From the NCBI RefSeq assembly GCF_003473485.1, contig NC_053049.1, positions 7,254,001 to 7,318,000 on the forward strand: a stretch of 64,000 bases of DNA, read 5' to 3'. The notes beneath the pieces were generated by a model that ran no database searches, was not told the DNA's origin, and worked only from the letters and a program-made list of their open reading frames with translations. Position 1 is the first letter of the stretch, and each line of letters starts with the position of its first letter. The translations under genes and the position numbers were made by a program. Source of the stretch: Medicago truncatula. Taxonomy: Eukaryota; Streptophyta; Magnoliopsida; Fabales; Fabaceae. Below, in pieces: positions 1 through 64,000 of the stretch.

Positions 1-1651
1 ATAAGAAAATTACAATTGACTAAGCAATTTGATTAGCAAAATCATAAGTTTCTGAAATGGTAACTTTTTTTCCTTACAGATCTAAACAGAAAAATGGTTA
101 AAGTAAATTCTGCAGAAAATTGAATGTTTTGATCGGGTACATGAACATATTTTTTGTTTGAGTCATGTTAACTAGTGTTCCAGTGCCCTCTAGTTAAAAA
201 AAAACTAAAAAGGAAATTTTAAAGTGAAAATAACATATTTTCTGCTTTTGAGGAGTTGACAACACAAGTTTCAATATAATATTTGCTACATTTGACTCCT
301 TAATCAATGTTTTGGGGCACTAGTTAACATTTTCCTTTTTGTTTTATTCCCTACAAAAAGAAGTCTTACTTTTTAGTCCTTGTAACATTTTCCCTTGACA
401 TTTTAGTAACAAAAAATGCAGGCAAATATTTTTTGCATGGACTAAAATGACGATGAAGTTTTTTAGAGTGATTAAAAATGTTAACAGAAAATTTTACATA
501 GACTAAAATATATACCTGAAACCCACGTAACAATTGAGACGCAATGGCTAGGAAGTAGAGGCAAACATGCGCGGGTGCGCGCACACATACGCGCGAGTGC
601 GTGTTGAAAATAATATTTAATATAGACATTATTTACCAATTGTTAGAGATCATAAAATAACAATAATATTGAAATGATAAAAATATAAATTAATTTTTTA
701 CTTTTACAAATTTTAACTACACATTAATTGTCTTAATATATTTATAACAACCGATATCGAATTCGATTGATAGGAATCTGAAGACAAAAGGAATTTAAGG
801 TTCAAATAACCAATAAAATATCTAGCATTGAAATCAAACTTACAACATGAACTATGACTCTTCATTTGTATACCACTTAAACTTCGAGAGAATGTTTACG
901 AATTTTGACGTATGAAAATATTTTCAAAAATAAAAATATGAGGCCTATCACGGGGCTTAAAAAACTCGGGAGCCTAAAATTAGACATATGGATTACAACA
1001 CCATTGAAAAGAAAATGTTAGCATCAAAGCATAACCAAAATTAGACAATTTTTTTTGACTATCTTGTCTTGGAATAAAGCACAAAACGTAAAGAAAAGTA
1101 TAATTTAACAACAATAAATAATTAAAATAAACTTGTATTTATTATTAGTATATTTTTGTTATACAATGCATCATTTAGAATATTGTCATGGCTTCCATAG
1201 TATAAAAGGTTTACAATTTCCAATGGAAGGGCAAGACATGTAATTGTTTTTCGATTGATCCAAGCATAGCCTTATAATTTCAACGAACTCATTTGTACAA
1301 TAAAGTTTTGGGTCCTAACCAGAATTGTGCTTTTTTAGTTGTTGAGGATGAGGGACATTAGGGCTTGGAGAAATGCCTTCTTGCCTAAGAATATCAAAAA
1401 CATCCTTTTTCCTTCAAATGTTTTGTGCTAGCTCAATGTGTTTGGTTAAAATGTTATACGAGCAACTCCCATATTTTTTTCACTTGTACTGCCAAAAAAT
1501 TATTTCGTGGTCCCTTTAGATTTGGTCAAGAGTGATCAAGGTTTCTCTTCAATGTACTACTAATTTGATGAAATAAAACAATGACAATAATATCATAATA
1601 ATCAAGAATAAATAACAACAACATCAACAACATGAATAATAATAATAATAA
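1..1651. other. AT-rich intergenic DNA, no gene recognised
   Basis: No credible coding region on either strand. The only structure is a CG-rich alternating purine-pyrimidine stretch around 568-603, resembling the CG-rich repeats near 10.3 and 11.2 kb, plus the 1461-1553 direct repeat described separately. A short AAT/AAC-rich tract (about 1615-1651) leads into the MULE-A insertion point. Confidence 0.7.
1461..1553 (+). repeat. Left copy of a direct repeat flanking MULE-A
   Basis: This segment (agcaactccc ... ttcaat) recurs in the same orientation at 8827-8922 with about 90% identity by eye, so the pair brackets MULE-A. It lies outside the TIRs and is not the target-site duplication. It may be part of an older repeat or a local duplication that predates the insertion. 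Confidence 0.75.
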
Positions 1652-1914
1652 GGCTTAAATATGTATTTGATCCCTGCAAATAGGGGTCGTTTAAAAATTG
1701 GTCCTTGCAATCACTAATTCTTGCAAACAAACCCTGCAATTATTAATCACTTAAAAATTGGTCCTTGTACCCAGTTAAACGCATCCAGGTCATCTGTTTA
1801 CTGACGTGGCAACGTATAACCGGTTTTCAGTTGACAGGTTAGCTATATGGGCATGGGAATGGACGAAAATGCCCCTCTTCAGATGAGGGCAATGTAAAAT
1901 GACGTAACTACCCT
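1652..1914 (+). repeat. MULE-A left terminal inverted repeat (263 bp)
   Basis: Reverse complement of 8424-8686 with no length difference and about 6 substitutions seen by eye (about 98% identity). It contains repeated 'ggtccttgcaa / cctgcaatta' type subterminal motifs. Confidence 0.93.
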
Positions 1915-2060
1915 CTAATCCTTCATTCTCATGGTTGGTACGAATTGCGATCTCTGGGTGAAGAAATTAGGGTTTGAAAAGGGGATTACGGTTTCAATGC
2001 GCGATTGAAGTTGGTATCTCATACGGATCGAATCAAATGAAGTTTCGTGACTCGTTTTCA

Positions 2061-5000
2061 ATGGCGAATCCAAAGGAGGTGTCATTTTCGAATTCGAAGA
2101 ACGCAAAGGATGGAGAATCGTCAGGTCATAATACAGGTATGTTCATTTGAAACGATGAATTATGTTTTTAGTTGTTGTTTTTTCGGTTTTGTTTAGTTGA
2201 ATGTCATCGTTTTTAATTTAGGGTTTTATTTTTTCCATCATTTCTAAATTAGGGTTTAATTATTTTCCAGATTTGGGTATTTCCGTTAAGTTCCATTATG
2301 GGGGGAGGTTTGTTAGGGATTGGGTTATTTGTTACAATGGGGGAGAAGAAACGTTGATTGAAGGTGTAGATCCTGATAAATGGTGTTTTTTTTGAACTAA
2401 CTGGAATATTGGAAACTGATTTGCTAGTTAAAAAACCTTTTAGGCTGTGGTGGATGTTAGATGAAGATCTTAGTTTTAGGGTGATTAAAGATGATGCCAC
2501 TGCTGAAGTTGTAAAAGATTATGCACTTAACAAAAATATTGTTGTTAATGTTTTTGTTGAACATAATGTGGATGAAAGTACTGCTGTTGTTGATATCCCT
2601 AATTATGATGTTGTTGGTGAGGAATTGGGTGAGAGTTATAAGGTAGTTAACAATGAGAAGGGTGAGAGTTCTGAGGCAGCAAAAAGTGACAAGGGAAAAT
2701 GAGTATTAGTGTACAATGATAATGAACAAGGAGATGGTGGAGATGGTGGTATAAGTAGTAGTAGTGAAGATGAAGTTGAAGTTGAAGATGAAGATAGGTG
2801 TATTGATAGTGAGGAAGAGAGAGCACTGGGATTTGATGATGGGTTTGAAGAAGTGGATGAAGGCAATTTGAATGAAGACACAGGGGCAAAGATGGCTGAT
2901 ATAGGAAGAAATGTGGAAATGGATAATATAGATGTTGATGATACTGATTGGGGGAAGGAGTATGAGAGTGAAGAGTTAGATTCTGATGATCCTGATTTGA
3001 GTGGTGATGAGAGAGCACCTGCTTGTGATGTGTTTAGGCCCAGCCAACTAACCAAGGATTATGTGTTCACATTTGGCATGGACTTTAAGAGTCTTAAAGA
3101 GTTCAAGGATGGTATAAGGGAATGGTGTGTATTAAATGGGACCCAGATGAAAATAGTTAAAAATGATAAAAGTAGGTGTAGGATAGTGTGCAAAGATACC
3201 AATTGTGACTTTACAGCCCTTTGCAGCAAGGTGGCCTACAACCATTCTTTTAAATTAAAGACATGGAATGGGGACCACACATGTGGTAGGGTTTTAGAAA
3301 ATCGTAGTGCTGATGTAAACTTTGTTACCAAATATGCCCTTGAGAATATGAGGACCTCTGAGATGAAGGTTAGTGATATAATGTCAGATCTGAGAACACA
3401 CAAGTCAGTTGGAGTGTCATTTTACATAGCTTGGATGGCAAAAAAGAAGGCCAAGAAACTCATAGAAGGGGATGCAAAGAAACAGTATACCTTACTGTGG
3501 AGGTATGCAGCTGAGCTTCAGAGGGTATCTAAAGGAAACAGGTGTAAGATAAATGTTGATAGACTGTCTTTGAGTGTTCAACCCAGATTTAGCAGGTTTT
3601 ATTTTTGCTTTGATGGTTGTAAGCAGGCCTTTATATCAAGTTGTAGGCCATTCATAGGGGTGGATGGGTGTCATCTGAAAACCCAATTTGGAGGTATTTT
3701 ATTGGTTGCAGTTGGTAGAGATGCAAATGACCAATACTTTCCTTTGGCTTTTGGAGTTGTAGAGACAGAAACAACAGATTCATGGAGGTGGTTCCTTACC
3801 TTACTGCTTGAAGATATTGGAAGTAATAGGAGATGGGTATTTATTTCTGATCAACAAAAGGTTAGGTGTTTTGTTTTAGATCTGGTTGGTTCTTTTATGT
3901 AAATTGTATATCTGGTTCTTTAACCTTTTAACTATTTATCAATTTCAGGGGCTGATATCAGTTTTGGAGGAGTGGTATGACATAGTTGAACACAGACCAT
4001 GTTTGAGGCATCTGTATGCAAACTTTAAAAAGAGATTTGGAGGTGGTGCTTTGATCAGGGACTTGATCATGGGTGCAGCCAAATCAACTTATTATCAATT
4101 GTGGAAGTCAAAGATGGATGAGCTGAAGAAGATTGACTTGAAAGCTTGGGAGTGGTTAGTGGCACATGACCCTAAAATGTGGTGTAAGCATGCTATTTCC
4201 TATTATCCTAAATGTGATGTCTTAATGAACAACATATCTGAAGCATTTAATTCAACAATATTAGTTGCTAGAGACAAACCAATACTTACCATGGCTGAAT
4301 GGATTAGAACATATTTAATGAATAGGATGTCAACCAATAGGCTTAAGCTACAGACTTGGAACCATAAGATAATGCCTATGCCTAGGAAAAGATTAAACAC
4401 AGAAATTGTGAAGTCTGGTGGTTGGGTTGCCATATGGGGTGTTGCTGAGGAGTTTGAAGTTCATCAGGTAGGAGGAAGTCATGCCTTTACTGTTAATTTG
4501 GCAAAAAAAACTTGTTCATGTAATTTTTGGGAGTTGGTGGGGATTCCTTGCAGACATGCCATTGCAGCTATGTCTAAAACTTCAAAGGACCCAGAAGATT
4601 ATGTCTCTGACTGGTATAGCAGGGAAATGTATGAAAAGTGTTATACACACAATGTAAGTGCTATCAATGGTCAAGACATGTGGTCAGAGGTTGAATGTGA
4701 GGAGTTGTTACCCCCTGCTTATAAAAAGGGTCCAGGAAGACCAAAAAAGGTTAGAATGAGAGAAGCTGATGAAGCACCATCCTCACAAGGTAAGTATAAA
4801 AGATCTGGGACTACTTACAGGTGCATAAAATGTGATAAGTTTGGGCATAATGCTAAAGGATGCAAAAGTCTAACTGTCAACCCCAATGCTCAAAAAAGAA
4901 AGGTATTACATTTTATCATTTTTTAGATTTATTCTTCAAATTTTGTAATAAGCTAACATGTGTATTCTATTATTGGTGAACACAGAGAAAGCCACCAAGA

Positions 5001-5816
5001 CAACCAAGTGAAGCTGGGACTGGTGCAAGTGAAGCTAATGCTGGAGCAAGTGCAAGTGAAGCTAATGATGGAGCAAGTGCAAGTGCAAGTGAAGCTGTTT
5101 GTGGAGCAAGTACAATTCATGGTGGGGAGTCTACATCAAGTGCAAATGAGCCTGTGCAGGGTGCAAGTAAGAAAAGGAAGGTTGGGAGCAATACAACATT
5201 CATTCCTCCAAAACAGAGTAAGAAACCTAAAAAAAATCCCATGGCTTTTATGTCTTCATCTGTAAAGCCAAGTGCTAATGTTCAAACAACAGTTCACACC
5301 ACCAACAAATCACACACATTAATAGAGCCAACTGCAAATGTCACCACTACGGTTCACACTTCAAGCACATCTGTGAGGCCAACTGCAACTGTCAACACTG
5401 CGGTGCACACATCAAAAAGTTCACACACAGTTGTTAAACCCATAGCAAATGTAACCACAGTTATTAACCCAAAACCTACTGTTATGAAGAAACCTTCTGT
5501 TAAACCTGGTATGCATAGAAAACCACCAAGAAAACCTACTGTTCGCACCTTAGATGTTGTTAGGGCCATTGTGGAGCCAATAGTGAAAGTAAAAGCCCCT
5601 GTTAGGAGGAGTGGCAGAATAGTCTGGAAAGGTCCTGCAATAAAAAAAGGTCCAGGGAAAGATATGGAAAACCCAATTGAGGTGGTTGATGAAGAAGTTG
5701 AAGAGGCAGGTGGATCAGGGAAACATGTTGCTGAAGCTACACCAAGAAAATTAACAGATGCAGGTGGAAGCTGCTTGACCTTGTTAAGAAGTGTTGAAAA
5801 TGTGAAGTATATTTAG
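2061..5816 (+). pseudogene. MULE-A transposase (mudrA-like), damaged N-terminus
   Basis: Probable exons are 2061-2136 (ATG, MANPKEV...), 2271-2702, 2709-3860, 3949-4902 and 4985-5816. Introns with GT/AG borders lie at 2137-2270, 3861-3948 and after 4902. The N-terminal MULE domain (GGRFVRD, GVDPDKW) is followed by an acidic stretch, then the MULE transposase core. The three catalytic acids are present: D in GVDGCH, D in SDQQKGL (across the 3861 intron) and E in NNISEAFN. A SWIM zinc finger (CSCNFWELVGIPCRHAIA) and a CCHC knuckle (CIKCDKFGHNAKGC) follow, then a basic, Pro/Thr-rich tail. Two breaks lie in the N-terminal part: an eight-T run at 2386-2393 shifts frame, and an in-frame TGA sits at 2700-2702. 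The catalytic core downstream is open, so the protein may be inactive, or expressed only from an internal start. Confidence 0.88.
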
Positions 5817-6265
5817 TGTTAATGATGTAATGACATTTCCACTGACTTGTATTTTGTGTTTTGCAAAGTCCAACTTATGCAACTTGTTTAAGACTTGTAT
5901 CTTGGTGTTTGGCTATGTCCCACTTATGTAATAGCAGTACTTGAATTGTCATAACTCTGTGATTTGCTTGGCTAAGTCCAAATTTTGTAACACAAAGTAT
6001 GAACATCAGTTATTATAAGTATTCAACTTTTGGCAAAGAATGAATTATTTTTAAGTATTCAACAATTATAACTTGTGTTTCAAACTTTAATTGCAATCAT
6101 CTTCCAAACATTGACACAAACTAACAAGCCATGATTTCATTCATAAACTTCACATTACATAATAGTTGTACCAACAAAAGTACACAAACACAATACACAA
6201 TTACACAACAAAACATTACACCATAACACACCACAGCTAACATCAAACTTACAAACTACATAACA

Positions 6266-8295
6266 TTACTTCTTAGCAAAGAATACAGCAAAGATCAACC
6301 AGCTAGCTATGATAATCCACTTAAGCAATTCAACCTTCTTCTTCTCAGCCAACACCTTCATTTTCCACTTGTCTTTCTTCTTCTCCCATAATTCACCACA
6401 GTTGCAATGTTGGTTTGTATACCTTCCAGACTTTGCAGACTCAGCTTCACGAATCACAGGTCCATTCACAGGTGCAGACTCATCTTCACGAATCAGATGT
6501 GCATTACCATCTTCACGAATCAATGGTGTGATGTAGTATTTTTGCATCAAACAATAGTAAGTATTTATATCGTCTCCTCAGGGACTAGTGCGATATCGCG
6601 GACCGTTCGACACCAAATATCATTTCAAGTTAAACGATAGTTGATTGTTTGTTTTAGTAACTGAATTGCAAATGATAAAATTGAGATTAATAGGGCGTAA
6701 AACTTGTTAGGATTAGAGTTCCTTGATCGAGCGTCGCACGTAACCTAATGATCATACATGGATTCTAGCTTTTCTTTGATATTATCACGTATCCCTCGAC
6801 AACACCATTCGTGTCCAAACAATATTGTGAAATCAATTGTATCATTCAATGGTCGATGTCTCAAACTATTGAATGATTCAAGAGTCGATCTTATCGTTCA
6901 ATCGATGATTTCTCAATCTATTAAATGATAAGAAAGCTTTAGGTTTGGATACTCAAGGTGATTATCAAAACATCGATTCCATGTCTAGAAACTATGTTTT
7001 GATAGATGGTTATTCTAAACCTAGATTCAAAAGTATTTCTCAATCACAATTAAATCAAAGATAAAGATTAAAGTGCAAGAATAACCTCAATATCAATTCA
7101 AATGCTAGAACCATATATTTATAGATCAAACGATTACATGTTAAACTATGATCAAGTACCTCTAATCCCAACAAAGGAGATTTAGCTACTCATTGTCATG
7201 GAAGCCTTGCAAGAATGAATTGAAGAAGCAAGATTCATTACAACTTGTGATGTCTCAACAAAGGATGAAGAATCCACTCTCTATCACTCTCACTCTATAA
7301 AGCACAAGCCCTATCTCTCTCTCTAAGAATATTACAAGTGAAAACACAGAGAGAAACTAAGTGAAAAACTATGTAAAAACTATCTCTCTCTGAAATGGTT
7401 GAGTGGGCTATTTATAGAATTCTGAGTCTGCCTTCACTCGCCTCGCGAGCTGCTTCATTCGCCATGGCGAGTTGAAGTTTCTTCCCCATTGGGTTTGTGC
7501 CACGTCAGCATTTAGAGGCTAAACCGCCCTTACTCGCCTCGCGAGTCCTTCCATTCGCCATGGCGAGTAAGCTCGCCTTCTACTCGCCATTGCGAGTTGG
7601 TGGCGTGTGATCTTTGTTGCATTCTGGAATTGCTCGCCTTTGCTGCTTGCCATGGCGAGTTGGAGGCGAGTAATCTCCTTTTTCTGCCTTTTTGTACTTT
7701 TCTCGATTTTCTTCTCTTTGCTTGATGTCTTGAGTTCGAATCCTGCACAAATGGGTGAAGTAAGATAGATAAAGCGTAAAAGGGCAATAATCACTTATTT
7801 CTCGGCTTTTCCCTTAATAACTTGCAAAACAAGTAACAAAAGTGCCTAAAATATATCACTTAAATTACAACTTTCTAGCACTTATCATGGTGCAGAGTCT
7901 GCTTCCTTTGAGTTTGAAACAGCTGAATAGCACTGAGCCATTGGTCTGGTAGCTGGACCAAGTTCATCATCCCAAATCCACTCATTGTAGGTTTTGTATT
8001 TTTTCTACATACCAAAGCAAGCATTTTCCAATTTTATTCACTGTCACTGTATTGTATTTACAATACAATGAAAAACGGAAATTTCATAAAATAAAACTTA
8101 CCTGCCAATCGCGACTCTCCAAAACCTCCTGCCTTGATTCTCCAAAGTCGTTGCTATGTAAAGAATCATCGGCTTCATAGGTAAACAACGGCACAGTGGA
8201 AGCATCCCTCGAGATGTGGGCAATGAGGGAGGGGGAAACTTTCCACCATTGCAGTAGGTTTCGTAGTTGTCTTTTGTTGAGGTATCGGTTGACAT
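6266..8295 (-). pseudogene. MULE-A second gene, GRF-zinc-finger-like, split by an LTR
   Basis: Minus-strand gene downstream of and convergent with the transposase. A first exon (8295 to about 8102, ATG MSTDTSTK) contains CRCLP and ENQGRRFWRVAIGR, which resembles the GRF zinc finger (CxC ... NxGRRFWxC). After an intron, a second exon (from about 8004) carries YNEWIWDDE, matching the end of that fold. Beyond the solo LTR (6529-7887) the gene continues as repeated 'REDESAP/REAESAK' units, then a Lys-rich coiled segment and a C-terminal hydrophobic helix (IIIASWLIFAVFFA, stop at 6266). Two expected zinc cysteines are replaced (FWRV, KTYN), and the two N-terminal exons do not join cleanly in frame. 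The family is recognised by pattern only. Confidence 0.65.
6529..7887 (-). mobile_element. Solo LTR inserted in MULE-A
   Basis: Starts tgatgtagta and ends cacttatca (TG...CA), flanked by the 5-bp duplication tggtg (6524-6528 and 7888-7892). At 1359 bp with no internal region, it fits a solo LTR left by recombination. Reading on the minus strand there is a TATA-like tctataaatagcc near 7410 followed by CT/AG-rich leader sequence, so the transcription direction is minus. The long LTR suggests a Ty3/gypsy origin, perhaps the Ogre/Tat group abundant in legumes, but no coding part remains to prove it. Its duplication is still exact, so it is probably not very old and must be younger than MULE-A. 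Confidence 0.85.
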
Positions 8296-8423
8296 TTGCA
8301 ATGTTCAGGAAACAATGATTGAAATGAAATGGAGAAGAAGAAGAGAACGATCTGGAGATCCAGGAAGAAGAGGGTCGCGGTGAAAGAGAAGAGAAAAGGA
8401 TGGTTTTTGAAGAAGATGAACGA

Positions 8424-8686
8424 AGGGTAGTTACGTCATTTTACGTTGCCCTCATCTGAAGAGGGGCATTTTTGTCCATTCTCATGCCCATATAGCTGAC
8501 CTGTCAACTGAAAACCGGTTATACGTTGCCACATCAGTAAACAGATGACCTGGATGCGTTTAACTGGGTACAAGGACCAATTTTTAAGTGATTAATAATT
8601 GCAGGGTTTGTTTGCAAGGATTAGTGATTGCAAGGACCAATTTTTAAACGACCCCTATTTGCAGGGATCAAATACATATTTAAGCC
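8424..8686 (-). repeat. MULE-A right terminal inverted repeat (263 bp)
   Basis: Mirror of 1652-1914, ending ...catatttaagcc. The adjacent 9 bp (taataataa, 8687-8695) repeats the left flank. Confidence 0.93.

Positions 8687-8735
<49 letters not shown>
8687..8735. repeat. (AAT)n microsatellite at the MULE-A right border
   Basis: About 16 AAT units directly abut the right TIR. The left TIR is also preceded by a shorter AAT run, so the transposon landed inside an AAT tract. Confidence 0.95.
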
Positions 8736-8826
8736 TTACATTATAATATTTAGGGGCCGGGTTCGAACCCTTATTTCATCTTAGGTGACATGTACCACTG
8801 ATACACCCACACACAATTGTTATATT

Positions 8827-8922
8827 AGCAGCTCCCGTATTTTTTCCACTCGTACTGCCAAAAAAAAATTATTTCGTGGTCCCTTTAGATTTGGTCAATA
8901 GTGATCAAGGTTTCTTTTCAAT
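8827..8922 (+). repeat. Right copy of the direct repeat flanking MULE-A
   Basis: Partner of 1461-1553 in the same orientation, about 90% identical by eye. It is followed at once by a short tandem duplication. Confidence 0.75.
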
Positions 8923-9003
8923 CAAGAATAAATAATAATAATGATTAGGCCTAAAGATAGGGTTCTTTTCAATCAAGAATAAATAATAATAATGATTAGG
9001 CCT
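8912..9003 (+). repeat. Two-copy 41-bp tandem repeat
   Basis: The unit beginning ttcttttcaatcaag and ending gattaggcct occurs at 8912-8952 and 8963-9003, with a period of 51 bp. Confidence 0.9.
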
Positions 9004-9690
9004 TTAGATTTGGGCTTGATACTTGTTGTTCTGAGGCGTGAGCAGAAAAATCCAACATATGAAAGAGCAAAAAAATCCATTAAAATTGGCATTAGTGGTT
9101 TATACCTAGAAAATCAACAATAAAATCATTATTACAATGTTTAGAGGTTTGCAAAAATAAAAACAAAGTTATCTTTAAGCATCAGGATCAAATCAATTTC
9201 CATTCTTTCTTGATATCCAAAACAAAAAAACCAGATCAAGGGTTTCACGTTGAGCTGCAATCATCTCACGCATTTGTAAAGGCAAATTAGCTATTGTACA
9301 TATTAGTGAACAAATTAATCATGTTAGTTTCAGCAATACCTGATTGAGGGTTTGCGAGGATTCAACTATGGGTTCACAACGGATGACGGGTTTGCGGAGG
9401 ATGACATATTCGCGGAGAAAGATCAACGATTTTGTGATTAGTGATGCAGATCGATGGGTTTTAACGGTGGATGGGTTCGAGGGAAGGATGGGTTCGCGGT
9501 GGAAGAAAAGATAGGGTTCCATGCGGTAAGATGGGTTGGAGTGAGAGAAGGAAGAGAGAGATATATACTTGCGGTTTGGAGACGGCGCGCGGTTTTGTGG
9601 TGGAGGAGAAGAGGTTTTCAGTTTTTGATGGAGAAGAGCTACACATACGATTGCCTTTTGTTAGGTCCTTTTTTTTTTTAATATACTCCA
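9004..9690. other. Intergenic or transposon-internal DNA, no gene recognised
   Basis: A G-rich, GGGTT-containing stretch at 9340-9620 (short repeats such as gatgggttcg) probably belongs to the CACTA element ending at 9955. The small open frames here have no recognisable domain. Confidence 0.5.
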
Positions 9691-9699
9691 ATTTGATAA

Positions 9700-9955
9700 A
9701 CACCAAACATAGCGTTTGTATAAAAACGCTAACTACCCCCCCTAATAATAGCGTTCATTGCAAAGCGCTATCTTTGCGAAGCTAAGTAACAGCGTTTACC
9801 TAGCTAAAAGCGCTATTTAATCCATATTTTTTAGTAGCTTTTCTTTAGCGCTCGACCAAAAAGGTTATTAAAGGCATGTATGTTGCCTTTTTAATATCAT
9901 TTATATAGAAAAGCTATTAAAATTGTGTTATTAAAAGCTAAAAATTGCAATAGTG
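9700..9955. mobile_element. CACTA (En/Spm) transposon terminal region
   Basis: The sequence ends ...ttgcaatagtg, the complement of a CACTATTGCAA terminus. Inside the last 250 bp there are repeated subterminal motifs in both orientations: agcgttt/aaacgct and agcgct near 9710, 9726, 9748, 9764, 9790, 9807 and 9847. Terminal CACTA plus clustered short subterminal repeats are features of plant CACTA elements. No matching opposite terminus was found nearby, so this is probably a truncated copy. Confidence 0.7.
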
Positions 9956-9979
9956 AGGGTAATTGAAAAGAAAAATTAG

Positions 9980-10110
9980 TCTCCGTGAGCATAACTCAAT
10001 TGGCAGGGACAATACATTATTATATGCAGGGGCCGAGGTTCGAACCCCGGACACCCCACTTATTCACTTTAAAAGTGAATTCCTAGTCACTAGGCTATCT
10101 GACCAAACAA
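9980..10110 (+). mobile_element. tRNA-derived SINE, copy 1
   Basis: Contains an A-box-like segment (cataactcaattggcaggg) and a B-box (ggttcgaacccc), then a 3' body (accccacttattcac). It ends in an A-rich tail with imperfect flanking repeats (aaaagaaaaatta / aaaagaaaatta). A second copy lies at 40937-41077. Confidence 0.75.
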
Positions 10111-10321
10111 AAAAGAAAATTAAAAAAGAAAATTAAGTGATTCATCTTCATAATTCATATCATTGGGAAAAATATTTAGAAAACATCATCAATGATGTAG
10201 GAATAAATTATGTTACCGTGAATTTATGAATTAAGATATGCACTAATGGTCTGTCTTTATTATGCCTCAACTCTTTTATTTTTCACAAAGGTGACATCTA
10301 TCACACACGAGCACCATGTTC

Positions 10322-10473
10322 ACGTTATAGTCCTAGTCGCAGCACACATGCGTACGCGCGGACATGCATGTGTGCGCGCGTGTGTTTTTTGGACACACGC
10401 CTCATGTGGAACATTTGCAATGGATTTTGTTTCCACATATAAATATTATTTTGCTGAGGTTTTTCAAAAGAAG
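10322..10473 (+). repeat. CG-rich dispersed repeat, copy 1
   Basis: Starts with CG-rich alternating sequence (cacacatgcgtacgcgcg) and continues into a conserved body (catttgcaatggattttg, tttttcaaaag). It is the same as copy 2 at 11213-11355, about 80% identical by eye and in the same orientation, about 890 bp away. The two copies translate similarly in one frame, but there is no start, splice or domain evidence for a gene. Confidence 0.75.
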
Positions 10474-11212
10474 ACTCATTATTATTTTTAAATGTATTTA
10501 GTGGATTGACATTTGGTCGGTAGCAGAAGGTTTGCTGTTTTCAAACATTACAGATCCTCATCAAAGTAGGTGCTCCACCAACATTAAAAAAGTGAGAGAA
10601 TTAACCTCTGAAACCTAGCATGGTTTAGTTAAACTTTCTCCTATTCATTATATGGCACTTTAAGAGATATCAGGAACCAATAGTACAATAGTTATCGTCA
10701 AGGCAACAGTTAAATTTGGTAACCCCATCCAAGTGTGCCTTTAAAGATTATATTGGAATATATACACTTTAAAGATCATTGTATCTTTTTTTTTTGACAA
10801 AAATGATCATTGTATTTGTTTTTTTTTTTAAGAAGAAGAATCATTGTATCTGTTTGTTATACTTTTAAAAAAAAATATAGATCTACGACGAAAAAAAATC
10901 TAGAAATAGTTTTAAATGAAAAGATATAAGAGTAACTTTTCAAAAAATATATCAATCAATAGTGTATATATATATATATAAAGTAAAGTTTTTTATGCAA
11001 CATGTCACTTTCAAATTTATTCTCAATATTCTTAAAAAAATCACTAAATTATTGAATGTCAAAATAATTCAACATAGCATATAAACCAAAAAATATTAAT
11101 TACAATCGAGTCTAACATTTTATTTGGATATATGTTAGTCTGGACTTAAATTTAAAATTATAGGATCCATATTCAATATCTAAAATTAAGAAATTCAAAA
11201 TCTTACAAATTT

Positions 11213-11355
11213 TACGTCATAATCGTAGTCGCAGCGCACATGCGTACGCATGCGCGGGTGCGTGTTTTATGGACACACATCTCATGTGAAACATTTGCAG
11301 CGGATTTTGTTTCCACACGTAAATATCTTTTGCTGAGGTTTTTCACACGGAAGAA
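11213..11355 (+). repeat. CG-rich dispersed repeat, copy 2
   Basis: Second copy of the 10322-10473 repeat, with the same CG-rich head and the conserved body ending tgctgaggtttttcac. A related CG-rich head occurs near 568-603. Confidence 0.75.
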
Positions 11356-11399
11356 GTATAGAATTATTTTTATTTCATTCTATTATGCTCAACATGATT

Positions 11400-13290
11400 A
11401 TTTTATTTCATCAGATTTCTACAACAACAGATGTTGAACTCCCTACTTCATGACCAAATTTAGAAGGAGACAGTTTCAATTTTAATTTTGCGAAAGGGAG
11501 TGATTTGAGCATGGAACCTGCTCGTACTCCACCCTTAACTAAACTTAATTTTTCTTCCTAGCAAACAAGATTTTTTTGGAAGGGGATGCAGATTTTGACA
11601 TACTTAAAGCAAAATATATTTATGCAAGTACCTCCTCCAAGAAAGATAGATTGTCTTTCAAAATGTATTAAATAAACACATGAGTGGGGTTATTGGTTTT
11701 GAACTTCATTGTGCTCGTAGAAATAATGAGTTATTGGCGATTAGGCCGTGTAGAAATCATGCCTGTGACAAGAACAATGATTGTAAATTTGTGGGATCTT
11801 GTGGAATTTAACTTGAATGGCTTCTGTAATATGTATTTGTAATCCGCAATGAGTTGATTAATAATGAAAATGCATTTCATGTTAATGTCAATATATATTA
11901 AGTTGGATGCACTGTCACTATGTATAATTTTTAAATAGTTTTTCAATGTAGTTCCTAAATTTGTGACGTTAATGTCATTGAATATTATCAAATTGAATAG
12001 ACATTTAGATTTTTTTAGTTTCAAATATCATATTAACAAACAATTTTTTTTTATAGAGATCAATGATACAAATTTAAATTAAGAGAGTAATGTTAAAAAT
12101 TGTCTTGAACAACCAAAGTCATTTGAGTATTATTTTTGTAAAGTTCAGAACACACCAAGATGAAAAAGAGAGAAAATATCACGAAGGAAGGAAATGAATG
12201 AATAAAACCTGTTTCACGTAAATAAAATATATCTGCTTCATCATTCTTTTGATAGATTCTGAGTAAAAGAAGAACAATTTGTTTGTTGGGGAAATCCTTG
12301 GGAGGGATTTGTATTCTCTATTTTCTTTTATGTTTTGTACCCTCATAAAATTTTCAATATACCTCACACTGCGTCTAAAGGGATTAAGTCTAATGTCGGT
12401 TGTTAATTTATAAAGATGTGAATTTTATTCTAAGGTATTTAGGAAAAATATGTTTGGTTAACTTTATAATATTCCTAGAACCATGAAAATAGGGATTATA
12501 ATAGGTAACTATTTACGAATTTATTCCCATCTCCATGGGAACTTTATTCCCACCATTTTTCTTGGGAAAATTTTTCTATCCTAGGAACACTTTATATCCG
12601 GAATAAAATTTAGTAAACTTGTAACAAACATAGGCATATATATTCCTATCATTTTATTTTTGAAAATCAACAAATATAACTTGAAACAAACACACCCTTA
12701 GTATTTTTAGGCAAGTGCATTATACATATTTACTAACTACTATTAATAAATGTAATTTAGTAAAAGAAATTTGATGTGTAGACGAAGTGACAAATACCAA
12801 ATCACACACACCGAATCATTTACTTATTCTATCTATCACATTACGTCTCTCAACACCCCCCCCCCCCCCCCCAATCCCCTCTATTTCTTCCAATTGTCCT
12901 TTCATTTTTTTCTCCCATTCCTTGCCCTCTAAACTCGCAAACAATGCCTAAGGATCTTGCTCTTTCCATTCGTCGTCTACAATTAGTTTCTGTCGTGTTA
13001 TAATTTTTTTACATTGCACTCGTTACAACAGCTTTGATTTCATAAGGTTTTCTAAGAGATTTAAGCACTTTTTTTTCCAGAGAGACTTAAGAACTTTTAT
13101 GTATAAGATGTTAATGTGTTGTGTTGGCAAAACCATTGAGATTAGATTAGATCAAATTAAGAACCATATCATCCTCTTATATTATTAAAATGAAAATTCA
13201 AATAATAATAACATAAAAAACGTAACACACATGTGTTTTATTGCTGACATATCTCATCTTATTAATTTAAAACAAACATAGAAGTGGATG
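11400..13290. other. Intergenic DNA with a run of 17 C
   Basis: No gene recognised. A homopolymer of 17 C lies at 12856-12872. Sequence around 12380-12700 has the AT-rich, partly self-complementary look of a degraded small transposon, but no clean ends were found. Confidence 0.6.
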
Positions 13291-13308
13291 ATTCATAAGC
13301 TACCAATC

Positions 13309-13947
13309 CTAGCCACTGCCACCAAACACACCCTTAAGCATCATAATTGGTGCAGCATCAAGAAGAGTAGTCTTTTGAATTGTGGAAGTTGGTAAGTTGT
13401 TACCAAATAACAAAGGACTAATTACATGTATGCTAGGGTTTGAGCTACTAAAAGCAGCATAAGCAATAGCATTTCCATCACCAGAGTTAAATTGAAAATG
13501 CAATAGTCCTATTGGAAAAACCCAAACATCACCAGGATTAAGAATTTTCACCAAAAGTTTTGTAGGTGTGATGAATCCAACAGTAATTTGACCTTGAATA
13601 ACGATTAGTAATTCAGTTGCATCAGGATGAGTGTGCATTGGTACACTTCCATTTATACCAATATCTATTCTTGCTGCAGATAACTTATGTCCATTGAGAC
13701 CTGCTAAATTACTGACATTTACCGAGGTTAATCCAACTTTAAAAGGGTTTGCTGTGTTTCCAGCAGCTGCTAAGCTAGAGTACATGAAATCATCCGCTGT
13801 TACAAATTTTTCTGATTTGCATGGATAGCCTGAAGGGGTGTCTGATGTAAGAAATAAGTTTGCTACACAGAAATCATCAGAATCAATAGCATTGGTGGTA
13901 AATGAGATTAGGGCAAAAAAGAAAAGAACAATTTGGATCATCTTCAT
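13309..13947 (-). CDS. Germin-like protein, ABP19-type cupin (GLP1)
   Basis: Single-exon gene for 212 residues, a normal length for germin-like proteins. An N-terminal signal peptide (MKMIQIVLFFFALISFTTNA) is followed by the mature start IDSDDFCVAN and the second conserved Cys in GYPCKS. The metal-binding cupin motif 1 is intact (HTHPDATELLIVIQG: two His, one Glu), as is motif 2 (NPGDVWVFPIGLLHF, with the third His). The product is expected to be a secreted, oligomeric, Mn-binding apoplastic protein. Relatives include auxin-binding ABP19/20 proteins and some superoxide dismutases; activity cannot be told from sequence. It is divergently placed against three related plus-strand copies. A TATA box lies at 13993-14001. 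Confidence 0.93.
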   Translation of the reverse strand: MKMIQIVLFFFALISFTTNAIDSDDFCVANLFLTSDTPSGYPCKSEKFVTADDFMYSSLAAAGNTANPFKVGLTSVNVSNLAGLNGHKLSAARIDIGINGSVPMHTHPDATELLIVIQGQITVGFITPTKLLVKILNPGDVWVFPIGLLHFQFNSGDGNAIAYAAFSSSNPSIHVISPLLFGNNLPTSTIQKTTLLDAAPIMMLKGVFGGSG

Positions 13948-13992
13948 CTTTGAAATTTGTGTGTGGGATGAGAGAATAATGAGATTGGTTTG

Positions 13993-14001
13993 CTATTTAT
14001 A
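13993..14001 (-). promoter_or_regulatory. TATA box of GLP1
   Basis: On the minus strand this reads TATAAATAG, 46 bp upstream of the ATG. The same TATAAATAGCAAA context precedes GLP4 at 19971, so the promoters are paralogous. Confidence 0.75.
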
Positions 14002-14150
14002 ATGTATTAATATTCATACAAGGTGTGTGTTTAGAGCCTTAGCTTGCTTAGTAGCTGTAAAATGTAATAGCTAGTAATAGTTTTCTTAAGGCAACGTAAC
14101 CTTAGAGTCATCTTGCATGAATGTAAGCTGTTCAGAAATAAATAAATAAA

Positions 14151-14465
14151 GGCTTAATTGCACTTTTGGACCCCTATCTTTCCAAAAGTTGCGGTTATGG
14201 ACCCCTAACTAATTTAAATACAAAACAGCCCCCTATGTTTTGATTCTTTGGCAGTTTTGGACCCCCAAGACAAAAAAAACATAAAAAATTTGACACGTGG
14301 CACCTCACTTAGGGTGCCACGTCAACGTTGACCGAGTCAACAATGGACTGGGGGTCCAAAACTGCCAAAGAATCAAAACATAGGGGGCTGTTTTGTATTT
14401 AAATTAGTTAGGGGTCCATAACCGCAACTTTTGGAAAGATAGGGGTCCAAAAGTGCAATTAAGCC
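14151..14465. mobile_element. Mutator-type MITE, almost fully palindromic (315 bp)
   Basis: Begins ggcttaattgcacttttgg and ends with its reverse complement. The two arms match nearly throughout (about 140 bp each), around a centre with cacgtggca / tgccacgt. Flanked by the perfect 9-bp duplication ataaataaa (14142-14150 and 14466-14474). It has no coding capacity. It lies between the divergent GLP1 and GLP2, in their shared upstream region. Confidence 0.93.
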
Positions 14466-14879
14466 ATAAATAAATGCCTATCTGTCTATATAACTAACTT
14501 ATACCAACCTATCTATGCACCTATTTCTATTTATTTATAACTAATTTAATATGAGTTCAACATAATCTAAATTTGTTTTGAATTCTTTTAATAATGCTTT
14601 TACTGATATTCTTACGTAAGAATAAAATTAGATTATTATGATTTACTTATACCATACATATTTCTTTCAAGTATTAAATGCATATAAGTTTTCTTCTAAA
14701 CAAATTAACATATCTTACCCTATCGTATCTTGAATTTTAAAAATTTGACATTTCTCTATCGTTTCGCACCCACACTCGTACTCTGTATCCAGATTTCATA
14801 GCTCTAAGTTTAGTTGTTGTGGAGTATATTTTATCGGTATGCAACCTAAAGCTCAATGTATCTATCATTTCATTGACAC

Positions 14880-14888
14880 TATAAATGG
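14880..14888 (+). promoter_or_regulatory. TATA box of GLP2
   Basis: TATAAATGG, 48 bp before the GLP2 ATG, in the same position and context as the TATA boxes of the other germin-like copies. Confidence 0.7.
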
Positions 14889-14935
14889 CAAACCAACCCC
14901 CTTATATTCTCTTATTCCAAATCGAATTTTGAAAG

Positions 14936-15571
14936 ATGAGGATCATTTACATTACTCTTTTCTATTTTTCTCTTCTCTTATCATATGCCTCTTATGCTAC
15001 TTCAGTCAATGATTTCTGTGTTGCAGACTTACAGCTTCCAAATACCCCTTCAGGCTATCCATGCAAGTCAGAAACAAATGTAACAGTGGATGATTTTTTA
15101 TTCTCCGACTTTGTACCTAGAAACACAATAGACCCTTTTAATGTTAGATTAACCACTGCATTCGTCACTAGTTTACCAGGTCTTAATGGACTTGGTATCT
15201 CCGCAGCAAGGGGGGACTTTGGCTTAAATGGAACTGTTCCAATGCATTTTCATCCTGATGCAAATGAATTGCTTATCGTAGTTAAAGGCCAGTTAACTGC
15301 TGGATTTATTACACCAACAAAAGTTGATTTGAAAACTGTTAAACCTGGTGATAGTTTAGTTATTCCAAAAGGACTTTTACATTTTGGAGTTAACACTGAT
15401 GTTGGAAATGCTATTGCTTCTGCTTTTTTCAGTAGCTCAAACCCTAAAATGGAAATACTTGATTATCTATTATTTGGCAACGATTTATCAACTTCAATAA
15501 TCGCAAACCCAACTTTACTTGATGTGTCACAAATTATTAAGCTTAAGGCTCAGTTTCGTGGCAGTGGCTAA
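14936..15571 (+). CDS. Germin-like protein, ABP19-type cupin (GLP2)
   Basis: Single-exon gene for 211 residues. A hydrophobic signal peptide (MRIIYITLFYFSLLLSYASYA) precedes the mature part, beginning TSVNDFCVADLQLP. Cupin motif 1 is MHFHPDANELLIVVKG and motif 2 is KPGDSLVIPKGLLHF, with all three His and the Glu in place. A potential N-glycosylation site (NGT) precedes motif 1. It is closest to the truncated copy at 17308, with which it shares coding sequence and 3' flank (both followed by 'cttatgaatccacttctatgttt'-like sequence), so those two are recent duplicates. A secreted apoplastic protein is expected. Confidence 0.93.
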   Translation: MRIIYITLFYFSLLLSYASYATSVNDFCVADLQLPNTPSGYPCKSETNVTVDDFLFSDFVPRNTIDPFNVRLTTAFVTSLPGLNGLGISAARGDFGLNGTVPMHFHPDANELLIVVKGQLTAGFITPTKVDLKTVKPGDSLVIPKGLLHFGVNTDVGNAIASAFFSSSNPKMEILDYLLFGNDLSTSIIANPTLLDVSQIIKLKAQFRGSG

Positions 15572-16129
15572 GATTTCTTATGAATCCACTTCTATGTTTG
15601 CTCCAAATTTAGTTATGTCAACAATATGTATGTGTTTGGTTTTTGTGTTTTTATGTCAATTTTCATTTTATTTAATAAAGCAAGAGAGTATAGTATGGTT
15701 CCTAATTTTTACATTGTATCAACGGTTTTTATCTTTACCAACCATTTGCATGTCATCAAGACTCGATATTAAGGAGCTAGGATTTTTTCTTTTTAAACAA
15801 AAAGGGAGCAAATGGAAGCCCATTTGCTAACCCATAGATAGACTAAACGTAAAAAGTACAAGCAACTGGGGGCGTAAACCTGATCCAGTGGATTAGGCAT
15901 GCATTTTAACCAGGAACATGAATTGGGAATTTTTCGCCTAGTAATAATGTACCATAAATTCAATGACTTGGCATTGCGACATTTAGGTATGTTGTATTAT
16001 TATGTCCAGTACTTATTGTTTGACAGATTAAAAACACCCTTAGTAGCATAATCCACTGTTAACTGTAATAATTAGCCATCATGCATGTATTAAATATATT
16101 CGACTTTTATATTTGTTGATAGCGATGTC
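15572..16129 (+). other. 3' flank of GLP2, no further gene
   Basis: Probable 3' UTR, with an AATAAA-like signal (ttaataaagc) near 15671. No other gene or clear repeat was recognised before the LINE fragment. Confidence 0.6.
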
Positions 16130-16511
16130 AAAGTGGACCGCCAAATTCGACCAAAGTTTTAGACTTTTTTGGAAGTTGCTTCTTCATAGGGTTCCTAGCC
16201 ACCAAAATATCTTTCGTTGTAGGTTTATCCTTGATTTGAGTGGCTTATCATGTGTGTTTTGTGGGGTATTAGTGGAGTACGTTAGGTGATCACTTTATGT
16301 CATTTGTGATTTCGTTTTCAAGGTGTGGTATAGTGTTTGTAGCTGGTTAGGTTGAGAATTGGTTTTTTCTCTGAATTTGGCAGGGCTTTTCACAGTTTTT
16401 TGGTCTATAAGCGACAAGTCTAAGATTTAGGTTTGATTTTGGTCAAACATTTTGTTTTGTAGTCCATATAGAAGGTTTGTAATGACCTTAATTTTTTTAG
16501 GAAGGCAACAG
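16130..16511 (+). mobile_element. LINE (L1-type) 3' fragment
   Basis: Conceptual translation shows pieces of the zinc-binding tail common at the end of plant L1 reverse transcriptases: WKLLLHRVPSHQNIF, then CVFCG, then FVFKVWYSVCSWLG. The coding frame is interrupted by stops and frame changes, so it is a dead fragment. It is cut off on the right by the LTR sequence at 16512. Confidence 0.7.
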
Positions 16512-17307
16512 TGTTGGAACAAAATTCAATTTTTACAATGTCTCTGAAGTTTTGATGATAACAAAGTATTGAAGAACTATTTTATATGCTAATATATGTT
16601 TAAGTGTGCACGACCATAGATTAAAATTCATCAAGGTCTGAACATGTATGAGAGCATCAGAAGCACAAGTAAATTTGAAAACTTAGATTAGATCCTGAAG
16701 AAGCTTGACCTGACTCTTAAGGCTATCAGACTCTGAAGGATAGAAGACTCTGAGTCTTCTATCCTTCAGAGGCATAACAAAGTAAATTTGAAAACTTAGA
16801 TTAGATCCTGAAGAAGCTTGACCTGACTCCGAAGGTCATCAGACTCTGAAGGATAGAAGACTCTGAGGATTTGCAAACACTCTGAAGGACATGTCATACT
16901 TTGTCTTCTTCTCAAGATGTCCCTATCAGACTCAGATAGTACAGTTTTTCTTCTTCTGAATCATGTGCTAAGTCAAATTCAAGGACAAAAGGAATGAAAC
17001 AGATAATTCTATTTGCAGCAATAGATTTTGAATGTCTTTTCAAATGGTATTAACCATATCATGCAACATTCCAACATCTTGATTTGATTGCTTCTCAAGG
17101 ACTCTTAATACGCTGACACTTCTCCAACGTCTCTCAAATCCTTCCTTATATAAGAAGTTAAAGACTTGAAACATAACAAGACTCTGCAATTTTAACTTGG
17201 GCCCTTACTTTGTCAAATTTTGAAGTGCATAAACACTTAAGAATTTCTTACTAAGTTCAGATCTTAGAAAATTCTAAGAGTCATACTATGTTTTGAAGTT
17301 GATTACA
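16512..17307 (+). mobile_element. LTR fragment, copia-like, with internal duplication
   Basis: Begins tgttggaacaaaattcaat and contains 'gttttgatgataacaaag', a phrase I associate with copia (SIRE/Maximus-like) LTRs. It includes a TATA-like ttatataagaag near 17150. A roughly 125-bp internal segment (containing gatcctgaagaagcttgacc) is present twice. It abuts germin-like coding sequence at 17308 with no target duplication visible, so a deletion or rearrangement followed insertion. No internal retroelement region remains. Confidence 0.65.
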
Positions 17308-17894
17308 CCTCTTATGCTACTTCTGTCAATGATTTCTGTGTGGCAGATTTACAGCTTCCAAACACTCCTTCAGGCTATCCATGCAAGTCAGAAACAAATG
17401 TAACAGCAGATGATTTTGTGTTCTCTGGCTTTGTACCCGGAAGCACAATATTAGACCCTTTTAATGTTACATTAACCACTGCTTTTGTTACTAGTTTACC
17501 AGGTCTTAATCGACTTGGTTTCTCTGCAGCAAAGGGAGACTTTGGTATAAATGGAACTGTTCCAATGCACTTTCATCCTGATGCGACTGAATTGCTTATC
17601 ATAGTTGAAAGCCAATTAACTGCTGGATTTATTACACCGGCAAAAGTTTATTTGAAAATTGTTAAACATGGTGATATTGTAGTTTTTCCAAAAGGACTTT
17701 TGCATTTTTTAGTTAACACTGGTGTTGGAAAAGCTGTTATTTTTGCTGCTTTAAGTAGCACAAATCCCACCATGCAAATACTTGATTATCTATTATTTGG
17801 CAACGATTTATCAACTTCAATAATTGCAAACACTACTTTACTTGAAGTGTCACAAATTATGAAGCTTAAGGCTCAGTTTGATGGCCGTGGCTAA
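17308..17894 (+). pseudogene. Germin-like copy lacking its promoter and signal peptide (GLP3)
   Basis: Homology to GLP2 begins abruptly at 17308 (cctcttatgctacttctgtc), inside the signal-peptide codons. The promoter, ATG and most of the signal sequence are replaced by the LTR fragment. From there a continuous open frame runs to the normal stop: NDFCVADLQLP, MHFHPDATELLIIVES, then KHGDIVVFPKGLLHF. Cupin metal ligands are kept, but the usual Gly after motif 1 is Ser and the Pro of the PGD turn is His. Without a start and signal peptide it is unlikely to yield a secreted protein, unless the LTR supplies a new 5' exon. Confidence 0.85.
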
Positions 17895-18535
17895 GATTGC
17901 TTATGAATCCACTTCTATGTTTGTTCCAAATTTAGTTATGTCGGCAATAAACTTATGTATGTGTTTCGTTTTTTTGTTTTTATGTCGATTTTCATTTTTT
18001 AATAAAGCAAGAGAAAAGTAGGGTTCTTAATTTCTTATATTATATATCAACTGTTTTTATTTTTACCATCAATTTAATTTAATTTGCACTAGATTTAGAC
18101 CCACCTGTTGCGCGTGCATGAGTTTGTCATGTCCTCTTTCTCTGACTCTTCCTAACTAATTTCGACTTTTTGGGTATCATCTTCCTTTAAATCCACTTCC
18201 TTACTTGTTGGATGTGGTGGTGAGATGGAGAAAAAGTTACTCTTGACATGGTAGAAGAAGACACAAAACCAGCAACTGTAAAACTCTTCAGCCATTAAGA
18301 AGATTCTACAGTAATAACAAAGACAATTGAAATGAAATACTTTTAATGGCTACCTATGTTTAGCAGAATGCATTATCATATGCTCATGTGGTGGCATATA
18401 TGCAATATATCAATTAGCTTAAGATATTCAAAATTTACTGCAACTGCAACATAAGATGTGATTTTACTAAGCTCTTCTTGATATAGTATGTAAAAATGAT
18501 GCTAATCACCAATTTGAATACCAGAAACAAGATCT
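17895..18535 (+). other. 3' flank of GLP3, otherwise unremarkable
   Basis: The first 110 bp parallel the GLP2 3' UTR. The remainder has no recognised gene or repeat. Confidence 0.6.
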
Positions 18536-18543
18536 CTCCTGAA

Positions 18544-18832
18544 TAGGGTTGGGAATAGGCCAGGCCGGCCTAAAGGGGCCTATGGCCTGGCTTGTTTAAG
18601 CCTAGCCTAGCCTGTTTATTAAAAAGACTAGGCTTAGGCTTTTTAGTGACTTTAATAGTAAGTAGGCCTGTAAATAGGCTTTCAGGTCAGGCCAGACATT
18701 TAAATAGGCCAGGACAGGTCAAAAAAATAGGCCTATGAAAGGCCATATGCCAGGCTCAGGCCTGCAAATTTTTTCGTAGGCTAGGCTCAGGCCTATTAAA
18801 GTCTGGCCTGGCCTGGCCTATTCCCAACCCTA
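18544..18832. mobile_element. hAT-type MITE (289 bp)
   Basis: Terminal inverted repeats TAGGGTTGGGAATAGGCCAG at both ends, with a perfect 8-bp target duplication ctcctgaa (18536-18543 and 18833-18840). Both features fit the hAT superfamily. The interior is full of AGGCCT/GGCCTG-type short motifs in both orientations. It has no coding capacity. Confidence 0.93.
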
Positions 18833-18849
18833 CTCCTGAATCAAATATA

Positions 18850-19970
18850 TATTTGTTGAAGTCAAATTGAACAATTACAACTAGTCTGGATAAATGAAAT
18901 AAGTAACCATGAGTGGGAAGAGGGATTATAATGAACATTGAACGAAACTTTTTCTATTACATACTTGAAAGCAGACTTGACGACGTTATTGAATAGAGGA
19001 GGGGGCGACTTTTTGAAAAATCGAGAGGGTGTGAATGTTTTTAAAGAAACTTTAGGGGATATCAATATATTTCTCCTTTTTTACTATTATTTGTGTTTGA
19101 ATTATTCTATTGCATTAAATTGCAAAGAAATATAGTCCCTGAAAAATGTATTTGTACCATAATCTCAAATTATTATGCACAAAAAAAAAAGTTAGAGATC
19201 AAACCATTGAGTACTTGGTTAAGAGACCTAAATCCCTTAACATTTGGAGCAATTCATCGTTGATACAATTAATTTAAAGAAACTCTTGCTTACATCCATA
19301 GGAATTTTGATCCCCCTATATGTCACTACATACAATGAATAAATCAAACTTGAAGTTTTTCGTCAACTTGTTCTTGTTTTGCCTTGGTGGAATTACCTCA
19401 TATAAAATTAATATTAAAATTATTATATACATCATATATATACTTATATAGAGTGTGAGACTCGTAAACTTGCATCAAACTACATCAAAAAAACAACCAA
19501 AAAAATATATCCAAAACATCAAAAAACACGCTTCAAATTGTAAATGGATGTGTCCCAATTCTAGAATTTGAACGCCAAAAACATGCTTCAAATTCTTAAA
19601 ATTTTGACATAGTCACTTTTGGAAAAGCGAGTGCACGTGAGACATGTGGAGAGGTGAAAAATTCTCGAAAAGAATTGAATTAAAAAGAGGTTCATATTAG
19701 AACGCGAAATATATATAGGGTGGGGGAGAAGTGTAGGTAGGGGATAAGGAATTCACTTGTTTTCAAGCATGTTATTAAGATGCTTGGATCATTTTAAAAC
19801 AAGGGTCTAGCAAGCCAAACTATTTAGCCATACCAAAATTGGCATTTGGAAACATTAATTAATAGAAATAGATACATAGATAGGTTGGTATAAATTAGTT
19901 ACATAGATAGTACATTCATAGAAATTAAGCAAGCTACAAGGCTATATGCACCTTGTAAGAATATTAACAC
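18850..19970 (+). other. Intergenic and upstream region of GLP4
   Basis: No gene recognised. The last 130 bp (tacatagatagg...caagctac...gcaccttgtaagaatatta) match the upstream region of GLP1, marking a shared promoter block. Confidence 0.6.
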
Positions 19971-19980
19971 TATAAATAGC
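19971..19980 (+). promoter_or_regulatory. TATA box of GLP4
   Basis: TATAAATAGC, 55 bp before the ATG. The surrounding ccttgtaagaatattaacac is shared with the GLP1 promoter. Confidence 0.75.
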
Positions 19981-20025
19981 AAAGCTATCTATTATTCTCT
20001 TATCCCACATCCAAAATATTTAAAG

Positions 20026-20664
20026 ATGAAGATGATTCAAATTATTCTTTTCTTTTTAGCTCTTATCTCATATACCTCAAATGCTATTGATTCTGATGAT
20101 TTCTGTGTAGCAGACTTATCGTTTCCAGACACCCCTTCGGGCTATCCATGCAAGTCGGAAAACAATGTAACAGCTGATGATTTTGTATTCTCTGGCTTAA
20201 ATATAGCTGCAAACACGTCGACAAACTCTTTTAAAGTTGCATTTACCACTGTAAAAGTCGATAAGATACCAGGTCTCAATGGACTTGGTATCTCTGTAGC
20301 AAGAATAGATCTTGGCTTCAATGGAAGTGTACCAATGCACACTCATCCTGGTGTAGGCGAATTTATAATCGTCATTCAAGGTCAAATGACTGCTGGATTT
20401 ATCACACCTAAAAAAGTTTTTATGAAAACTCTTAATCCTGGTGATGTTTGGGTTTTTCCAACAGGACTTTTGCATTTTATTCTTAACACTGGTCCTGGAA
20501 ATGCTGTTGCTTATTCTGCATATGCTAGCTCAAATTTCAACACTCATTTAACTGATTTTTTGTTATTTGGTAACAACTTATCAACTTCCACGGTTCAAAA
20601 GACTACTTTTGTTGATCCTGCACAAATTATGAAGCTTAAGGTTAATTTTGGTGGTAGTGGCTAG
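20026..20664 (+). CDS. Germin-like protein, ABP19-type cupin (GLP4)
   Basis: Single-exon gene for 212 residues, most similar to GLP1 (near-identical signal peptide MKMIQIILFFLALISYTSNA and mature start IDSDDFCVAD). Cupin motif 1 reads MHTHPGVGEFIIVIQG and motif 2 NPGDVWVFPTGLLHF, so the three His and the Glu ligand are kept. An N-glycosylation site (NGS) precedes motif 1. A secreted Mn-binding cupin of the cell wall is expected. Sharing both promoter and coding sequence with GLP1, it probably arose from the same ancestor by inverted duplication, while GLP2 and GLP3 form a second pair. Confidence 0.93.
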   Translation: MKMIQIILFFLALISYTSNAIDSDDFCVADLSFPDTPSGYPCKSENNVTADDFVFSGLNIAANTSTNSFKVAFTTVKVDKIPGLNGLGISVARIDLGFNGSVPMHTHPGVGEFIIVIQGQMTAGFITPKKVFMKTLNPGDVWVFPTGLLHFILNTGPGNAVAYSAYASSNFNTHLTDFLLFGNNLSTSTVQKTTFVDPAQIMKLKVNFGGSG

Positions 20665-20730
20665 GATTGGTTGCTTATGAATCATCCACTTCTATCTTTG
20701 TTTTAAATTAATAAGTTATGTCAGCAATAA

Positions 20731-20926
20731 AAACACATGTGTGTTATGTTTTTATGTTTTTATTATTTCAATTTTCATTTTAATAATACAAGAGGATGGT
20801 ATGGTTCTTAATTTCTTATTATTTCAATAAAAACATAACACACATGTGTGTTATATTTTTATGTTTTTATTATTTCAATTTTCATTTTAATAATACAAGA
20901 GGATGGTATGGTTCTTAATTTCTTAT
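20731..20926 (+). repeat. 107-bp tandem duplication in the GLP4 3' region
   Basis: The unit beginning cacatgtgtgttat (20734 and 20841) and ending ggttcttaatttctta is present twice with a period of 107 bp. It begins about 65 bp after the stop codon, so it lies in or just beyond the 3' UTR. Confidence 0.92.
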
Positions 20927-20929
20927 CTA

Positions 20930-21602
20930 ATCTCAATGGTTTTCCCTACATAATACATAGACATAGTTGCATACATATATCCACCTATATAAGCATATAT
21001 TTATTGATTATGAATGTGACACTAAAAAGATTTTGCATCTCATGTAGTAATCTCATTGTTATTTTTATTAAATGGTCAATGTTGATAATTAATTAGTTTT
21101 TTCTCCTTTGTTCGAGTTTGAACTCAAGACTTCCAACTCCTTATTGTTAGCTCAAACTAGTTGAGATATCCAACCCCTGGTATAATCATCTCGTATTATA
21201 TATCTTACATCATAAATAAATAAACAAATAAATAAAGGAAAAGAGAAATGATATTTGTACATCCACTTTATAACAACTTTCTCTCTCATACTCACATTAT
21301 GTTTTTATTCTCTCTCTTCCTTTTTCTCTCTCCATTGTTTTTACCAATGAAAAGTGAGAAAAAATAATTTGTACCAAAAGTTATCTAAAATGGTTGTTCA
21401 AATATCACTACTGAAAGGAAAATTATACAAATGTGACACAGAATTCTGTGACAGCAGGGACATGCTGGGAATCTAATAAATAAATTACTAACAAATTTAA
21501 GATATATGGTTTACATTGTTTATAAGCAAAATTAATGTTTGGCGAAGTGGTTGAATATAATTGTTAAGAACAAATATCATAATCTCCACATAAATAATTA
21601 TA
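20930..21602. other. Intergenic DNA, no gene recognised
   Basis: AT-rich, with a CT-rich patch near 21280-21340. No domain-bearing frame and no clean repeat borders. Confidence 0.6.
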
Positions 21603-21938
21603 GGCTAAAATATGGTTTTGGTCCTTGCAAATATGCCTCGTTTTGGTTTTAGTCCCTGCAAAAAAAAATTGTTGTTTTTGGTCCCTGCAAATATGTCTCA
21701 TTTTGGTTTTGGTCCCTGGCTCCACTTTTGTGATGATTTGCACACGTGGCACATGATGACTGAACCCATTTATTAGAGAAATAGTCCCTGCAAAATCTTT
21801 TGATTTTGAAAAAGGTCCCTGCAGGGACTATTTCCAAAAACAAAATATTTTACAGGGACCAAAAACAATAAAAAAAAATTTACAGGGACTAAAACCAAAA
21901 CGAGGCATATTTGCAGGGACCAAAACCATATTTTAGCC
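21603..21938. mobile_element. Mutator-type MITE (336 bp)
   Basis: TIRs begin ggctaaaatatggttttggt on both sides and extend inward through 'tccctgcaaatatgcctcgt'-type sequence. Flanked by the perfect 9-bp duplication ataattata (21594-21602 and 21939-21947). The centre carries cacgtggcac. Non-coding; the 'ccctgcaaata' motif also occurs in the MULE-A TIR. Confidence 0.92.
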
Positions 21939-21949
21939 ATAATTATATT

Positions 21950-22830
21950 ACACATTTTAGAACGCAAAATAGATATAATCCTACAATTCTTATCCTCTGC
22001 TTGCCTACACAAAATAAGGATCCTTAATTGCTTATTTTTTTCCCTTATTAATCACTCATTTTCCTATTTTATAGGATGCAAAGTATTACAAAAAACCAAT
22101 ACGGTAAAAGATGTACTCCAATGAGTACAACTCATATGGTAAAAGGTTGCATGGACATTTGATATGTTATTGCGAATTTGAACTTGCATTTCTCCACTAC
22201 TTAGCAGTGTGTGTGAGTTTCGCCACTAAACTATTTAAAATAAAATTAGACTCACTAAAAAATGTCTATCATTTAAACATGTATTTTGTCAACTTAGTTA
22301 TTTAGCATGACGCATGCATTTTACATCTCTTATTCCAGTAAGTGCCAAAATTAAAGTGAACGGACTTAAAATGATAGGAGTAGCATCTAAAATAAATAAA
22401 TAGAGACTGATACATATGATATGACAGGAACCAAAAGCACTATTAACTCTAAATTAAAATTTTATAGATCAGGCGACAACACTTCGTCCACAAACACGCT
22501 TGACGCTACAATCGATCAAAGATCCTCTAGGACTGCTTGAAGAAAAAAAAAGGATCATCACTCCAAAAATACATTCCAAAGAGAGAGATAGATACAACTG
22601 GTGAAGGAGGGAGAAGGATGGAAAGGAATCATCAGTATAGATAATAGCGAAATAGATAAAATCTTTTCGTCTGCTACATGCTCTGAAAGAGAGAATTTTT
22701 TAAATTCCAAAAAGGACAACATACATAGCTAAACAAGGCTAATTAAAGTTTAAAACACTAGATAAAAAAATAAAAAAATAATGTTACTAATAAATATATT
22801 TATTAAAATGCAAGAAAGGACACATTTCTG
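21950..22830. other. Intergenic DNA, no gene recognised
   Basis: No credible coding region or clear repeat. The right part is the 3' flank of the minus-strand DUF4220 gene. Confidence 0.6.
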
Positions 22831-22839
22831 AAACTACAT

Positions 22840-25212
22840 TCACTTCCTTATCAACTTTGCTCTACCAAACCCCTTTGAGATTTGAAGTCGATCTGTTATA
22901 CCAAGATGTGCCATAAGAAGCCATACATGTGTTAATAATTCACCACCATGCCTTAGATGTTGAGCATGATGAATTACCTGACAATGGCAAGCAGCATAAG
23001 CTAGCATTTCAACCCAAACTTGAGTTATAAACTTCCACATCTCTTTTGTCTCCCATTCTACATCATCATTCCTTATCTCCCTTACATTTTTAGCCAACCT
23101 GAATGCATCAAATAGTACAGATTTGCTTCTGTCACCTTTCACCTTTGAAGGACTAACTTTATCGATATCTCGGCTCACTTTGTGTAGTATTCTACACACT
23201 TGCTTCTCATCTTGTATAGAATGCCTATCCTTCACAAATTCAGTTGCCTCAGCACATGTATCTTGGAATCTTATCTCACCAATTCCATTAGGCAACATAG
23301 ATGGTCTCATAACAAGAAGATATAACATATACTCTGATAAACATTTGCTTGCTTCTTTATAACTTAAAACCCTTCCCTTTTCCAAAACTTCTTCGTCTGA
23401 TTCAGAATTATAACATATATTTGTTGCAATATGCCATAAAATAATGCTTTGATCAAATTCTACCTCCACACTCCATCTTAATTTCCTTATCATTGTCTCC
23501 ACCTTCTCCTCGTCCTCAATTTGTGCCTTTAGCTCTGATTTTAATCTTTCCAAAACTTTGTCACCCCTATGGTTACAAAATCTTGTGATATTTTTCGCAA
23601 ACTCATCTTCTCCCATGTTTATCCCCTCTTTTATTTTATCCACAAAGTCTTCAAAGATTATTTCCTTCAGATCATCTGTAATAGCAATGTAAAAGTTAGT
23701 CAGAAAAATTACCTTCAATGGTCTTTTTAGAGAATCGATAAACTAACTACCTACCAACAAACTCTAACTAACTTCTATATTTCTATTACCTTCGACGGTC
23801 TTTGTATTTGTGTGCTTGTACTTCTGATAGGACAGCCAAGCACCTGTAATTATTTTAGCAAGAGCACACTTTGCTGCTCTCTTTTTGAATGCTTTTCCAG
23901 TACTAGAACCAAATTTGAGTCTTAAAAACTTGCCAACGTTGCTGTGTCTTTCTTTTCTAGCCTTCGATATGCAAAAGCTTATGAGGTTGAATTGACCGGT
24001 GCTGCATGACCATCTCTTCTTATACTTGACAGATTGAATTAATGAAATTACCTTACTACTTACCTTATTCTTGTGCATACTCAACCAAAGAATTGTCCAG
24101 TCAGAAAACAGCACCAAAATTACTGAATATATTTCAAGGATGATAGCTCCAATAAGCAACACACTCGTGATGAACACATCCATTTTTGGATATTGATTCT
24201 TCTCCATGACAAAGAAAACAGATAACACACTAATAGTACAAGATAAAGTGACAAAACGAAGAAAACAACCCACCAAAGAATAAACAGTCGCGGCCTTTGT
24301 GTAGAACACATCATACATAAAACCAAGCTCAATTTCCATAACTTCAAACCCTTTCTTTCCATTTCCACTCAATAGAGAAGATCTGCTTTCCGAAACATCT
24401 TGAAAACTCAAGATGAGATCTGCAAACAGAAGCTTAGAAATCTTCAAGAATTTGTGTGCTTTTCTTACAGTTATTGCAGGACCATATATGTCATGATCAG
24501 TTTCTGGCAATGGGATGTTGATGTCACCTTGCGAAGGTGCGTGAGTATGATCAACACCAGTACCACCAGCTGCAGGAGTTTGAATCAGGCCTTGTACATC
24601 AACATCATACCCTTCATAAGAAGCTGAATTGTATGCTTCCATATATCTTGCATAATTAGGCCCTGAATCGGGATCAGGAAACAAAGACTCTTTGAATTGT
24701 TGGCTACTTGCACACCACAAAACCCAAATCCTTTCTCCGATTTTGATAAAACCGGCAATGAATATCGGTACTGCCAAAATGTTAAGATCAGCATTTGTCC
24801 ATGATCTAAGAAAGGTTAAAAATGCAACCACAACTTGTCCGATATAAGTAACCAAACGCCTACTCCAAAGTGCATTGTCTTCCATAGAGTAAGCAGTAAT
24901 AGTATCAGAACCACCAAGGTGAATGAGAAGAAGTGGACCCCACAAAGCGATAATGACATACTTTGGTTCCACAAAATCATCTTTGTTTTCTCCCTCTTTA
25001 CTTGAAAGAACACCAAGTGAGGTTGTTGCAAACCAATCTGCAAACAAATAAGCAGACCATAGTATGATTCTAAGATAGATGCTTGTGTAGAACTTTCTCT
25101 TGTTTCCAAACAATAAGAGAATGCATTGGATGCCGAGGCTTAACACAACCATAAAACGAAGATTCCAATTGCTCCAAAATTTCTGTAAACTTTCTGGAAA
25201 AATATGCATCAT
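22840..25212 (-). CDS. DUF4220/DUF594 membrane protein
   Basis: Two exons, 25212-23790 and 23675-22840, separated by a 114-bp GT-AG intron. They join in phase to give 752 residues. The chosen start is MMHIFPESLQKFW, typical of the family. An upstream in-frame ATG (25269) is followed by an AG that could be the end of a 5' UTR intron. Several membrane segments lie in the first 170 residues (MVVLSLGIQCILLLFG, PLLLIHLGGSDTI) and again around residues 300-390. The C-terminal DUF594 block follows the intron and ends with the conserved HGGELLTHVWLLMAHLGI. Proteins with this pair are a large plant family, often tandemly expanded and of unknown biochemical role. Confidence 0.9.
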
Positions 25213-25269
25213 GCCTCTCCTCTGTGTCAAAGCTAAACTGCTAAGAACTGAAATCAAACAACCAACCAT

Positions 25270-27488
25270 ACATGAAAAGGTAGAGATTAATTTAAGCTTT
25301 CATTTTGGAACTATATACATTACCAAAAACTGTGTGCAAAATGTATGTAATGAAGGTAAAAGGAAAAGGAAAAAAAAAAAGTAAATAAGTTGAAGTCTTA
25401 CTTGTAACCAGCATCCTAGATTATTTGTTTTGTACTATGTTGTCTTCAAATTGCATTGTACTGCTAAAAAGAGAAGGCTACTTAGGAATTGACTTGAGAG
25501 TGTTTTCTTCTATAAATTGGTTATCTTTTACTCAACTTTTACATTAATTTTTTTAATGAAAACAACTTAAACAAGAAAGATTGGCCAAAGGAGTCATAGA
25601 CTTATAGCACAATCAAAATCACCATCTTACCATTATATTAGTTTTCAAATGGTTCACATATAAAACATAACACATCTTACCATTATTAATATATGTTATA
25701 TAGGTTTACAAAATACTTCGATATGCGATGAGAAAAAAAAAAGACTTAGAAAGTAAACGATTAGACTTTGATTAATCAAAAATATAAATAATTTCGTGTG
25801 AACATTGTACACATGCTCCTAAAAATATACTAGTATTAGTCTATGGTTATCCAATCTTCCAAGTTGTCTTGAGTTTTTTAATTAGTAATCCACAGCTCAC
25901 TCAGATATGCATTCTCATATTTAATACAACTTTTTTTTTTTTTAACCTATCGAATCTACTATGAGACTAATCTTTGAGAATTGGCAGCAAGACATTTGAT
26001 ATTGTTTATTTTAGAAGACTATGCTATTCTCAAATGGCAGGACACTAGGAATGAAACTAAAAGATTCTTTTCTCACGGAGAGTCGTGTTATTATCAATTC
26101 TACAATTACCATGCTGATACACCTTGTTGAATTTTTTTAACAAAGATAACAATCTCAATTTTTGAATTAAATGCATTTTTAAGGGGACTTGAATGCATTT
26201 TTAGTTTCTCTATTTTACTCAAATATGTGTTAGTCCCTTCATTTTTAAAATTGCATCTTTGTCCCCTCTACTTCACAACTTTTAAGATCATCCTTGTTAA
26301 ATTTTAATTTTTTTTTCATGTGGCATCATCACTTTAAACATGATGCCACATTATTTCTATGTCAAAAATAGAGAAGTCAATTCATTAGTATGTCATAATG
26401 ATGAGGTCACATCAACAAAAGTTGTTAAACAAGGGGAAAAAATTTAATTTTAACATGTGAGGACTAAAGCTTTAATTTAGACAAAATAAGGGTTTCAAGA
26501 GTGAATTTAACCAATTCGGGTGTCTCAAATGTTAACTTCAAATTTTTCATATTTTTTACAGATCTGATTAATTGATCAATCTAAACAAATCTCGCCCGGA
26601 TTGATCAATAGGGAGAGAATAAAAACTAAAAAGAAAATTGGGAGCTTTTAAGAACCTTGGGTAAAAATCTCAAGTAAATTTGCATTGTAATTATCATATA
26701 CGGCTACAACTCCTGTTGCACCTTTCTTGTTTCTAACCCAGTTGCATATTAATATGGTGTGCTATTTGAATGATCATTTGCATGATAACTTATAGGATAA
26801 CCATAAACTTGCAAAGAAAAATAGATATTGACATGAAAACTAAAATAATATAGAGATAAAATAAAAACATAATATGAGTATGAGAAAATTGTCACAAATT
26901 GATTGTACAAATATGTTGCTATTTATTTTATATTTGCCAAAGTCAATACCTGGTTCGTGGAAACAAACCAAGTACTTGGTAGAAATCTCTTCACGTGAAA
27001 CAGCAAGATTCTAGATCACCAGAGAATAGATCCGCTAATAACTTAAGTCAATGGATTATGGTATAGAAAGAAAAAAAAAAACATGTGTATGAATCATCTC
27101 AATTTTCTTAAAATTGTTCACACATATTTAAAAATTAATAAACTAAATTAAGTAACAGGAGGCACATTTTACTTGATAATTTTATATTTGCACAATAACA
27201 GCCAAATGATGTTTCAGCAAGAGAGGAAGGATAGTGACTTACCAATCTGGACTAGAAAAATGTTGTCAGCCTGGAAAATCCTTCCAAACTACTATGTTGT
27301 CTAAGTTGACCCCATGTATGGTTTTGTCCAAAAATTCACCAGAAATTCATTTCCATATTTACAGAAAGCAGTGAGTCGGTTTTTTCAAAGGGGACCGACA
27401 AAATATCAACAGAAGCAACTGACAGCAAGTGCTGATTGCCTTCTGCGAGAAACACTTCTGTTTCCTTAAACGAGGAAAAGAGAACACC
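25270..27488. other. Intergenic DNA with a hairpin-centred repeat
   Basis: No gene recognised. Around 26184-26530, 'tccc...ttttaaaattgcatctttgtcccc'-type sequence surrounds a central hairpin, tgtggcatcat (26319-26329) and atgatgccaca (26340-26350). This is the usual centre of a Mutator-type MITE, but the outer ends are too decayed to place. The last 100 bp form the 5' region of the NLR gene. Confidence 0.5.
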
Positions 27489-30400
27489 ATGGTTAACATT
27501 GAGATTTATATCGTTGGGATTGTTTTCTGGACTGCAACTGCTGCACTATCTGTGTTGGCGTTTATATCACTACGCTTGGATTATCTTCTCTCCGAAGGTG
27601 AAGATAAAGTTGAGTGGATAGAAAGAAAATTGAAGTTACTAAAAGCTCTCTTAGAGGATCATAGTCAACTTGTGAAGAAACGAGAAGAAGCAGAATCACG
27701 AGTCCGTTCTTTCTGGGATATAGAAAACTTGTCTGAAATTCATCATCAGCTAAGTATAGCTGAGAGTGAATGGATAGAATCAACAAGAGATGTTGTCAGT
27801 AAAGCAGAAGGTTGTGTCGCCGAGTACAAAAAACAAAGCCCGGGATTGTTTTGGAGTGCTATTACAGTTATCTTTAGATTGATGACCATTAAAGATGTTC
27901 TCCGACAAATAGATGATGTTGAAAATGAGCTAACACTTAGTTTTGAAAAGAGAAATGAAAATGCCAAATACATCCATATGTCAATGGAGAAATCAAGGTC
28001 AAAGAGTAGAAGTCTTCTGGATCAATTTACATTTGAAGAGGAGGATAGATCTGTAGCTAGAGAGGTCCACACATCTGTAGCAGCTCAAAACCAAATGCAG
28101 AAAAAGCCTTCAATAAGTTTTGATCAATTGATGAATAAGAGCGTGGCAATGGACCTATTTTCTGGCATGGAAGAGAGATGGTCGATATACCTTCTACTTC
28201 CACTGCATGCTTTCCTGAAGGATTTGCGTCAGCTTCAGTTAATAACAGAAACTGAAAAGCAATGGAAAACAGTAGCTGGAGAAATAATTGAAGATGCAGA
28301 GATCTACATTAGCAACTACTTATGGTGGTTTGAAACTTTCGGCATACTGAAGAAATCCAAGATGAACATTCCATTAATTACAAATCATTTCAGAAAGGAT
28401 ATGAAGCTCATTGTAACTGGGTTTGAGGATCTTCTCAAGTACAACTTAACTTTCATTGACAGAGCTGCAGAAAAGTCAACCTTCCACCCTATTACAGATG
28501 ACAGAGAAATTGCATCAACCATTGCAAGCATTGAAAGCAAGCTGAGAGATATGGACACAAGCTCACAGCAAGTGGCTAAAGAGAACTTAAAGTGTGATAA
28601 ATTGAAAGAAATGCATAAGCAGCTTAAGGAAGCAGAAAAAACAGAAGGGCGAAATGCTTGTGTAAAGGAACTAAAGTCCATCACTCAGAAGCTGGACAAT
28701 TTGCTGGACAATTTTCAAGAATGGAATGTGACTGAACCTGTGGAATATCAAAGTGAGATAGGAAATGCTATCAATCTTCTTCAGAATTTAATAAAAACTT
28801 GCACCATCAAAAGACAGGAGTCAACCAAATTAGTTGGTTGTAAAAAAGAAGAGCAAGATTTGGTCTCAAAGTTGACCTCAGGGAGTGGTAGTAATCCTTC
28901 CGCACTTTCCATTGTGGGGATGAAAGGTGTGGGGAAGACAACTCTGGCAAAGGTAGTTTATTACAACAAAGATATAGTCGAGCACTTCCCTGTCCGTGTC
29001 TGGGTGACAGTAACTGAAGGAGCAGTTAACAGAGCAAAAGCTCTGCTCATGAAAAGGGATGGGACTAAAGACCAGACATTGTATTTGATCAATGTATGTG
29101 ATCAATTGAAAGAGAAGCTATGCCTTGTCGTTCTCGATAATGTCTCAAAAACAACAGATTTAGATAAGCTATATAGATTATTATATGGATCTGGATGGAC
29201 AGATGGGAGCAGGATAGTGCTGACAACACGCTTTAAGGATGTGGCTTTGCATGCCAACAACAGTAGCACCCCTCACCATATTCGACTGCTAATGAAGGAA
29301 GAGAGTTGGATGTTATTTCAGAAGGTGGCCAGCAGAAGGTTAGAACCAAAAGAGGAAAGTTTAGCAAAAAAGTTAGTGGGAAAATGTGGGGGCTTACCAT
29401 TGGCCATCTTATCTCTTGGGTGTGTCATATCAGCGAATGGTACAACTCCAACGAGTTTATCATGGGTGCTTGACCAAATCAATCATGGCCATTTCAAAAA
29501 ATATTGGCTGCAACCAAAAGATAACAGGGAAGAGTTGAGTAATACTATGAGGGACTGTCTCTATTGCTTTACAAACTTCCCATTAGACTATGAAATCCCA
29601 GCAAGGAGATTAGTCAATCTATGGGTTGGAGAAGGATTGGTACAACAAAACAACGGAAAGACACCTGAAGACACTGCAGAGAGTTATCTAGAAGAGTTGA
29701 TAGACAGCAACATGATTCAAGTAGTGGCACTAAAGGGAAATGGAAAGATTAAGACATGCCGCCTGCCGAGTATGCTCAGAGAAATCATCTTGCAAAATAA
29801 CAACAGAACAAGCCAAAGTCGGTACTTGGGTACACATTTAGAGCGGCGAATTTCCTATCATTTTTACGATCATGGCCTTAATGAAAACTCGGCCCAAGCT
29901 TTCAGCAAGAAAGGAACTCCCCTGTCTGTTCTTTTCTTTGACAAGCGAGAGGGATGTAAACCAGGAGAACATGTAGGTAAGATCCTTTCAACGAGCATTG
30001 CAGATCAGCAGTTCCTAGAGACCAGAGTTCTTGATCTTGAATGCATATTCAGACCACAGTTGCCCAAGACTTTAAGTAAGCTCAATAATCTGAAGTATCT
30101 TAGCTTAAGATGGACTTACTTGGAGGAATTACCCCCATGCATATGCAAACTTCAGGAGCTGGAAACACTAGATTTAAAGCATACATGTATCAATTACATC
30201 CCTAGCTCAATCTGGGAATTGAAAAAACTGAAGAAATTATATCTACCCCAAAATTATCGAAGTAAACTTGAGGGCAAGCCGAGGGGACACTTTAATGAAA
30301 TTCTTCACATACTATGGGGTGTGTTCTTGTATGGGAACTACCCTCTTCTTCATTACCTTCACAAGCTGAAGAACCTTCAAAAATTAAAATTAGCTTTCCA

Positions 30401-30992
30401 ATTGAAAATATCAGAGCAAGAGACACTTGCAGAGAAGATTGTGAAGCTTGAACAACTTCATTCACTGACACTCAAATCAGTGGATGAAACTGGTGATCCT
30501 AAAAAACTTAAATGGATTAATATGTCAAAGCTGGATAATCTCTCGTCCCTCCGTTTGTTTGGCAAATTAGAAGACAAAATTCGTACAAGCCTCCTTCCTA
30601 TAAATCTCACTGAACTCACCTTGACAGCTTCACAGCTATCAGTTGATCCGATGCCACAGTTGCAGAACCTGAAAAAGCTTAAGTCATTGTGTTTTTATGC
30701 TGACTCTTTTATAGAGAAGAGGATGGTTTGTACCTCAAGAGGCTTTGAACAACTTCAAGTGCTAAGATTCTGGAATTTGGAGAGGCTGGAAGAGTGGGAT
30801 GTTAAGGAAGGAGCAATGCCTAGCCTCATGGAATTTGAAGCCCGGTCCTGCATAAACTTCGCATTTCCCAGTGGATTGAAGCATGTGAAGACTATTCGAA
30901 CGATAAAGTTACGTAAAATGAATAATCCATTCGTGAAAAACATGTGGTTATATCGTAAGAAGGCGTTATTGGTTAATGTTGAGATTAATTAA
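27489..30992 (+). CDS. NB-ARC-LRR resistance-like protein with N-terminal membrane helix
   Basis: Intronless frame of 1167 residues from ATG 27489; the open frame reaches further upstream, but without an ATG. A hydrophobic segment (IYIVGIVFWTATAALSVLAF) lies near residues 6-25. Two coiled-coil, Rx-N-like blocks follow, each with a 'W...(R/G)D/E...AE' pattern, at about residues 30-150 and 230-370. The NB-ARC has P-loop GMKGVGKTT (about 476), kinase-2 LCLVVLDN, RNBS-B GSRIVLTTR, GLPL CGGLPLA, and RNBS-D-like CFTNFPLDYEIPARRLVNLW. The kinase-2 motif ends DN, not the usual DD, and the MHD position reads PSMLREI. LRRs follow (LSKLNNLKYLSLRW, LQELETLDLKH). Family role: intracellular immune receptor. 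The altered motifs could mean a helper, decoy or non-switching form. Confidence 0.88.
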   Translation: MVNIEIYIVGIVFWTATAALSVLAFISLRLDYLLSEGEDKVEWIERKLKLLKALLEDHSQLVKKREEAESRVRSFWDIENLSEIHHQLSIAESEWIESTRDVVSKAEGCVAEYKKQSPGLFWSAITVIFRLMTIKDVLRQIDDVENELTLSFEKRNENAKYIHMSMEKSRSKSRSLLDQFTFEEEDRSVAREVHTSVAAQNQMQKKPSISFDQLMNKSVAMDLFSGMEERWSIYLLLPLHAFLKDLRQLQLITETEKQWKTVAGEIIEDAEIYISNYLWWFETFGILKKSKMNIPLITNHFRKDMKLIVTGFEDLLKYNLTFIDRAAEKSTFHPITDDREIASTIASIESKLRDMDTSSQQVAKENLKCDKLKEMHKQLKEAEKTEGRNACVKELKSITQKLDNLLDNFQEWNVTEPVEYQSEIGNAINLLQNLIKTCTIKRQESTKLVGCKKEEQDLVSKLTSGSGSNPSALSIVGMKGVGKTTLAKVVYYNKDIVEHFPVRVWVTVTEGAVNRAKALLMKRDGTKDQTLYLINVCDQLKEKLCLVVLDNVSKTTDLDKLYRLLYGSGWTDGSRIVLTTRFKDVALHANNSSTPHHIRLLMKEESWMLFQKVASRRLEPKEESLAKKLVGKCGGLPLAILSLGCVISANGTTPTSLSWVLDQINHGHFKKYWLQPKDNREELSNTMRDCLYCFTNFPLDYEIPARRLVNLWVGEGLVQQNNGKTPEDTAESYLEELIDSNMIQVVALKGNGKIKTCRLPSMLREIILQNNNRTSQSRYLGTHLERRISYHFYDHGLNENSAQAFSKKGTPLSVLFFDKREGCKPGEHVGKILSTSIADQQFLETRVLDLECIFRPQLPKTLSKLNNLKYLSLRWTYLEELPPCICKLQELETLDLKHTCINYIPSSIWELKKLKKLYLPQNYRSKLEGKPRGHFNEILHILWGVFLYGNYPLLHYLHKLKNLQKLKLAFQLKISEQETLAEKIVKLEQLHSLTLKSVDETGDPKKLKWINMSKLDNLSSLRLFGKLEDKIRTSLLPINLTELTLTASQLSVDPMPQLQNLKKLKSLCFYADSFIEKRMVCTSRGFEQLQVLRFWNLERLEEWDVKEGAMPSLMEFEARSCINFAFPSGLKHVKTIRTIKLRKMNNPFVKNMWLYRKKALLVNVEIN

Positions 30993-32130
30993 GCTTGATG
31001 GATACTCATTCTGGATCAAAGCCTTCGATTTCAAAGAGGTATGCTTTCCCACTTCTGTCTTAAGTCTCCTAGAATGATAGTTTACTTCACTTCACTGCAA
31101 CTTGTGACAGGCTTGTTCTCATTTTTGTTATTTGAATATGCATCAGAACAAGACAGACAAGAAATGTCGAGGGTGTTGGTGAATTAATATTTTCAGTTTT
31201 CAAAGTAGCTCCATGTTCCTTCTCAAACTGTCAAAATAAGTGAAGGCCTTTTAAGTTATGACTTTATGAAGGCTCTCCATGTAAGATGTTATGTTATATT
31301 GTTATTTTCACTTTGTTTTCTGTGTTGTCAGTAATTGCATTGTTGTTTTAGAACAATGTTAATTTACATGTCTAAATTGTTGTAAACAATTGATGGAACG
31401 ATTGTTGTGTTATTGAATAATAGTGTGGGTATTTCGCAATGGTGTTTATTTCTAAGACTATTCCATTGCAAACAATTCATTGAAGAGAAGGAAAACAGTC
31501 TTGTTAAACTTTAAAGTAAGTGAAGGTTTATCAACCCTCGTTTAATTTTAAGTTTATCATGACCTTAAGCCATTAGAATTCATAGGTAAATAAATCCTTG
31601 CTCACTTACTTCAGAGACAATTTTGTTTCAAAAGTGTTTTATTCCAAACAAAACCGAGAGGATTCTATCATTTTCTGTTGTTACATTTCATGCTCTTGAA
31701 ATTACTAGAGGAATAAAGAAAAAGTCTGATTGCATTGTTTTTAAGGAAATGATGTAATAGTTACAATTACTAGCAGCAAATCTTAATGCTATGTTTGTTT
31801 GAACATTTTAAAGGAGTTATTAAGGGGAAGGAATGGAACGAAGGTTAATTACTCACACCATCTTGTTATCTACATAAACCAATCACTAATCATCTATATC
31901 ATATCTGTAGTATACTATATATAAAGGAAATATCAAGTTTTGGTATAGCCATTTTTTACAAATTGTAACTTTCAATATATAACGCTTCAAACTTAAAAGA
32001 GGAACGTCAACAACACTGAGTTGTTAGTCATAGTCAAGAATTGGATAAGATCTGCAATATATCTGAGTGAGAGACCGATAGCTTAACAAGAATTGTTTTT
32101 TAAATAAAAGAGTTCAAAGCAGTGTACCAA
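30993..32130 (+). other. 3' flank of the NLR gene, no further gene
   Basis: A possible 3' UTR intron donor (aaagaggtatgc) lies near 31038. Nothing else recognised. Confidence 0.55.
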
Positions 32131-32139
32131 AAAAAAAAA

Positions 32140-32420
32140 GGCATTTCATTAATAGATTAATCAAAGGACCAATTCATTAATTGATGAGCCACTTGATTCG
32201 CTTATTTCCTAACAAACCTCATCTCAAGATTGGGAAACCTAACTATAATTCTTTTACAATCATCTACATACAATAGCTCCTAATTCCATAATGTTAGAAC
32301 TAGGGGAATGGATAAGATCTACAACTGTTTTGCAATCTGTTTCAGTGGTACGTCATCCTAGTAGGCCCTGAGATAGCCACTGCGGCGCAACTAATAAACC
32401 GAAGTCTTCACCAATAGGAA
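32140..32420 (-). pseudogene. RNase H-like fragment of a LINE-type element
   Basis: On the minus strand the conceptual peptide shows the C-terminal half of the plant RVT_3/RNase H fold: TDCKTVVDLIHSPSSN, then IVRFPNLEMRFVRK, then ANQVAHQLMNWSF. Stops and frame changes interrupt it. Such pieces derive from non-LTR retroelements or the related 'putative ribonuclease H' gene family. Confidence 0.65.
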
Positions 32421-33082
32421 TCAAAAAGGCATCGGGGAATAGAGTACATATGTACAGGTTGAAATATAGAGCACTATATTTTGGTGCTTGTTTTTACTAT
32501 ACATCTTTTTTTATTTCTAATGAATTTTCATTTCAGAATTAAAGTTTATGCACATTTACACTCGTTCTGACTCGATGGACCAAAACTCAATATCATAGAA
32601 CCACAAAAAGAAATTTTCATTTTTCACGTCCATGTCGATATTCGATCTATGTTCTTATTCATCTACCAGATAACATAATATGGCGGTAAGCAAGGGTTAC
32701 TCATTTAATGCAATCCCAATATGGTGCAGAAAAGGAATTCGATAATTTTCTTAAAAAAGAAAATGCAAATGCACCTTGAGGCTTAGACCTCATTGATTTA
32801 AGAAAATATTTTCTGATTTTTTTTTCTATTTGTAACTAATAATTATAGAATTAACGCCTTGTTTGCATCCATTTTCTGTTTTCACCGTTTCCTATATGAA
32901 TCTCAGAAAACAGGGAAAAAAATGAAATAATAAGGTGGAACGCTTTATTTAATTCTGAAGACAATATCATATTTCAGGCCCTTATCCAACCAGTAACATT
33001 TTCAATAATGCAAAGCTAATACAATTTTAAAATTTTAAATGAATTTGGCATACTGTTATCTGAGTAGAGCACAACTCTTCCT
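32421..33082. other. Intergenic and 3' UTR of MIA40
   Basis: No gene recognised. The right-hand part is the 3' flank of MIA40. A 'ccttgtttgcatccattttctgtttt' type repeat near 32859 recurs as a related form at 33990-34020. Confidence 0.5.
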
Positions 33083-35372
33083 TTAAAGCCTCGACTTCGA
33101 TTTTTGCGATTCCTTAGACCAGTCTGGAGGAAGTATTTTGTACTCTTGGACTTGCTCTGACTCCTTGCTTTCATCTTCGCCAAGAATGTCCTTAGAGAAT
33201 GCATTTGGATTGGCTTTTATGCAACTCTGCAGAGCAATAAATGGATTTACACAGTCCGAGCCCTGCAAAATTGGAGCAATATCACATTTCAACACTTGAT
33301 GAGAATATAAATACAATACCGGAAAATAAAATTAAAAGTGTTGCTACATGATTACTAATCATACTGATGTTGCAACAGTAAGATTCATGTGCCATTCTGT
33401 AGAAGAGCCAAACAACACAACAATTGGAAGGGGAAAAAATGACCACAACTTCCGAGTTGTTAGATCTGTTCCAAGCCATTTGCTTCAAAAATGACAGGTA
33501 CTAAAAAATTTGACAAGTTTTATCCAAAGACTCTGAAAGAATCAGTAGAAAGACTGACAACAAAATTGTGAAAAAATTGAATACATAATCTAGGGTTATT
33601 TTTTAATTGCAGTTTTAAAAACTGTATTTCCATTAAAATTAAAACTTGTTTTCAAAACAATTTTTCTATTTAATAAGAACCAAAAAACAAAAACAACCTA
33701 GAATTGTTTTGTTTACACATTTTATTTGGTTGTGTTTTCTAGTCTGCCAGCAGCAGATAACCTCCACCATTACCACTCAGCATCTGCTGCTGCCAAATGC
33801 CCTCTAGTCTACCACCGCCATTGACCCCTGCATCCTTCTTTTTCTAAACAAATTCTTGAAACAAATTTTCCAGACATGTTTTTTCTGTTTGCTCACCTCT
33901 GAAATCATTTTTCAAATTAATCTTATCAAATAGAATATTTTTGTTCCGAAAAGAAGTTTCTCAAAATTATTTATAAAACCATTTTCAAAAAATAGAAATA
34001 AGAACTCAAGCAAACAGGCCTCTTTGTTGCAAGGCTCCTAGGATGTAAATAACGTGTAACCAAATTCAGTCCGCAGCCGTGACTGAGACTGTGAAATCAA
34101 GATTTTTTGATATAATTACGGTTGCAATTATGGTTGCATCAGCGGTATTTGACAATAATTTTCCGTAATATTACGAACTGCAACTGAAACTTAAAACCTT
34201 GGGTGTAACCAATAGTTGAAAAAACACTATTATAATTAGGGTTTGGCCTAACTCAATCTTACAAAACAGGCTTGTAAGGTGGAGGATTGCCCTCACTTAT
34301 AAACCCATGTTCAGTTCTATATCTTTTCCAATGTGGGACTCTTAACAAAGCTTACGATAACAGTGTTTCAATTCATTAGTCTCGCAACAAATTGATTATG
34401 TAGATTGTAGAGTTTTCAACAACCAACGGCCAAATCAGTTGCACATCACACTTCTACTGTACTACATTGTACTGTATCTATCTCTTCTTTCAGGAATCAT
34501 AAACTCAAACTCTAAAATAATGAGGAAATTCAATGACACTGTAAGAATAAAACAAATTATGAAGAAAAACATTAGACACACCTTTTCTTCAGAAGTGCTC
34601 TTGAGAAAACAAAGGAAAGCCTCTGAGAATTGAAACCCACAAGGACCACTTCTTAAGTCAGCAATACAAGGACATTCAAGAGCTTTCTGAGCCATTTCCT
34701 CAACATTCTAAAAAAATTAATCGAATTCCAATTTTTCATTGATTTGTTCATTCACCCAACTCGCCAAAGTTGATTTTGATCATTAAAATGTAGACAAACA
34801 AAACAGTAAACTACCAAATTCGTCCCTGAATTTGTACAGAGCTCTCAAACAAGTCCCTCAGATTATGAATATTTCAAAACATCATTGACTCTATCAAATT
34901 TTACTCATATTAGTTAGTCCCTCTGAGAGTCGGGAACTAAATTGATAGAAAGCTGTTACATATAGGGACGTAATTGATATTATGCGGTTAAAATATAGAG
35001 ACCAAACCGACAATTTAATAGAGTCGGGGACTTTTTTGAAACATTCATAATTCCAGGACTTATTTGACAGTGGCGTACAACGTTAAGTACTAATTTGATG
35101 GTTTAGTTGCAAACAAACCTCAGTGTTTTGGCTTCCATAAGCTGCAGCTTCTGAAATAAATGAACAGAAACAAAATTGAAGTGAGATTTCAGCTAGACAT
35201 TAACACAAACAGTTGGAGTGCATGAAAATGAAACGTGAAAAAATAAAGAAGATGAACCTGCGATGACAGATTCCAAGGAAGTGGAATCAGAGGAACTGGA
35301 ATTTGATACAACTGCGGTGGTGGTGGTGGTGGTGGTTTGTGGCTGTGCTTCCGCGCTTTCAGCTTGACCCAT
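33083..35372 (-). CDS. MIA40: MIA40, mitochondrial intermembrane-space import oxidoreductase
   Basis: Four exons, 35372-35258, 35150-35119, 34707-34582 and 33262-33083, all with GT-AG introns and matching phase, give 150 residues. The third exon carries the redox-active CPC (ALECPCIADLRSGPCG) and one CX9C-type helix (CGFQFSEAFLC). The fourth carries the other (CVNPFIALQSC). This twin CX9C plus CPC layout defines MIA40/CHCHD4, the receptor that oxidises small cysteine-rich proteins as they enter the intermembrane space, with Erv1 as electron acceptor. Like other plant forms it lacks a long N-terminal membrane anchor. The N-terminus is Thr/Ser-rich (a run of eight Thr). The third intron (33263-34581) is long and a MITE-like repeat sits in the second. 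Confidence 0.93.
34807..35106. mobile_element. MITE-like inverted repeat in MIA40 intron 2
   Basis: The outer parts are inverted copies: taaactaccaaattcgtccc on the left against ggtttag...aaattagta on the right, each followed by 'aagtccc...attatgaat.tttcaaaa'. About 300 bp, non-coding. Identity between arms is lower than in the other MITEs and no clean target duplication was found, so it is older. Confidence 0.6.
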
Positions 35373-35578
35373 CTTCTTGATTATTGTACTTGTTGAATAA
35401 TCAAAGATTCAAATATCAAAACCCAATTCTTCTTCTTATAGTTTATTCCATGACCCTCTTTTTTTTTTTTGGTCAAGTCCTAAACTCCTTTTTCTTCAAC
35501 CAAACAAAAAAGTTTAGAGTTTTGCTGTTTCCACATATAGTATGGCTGTGCCACACCAGTAATTTACGCAAATACCCT

Positions 35579-35987
35579 CTCGGCAGTTAACTGCCGAGGT
35601 TTTTAAGAAACCGGCGGCAGTTAACTACCGAGGAATTCCTCGGTAGTTAACTGCCGAGGAAAATGTTTCATCCGATGAAACAGCTACCTGCTCCCCCTAC
35701 ACACTATTTTTCATCACCTTCATTTCCAACCTCATTTCAATCCCAAAATCCATTTTTTCTATAATCAATTTTTGATCCAAAATCATTCAAGCATCAAGCA
35801 TAGGAGGTATCAACACACTATTGACGTAAAAAAACAGGTATTGTGCGTTTTATTTGAGTCATTTTTTGGATGTTTTAGGGGTATCTACGTCAGTTACGTA
35901 GAACCCTGTCATGGGAATCCTCGGCAGTTAACTGCCGAGGAAAACTTCGGTTGTTTAGTGCCGAGGAAAACCTCGGTAGCTAGGTAC
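35579..35987. repeat. Left array of 22-bp palindromes in MULE-B
   Basis: Variants of the perfect palindrome cctcggcagttaactgcc (then gagg) occur at 35579-35598, 35611-35633 (half-diverged), 35638-35659, 35919-35940 (perfect 22 bp), about 35944-35965 and 35966-35987. Matching forms lie at the right end (40070-40091 and 40096-40118). Repeated symmetric motifs near both ends suggest transposase binding sites, or a hairpin-forming terminus. Confidence 0.9.
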
Positions 35988-36160
35988 CGAGGAACTCTTG
36001 GTGAAAATTTTCACCACGAAAAAATGGCAGCCACTGCCAAATTTTCAAAAAAAAAATTCTTTTGTTTTTTTTTTTGTTTTTTTTGTTTTGATTCATTATG
36101 GCATTGATGTTTATGCATTACTTAGTTATTAATTCATATTTATGTGTTATTTAATTATAG
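35838..36160 (+). other. Probable 5' UTR intron of the MULE-B transposase
   Basis: Donor aaacag|gtattgtg at 35837/35838 and acceptor ttaattatag at 36160 bracket an intron that would join the leader to the ATG at 36163. Three of the palindromes would lie within it. Confidence 0.45.
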
Positions 36161-36162
36161 TA

Positions 36163-38106
36163 ATGGTAAAGAATGCGAAAGATGTTCCGGGAGAGACAAA
36201 AGAAAATTTTGTCGAAAATTCCGGAGATGTCAAACCGCCTAATTTTGAAGCGAAAACAAACATAGATGAAGCTTCCGTCCATGTTGAAGCTTCAAAGTAT
36301 GTTGGCGGCTCCGGTGTACTCCCACTTCAACCCCACGAGGTCGACACGGCTAAGTTTTTTTCAGACGACGTTAAGTCGAAAAATAGAGATGAATTGCTTG
36401 AGTGGGTGCGCCGACAAGCAAATAAGGCGGGATTTACCATTGTCACACAAAGATCAAGCTTGATCAATCCAATGTTCCGGCTAGTGTGTGAAAGGAGTGG
36501 AAGTCACATAGTTCCGAAAAAAAAACCGAAGCATGCGAACACGGGCTCAAGAAAATGCGGTTGCTTATTCATGATTAGTGGATATCAAAGTAAGCAAACA
36601 AAGGAATGGGGATTGAACATTCTTAATGGAGTTCACAACCATCCCATGGAGCCGGCTTTAGAAGGACACATTCTTGCCGGTAGATTAAAGGAGGATGACA
36701 GGAAGATCGTACGTGACTTGACCAAGAGCAAGATGCTTCCAAGAAATATTTTGATACACTTGAAGAACCATAGACCACATTGCATGACAAATGTGAAGCA
36801 AGTGTACAATGAACGTCAACAAATATGGAAGGCAAATAGGGGTGACAAGAAGCCGTTGCAATTTCTAATCTCGAAGTTGGAGGAGCACAACTATACTTAT
36901 TACTCAAGAACACAACTTGAAAGTAATACTATTGAAGATATTTTTTGGGCTCATCCAACATCCATTAAATTGTTTAACAATTTTCCAACGGTTTTGGTTA
37001 TGGACTCCACGTACAAGAACAACATGTATAGGATGCCAATGTTTGAGGTAGTTGGGGTGACTTCAACCGATTTGACATATTCGGTTGGGTTTGGATTTAT
37101 GACACATGAGAAAGAAGAAAACTTTGTTTGGGTTTTAACAATGTTGCGTAAACTTCTTTCGTCAAAGATGAATATGCCTAAGGTGATTGTTACCGATAGG
37201 GATATGTCTTTGATGAAAGCGGTTGCACATGTTTTTCCGGAAAGTTATGCATTGAATTGTTTTTTTCATGTGCAAGCTAATGTTAAACAAAGGTGTGTCT
37301 TGAATTGTAAATATCCTTTGTGCTTTAAAAAGGATGGGAAAGAGGTGAGCAATCGGGATGTGGTGAAGAAGATAATGAACGCATGGAAAGCTATGGTTGA
37401 ATCTCCCAATCAACAATTATATGCAAATGCATTAGTGGAGTTCAAAGATTCATGTAGTGATTTCCCAATTTTTGTAGATTATGCCATGACCACCTTGGAT
37501 AAAGTGAAGGACAAAATTGTGAGGGCATGGACAGACCATGTGTTGCATCTTGGTTGCAGGACCACAAACAGGGTCGAATCGGCCCATGCTTTGTTGAAGA
37601 AATACTTGGACAATAGTGTGGGTGATTTGGGTACTTGTTGGGAGAAAATACATCACATGTTGTTGCTCCAGTTGACCGCTATACAAACATCCTTTGGTCA
37701 AAATGTTTGCGTGTTGGAACATAGATTCAAAGATGTCACTTTGTACTCGGGGTTAGGTGGTCATGTGTCTAGAAATGCTTTGGACAACATTGCTTTGGAA
37801 GGAAAACGTTGTAGGGAAACATTGTGCATGGACAATGACATTTGTGGTTGTGTTCAAAGGACATCTTATGGACTACCATGTGCATGTGAAATTGCTACAA
37901 AACTCCTTCAAGAGAAGCCAATTTTATTGGATGAGATATACCACCATTGGCTTCGGTTATCTATGGGTGAACAAAGTAATGAAGATGCTTTTTGTGTCGA
38001 GGTTGAGTTGAAGGCTATTGTAGAGCGTCTAAAGAAACTCCCTTTCCAAATGAAGCTTGAGGTCAAAGAGGGTTGCGGCAATTGGCATTTCCTGAAACCA
38101 CCTTGA
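36163..38106 (+). CDS. MULE-B transposase, FAR1/FHY3 type
   Basis: Open frame of 647 residues from ATG 36163 (MVKNAKDVPGETKEN); an ATG 21 bp upstream lies before a likely acceptor. A FAR1-type DNA-binding region (about residues 75-160: CERSGSHIV ... CGCLFMISG ... GVHNHPM) precedes the MULE transposase core. Catalytic acids are visible as D in LVMDSTYKNN, D in VTDRDMSLMKA and E in NRVESAHALL, with CFFHVQANVK between. A SWIM-like finger follows (CGCVQRTSYGLPCAC, last ligand Cys in place of the usual His). The C-terminal residues after KLEVKEG run out of frame relative to the conserved continuation, which is found in the next ORF, so this is probably the N-terminal part of a larger transposase-OTU protein split by loss of one T near 38073. 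Confidence 0.9.
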   Translation: MVKNAKDVPGETKENFVENSGDVKPPNFEAKTNIDEASVHVEASKYVGGSGVLPLQPHEVDTAKFFSDDVKSKNRDELLEWVRRQANKAGFTIVTQRSSLINPMFRLVCERSGSHIVPKKKPKHANTGSRKCGCLFMISGYQSKQTKEWGLNILNGVHNHPMEPALEGHILAGRLKEDDRKIVRDLTKSKMLPRNILIHLKNHRPHCMTNVKQVYNERQQIWKANRGDKKPLQFLISKLEEHNYTYYSRTQLESNTIEDIFWAHPTSIKLFNNFPTVLVMDSTYKNNMYRMPMFEVVGVTSTDLTYSVGFGFMTHEKEENFVWVLTMLRKLLSSKMNMPKVIVTDRDMSLMKAVAHVFPESYALNCFFHVQANVKQRCVLNCKYPLCFKKDGKEVSNRDVVKKIMNAWKAMVESPNQQLYANALVEFKDSCSDFPIFVDYAMTTLDKVKDKIVRAWTDHVLHLGCRTTNRVESAHALLKKYLDNSVGDLGTCWEKIHHMLLLQLTAIQTSFGQNVCVLEHRFKDVTLYSGLGGHVSRNALDNIALEGKRCRETLCMDNDICGCVQRTSYGLPCACEIATKLLQEKPILLDEIYHHWLRLSMGEQSNEDAFCVEVELKAIVERLKKLPFQMKLEVKEGCGNWHFLKPP

Positions 38107-39119
38107 TGTCTCCACCACCACGAAAAGTACCAACCAAGGGAGCAAAGAAAAAAGTCGACATTGCGAGGTCTAAAGGAAAAATTACATCGACTAGTCGGAT
38201 CCCTTCTTCTTGGGAGGTTGTTGATTCCCAAAATCCGGATAGCCAACCGTCACCATCACCAACTACATCATCATATAAAAGGAAAAAAGGTGCTCGTCTT
38301 GGTAAAACATCACTTTCCCCACTTCCACCACCTACTCGGTATCCAAAGCCTAAAGCTATCCCGGTTATGCGTCCTATTGATTATATGCCACGCTTCATGC
38401 TTCCATTTATTGAAAAAGTGGTGGATGTTATCGGCGATGGACATTGCGGATTCCGGGCTATAGCGGAGTTCATGGGCTTGACCGAAAAAAATCATCTCAT
38501 GATCCGTACACATCTTATCCAAGAGTTGATGGATCATAGAGATGATTATGTTGAAGTATTTGCGGGTGAGGATCGTTATAACTACATTTTAAACGGATTA
38601 CATCCTCCCGCAAATACAAAAACTTGTGCACATCTTGTTGATAAGTTGTTGACATTTCCGGACATGGGACACATTGTTGCTAATTATTACAAAATGTGTG
38701 TGGTTGTGTTGACAAATCTTGAAGTTGGAAAATCGGAATCGTTTTTCCCACTAAGAGGGCCACCACCGCCGGGTAATCAAAAAACTCCCATCTTGTGCCT
38801 TGGGGCAATTCCAAATCATTTTGTGCTTATTTCCTTGAAGAATGGTTGTCCACTACCTCCATCATCTACGGAGTGGCACAATCACAAGAAAGAAGATGCG
38901 GTGACTTGGGAAGATGAGTATTTGGATCGACATGACTTGTTCCGAAAGCTCATGGCTATTGAAAGTGGAAACAAACCGTGCAAACCACAAAAGGAGTCAA
39001 ACAAAGCGGCGCCTATTTTGTTGGACACTCCCGAAAAACCAAAGCAACAATTTGAAGTTATTGCGGAAGATGAGGAAGATTCTATGTCACTTGATCTTCT
39101 CCAATCACTTGGTCTTTAA
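38106..39119 (+). CDS. MULE-B OTU-like cysteine protease domain protein
   Basis: First ATG at 38106 overlaps the transposase stop as TGATG, but the frame is open from 38073 upstream, where it reads LRQLAFPETT. A basic linker (KVPTKGAKKKVDIARSK) and Ser/Pro-rich segment lead to an OTU domain. The Asp-Gly-x-Cys nucleophile motif is GDGHCGFRAIAEFMG and the catalytic His is in PNHFVLISL, about 140 residues later. OTU enzymes are deubiquitinating cysteine proteases; in a transposon the substrate is unknown. The C-terminus is acidic. The DGHC and His motifs are intact, so activity is plausible. Confidence 0.85.
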   Translation: MSPPPRKVPTKGAKKKVDIARSKGKITSTSRIPSSWEVVDSQNPDSQPSPSPTTSSYKRKKGARLGKTSLSPLPPPTRYPKPKAIPVMRPIDYMPRFMLPFIEKVVDVIGDGHCGFRAIAEFMGLTEKNHLMIRTHLIQELMDHRDDYVEVFAGEDRYNYILNGLHPPANTKTCAHLVDKLLTFPDMGHIVANYYKMCVVVLTNLEVGKSESFFPLRGPPPPGNQKTPILCLGAIPNHFVLISLKNGCPLPPSSTEWHNHKKEDAVTWEDEYLDRHDLFRKLMAIESGNKPCKPQKESNKAAPILLDTPEKPKQQFEVIAEDEEDSMSLDLLQSLGL

Positions 39120-39248
39120 TGAGTGATTTTTTTGTCGGTGTTAGTTCTTTTTTTTTGGTAGAAATTACACCGATGTATTTTTTTGGGTCGAAATTGTAAC
39201 GCCAATTTTTTGGTGGCCAATATATAACTAACATTATGTAATTTATAT

Positions 39249-39250
<2 letters not shown>

Positions 39251-39290
<40 letters not shown>
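39251..39290. repeat. (AT)20 microsatellite inside MULE-B
   Basis: Uninterrupted AT dinucleotide repeat between the OTU gene and the third ORF. Confidence 0.97.
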
Positions 39291-39293
<3 letters not shown>

Positions 39294-39437
39294 AATATGA
39301 TTTTTATGTGGAGAAAATAATGCAATACTAATTTATAGCTTTTTAATGTTTTCCGCATTTCATTTATTCGTTATTACATTCCATTTAATTTTGTTCTAAT
39401 ATATGATTCTTTTGTTACAAAATTTTTCAAGTGAGAC

Positions 39438-39782
39438 ATGTCTGAGGTTGCACAAATTGAAGGGCGGGTTAGGTACTCCGCGTTTAAAAAGACGGTTAAG
39501 GTTATGATAACGCCGACGGACTCTCTTGACAATTTGAAAGCACAACTTAACACTTATTTTGAGCATCTTGGTGAAAATCAATATACACGTCACTTGTTTG
39601 GTCAAATGCCATGCATAGACCTAGGAGAAGATAGAGATGAATACGCATGGAAAACGGCAAGCTATATGCCTTTGCTTATTCGCGACGACGGCGACGTCGG
39701 ATTTATGTTTCGGAATATGGTGGAAGACAATATATTATATATGTATGTTCGTTCCATATGTAATTACATTGAATGTAAGTAG
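39438..39782 (+). CDS. MULE-B third ORF, small protein of unknown function
   Basis: ATG frame of 114 residues (MSEVAQIEGRVRYSAFKKTV ... CNYIECK) inside the element, on the same strand as the transposase. No catalytic or zinc motif. The pattern YMPLLIRDDGDVGFMFRN followed by NILYMYV resembles the PB1-like N-terminal segment that many plant mudrA transposases carry ('dddv..mf...' then a hydrophobic strand), so it may be a detached version of that domain. This is inference from pattern only. The frame is intact and codon-like, supporting a real gene. Confidence 0.65.
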   Translation: MSEVAQIEGRVRYSAFKKTVKVMITPTDSLDNLKAQLNTYFEHLGENQYTRHLFGQMPCIDLGEDRDEYAWKTASYMPLLIRDDGDVGFMFRNMVEDNILYMYVRSICNYIECK

Positions 39783-40069
39783 GGATTTAATTTAATGATG
39801 TGTAATGAGTAGTTTAATTATGGACACTTTGTAATGTTTTGATGAATTTCAAACGTCTGTTTAATTTTAACCAAATGTCGGTTTAATTTAATTATGAACA
39901 ATTGTAAAAGATATTGTATTTATCTTCATTATGTCCGAGTTTCAATCATACATATGAATTATATTACCTTTGGAAATGCTCTGGTTTAATTACAGGTAAA
40001 AATTGGCCGAAAAAATGGCTTGGAAATACTTAGAATTATGCAGAACCTGCTGTCTGCATAATCAAATTT

Positions 40070-40118
40070 CCTCGGCCGTTAACTACCGAGGTTTTCCTCG
40101 GCAGTTAACTGCCGCCGG
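40070..40118. repeat. Right palindromes of MULE-B
   Basis: cctcggccgttaactaccga (then gg) at 40070-40091 and cctcggcagttaactgccgc (then cgg) at 40096-40118, inverted counterparts of the left array. Confidence 0.9.
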
Positions 40119-40215
40119 TTTCCTAAAAACCTCGGTAGCAAACTGCCGAAGGGTATTTTGGTATTTTACTCGTGTGGCACAGCCAAACAACATGTGGGAA
40201 CAGCAATACTCAAAA

Positions 40216-40271
40216 GTTTATTCTTAGGAGTCACAAAAAAGTAAGTAAGTTTATTCTTAGGAGTCACAAAA
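40216..40271 (+). repeat. 33-bp-period direct repeat beside MULE-B
   Basis: gtttattcttaggagtcaca occurs at 40216 and again at 40249, overlapping the MULE-B target duplication. Confidence 0.85.
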
Positions 40272-40289
40272 TAGTTTATTCTTTAACCC

Positions 40290-40923
40290 TACAATAATTG
40301 GGATCCATTAATTGTTCCATCAGCATTTCGTTAGAGAATTAATAGTAATGAGTAATTTTGATAACGGACATAAAATATGAGGATTTTAAAAACATATAAT
40401 AAAATGTATGGATTATTCTTCAAAGGGGCACAAAATGTAAGGACTAAAAACATATATAACCTTTTTTTTATAGAGTAACTTTTCTTTATAGCTATATTGA
40501 GTAATTTTTTTGTTGAATAAAGATCCTCTCTATTTCTTGAAATAAATGGTAGTTTTCATTACTACTGTTTTGGGCAAGGTGTAAAAAAAAAAATTATATA
40601 AATGTACATTTTTTTAAAATTGAAGACATTAATTAGAAATTTATACATCAAAATTATAGTGATGGAGATGTCCATTTCTTTTAAGAAATGAAGAGGATCT
40701 CAACTCTTTTTTGTTCGTCTCTTAGAATATTAAACTAAAATCATTATATGGTTGACGAGAAAATTTTCGACTAATCAATCATATTTTGAATTGTTATACG
40801 AGAAAATTTTTGTATGATCCTTTCTTTTCATGTTATTTTCTATGAGAATTGTTTAATGATAATAAAATTTCAATGAATTTTTAAAATATAACATTAAATA
40901 AGATGAAAATAGTTAGAATAAAA
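40290..40923. other. AT-rich intergenic DNA
   Basis: No gene and no clear repeat recognised. Confidence 0.6.
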
Positions 40924-40936
40924 ATAGATTTTTTTC

Positions 40937-41077
40937 GTTCCCGTGAGCATAACTCAGTTGGCAGGGACATGCATTATTATATGCAGGGGTCGGGCTTCCA
41001 ACTCCAAACACCCCACTTATTCACCTTAAAAAAGGTGAATTCTAATCATTAGGTTACTTAGCTTGACAAAAAAAAAA
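40937..41077 (+). mobile_element. tRNA-derived SINE, copy 2
   Basis: Same family as 9980-10110: gttcccgtgagcataactca, A-box-like cagttggcaggg, a degenerate B-box (gggcttccaactcc), then accccacttattcacc and a run of A at the 3' end. Flanked by near-identical 13-bp duplications, atagatttttttc (40924-40936) and atcgatttttttc (41078-41090), as expected for LINE-driven retroposition. Confidence 0.85.
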
Positions 41078-41411
41078 ATCGATTTTTTTCACCTATAATA
41101 AGTCTAGAAAGAGTACCCAATTATTTACTTGTCGAAATTTGAGTGAACATAAGTATAAATCTTACATTGACTATGCATAATAATTTTTTTGTTGAACTTG
41201 TATGTACATGTTTAGATTGACAATAAATTTATTGGAATTACACTATAATTGTGTTTTTGGCAAAAACTATTGTTGAAATTCAAAAAATTTATATAAAAAT
41301 AAATAGTGGTCACTTAGGTATTTTATGATAATTCGGTTGAAAGTGAAGAATTTATCCTATGTATCTCATGGGTTATTCGTCAAAGATTACACAATTTTAG
41401 TCTAAGGAGCG

Positions 41412-41831
41412 GGATGTGAGAATCTTAGAAATATTTTTTGGATAAATTGGGATGCAGTTTGTATGGATAAGGAGGTTACAGGTTTGAGGATAAAGAAACT
41501 TCGTGAGTTCAATATTGCTTTATTAGGTAAGTGGTATTGGAGATTGTCTGTTGGGAAGGAAAGTATGTGGTATAAATTGTTGATGGCCAAATATGGCGAC
41601 CCTAGGGGGCGGTTGATTGAGGGTGGAAGGGAGAGGTCAGTTTGATGGATCTTTGTAGCGGTACGTTGATGAGGTGATGGATAGGTGGTTTGATGATAAC
41701 TTAAGGAATTGGTTGCGAATGGTTTAGATACTTATTTTTGGATTGATTTATGGTTAGACGGAGTCCATATGAGTATTCGCTTTCCCCGGCTTAGTCTTTA
41801 AAATACCTAAGTGACCAACATATCACTTAAT
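41412..41831 (+). mobile_element. LINE reverse-transcriptase 3' fragment
   Basis: Translation shows NWDAVCMDKEVTGLRIK-like sequence, then LREFNIALLGKWYWRLS and WYKLLMAKYGDPRG, all typical of the region downstream of the RT core in plant L1 LINEs, followed by stops. A direct repeat, aatttagtctaaggagcg (left copy with one extra T), lies on both sides (41393-41411 and 41832-41849), fitting a target duplication of a 5'-truncated LINE. A 19-bp inverted repeat (tggtcacttaggtatttta near 41308 and its complement near 41800) complicates the picture. Confidence 0.75.
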
Positions 41832-41849
41832 AATTTAGTCTAAGGAGCG

Positions 41850-44800
41850 CTCATCAAAGACTAAATTTATCTTGTGTAATTTAGTCTAATTTAACTGATT
41901 ATTGCAACTAACTATTTTACATCTAATAATAACTTGTGGCTATTGCATGAATCCTTCAAGATTTGTAAGATATTCGATGCTCCATGCTCTTGATACTGAC
42001 TAATGATTTAGCATTGTCATCCAAGTAAAAACCTTCAAAGAGACTTTAGTTGGACATCATAGCTTAATTGCATGTTATTAATTGTGCATAGACGGATTAG
42101 TTTGTTGAACGTCAGGCTTACATGCATGCAGCATGCACCTAATTATGTTGGTTTGATTCATGATGAAACTACGTATGCACATATAACATGCAATCACGGT
42201 GAGAAGTTAAAAGCTAGAAATAGTAGCTTTTGATTTTCACGGTGAGAAGGCATGCAATCATGCGGTGGCGATGAGAAAACATGTATCAAAACGTGTGCTT
42301 AAATTTTGATCAACAACCAAAAAAGCAATCGATTTAACTAGTAAAAAAAATGAAATATATTTATGGATAGAAAAAGAATGAAGTACTTATTTCGTGTTAT
42401 AGTGACTAATTCTTTTTAAAAAGAAAAGACTTGTTATATAAGCAAAAAGGTTCAATTTAAAGTAAGAAAGTCTCTTTTAATTAAAGTTTATTTTTGACTT
42501 CACACTCTTGGATCGGCCTCAAAATATTTGTTTTTCTTATTTCATAATTGAATCCTTCATTCTATCCTATGTTTGTTTGTAATGATGGTGTGGCTTTCCT
42601 GCACCTAATTTAGTAGTTTGTCTTGGAACCTAGCTAGTCCCTGTTTATTTGTTATTGAAAAGTAGTACATCCATTTTGTAAATTAAACAATGTGACACCT
42701 AAAAAATTCTTGTGATTGAAAAGTAACTGGAGAATAAAAGTAGTTTTAATATGAAAGAAAAAAAACAAATAGAAAAGACACAGTATGAGTTAAAATAAGG
42801 AGATGGAGAAGGGACGCCACGCTTAGCTTGCTTACCATTAAATATTTGGAAAATAAAGATTAAAATTTTAAATTCAGACTAATAATGTTAATTAATATTA
42901 AAATATAGTATAAGACAAAAATACTTGGTATAAGATTGCTTTGGATATCCTTTGAGTTTTTCAACAAAGCTAGAGGAAATTACAGCAGTAAGTTCCGTGA
43001 AGGGATCATGAATATGCAAATCAACGTTATTGATTTTTTTTCCTGATGTGTTTGTTTTCTTTCTTATCAGTTTGTCCTCTTGCAATTTTTTTTATACGAA
43101 TACTTAATTAAGAGTAAAAGAGTGTTATTATTTATATATAATATAATCATGTTAGGTTATTGTTTTTTATGCTAAATCACTTTTTTTTTTGTCTTGAGTG
43201 TAAAAAAGTATGAAATTAGATTCCAGCTTTGGTTTCTGTATATTGTTGTCTTTACAACTATCAATTGAATTGTATTTATATGACTATACCAAATCGTATT
43301 TACATTGAGCTCAATCATTCTTTTTTAGTGTTCAATATGTATATCGAGAATGATGGACTTGTGTAAGAGATACGGATAATATTATAGTTACACATACGTG
43401 TTCCTCCTTGAGGTTTCAGGTTCAATTCTCTCTTGTGTCAATTTAGGTGGGCTAATTTAGCTTCTTCAAAAAAATATTATAGTTACACATGACACTCTCC
43501 TTCTTGAGAGAAATGAGAGCTGGTCATTCGAAGTTCAGCTGAGAATCCAAACATAATTCAAACTCAAACATTTACCCTTACGTTTTGTCAAAGTTGATTA
43601 ATCACTTAAATTCAACTATTCGATTACAATGCTCGACAAATGGCTTAGAATTGGTTTGACATGCTCCAAACCTCTTGAAATGACCCAAATACTTACATTC
43701 ACATTATCTTATGATTACTCAAGAGTAAGCTTTGCTCTAAAGTCGGGAGGGAAAAAGAATATGAGATTTTAAGAGAAAGGGAAGAGGAAAGGGGAGTGTT
43801 AGAAGTTATAGTTATTCACTTTGTATGGAGGGTTTATTTTTCTCAATAAAACTAAAACTTCTATATATAAAGGAACTCAAAAAACTTACTAAAGCTTATC
43901 CCCCAAAGCTATCCTTAACCCTAATCTTTTCCCCCTAATTTTTCCCTCCACTTTTCTAAGCCATTGGATCATGAACATTTAGGCGCCATAGAACATCAGC
44001 CGTTGATCTATCTACACTTATTGCTCATCCTAATCAGCATTCCATTATGTATTCATATTTTCCCTCCCTCAATCAACTCCTCCATTTAATTGTTTGGTTC
44101 CAGTGCAAAAATATTATTCCAATGCAATTGAGCATTTAAATGCTCATTCTCTTTACCATGCATATATTTATTGTACTTCATGTTGTTCCCTTTTTCTCTC
44201 ATCACTTGATTTGATCACTCTCTCCTTTCCTAATCATGTTCTTCTTCTCCTCTTTCCACGAATTACTTCATCTCCGCTTTCACTATGCAGATCAACCATG
44301 TTCTTTTTTCCACACTCTTTTGTCTCCATTGCCTCTCACCATCGTCTCAACCCTTTCACTATGTTGCGCTTTTAATTTGTTTTATTGATGATGCAGAGTT
44401 CTTTGATCCAGATCTGGGTCATTTGAAGATGTGATACAACATGTACTTGGTTATGGTATATTAAGAGAAGGTATTTGGTTATGGTAAATATTTGGTATTT
44501 GGTTGTGCAATCATGTTATAAATTTATGGTTTGTTAACAGCTCCCTTTGCCTTTTTGCTCTCCTATCATTGCATCACTGGTTTGTATATTCTTTCCTTAT
44601 CTCCCATAGGTTTTTTCGATTCAGCTATATAACCTGCTGTGTCGTTTTATTTTTCTAACCAACTGTTTTAATACTTTCTTTTGTAGCACCATTGGTGCGT
44701 AATCCAGTTACGGTAATGGATCGACTAATCAATAAGCAGCATTAAACAAAAAATGATCCGGAAGAAGAATGATTGATGCACGAAAGACTAATTGTTTATC

Positions 44801-45970
44801 GATTTTGTGTTTTGTCATTAGACATATCTTTTTTGATTCAAGTAGCGTTTCACAATGTATCCGTCAGAACTAATTGTTTTTGTTTATTAAGTAATATTCA
44901 AACTTCAATCCGAAGTATTCTTTATATTTTTTCATTACCGAAACATATGCCTTTATCATTTTTGGGGTTAGTACTTGCATGTCGATTACAATCATCGAAG
45001 TTGAACAGAACTTGATTATGCTATATAATGGTTTAGCACAGTAATCTTCATATGCGTTAATTTTTACTTATACACATGCGTTTTTTTTTTTTAATAAAAG
45101 GAAGGTATGCAACTGCATTCAAAATCTAATTAACATTTTCATACATTTTTGAGTAATATTCAAATTGTCAACGATGAAGAGGAAGCTACCTTTGTTAAAT
45201 TGACATTAAAATTGAATAAGTATTGATGCAAAACTAGAAAAGATGTTAAATGAAAAAAATTGGCTAGATGTAAATTGAAATCAAAAGAGAATTACCATTG
45301 CTACAAGATTAATTTCTCCAAATGAACAATTGTGTCAAGAACGAGTCAACTATCCATTTTCATGGTAATTATCACACGAGTTTTAACATTTTTAACTTAA
45401 ATGCTTTTTACTGTTGTTTTAAAACTAGAGTCAACCATCCACCTTTATATTTTATGTTTGATATGCTATTTTAACATGAACCATTACTTTGGAAATACCA
45501 ACCTCATGATCCAACTTATATTGAACTCCTATGGCTTAAGTGGCGTAGTCGAATTTCATCCTGAAGACTTTATCAGTAGTTCTATATTCCACATAATCGA
45601 TTAGTTTTAAGCTAAAATTTATATTTTATCAACAATTCTATTTTACAATTGGAGTCCCAATCCATTTCTTTTATTTTACAATTCTAATTTTTATTTTCTT
45701 TATAGCTTCATACTACAAAATAAATGTTGTCATTAGAAAAACCCATAAAATTGTTTCAAACAAAAAACCATAAAATAAATTTTGTCCTTATATGCTTTTT
45801 TTAAAAAGAAAATAAATTTAAGGCTGTCTTTTTTTTAATATAAATGGATTAATAGGGTAAACAATGAACCTGGAAATCCATAAGTTTTTGGGGTGCAACA
45901 TTTAGAGTGGTACATTGTTAAGAAGAAAATAAATTTAATGCTGCTTTTTCGCGAAAACTGATTTTATCTA
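41850..45970. other. Long gene-poor intergenic stretch
   Basis: No convincing protein-coding gene. Small open frames (44094-44375, 44773-45015) lack domains and conserved starts. Around 43385-43470 is a short repeat-like piece with a B-box-like ggttcaattctctc. The rest is AT-rich. Confidence 0.55.
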
Positions 45971-46190
45971 TACTATAAAATAACTGTTGACATTATATGC
46001 TTTTCCACGAAAACTTATATGAATTTATTTTTAAGAAGAAAGTTTATTTACATAGAAGTTAGAAGAAAGTTATCCATGAAGTATAATAAAATAAATGTTG
46101 TCGTTAGATGCTTTTCCACGAAAACTTATTTGAATCTATTTTTAAGAAGAAAGTTTATTTACATAGAAGCTAGAAAAAAGTTATCCATGA
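45971..46190 (+). repeat. Two-copy tandem repeat of about 109 bp
   Basis: The unit containing atgcttttccacgaaaactt and aagaagaaagtttatttaca occurs at about 45971-46079 and 46080-46190, with a few differences. Shorter partial copies lie upstream (45711 and 45925), so the array decays leftward. Confidence 0.88.
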
Positions 46191-46328
46191 ATTAATATAT
46201 ATGACATCAATATCAAGAATATTATGGTAGAATTTAGCAATAACAAATTTAACTCCAAAAATTTAGATAGCATGAACAAATTCACGGATTAACCATGAAC
46301 ACTCTTTACTTTTGTAGTATGAAGTTAT

Positions 46329-46370
46329 AAAAAAAATAAAAATAAAAATAAAAATAAAAAATAAAAAATT
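46329..46370. repeat. (AAAAAT)n-type low-complexity run
   Basis: Runs of five or six A separated by single T. Confidence 0.9.
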
Positions 46371-46685
46371 GAATGTTTAATAGGATATAGAAAATTATCA
46401 TTTTTTAAGAAAAGGATAATCAATATTAATAATGTGAGACAATTGCATTTTTTTTTTCTTAACATGTTTTTTAAGTGTTTTATGGTGTATTAATGCTACA
46501 ATCTAATATGTTAGCAGGATGTAATACATTTAGGAAAATGTTTGATAAGGAGGTTGGATATGATTTAGTATACCGTTACATCAAGATGATCAATCAGACA
46601 TTAAATTAGTATGAGGTCGTGGTTGACCAAAAGCATGGCAAGATATGTTTCACACATGGTTTGAGTGAGTTGGACAAAGAATATA

Positions 46686-46829
46686 CTCCCTCCCATCACT
46701 ATTATAAGTAAAAAACAATTTTTAGCTTCATTGAATAAATGATATATTTGTCTATATTGTTAGTCAAATACATCATTTAATAAATGAACCTAAAAGTTTG
46801 TTTTTGCTTATAACAGTGATAGGAGGGAG
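46686..46829. mobile_element. Stowaway (Tc1/mariner) MITE, 144 bp
   Basis: Ends ctccctccca...ggagggag with TIRs of about 25 bp (ctccctcccatcactattat against its complement). Flanked by the dinucleotide TA (46684-46685 and 46830-46831), the mariner-type target. The interior is AT-rich and self-complementary. Confidence 0.92.
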
Positions 46830-46906
46830 TATTTATACCGAGATTATCAGTTACACTATCACTTTCAAATTTCAATCAAGACAATTTCCGTTAATTGTGT
46901 TATTTG

Positions 46907-47106
46907 CAGGGGCGGATCCAGACATTTGATATTGGTGTGGCAAAATATTTAAATCAACTATATTTATTAACAAAGTAAATAATTGATACCTTGAACAATA
47001 TAGCGAAATGGTATAGATGGAAGCATTTTACCATTGTGTTGCAGGTTCGATTCCCTGCAACACCCTTTCAACTGCCACACCATGTTTCATATTAGATCCG
47101 CCCATG
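46907..47106. mobile_element. hAT-type MITE, 200 bp
   Basis: TIRs caggggcggatcc / gatccgcccatg, with an 8-bp near-duplication gttatttg (46899-46906) and gtcatttg (47107-47114). The interior contains a tRNA-like ggttcgattccctgcaacac, which makes part of it resemble a tRNA 3' half; it is not a tRNA gene. Confidence 0.82.
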
Positions 47107-47114
47107 GTCATTTG

Positions 47115-48105
47115 TAATGACTATTAGCACGGGACATATATCTAGTTTATAAATAATTTGTCTTGCTTTTTTACGTTTATATGATTAGTTTTTTTTTTTA
47201 GGGAAAGTTTGTATGATTAGTTATTTCCATCATAATATTTATTGATATATACAAACAAACAAAATTGTACAATAAATACGGATATTTTGGAGGAAAAAAA
47301 TTATGTAGTAAAAATTTGAAATCGAACGTTATAAAAAGCTACATAAATTTTTGGGTTAAATAAGTTTTTTATCCTCAAAAAATTAAACAAACATATTTTA
47401 AGATAGTGGTAGTACATATTTTCAACACATTATCTCCTGTTAATTTAGATTAAAATCAGTCCCTCTAAATTGGGAAGGTCCAAAACTTTTGACAAAATCT
47501 ATGTACAGTAAATTTTAATCAATTAAATTAAATATAGTACATTGAGTTGCATATCATTTTTGTCTTCACAATTTAAAAATACAAATTTATGACCTATTAA
47601 CAACAAAATACAGTACAAAACCCATCCAGACATAAACTTTCAAGAATTATGAAATTAGTCAAATATTGGTTGCCGGCTAGAGTTTTGTATATAACCTATC
47701 ACATTCTTCAACACATAAATTCAATCTTAAACAGTATATATGAATCTCCTATATAATACAAAAAGAACAAGTTAACCACCCAACATAAACAAGAGACAAC
47801 CTCGTCTGCTAGTTGCCTATGTAAACCATTAAAAAACATCAATAAAACATCACATCTTCCAAACCAAACAGCACACAAACAATTAGAAAATTCCCTCATT
47901 TGTCACTACTAGGTAATTATCAATCCTCTATGCTTTATTTTATAAGTACATGCTAGAAACTATTGAACTCAAAAGTCTTTGGTTCTATGATCTAATACCT
48001 ATCCTCCTCTTGTTTTTGGTCAATGATCCAACACTATTAACCTCTTCAAACCCTTCAAATTTTCTTCTTCAATATCTCATAGTTTTTTTCTGTTTTTTCA
48101 TTACA
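47115..48105 (+). other. NSP1 upstream region
   Basis: Contains the likely promoter and 5' UTR of NSP1. An in-frame ATG at 47950 would extend the NSP1 frame by 52 hydrophobic residues. No other gene recognised. Confidence 0.6.
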
Positions 48106-49770
48106 ATGACTATGGAACCAAATCCAACATCAGATCACATTCTTGATTGGCTTGAAGGTTCTGTCTCTTTCTTTCCATCATTTTTGGATGATCCATATAA
48201 CAATGGTTACATCCATGAGTATGAGATATGGAATCAGAATCAAGATATAAGTAACCAGTACCAAATTGATGCCAATACTAATTCTTCTAATGCCACAAAT
48301 AGCACAACCAACATTGTTGCTGCTAGTACTACCACAAGTACAACATCCCTTGAGCCTAATAGCTTTAATAACATACCCTTTTCAGATTTGCCGAAGAAAC
48401 GAAATGCCGAAGATGAACTAAGTCTCAAAAAACAACCTCAAAACCAAAAGAACAAGAGACTTAAGAGTCGTCCGATGAATGAAAGTGATAATGGAGATGC
48501 AGCTCTTGAAGGGACAGTGGTTAGAAAATCTGGTGGGAACAAGAAAGGTGCAGCTAAGGCCAATGGAAGTAACAGTAACAATGGAAACAATAAGGATGGT
48601 AGGTGGGCTGAGCAGTTGCTCAACCCTTGTGCTGTAGCCATAACCGGTGGAAATCTGAATCGTGTGCAACATCTCTTATATGTTCTCCATGAGCTAGCCT
48701 CAACTACCGGTGATGCCAACCACCGGCTTGCAGCACATGGTCTTCGAGCATTGACACACCATTTATCTTCATCTTCGTCATCTACCCCATCAGGGACTAT
48801 TACTTTTGCATCTACAGAACCGCGATTCTTCCAAAAGTCATTACTGAAGTTCTATGAGTTTAGCCCTTGGTTTTCCTTTCCTAATAACATAGCAAATGCT
48901 TCCATTCTTCAAGTTCTAGCTGAAGAGCCGAACAATTTGCGCACCCTTCACATCCTTGACATTGGAGTCTCTCATGGTGTGCAATGGCCAACTTTTCTAG
49001 AGGCCTTGAGTCGTCGACCTGGTGGACCTCCTCCTCTTGTTCGCCTTACTGTCGTTAATGCCTCTTCATCCACTGAAAATGACCAAAACATGGAGACCCC
49101 ATTTTCAATAGGTCCATGTGGTGATACTTTCTCTTCTGGACTCCTTGGTTATGCTCAGTCCTTAAATGTCAATCTGCAGATAAAAAAGCTTGATAATCAT
49201 CCATTGCAGACATTGAATGCTAAAAGTGTTGACACATCCTCTGATGAAACCCTTATTGTCTGTGCTCAGTTCAGGTTGCATCACTTGAATCATAACAATC
49301 CTGATGAAAGAAGTGAGTTTCTGAAGGTGTTGAGAGGCATGGAGCCTAAAGGGGTGATATTAAGTGAGAACAACATGGAGTGTTGCTGCAGTAGTTGTGG
49401 CGATTTCGCCACTGGATTCTCACGAAGAGTGGAGTACTTATGGAGGTTTTTAGATTCAACCAGTTCGGCATTCAAAAACCGTGACAGTGATGAAAGGAAA
49501 ATGATGGAAGGCGAGGCTGCAAAAGCATTGACAAACCAGCGTGAAATGAACGAAAGGAGAGAAAAATGGTGTGAAAGAATGAAAGAAGCAGGGTTTGCAG
49601 GGGAAGTATTTGGAGAGGATGCAATTGATGGAGGTCGAGCTTTGTTAAGGAAGTATGATAATAATTGGGAGATGAAAGTAGAAGAAAATAGTACAAGTGT
49701 GGAACTATGGTGGAAGAGCCAACCTGTTTCTTTCTGTTCTTTGTGGAAACTGGATAAACAACCAGAGTAG
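48106..49770 (+). CDS. NSP1: NSP1, GRAS transcription factor of symbiotic signalling
   Basis: Intronless frame of 554 residues, matching from memory the Medicago truncatula NSP1 protein (start MTMEPNPTSDHILDWLEG). The N-terminal part is Asn/Ser/Thr-rich with a basic nuclear-signal-like stretch (KKRNAEDELSLKK, NKRLKSR). The GRAS domain fills the rest: the first leucine-rich region from WAEQLLNPCAVAI, the VHIID-equivalent LHILDIGVSHGVQWP, then PFYRE/SAW-type segments ending WWKSQPVSFCSLWKL. Known role: acts in the nucleus downstream of the calcium- and CCaMK/IPD3-decoded Nod- and Myc-factor signal, binds AATTT-type elements with NSP2 to switch on early nodulation genes such as ERN1 and ENOD11, and is needed for strigolactone biosynthesis genes. 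Single copy here, unlinked in function to its neighbours. The start was chosen at the second in-frame ATG by match to the known protein. Confidence 0.98.
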   Translation: MTMEPNPTSDHILDWLEGSVSFFPSFLDDPYNNGYIHEYEIWNQNQDISNQYQIDANTNSSNATNSTTNIVAASTTTSTTSLEPNSFNNIPFSDLPKKRNAEDELSLKKQPQNQKNKRLKSRPMNESDNGDAALEGTVVRKSGGNKKGAAKANGSNSNNGNNKDGRWAEQLLNPCAVAITGGNLNRVQHLLYVLHELASTTGDANHRLAAHGLRALTHHLSSSSSSTPSGTITFASTEPRFFQKSLLKFYEFSPWFSFPNNIANASILQVLAEEPNNLRTLHILDIGVSHGVQWPTFLEALSRRPGGPPPLVRLTVVNASSSTENDQNMETPFSIGPCGDTFSSGLLGYAQSLNVNLQIKKLDNHPLQTLNAKSVDTSSDETLIVCAQFRLHHLNHNNPDERSEFLKVLRGMEPKGVILSENNMECCCSSCGDFATGFSRRVEYLWRFLDSTSSAFKNRDSDERKMMEGEAAKALTNQREMNERREKWCERMKEAGFAGEVFGEDAIDGGRALLRKYDNNWEMKVEENSTSVELWWKSQPVSFCSLWKLDKQPE

Positions 49771-51091
49771 TTCGAGCTCAACATTGACAGCAAGGCTATA
49801 AGCAAGGTACCTTGGTTTTGGAGTTCTGTATAGAAGTAGCAGTTGCCACCATGATGAAGTTATTTCACCACAATGTAGTTCTTCCTTATGCTAAACTTAC
49901 AACTACAAGCATATTTGTATGATATTGAGTTAAGAATTATTTAATTTGATGTATGTTTTGTAATGATTGATAGCTATTCAGAAGGTAGTATTGATTCAAA
50001 ATTGATAGCTATTCAGAATGTAGTATTGATTCATAGTTAGGCACTTGTTGTTTTTCTGCTACAAATCTGCAAATTAGATCATCTAAGCTAACAAATGTGG
50101 CATTAAAAATCAAAAGGTTCGGCCACTACTCTATTTTGTTAACACATCTATTAAATATGTATGCTTTGAAAGTTCCATTACAGGTCAAGCAATAAAACTC
50201 ATGTTCCCTTAACTGGTATGTAGGACCGTCTGACAAAAATATAAAGCTGTATTTCGAAAGTGGCATTTACAAGCACACTTGTATAAACAGATATATCTTT
50301 AAACTGGGAGTAGAGTAATACAGGTAACAAGGAACATTTCAGGGTTCACTCTATAGTTGTCTAGTGAAATTAAATGTGTACACTGCAACCGGGAAAATCG
50401 GAAATCTTTCAATATTACGCAATAAGGATGGATCATAGATGTATCTGTTACAAAGGTAAATGCAATATGAATCTCAGTCAACGCCTAAATTGCTCAATTT
50501 AGTTACAGAATCAGAATGTTTAATTAACGTCAAACGCCACAATATTCAAGTGGTATATTTGTCAGTTTTGGATTACACGTTCTCGTTCTTCACCTCTTCA
50601 AACATGCACATTCTTACTAGTTAAGCTTAGGCTTCTTCTAATTCGCATTCTTATTGCAAAATTCATATTTGAAACTAAGAATGAGCTTCTCACTCTAAGG
50701 AAAATTAAAGAACTTAAGGTATTAATGGGAACCAAACATCCTTAACAAATCATGAGTTTACTAAAATTCATGAATTAATGCAACAGATCATGAGTATACC
50801 TTCATTGATTTTGCTAAAAACAGTAGAAATATTCAACTTTTTCTCCCTAGAGTATACTACCAATTTTAGAGGAGCTTAAACTCCTCCGGAAAAAACCAGT
50901 ACAGTGAGAAGCCGGCTATGACTTACACTCGACTGCCCTATTCAAGCCATATTCAATTATCTATACTAGCTAAATTCATGTGTTCTCATAAGATACTAGG
51001 GCTACATATCTATCCAAATTAAATGCAACATTTGCTATTAACAAACATGGAAGCCTCCTGCCACAGTAAAGGAAAACTGGCCTCTGTCTAC
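49771..51091. other. NSP1 3' flank and intergenic DNA
   Basis: A short duplicated phrase, ttgatagctattcagaa.gtagtattgattca, occurs at about 49969 and 50002, in the probable 3' UTR. No gene recognised after it. Confidence 0.6.
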
Positions 51092-54000
51092 TCAAGATTC
51101 GAAAATTCGCACTGAATCCCGGACCTCCTGACGACAAACTGGACACTTGGGTGCCACTTCACTTTCAACTGAAATGGCACACCCTTGGCAACATACAAGA
51201 TGCCCACATGGAATAAAAACAGAGCGCCTTCTCCTCATCAGACATATGACGCATAATTGTCCATCTGGAACATCTTCAATCTCATCATCTGTTGGAGGAA
51301 CAGGTTCAATGGGTTGTTGCCTTCGTTGCTGGAGCTGCCTTTGTTGCTTCCATTGTTTCCATTTATTCCAGTTCCTTAGAAAATGAAAATTTGTCTTCAA
51401 ATCAATTATAACCGCTAAAAATAATACTATCATTTTAAAAAATTTGAGCAATTCTTCTGATTATTGACAAATTAATGCCATCAATGTGTTAGCCAAATAA
51501 AAAAAATTCATTTACTCTATTTGTTTCATCATGATAAAGTTTATCCAACCAAAGTCACAGGAAATTCTAAAGTCAGCCATGATTAACGAAATTCAAAACC
51601 AACATACCTCACGACGGCATAGCCGATGATCCCAACTGACATTGAACCAAGAAGAATACCACTCCAAAACAGTAATTTAGTTTTGAAGGAAAGATCTACA
51701 ATCATCTGATCTTTACTCAAGTCAGACCTACAAAAAACATGAATCATTTTCTGGTATTTTTTAGTTACATGAGCACAAACATGCAACTGGAAGGGAATAA
51801 ACATCAATAATTCAGCACTAGTCTTCATTAATGCATCACCAAAAAATTATTGAGTTGCCAAATTATACTTCACCAGAAGCAATTTATACTTTGCAGATGG
51901 CTTCCCTACTTGTTGGTACAAAAGATGTACAACTTTAATTAAAATCACACAGATAGATGCCAACTCTCCTCTCATGGTCATCAATATAAATATCACAATT
52001 AATTAGATAATGATTTAAAAGCAAAACAGAAGAGAACAAAATGGTTGTGATTCTACAAGCTATGACGCACAGATACTTCATTTTTCCTCCTATATCATAC
52101 TTGATAGTCTCCAATACACCACCGATATGTGTCGAAGTATCAGAGACCATATTTATAAATAAATCACAGAACTGAAATAATATATTTATTATACTTTGTG
52201 AGTTGTTTTAATTTTTTGTTTATAGGTATTCTTATCATACAGTGTCCTATATTTTTTAAGGAGCGGCGTATTGTTGTATCGGATATGCATATTTATAAAT
52301 AAATCACAGAAATGCTATAATATATTTATTATATTTTGACTTTTTTTAATTTTGTATATATGTATTCTAACTGTACAGTGTCCTGTATTTTTCAAGGAGC
52401 GATGTATTGCCATATCGGATACTCATTGCATCTATGGCATACGAGTAAACTGATATTTCCCATGAGATATTTCCTACTGAACCACAATCAGTACAGAATA
52501 GTAACACCCCCAAGCTACCTTAAAATGAAACAGTCTTCACTATTATTAGTTATTAACGAACACCTGGCAAATACCAAATGGAACATGGTTTCCCATGATT
52601 AATATTGTAACAGTTTATTGCAAGGAAAAGAAACTTACAGATAATATGGAAGATCATTGCAAGCCTTGATTTCAGCAATTCCATTTCTTAAACTGCAAAG
52701 GCCTACAGCACTGACATCCTTTCCCAAGGGAAGAATTTTCTCTTCGTCAAGCAGTCCAACCTGCAGAAAGAAAACATCATATGTTAACATTTCAGTAAAT
52801 CTGATATACCAAAGATCAAGTGATCAACAATCTGACAAGATACCGAGGAAAATTCCAAAATAAAACTTATGGAATATTAACTTACCGGATATTCATGCCC
52901 AAAAAGTGCTTGCAAGAAAGTATAAGGAGGAGGATTTACGGGTTGCAATCTATGGTAAACTGTTGTAAGAGGTAAAGGATGACTCGATCCATCCATGTTG
53001 ACAACAACATATTCGGGATTTGACGGCCGTCCAACATCAATGAGAACAAAAGGGATCTAAAATGGAAATATTGTTAGAATATCTAGAAATATTTAATAAC
53101 GTCATTATTGTAGTATTGTATCATATATCTAACGACTTCAACAATCTTTTGGGAGTAGTTTCTATATTTCATGATTTGTTTCCTTATTTGATTATGGTAA
53201 AGACTCGAGAGTCTAGTATTAGTATAAACAGGATTAGAAATTTTTATTCGCTTAGCACATCATAGATCAGTATTGAATATTATTCTTCAGAAATTGATCT
53301 CTCTTTTCCTCATATCTATAACTTAACATGATAGCAAAACAGTACCATCTCTATGACATGTTCCCTTACTATTCAATTAGAGTTCCCTAGAATCTAGAAC
53401 TCTATTGGAATGATGTTATCTCTGTAATCCTCTTCTCATAAACAAACTCCTGCCTTTGAAATTTTGGACCAAGAGTATGCTCTACTCATTCTCTTCCACA
53501 ACCATGGGTATCAGATCTACCCTCATAAGCACTTTTATAAGATATTTTTGTATATTCTAGCAAAGATAAGAAATAATTCTACGATATAAACTAAGATATT
53601 CTAAACTATTATAAGATGTTTTCATATATTCTAATAAGTTCCTCTAATTCCCTCGTAGCTACTTCATCGGCTCTAACATAACATATCCAAATCAGCCCAG
53701 TCCTGAAGTTGTATTACTGCCAAAGCTTCAACACACTGTCATGCACCACAGAACAGTTTAACTCTTCTGTGCGTGAGAAAGCATGTGAGGCCCTCCTTCA
53801 ACCCAAGGTCTCCGTCACTTACCTCATTGTGGCCAGTGTGATGAACCTTGACGTCTTCTTCTTGGTTCACACCTCCAAAGGGTTTTCGTTGTGTTGTGAT
53901 TGTCTCTTAACTTATCCAGTGTTTTCAGGTCCAAACCAGCCTTTTCCTTACTTAATTTGGGTTTGGGAGGTGTTTATTCGTTTAGCTGCATCTTTAGGAT

Positions 54001-56350
54001 CTTATTAAATTTTCATCTTTGCTCATCTCCACTTTGTTATCATTATCTTCACAAGTTGATGGGTCAGCCAACAGTCCACCGACAATCATACCAAATGTTG
54101 ATTTTTCTTATCCCGTTTTTAGTGGGATAAAGCTTGGTTGTTGTTGACTCACACCATCACTGTCTTCGCCAAAGATGCAGCCTGACCCTGTCACAAATCT
54201 AGTCCAAGACGCTCATGCCCCATCTCTAATCCTGATGTTGTTTTCCGTTACATTATATTTTTTGTTTATTTTATTTTAGCATATGTTTGATTATGACATT
54301 AATAAAAGCTCGCTGAGTTTTAGTTTGAGGGATGTATTGGAATTGGAATATCTAGAAAATGCTCCTATTCTCACCACCCTTGTATCTCAAAGCCTTTTAG
54401 AGTATCTAACTATCTCAGATGATCTTTTACCATATTTCACTATTAGATTGCTATTAGGAATTGAATGGTAGTATAAATAAGAGTTATTGATTTCTAATTT
54501 GTCCAATATGATAATGCAACCTACATGTCCTACTTGTTTAAATAAACCAGTCTCAAATTTTATCCCGCAAAACTCAAATCTTTTGAAAAGACTATACCAG
54601 AAACTTTGGATACAATATGAGACACAGGTAACAAGGTTATGCATTACCTTTCTTAAGGATGTGGACTCCTGTTGTCTCCAAGATCTTAGAAATAGGGCTC
54701 GAAGATCCGAAGTCCACCCAAATAAGCCCTTCCATTCATTGTATATACACTTCATGAAAAAATCAATATATAAATTAGTCTTCTAATTCACAATTAAATT
54801 GCATGAATTTTAAGTTGGAATCAAATTTACATTCTTTGAAAGTGAAAAAGAATGCTTTCTGTCTAAGACAGGAAAACTATATATTCTCGTGCCAAATGGG
54901 GTGCCAAATATCATTAAAGCTAGATCTTTCAAATTTCTTAAATGTTAACTAGCTATCAATTTTCTTCCAAACCATCATACATAAAGAATAAGGGCACGCA
55001 CATTAACAACACCTTATGGCCAGAACTTCAAAATAAACTTATCCACACGAGACAAAAAGGGGAATCTACAGGTAGAAATCTGAAGATTGTACAGCTACAC
55101 AACAAACTCAACCAGCGAAGGTAAGTTATATTATGCCCAGTGAGTAGACAAATCAATCAATGAAAATGGGAGTGAGCTGTTTGAAGGTAAAAGCGCCTTA
55201 GTGGAGTAGCTGGAAATGAAACTGAACATTTGGAAAATAAAGGGCAAAAGGATATTTAGGTAAAGAGTGTAACAAAATATTTGCTCGGCAAATGCTTACA
55301 ATATGAAAACTTTTGTCAACTATTAGACAAGGCATTAACGATTGGAATAAATCTCGTTGATTTAAAGGCGTGACGCAAGGACCTGAGTTAACAATTGAAA
55401 CGGCTGGGACCAAAATCACCTTAATGCCAAACTATGGAGACTAGAAATGTAATTACACCTAAAATACGCAGATGTTTGCTTACTTCAAGAAAAAATTGGA
55501 GTTTCCTCCAAACCTTTGATTTGCAAAAGGTGATAAACTAACCTTTGCCTTGAGATAAAAAAAAACTAGCAAAGTTTTGCATCAAAATTATTTTCAGATT
55601 CAAAACATACGAACATACTCATTCGTAACCAAGTCAATTTCATTCAAAGAAACACCTTTATCAAATACTTGCCTAAACAGTAAACACCCATTGAGTTATC
55701 TTAGCCGAGAAGAGCTTGTAGAGATAAAATAAGCAATTTTTTAAAGTACTTTTAAACACACACTTACCCAATAAGCACAACTAAGCCCCTCCAATTTCCA
55801 AACAACCCCAAGTGAAATCAATCAATTTTCTACCAAAGTTAGTAATAAAAGAAATACTTACGGATGTTTGCATTTTCGATACATTTAACGAATACAGGGA
55901 CAATGCCTCACGCATTTAAAAACCAAAATGACTATTAACTAGTTTAATCACGTATTATTATAACATAAAATAAAAAAATAAAAATAAAACGGTTACCGTT
56001 TGAGTTCGTTGAAGAACAACACCTTTATCCCCGGACTCACTCGAAACCAAAACACCAGGCCACAACGCTTTCCAACTACCATCAACAACGTTCTTTGCAT
56101 CAACAGTACCACGAACAATTACAATTTTTCCTTCATCGGAGTTTTCATCGGTTTCGGTGAGGAGCGAGCGGAGGTCGGAGACGGAGACGGAAGGAGCGGC
56201 GGTGATTTTGCGAAGAGCGGCGGAGGTAAGGGTGAATTTGCGGATGGAGCGAACGGCGACGTAAGCGACGGCGAAACCTAAAACGGCGCCGTCGAAAGAT
56301 AGGGCGAGTTGGGAAAGGAGAGAGACCAGTGCTTGCTCTTGTGAGGACAT
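51092..56350 (-). CDS. SP1/SPL2-type RING E3 ubiquitin ligase of organelle outer membrane
   Basis: Five exons (56350-55997, 53056-52886, 52760-52639, 51727-51608, 51374-51092) with GT-AG introns and consistent phase encode 349 residues. An N-terminal hydrophobic helix (GAVLGFAVAYVAV) is followed by the BAM/GIDE-like domain across exons 1-4 (IVIVRGTVDAKN, WPGVLVSS, TTVYHRLQP). A second membrane helix (LLFWSGILLGSMSVGIIGYA) precedes a C-terminal C3HC4 RING (CVICLMRRRRSVFIPCGHLV ... CPVCRQEV). This is the layout of animal MUL1/MAPL and plant SP1, SPL1 and SPL2. SP1 ubiquitinates chloroplast TOC import components; which organelle this paralogue serves is not settled by sequence. It most resembles SPL2. 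Intron 1 is 2.9 kb, large for the gene. Confidence 0.92.
53072..53510 (+). mobile_element. Possible decayed LTR fragment in intron 1 of the SPL2-like gene
   Basis: Starts tgttagaatatctagaaata only 16 bp upstream (in gene orientation) of exon 2. Near 53505 it reaches gggtatcagatc, which resembles a Met-tRNA primer-binding site (tggtatcagagc) next to a copia LTR. No coding region or second LTR was recognised, so it is old and partial. Confidence 0.4.
53511..55996. other. Remainder of SPL2-like intron 1
   Basis: Open frames such as 53709-54008 have no recognisable domain. Near 54120 the sequence 'gtgggataaagcttggttgttgttg' resembles the 3' end of TS-type SINEs or LINE tails, on the plus strand and antisense to the gene. 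Nothing else recognised. Confidence 0.45.
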
Positions 56351-56733
56351 TGATTGTTCATTTGTGTGTGAGACAAGGAAATTGGAATTTGAAGAACAAA
56401 ATGGAGCTAAACGTCGTCGTTTCGTGCTTACGTGTTAGTATTATTATTATCAAATAGTGTAAAGATGTTTCTAACATGTGTCTTGTGACACAAGTTAAAA
56501 AGATAAAAATAAAATAATAGACAAGCTTATATAATGAAAAACTTTAGGAGGAATGGTGGGATTGAGATTGGAAATCTCTAAATTTATGGGTTGTCTTTTT
56601 AGATTATAGTGAAATTTGGAGTTAGGGTTACTCGCATTTACCATTGTGTTTGTGTGGTTGATTTTTTTTTTTAAACAATTAATGTGATTGATTAATAGCC
56701 TAAAGTTGACGTGTTTGTTAAATATATGTTGGC
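56351..56733. other. 5' flank of the SPL2-like gene
   Basis: Contains the promoter of the minus-strand ligase gene; no distinct element recognised. Confidence 0.5.
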
Positions 56734-56741
56734 CAACACAT

Positions 56742-57639
56742 GGAAAGGATCATCCCCTATGAATTTTTCCTCATGTTTTTTCCTGTAAACTAATCTCAAC
56801 CATTCATTCCTTTTAATGACAGTTGAGCTCATCTCAACCCTTCATTTAGTTTTTTTTTGTTTGGCAAGATCCCTCATTCGTTTGTTTGGCAAGATCCCTC
56901 GTTCGTTTTCTTTCATTCTTTCCTCGTGAGCATCCCTTCCTCACTCACAACTTCACAAATCTATCTCAACTCACCTTCCTCCCAGCCCCATCTCAACAAC
57001 GGCTACTTCCATTTTGTGACATATCAACTTTCCAAATAATTCATGTCTCCAATTCTTACGGGTATTTCACCAATCAAGTTAGAGTTGTAAACATGAAAAA
57101 CCTTCAATTTGTTCAACATGGGCAAACTCAGAGGCAAACGAAACATAGCATTGAAGAACAAATCTAGATACTCAAATTATACAATTTACAAATCTCATCA
57201 GAAACAATACCATTCAAACAAAAAATATTGAGATTCCTTCAACTTTCCAAATCTATGAGGAACACCACCAGTAAAATTTGTTAAACCAAAATTAAGAAAA
57301 TATTGAAAATTAGTATTCAAATTTCATATATCATTAGGAATAATACCATCAAAATTGTTCAAATGATTTCTTTCCAAGAACAGTGATTGGAATTTGATGG
57401 TATTATTCCTAATGGGTTTGAAGGAAGATGGAAAATAGAGAAGGGTTAAGAAAAGAAATCATTGTAATTCATGAGGGATTTTCGTGAGAAAACAACGAAA
57501 GGAAATGAATGAATGAACTTGTAAAAAGAAAAATGAATGAATAAAGGGTTTAGATGAGCTCAATTTAAAAGGAATGAATGGCTGAGATTAGTTCACAGGA
57601 GAAAACGAGGAAAAAACATAGGAGACAATCCTTTCCGAG
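56742..57639. mobile_element. Pack-MULE-like element carrying receptor-kinase LRR fragments
   Basis: Inverted ends of about 100 bp: ggaaaggatcatcccctatg on the left, and on the right (reverse-complemented) ctcggaaaggattgtctcct. Both continue through actaatctca(a/g)ccattcattccttttaa and gagctcatct. An 8-bp direct repeat caacacat flanks it (56734-56741 and 57640-57647). The interior contains minus-strand LRR coding remnants not related to transposition, so host sequence has been picked up between the TIRs. Superfamily assignment (Mutator by long TIRs; 8-9 bp duplication) is probable, not certain. Confidence 0.72.
57020..57420 (-). pseudogene. Captured LRR receptor-like kinase fragment
   Basis: On the minus strand, pieces read NNFDGIIPND, then LTNFTGGVPHRFGKLKE, then LDLFFNAMFRLPLSLPMLN and VFHVYNSNLIGEIPVRIGD. 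These are plant extracellular LRRs (LxxLxxNxLxGxIP), resembling the HAESA/RLK5-like receptor kinases. Several stops and small indels interrupt the frame. Only ectodomain repeats are present, with no kinase or membrane segment. A short inverted copy of the 'gatggtattattcctaat' segment (57333-57360 against 57391-57415) marks a rearrangement within the captured piece. Confidence 0.72.
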
Positions 57640-57649
57640 CAACACATAT

Positions 57650-58400
57650 TATGAAATTGATCTTTCAATATTTAAAAATGCATCATCAACTTAGTTCATA
57701 CTTTATATCAATATGACATAACTTAACAAACTTTATATCCTTCTGTAACTCTGTTGGGATTTTCCCCTAGTAGGATTGATGGCATATAGTAATTTCAAAT
57801 TTCCCTTTATGGTGTTCCTCTCCCCTCCCTAATGTTCAAGATCTCATCCATGTTTCCTCTCTTATTGTACATTGTCTTCTTCTCATTTGATATAATCATG
57901 TATAATACATGAATAATGAGGGGTATTTTTTTACAAGATATATTATTGTGTGATTAATATGTTATGACCATCGACTTATTTGATTCTCTGACATTGTAAC
58001 ATTATGTTATAATATATGTTTCACTTTCTCGAAATGGTATTCCCATTTGAGAATTATCAACAAAATTTACATAAAAAGCAAAATTTTCAAGAAAATGACT
58101 TCAAATTCTAGCATTACTACTCGTAGCTACACCATCAAAATTGTTTCAGACCAGTCAGAAGATCAATCCCGTACATAATGACACGTGGACTAAACGTCCA
58201 CCAACTTAAGGCGCACCGCCTGAAGAACCATGCTAACGACAATACGTCCCGTAATGCTACCTCACTGGAACGCGCCCCCATACATCAAGCAACATACATG
58301 TATCCCTCAACGGACCCCTGATAAGGTACCGCATCACACAAAGACAGTTACTCTCGCACGCGCTCTATATAAAGATGACCTTGTTTTACCCACAAGGAGT
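57650..58400. other. Intergenic DNA with a GC-richer, LTR-like patch
   Basis: Positions 58150-58395 are much richer in CG than their surroundings (cgtggactaaacgtccacca, ggaacgcgcccccat) and carry a TATA-like ctctatataaag near 58361. This looks like a piece of LTR or an alien promoter directly upstream of the phospholipase pseudogene. No termini found. Confidence 0.4.
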
Positions 58401-58404
58401 TAAT

Positions 58405-59618
58405 TAAAGAGTTTGTGGTTTGTGATCGTTGGTCCGCTACGGTTCCCACATCAACCCAAACTGAACCGACTCTATGTGCATTCTGCGACGTCACATGGCT
58501 TAACTAGCAATGACACAAATAAGCTCATTGGGGGATTACCTCAAAATACCATATTTGATTCTTTAGACGAAAATGGTTTCAATTTTGGGATCTATTATCA
58601 ACAACCACCATCCACCCTTTTCTACAGGTTTAGTATGTTTTCACTTCCCCAGAAATATATATTTTTTGTACAAGCCAAAAACAAGAAATATATATTTATA
58701 AGCTAAATTAAAATTTACCTCTAGAATCCAAAAATGAATTAATTATTCTCTCAAAAAAAAAAAATGAATTATCAGTCTGGTTCTCAATAACGAAGGATTG
58801 GACAATTTAATTATCTAATTTATGAATAATAGAATCATCCATTAAATTGAAAATTGTCAATAAAATTTAGTCACATTCCTAATTTTTGTCTCTATTTTTA
58901 AATCCACGATTTTGGTCTCAGTTTTTAAAATTTACGATTAGAGGTGATTATTTATGATGTGACAAGTGAAGTTTATTTCAGCAAGTGTGTTGATGAGATG
59001 AGAATGAGTTCTAAAGTGAAAACCTACCTATACAATTTCTTGTATTAAATTTGATTGCTTTTGTAATATAGATTAACGTCCATTTTAATGAAATGAAAAT
59101 TAGTTTTTTTTTTATATAAGCAAAATTTTAAAGACAAACTTGGTTTTAGAAAAATGTTTTTAAAAGCTAGGTTAAATATTAGTTCATGCTATACTATCAG
59201 TTTAATGTACTCTTATTTCGCTGACAAATAATTTTATAATCACTTTCAGGAGTCTTAGGAAGCTTAAATACATAGATAAATTTCATGAATACGGATTAAC
59301 ATTCAAGAAGTATTGTGAAGAAGGGAAATTACTAAACTACTTGGTGATAGAACAAAAAAATTTCAACTTGTTATCAATATCAAAAATTTGTAAAAGTGTA
59401 TGAAACGTTAAGGGGTAGTCCACAATGGAATGAAATGTTGTTCGTGATTACTTACGACCAACATGGAGGATTTTACGATCACGTGCCAACGCCGGTGGAC
59501 GGAGTTCCTACTCCAGATGACATTGTTGGTCCTGAGCCATTCAAGTTTAAGTTTGATAGGCTGGTGTTAGGGTTCCAACCATCTTTTATTTCTCCATAGA
59601 TTGAGCCAGGAAAAGGTA
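58405..59618 (+). pseudogene. Non-specific phospholipase C (NPC) pseudogene
   Basis: Two exon-like blocks separated by an intron (donor after 58627, acceptor at 59249). Block 1 reads CDRWSATVPTSTQ, then in another frame NRLYVHSATSHGLTSNDT and FNFGIYYQQPPSTLFYR. Block 2 reads [28 protein letters not shown], then [15 protein letters not shown] and [18 protein letters not shown]. These are conserved NPC (phosphoesterase) segments. It lacks the N-terminal part and the DDHPSHDV-type segment between LVIEQ and VYETL. It has frame shifts near 58460 and 59398 and a TAG where ISPWIEPG is expected. It cannot encode an active lipase. Confidence 0.85.
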
Positions 59619-59639
59619 AGAATAAGATGCATATGTATG

Positions 59640-60470
59640 CAAACAAAAATAATTCTTACACTCATTATTATTAGTTTATTCCATAAAACATTTTGTTCGA
59701 AGAAGAAAATTGGAATTAAAACCCTCGTTCAACATCGAATGGTAGTTACCTATTGTTTGAGGTATGTTCGTAAATTCAAAGTGCTTGCGAACAATTCTTA
59801 GATTCCTAAAGAGCAATTTTCTTTTGTTTTTTAATAGGAAAAAAAAAAGTGGTTAGTGTAGTTTTCCTCAACGGTCGACTACAAATTTACAATGAAATTG
59901 AAAACACTATTAAATATTGTAATCTTAGACTACAATCATAGCCAATGCAATAAACCATCCCATTTCTAAGATGTGTCTCAATTGTCAAAAAGTGATGAAA
60001 ATCATTGCTACTTATAATGCTGGTGATTTTGATTACAGCTATATCCAAGCACAAAAACATTGATTACACCTATTTCATAAAAATAAACAAAAAAAAAAAT
60101 CATTGATTACACCTAAAGCTCCTACATAATCACTATTAGAGTATATGCAATGCAAAATGAAGTATGAACACACCAAAAAAGCAAGAAAATATACCTTACT
60201 TCCATTCCACAGAATCTCTTTTCTATACCATACTTTTTCACCTTTATATCAATTCTTACCATTCTTTAATCCTCTTCACTTTTTGGCCGGCTGTTTGTCT
60301 ATCACACTTCTGTCATCCAATGCAAATGCCATATAGATTCCTTAGTCCATCACCCATTACATTCATCTTTTCCTCCCACTATAAATTCTTGCCTCAAGTT
60401 AAAATTTGATTATCAAAATCAAAGTTGGCTTCTTTGTATTCAAGTAAAAACAAATTATATTTTCATCTTA
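59640..60470. other. Intergenic DNA upstream of the small membrane protein gene
   Basis: No gene recognised. The segment just before 60483 is a CT-rich leader region. Confidence 0.6.
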
Positions 60471-60482
60471 TAAGCTCATAAA

Positions 60483-60866
60483 ATGGATTCAAACTATGCT
60501 TCCTCAAACCATGGCTCTTCACAAAGATCACTAGCTATGGTTTTGGCTTTAGTCTCAGCTGTTGTGTTATCTCCTTTATATGTGAATTCAAAGAGTGATA
60601 GGAGATATTATGAATCAAAATGGACTAGCTCTGGTTTTGTTCTACCTATGATTCTTTTTGGACTTATAATTGCAATCAAAAGAACATCTTCATCAAGCTC
60701 CTCTTGTGTATCATCATCATCTACAAAAGGTTCGTTGCTACCATCTCATGATCCTTCTTTGGTGCTTAGAATTGGGAGCTCTTCTTGGGGATTAGCTGCG
60801 GTTTTGGTTATGCTCATGCTTGTTCTTCATTGGCAAGGCTCAGTTCAAGAATTATTGTGGAAATAG
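60483..60866 (+). CDS. Small plant membrane protein, function unknown
   Basis: Single-exon frame of 127 residues from ATG 60483. Three hydrophobic segments are visible: SLAMVLALVSAVVLSPLYV (about residues 16-34), GFVLPMILFGLIIAI (about 51-65) and WGLAAVLVMLMLVL (about 102-115). A Ser-rich loop (about 68-85) lies between the second and third. This resembles uncharacterised plant transmembrane proteins of about the same length; I do not recognise a characterised family. The first segment could be a signal anchor. It lies between the NPC pseudogene and the RSH gene, with its own 5' region and no shared function evident. Confidence 0.75.
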   Translation: MDSNYASSNHGSSQRSLAMVLALVSAVVLSPLYVNSKSDRRYYESKWTSSGFVLPMILFGLIIAIKRTSSSSSSCVSSSSTKGSLLPSHDPSLVLRIGSSSWGLAAVLVMLMLVLHWQGSVQELLWK

Positions 60867-61891
60867 AGATACATAGATATAACTAAGGTTTATAAATTAC
60901 ATGTGGTCACGTTCTGATACTTGATATTGTAGAGAATCACAATCATATAGATCTGATACGATCTAAATTGCAATCGTATTTTTGTCGTGGCCGTGACTCA
61001 AATGCGCTGGCGGCCTTGTTTCATAAAAACCATGGGCAATGATATTTGTTCATCTCCTAGCTATTAACTTTGTGTCACATTATGTATTATATAGATTTAT
61101 GTAATAATGAGAAGCTAAGAGTTATGCTTAGTAGTATTTTTGAAGTTCCCATTTCAGTATTTTGATATCTCATAGTCATAGAGACATTGGCTTAATTGAT
61201 CTGCAGATTGAAGAATGGTTGATTATATATTATTTCTAAACCTTATAGAAGAAGAACTGCAGTTTACAATCGATTATTGAAATGAAATTTTAAGTGTTTG
61301 ATTTTCATCTAACGGTTTTGATTATCCTAATTGTTGAGTAAAACAATAGTAAATTTTTAAGTGGTGTGTATCTTTTAAGACAAAAATTGTCCAAAAATAT
61401 ATCGATCAACAAAATTTTAAAATCATGTAGTGTACCTCCTTTAAAAATTTATTTTACCCTTTCACTTTCTTAAAAGTAAAAAATCACAGAATAAGACATT
61501 TTGTACCTAGTTCCTATTTTAAAGATCCTATGCATCTATACAATAATACAATGCATTTGTAATTGGTCAAATCTGATTGGAGTGCAAATCAAGTTTTTAA
61601 AACTAGTGGGACTGTATTACATGTGCGTTTGGAACTTGTCCTGCATTGCACTGTACGCAAAGAATAACCACAAAGGATATATGCTAGAAATTTAAAAAGG
61701 AAAAGAAAAAGGATATACTCACAAAATAGAACTTAAATAACTGGCCCAACTACATAAATCAATCATTCAGCATAATTGAATCAAGTTAGCAAGTTTATAA
61801 TTACATATTTTTTTGTTCTGTACAGATTTTATCTATATACATAACTGAGACTAAATCAAATGTTGGAATATTTTTGAAGAACAAGCAAGGG
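60867..61891. other. Intergenic DNA, no gene recognised
   Basis: 3' flanks of the convergent membrane-protein and RSH genes; nothing else found. Confidence 0.6.
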
Positions 61892-63812
61892 TTAACTAGT
61901 GCCAACCATGCTGCTTGCAGTAGCAGTACTTCCCATGCTTGATACAGTTAGCCCGCGATCATACATTCGCTGAATTTCTTCCCTATATTCGGTCAGATAT
62001 TTGTCAGGTATGGCTGGTGTAAGCTCGATCACATCTCCCATCTTCAACTTGCAATTTGGATCACTTACAGGCTTGTGATTCAGTCTTGGCCTCAATTCTT
62101 CCTTCAGAGGGAACCTATATGTTGTCAACCTACAACTTGCTCGCCCGACCCTCTCCAACAAATCTAGTACTGTTGAGTTTGCACAGAATTCTTGGACAGA
62201 CATCTGCACATCCAGAATCAGACAGAATGATAGTTAATACAGACGTTCAAACACAGCTTAAGATTATACACTTCGGTTTCATTATATGACAATGAAGCGC
62301 TTCATGAAACCAAGGCCTGTTGTGTTTGAGATAAAAAAATTGCTTTTACTTTTAACTGCAAAACTACCCCTAATTTAACAGTTTCCTGTTTTCAAATATC
62401 TGTACAAACGTAAAACATACATATCTTTGAAAACAAGAGTTAAAACAAAGGACAGTTTTAAAATTGAAAATAAATAATGAAATGAAAGCAGGTAACTTTT
62501 TTTGCAGACCAACTAAACCCAAAATATTGAACATAATTCTAGCACATACCTTGTCATTCTCAATCATGATAACAAACACAGGTCCATCCTGCGCGCAATC
62601 AGGCTTGTAAGAATATGGACAGTTATCAGCATGAGAAGGGAACTTGCAAGGTGGCTTGATTGAATCGACATATCCAACAGAAGTGGAATCTTTACTCATT
62701 GCTTCGCACTGCCAGGTGACAACCCATCGAGCCCACTCAACCATCTGAAGCACATATGAAGAAAGCTGACAATGATCTTCCTTGTACCTCCAATGAGCAG
62801 CGAATCCAAATTCTGCTTGCAAATGCATATCTTTTGTTCGAACTTGTACTTCAAGGGGAACCTTGCCTTCACCCATCACCACAGTGTGCAGAGATTGATA
62901 ACTGCAAATTACAAAATCTAAATCAGATGATATAGAGACGGTCACTTTCAAGTGTACACTACCATTATTGAGCTACAACGTACCCATTGAACTTGGGGAA
63001 ACGTATGTAATCTTTCAGTTTTCCATGCACTTCAGACCATAACCGGTGAACAACTTTTAAGGCTTTGTAACAGTCTTCCTCCTTATCAACAATCAAGCGC
63101 AGCCCATAAATGTCATGGATATCATCAATGGTTAGTTTTTTCCTGCAAATATGTAAAGAAATGAATAATTGAGAATTTGAAGTGTATAAAAAATACGGTG
63201 CATAATGTCAGGCAAAGATGATGGTATACTTCTACATCAGTAGTTTTAAATTCAAAGCAGTTTGTTTCATTAATAGTTTCATTCACATAAATATAGTGAC
63301 GCAAATTATATACGTGACCAGCCAAATGAAAGAGGGAAAGGTAAAACGTACTTTAATATTTTGCAATAAACACTATACAAGCTCTTGTGCCGCCCAGAAA
63401 TGACATGATAAGAAATGCCTTCATCTTTGAGTGCTTGCTCTAATCTTTCTATTGCAGAAGCAATCATTGCATCATCATACGATTCCACAAGCTTTGACGA
63501 AAGCTCTTTGTGCTGTACAGGGTTGAGATGCTTAAAACATAAATTTTCTAATTGGTCCTTCCAATTAGCTATTCCTAAGCGGTTGGCCAAAGGTGCAAAA
63601 ATCTCCAAAGTTTCCTTTGCAAACCTCTGCTGCTTGGCAACCGGTAATGCATCTAGTGTCATCATATTATGTAATCGATCAGCCAATTTAATGAGGACAG
63701 CTCTTGCATCTGCCATGGCAAGGAACATCGTATGCAGGCGGTCAGCTTCAACAGATTTGCTAGCTGTATTATTGTCACGAGCCAGCTTGCTTAAGTGACT
63801 CAGTTTAGAAAC
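61892..63812 (-). CDS. RSH: RelA/SpoT homologue (RSH2/3 type), 3' exons; gene continues past the right edge
   Basis: Four in-phase exons are visible: 63812-63352, 63142-62984, 62901-62550 and 62203-61892; the 5' part lies beyond 64000. The first holds the end of the HD-type hydrolase domain ([28 protein letters not shown]). The second and third hold the ppGpp synthetase domain ([49 protein letters not shown]). The last has a TGS-like region ([17 protein letters not shown]) and the C-terminal [13 protein letters not shown], as in Arabidopsis RSH2 and RSH3. Expected product: a chloroplast enzyme making and degrading the alarmone (p)ppGpp in response to stress. The EF-hands of the calcium-activated type (CRSH) are absent. 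Transit peptide and the start are outside the window. Confidence 0.92.
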
Positions 63813-64000
63813 CTGAAATAGCATACCAATCAGTTAGATTCTTGAAGCAACAAACTATAAAAAGTTCAAAAAAATAAGTCAATACATTAATTTGTAATAT
63901 ACATTACGTTCCTACAAAAATGGCAACTACAATACAAATTAATCAGTTTAATAATTATACATCCATACAAAAAAGCCAAATCACTAGCAATACAAAAATT
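63813..64000 (-). other. RSH intron running off the window
   Basis: AT-rich sequence upstream of the RSH exon acceptor at 63812 (atttcag|gtttct). No further exon is visible before the window ends. Confidence 0.7.

Follow-up and report, generated by a model that had tools for sequence, protein, structure and literature searches.

Ubiquitin- or SUMO-type proteases are carried by transposons of several superfamilies, for reasons that are not settled. A stretch of 64,000 nucleotides of Medicago truncatula DNA (contig NC_053049.1, positions 7,254,001 to 7,318,000; hereafter the window, to which all positions refer) contains a transposon with a domain resembling the OTU cysteine proteases. Is this domain the product of a gene captured by the element or a part of the transposase, and what could it do there? 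The element spans 4,695 bp (35517-40211) and presents the following features.

35508-35516, no strand: left target site duplication (TSD), AAAAGTTTA, exact match to 40212-40220
35517-35664, + strand: left terminal inverted repeat (TIR), 148 bp, with three 22-bp palindrome units at 35578, 35612 and 35638
35838-36160, + strand: 5'UTR intron (prediction only), GT...AG, 323 nt, 66% AT, its 3' end 2 nt upstream of the ATG of the transposase
35907-35997, no strand: subterminal array of three palindrome units at 35919, 35945 and 35971, MIR2629-like
36163-38106, + strand: ORF1, MULE transposase of 647 aa (Pfam, motif reading)
38061-39119, + strand: ORF2 frame, OTU-like cysteine protease domain with D111-x-x-C114 and candidate H238 (Pfam, PDB matches, motif)
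39438-39774, + strand: ORF3 exon 1, putative small beta-grasp-like protein; the unspliced ORF runs to 39782
39775-39995, + strand: ORF3 intron (prediction only), GTAAGT...ACAG, 221 nt, 74% AT
39996-40033, + strand: ORF3 exon 2 (prediction only), giving a spliced product of 124 aa
40065-40211, - strand: right TIR, 147 bp, with three palindrome units at 40070, 40096 and 40130, MIR2629-like
40212-40220, no strand: right TSD, AAAAGTTTA, exact match to 35508-35516

The element is a largely intact plant Mutator-like element (MULE). The exact 9-bp duplications reported in the initial annotation are confirmed on both sides and lie within the 8-11 bp expected of MULEs. The TIRs, which begin with GAGT, are identical at 128 of 148 aligned positions, and the transposase contains the MULE domain (PF10551 profile) with DDE residues recognized by motif. 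The TIRs of MULEs need not be identical at the outset, and their divergence was discarded as an estimate of age for this reason.

The description of ORF1 as a FAR1-type transposase, proposed earlier from the sequence, is borne out by Pfam matches to MULE (PF10551; E 8.6e-26, model positions 1-99 of 99), to AFT (E 1.2e-07, over the AFT cut-off) and to FAR1 (E 3.9e-05; 24.7 bits, under the cut-off of 28.1). The N-terminal FAR1-type zinc finger, of the WRKY-GCM1 class, is a feature of the FAR1/Jittery-like group, and the AFT2 structure was matched at 9e-05; a scan of PHROGs gave a single weak transposase match. By motif reading, D281, D345 and E472 are the catalytic candidates, C366xxH369 is also present, and C109, C132 or C134, and H158/H160 are putative DNA-binding zinc ligands. 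Residues 561-575 form a SWIM-like motif, CxC-x9-CxC, for which the consensus is CxCx(n)CxH, and Pfam returned no SWIM match at E<=1.

Read from its ATG, ORF2 encodes 337 aa (38106-39119; residue numbers are counted from this start). The Pfam OTU profile (PF02338) matches residues 110-161 only, with 15.6 bits (E 0.024) for a curated cut-off of 23.3, and for that reason we call the domain OTU-like. A comparison with PDB sequences gave just three matches at E<=1, to one OTUD3 and two OTUD5 sequences, and these alignments fall on the same Cys box as the Pfam match. This box, D111-G-H-C114, is intact and aligns, with its Asp-x-x-Cys pattern, with OTUD3 and OTUD5. Of the two OTU motifs initially described as intact, Asp-Gly-x-Cys stands; the His is a candidate, H238 (NHFV), assigned by eye from the motif, and the profile matches end near residue 161. 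Many OTUs have Asp or Asn two residues after the catalytic His; here the residue at that position is Val. The two AlphaFold models, that of ORF3 included, were poor and of low confidence (mean pLDDT 39.6 and 38.7).

The transposase and the OTU-like domain are probably one protein, divided by one frameshift in this copy, and not two genes. The ATG of ORF2 at 38106 overlaps the ORF1 stop codon (TGATG), but the frame to which it belongs is open from as far back as 38061, within the last part of ORF1. In agreement with the mostly open frames noted earlier, the ORF1-ORF2 stretch of 984 codons has no stop before the final one if a single frame switch is allowed, where about 66 would be expected in random codons of equal composition. 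In 38070-38105, codon scoring trained on the element gave the ORF2 frame an advantage of 5.3 nats over that of ORF1. Of 932 overlapping control windows, 2 showed so large a difference, and of 78 non-overlapping ones none did; the test is somewhat too generous because its controls were taken from the coding parts used in training. Scoring trained on seven host gene stretches did not separate the frames in the same interval (difference -0.13, reached by 336 of the 932 controls). Stop codons are left out of both tests; earlier scores that favoured the ORF2 frame (9.5 nats with the element's own codons, and with host-gene codons too) had counted the ORF1 stop codon and were dropped. With one of two codon tests in support and the other uninformative, we regard the single protein as probable, and probably the ORF2 frame is coding upstream of its ATG. 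A spliced intron restoring the frame is considered unlikely, and inspection by eye of the overlap revealed no canonical slippery heptamer for programmed -1 frameshifting. Plant database proteins exist in which a transposase of the ORF1 type continues directly into an OTU.

The initial annotation placed the OTU beside the transposase. Its presence in the element holds; its status as a separate captured gene is doubtful, as the element-trained score and the frame open from 38061 make it more probable that the OTU belongs to the C-terminus of the transposase protein. A captured gene with an independent translation start at the ATG of 38106 would fit the position of this ATG at the ORF1 stop and the otherwise open frames, it agrees with the host-gene codon scoring, which does not favour a fusion, and it has a parallel in captured Ulp1 genes of MULEs, which can be stand-alone genes according to passages of PMC13317346 and PMC2528002. 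However, the sequence context of this ATG is poor, with T at both -3 and +4, 64 other ATGs precede it (36157-38105, + strand, all frames), and element-trained codons give an ORF2-frame coding signal ahead of it. Re-initiation after an ORF of 647 codons is inefficient in plants, and we judge the separate gene quite improbable. That the OTU-like domain has no deubiquitinase activity, being a remnant in decay or one with a structural role only, seems unlikely: the sub-threshold Pfam score, the Val at His+2 and the probably broken frame of this copy speak for it, but the Cys box and the candidate His are both present, and its 337 codons contain no stop, although the per-codon rate used above predicts about 22.

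The third ORF initially described is also real by the measure of its openness: unspliced, it covers 39438-39782 (114 aa), and a 114-codon stretch of ORF1+ORF2 composition would be open by chance with P ~4e-4 (uncorrected for the choice of stretch). Pfam gave no match to it up to E 10. A single-domain PDB match to ubiquitin is weak (E 0.93), and Smith-Waterman alignment with ubiquitin gave z 6.6 (1 of 1000 shuffles), compared with z 1.6 and -0.5 for PB1 controls and 0.1 for the OTU ORF against ubiquitin. ORF3-ubiquitin E-values down to 4e-12 were rejected, the best being the sum of nine polyubiquitin repeats at 4.7-6.4 bits each. ORF3 is probably a small beta-grasp-like protein, spliced; it lacks a C-terminal Gly-Gly for conjugation, ending in ...YIECK unspliced and in ...KKWLGNT in the predicted spliced form.

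Nine 22-bp palindrome units are found in the TIRs and the predicted 5' intron. On the + strand of the window, 10 positions have at least 15 of 22 palindrome matches; nine of them, with 17-22/22, lie inside the element, and the tenth, with 15/22, lies outside it. The Rfam family MIR2629 (RF04063) matches the element six times at E<=0.01 (E 2e-16 to 1e-6), on both strands and at all three palindrome clusters. The two matches at the left TIR (35571-35645, - strand, 67.9 bits; 35600-35664, + strand, 63.5 bits) exceed the 60-bit cut-off; the other four, at the subterminal array (41.3 and 37.0 bits) and the right TIR (48.5 and 45.4 bits), are under it. Elsewhere in the window no MIR2629 match is over the cut-off, and another MULE present in it matches no Rfam family at E<=0.01. 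The hairpins formed by neighbouring TIR palindromes match model positions 1-66 of 66, and the four strands folded gave hairpin z-scores of -6.5 to -10.8. This 'microRNA family', which we take to come originally from Medicago small-RNA data, looks like TIR hairpins. Were MIR2629 a true host microRNA gene, as its curation by Rfam as a miRNA family implies, the palindromes would resemble it through gene capture or exaptation of a TIR. Yet one transposon has six matches at three palindrome clusters on both strands, in or near TIRs that are themselves inverted repeats, and another Medicago family, miR2619, was removed as a probable siRNA by the filter of one small-RNA study (PMC4212123); we consider a genuine microRNA very unlikely.

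Relatives were sought in viral, prokaryote, phage and plasmid collections. Five of six IMG/VR scans with the three element proteins (P0001, P0002 and P0003) and three sub-peptides gave no confirmed relative; the sixth gave one 18-residue match in each of four loci (L001-L004; 61-67% identity, E 2e-4), judged to be chance. Prokaryotic genome contigs yielded no relative in one sub-peptide scan, nor did tblastn searches of plasmids with P0001 and of phages with P0001 and P0002, and the palindrome pattern was not found in prokaryotic genome contigs or viral contigs.

An OTU-bearing jumping gene is unusual, not unprecedented. The supposed novelty of an OTU in a MULE falls with the cnidarian MuDR-6_HM, a group 14 Mutator-like element tabled with an 'Ovarian Tumour Gene' and one ORF (Dupeyron et al. 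2019, PMC6446971 Table 1); judged by this table entry only, it differs in its animal host, separate group and lack of a tabled TIR. Among the matches listed by our literature search, none was an OTU within a plant MULE. The plant Jittery group (group 36) has an N-terminal FAR1 as here, and is tabled with a C-terminal SWIM or CCHC and TIRs of 39-292 bp (PMC6446971 Table 1), but its TSDs are 8 bp or unstated and no OTU is tabled, whereas our element has a 9-bp TSD, a SWIM-like motif ending in CxC instead of CxH, and an OTU-like domain behind it. KI-MULE/Kaonashi and other Ulp1-carrying MULEs, Jittery-like ones of melon included (PMC2528002), are likewise plant MULEs with a cysteine protease linked to ubiquitin or SUMO; Ulp1 is however a separate family acting on SUMO-like proteins. 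In KI-MULEs it is in reverse orientation to mudrA (PMC2528002). C-terminal OTU or Ulp1 domains are known in Ginger1 transposases (PMC2836005), a precedent for the fusion, but the transposase is of Gypsy-integrase type and the tabled families are from animals. RF04063 is listed as a microRNA precursor, whereas here it is part of transposon termini.

On balance we favour, without great confidence, a once-mobile FAR1/Jittery-like MULE whose main gene encoded a transposase running into a C-terminal OTU-like cysteine protease domain, a fusion that would be ancestral. One frameshift within the overlap 38061-38104 would sever the OTU here, so that the transposase made from this copy probably lacks it. 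In working relatives the OTU, acting in cis, could deubiquitinate the transposase, or host proteins present at the transposition complex, with a stabilising effect, much as proposed for the Ginger and Helitron proteases. ORF3 would be a small beta-grasp protein with an accessory role. The arrays of palindromes in the TIRs are probably bound by the transposase and, when transcribed, may fold into hairpins that the host cuts into the small RNAs catalogued as MIR2629, leading to silencing. It is highly improbable, if conceivable, that the family possesses a ubiquitin toolkit of its own, a transposase-fused OTU deubiquitinase and a separate ubiquitin-like protein, directed against silencing by these small RNAs.

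If the fusion is real, a plant element this compact, encoding transposase and OTU in a single frame, would offer a tractable test of the role of such proteases. The match to MIR2629 suggests that hairpins of transposon ends have been catalogued as a microRNA family; if true, this would alter the interpretation of that family and tie the present element family to small-RNA silencing.

The element at 35517–40211 is a genuine Mutator-like element (MULE). Its terminal inverted repeats (TIRs; 148 and 147 bp) are identical at 128 of 148 aligned positions, and an exact 9-bp target duplication, AAAAGTTTA, is carried by both flanks. The termini 35517 and 40211 and the exact 9-bp duplications reported in the initial annotation agree with this analysis. 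No second copy of its three proteins was detected in the window by tblastn (best other match, E 0.56). A 29-bp direct repeat (97%) at 40214–40275 starts inside the right target duplication and is perhaps the scar of an older insertion site. The features discussed here are the following:

35517–35664 and 40065–40211: left and right TIRs of the element
35907–35997: subterminal array
36163–38106: ORF1, transposase
38061–39119: open frame of ORF2, OTU-like (ATG at 38106)
39438–39782: ORF3, with a predicted intron (39775–39995) and exon 2 (39996–40033)
35571–35664, 35907–35978 and 40059–40129, both strands: Rfam MIR2629 matches on the TIR and subterminal palindromes
1636–8702 (about): second MULE, MuDR-type; TIRs of 279 bp, 96% complementarity
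47995–49767: GRAS gene, uninterrupted ORF (Pfam PF03514, 1.2e-75)

ORF1 matches the Pfam MULE model over its whole length (8.6e-26). The AFT model scored above its cut-off and FAR1 slightly under its own, and the AFT2 DNA-binding domain was the only match among PDB sequences at E≤1. Residues D281, D345, E472 and C366xxH369 are present, with roles assigned by analogy to MULE transposases in general, and a C-terminal CxC-x9-CxC motif resembles a SWIM finger in which the last His is replaced by Cys. In ORF2, the Pfam OTU match (PF02338; residues 110–161) is weak, at 15.6 bits versus a cut-off of 23.3. Nevertheless, the three matches to ORF2 at E≤1 among 177,635 PDB sequences are all OTU deubiquitinases (OTUD3, E 0.023; OTUD5, E 0.36 and 0.37), and those of OTUD3 and OTUD5 align on the same DGHC box. 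Catalytic histidines of OTU proteases are located near the end of the domain, and a candidate, His238 in NHFVLI, lies close to the end of this one; it was read by eye, outside all profile matches. Thus, of the intact Cys and His motifs originally proposed, the Cys box is borne out by the alignments and the His is a candidate. We use the name 'OTU-like' because profile tests reach the Cys half of the domain, the His half being judged by eye.

The transposase and the protease were first described as lying side by side, and a transposase and an OTU-like domain are indeed present; their layout as separate ORFs is less secure. The stop codon of ORF1 (TGA, 38104–38106) overlaps the starting ATG of ORF2, whose frame is open already from 38061. 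With codon usage trained on the undisputed coding parts of the element, the ORF2 frame is ahead by 5.3 nats over 38070–38105, a preference equalled in 2 of 932 overlapping and none of 78 non-overlapping control windows; this test is somewhat generous, since the controls were drawn from the training parts. The ORF2 ATG has T at both −3 and +4 and is preceded by 64 ATGs. The open frame, the element-trained score and the poor prospects of this ATG suggest a single reading frame for transposase and OTU-like domain, broken in this copy. Codon usage learnt from seven stretches of host genes counts against this reading, as it gives no preference (−0.13, a value attained in 336 of 932 control windows). 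Among plant proteins in databases, some have such a transposase continuing into an OTU domain, which provides a lead, not a test.

The third ORF of the initial annotation was recovered as ORF3, of 114 aa unspliced or 124 aa after removal of a predicted 221-nt intron (74% AT; donor GTAAGT, acceptor ACAG). Its predicted order of secondary structure (two strands, a helix, further helices and strands) would be beta-grasp-like, in a low-confidence model (pLDDT 38.7). The best sequence match is ubiquitin (single-domain E 0.93), with a Smith–Waterman score of 51 carried by one 20-residue block and equalled by 1 of 1000 shuffles; the z-score of 6.6 is inflated because ubiquitin was picked as the top match. 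Controls gave 1.6 and −0.5 for ORF3 versus PB1, and 0.1 for the OTU ORF versus ubiquitin. The ORF3 C-terminus has no Gly-Gly. Other MULE transposases begin with PB1-like domains, which would be a possible alternative identity.

The repeated unit, CCTCGGCAGTTAACTGCCGAGG, is perfectly palindromic over its 22 bp. Ten window positions match it at 15/22 or better; nine (17–22/22) lie inside the element, in groups of three, one group per TIR and one in the subterminal array, and the tenth (47800, 15/22) lies outside. A scan with the 16-base core (at most three mismatches) gave eight matches, seven of them in the element, versus 0.03 expected. Rfam MIR2629 (RF04063) matches all three palindrome clusters on both strands, at 67.9, 63.5, 48.5, 45.4, 41.3 and 37.0 bits. 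Its 60-bit cut-off is exceeded by the two highest scores; nowhere else in the window did the Rfam scan exceed it. Four folded RNA strands gave z-scores of −6.5 to −10.8. On the plain reading of these sequences, MIR2629 hairpins would be adjacent TIR palindromes of this transposon family; the microRNA family thus looks transposon-derived, and related TIRs should therefore be repeated in the host. The string '2629' is absent from the main text of the Medicago small-RNA papers PMC3160423, PMC2621214 and PMC4212123, and we claim no novelty for the link. The MIR2619 family is named in Medicago truncatula papers (PMC3160423, PMC4212123), the latter listing miR2619 among families discarded by a filter for probable siRNAs. 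Rfam places MIR2619 at 14223–14393, where the published miR2619b sequence is found with one mismatch on each strand. That match sits in a perfect, MITE-like 117-nt inverted repeat (14151–14465), and MIR2619 is the second catalogued microRNA family of the window inside a transposon-like hairpin.

Two coding stretches of the second MULE carry MULE, DBD_Tnp_Mut (MuDR-type DNA-binding) and SWIM domains (Pfam). The best alignment of ORF1 with the first covers 51 residues at 27% identity, and the region has no Rfam match at E≤0.01. By sequence it is a MULE of a different kind; towards its 3' end, a long segment judged by eye may be a nested insertion. The window also holds an NB-ARC/LRR gene (Pfam), the GRAS gene, whose product we take to be Medicago-type NSP1 (a nodulation regulator), and a cluster of four mutually similar ORFs (13309–20664, one on the minus strand), presumably germin-like. 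With the MIR2619 match, the GRAS gene makes Medicago or a near relative the likely host.

Ulp1-type proteases in plant MULEs, noted in the initial annotation, are established, Jittery-like elements of melon included (PMC2528002, PMC13317346). A MULE with OTU is as such already listed, namely the cnidarian MuDR-6_HM (PMC6446971, Table 1); a plant MULE with OTU is a variant of which no description was found among papers listed from the open-licence literature, which omits most subscription papers. The activity of transposon OTU domains was untested as of PMC9741609. The palindromes that precede the transposase, including the set in a predicted 5'UTR intron, recall the VANDAL tandem motifs bound by VANC anti-silencing proteins (PMC5735166). 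In working relatives, the TIR palindromes would serve as binding sites for the transposase, whose C-terminal OTU would remove ubiquitin from the transposase itself or from nearby host proteins. Such a role would be close to those proposed for the OTU/Ulp1 of Ginger elements, an active part in transposition, e.g. through DNA repair factors (PMC2836005), and for helitron deubiquitinases, which may keep proteins that transposition requires from being degraded (PMC9741609).
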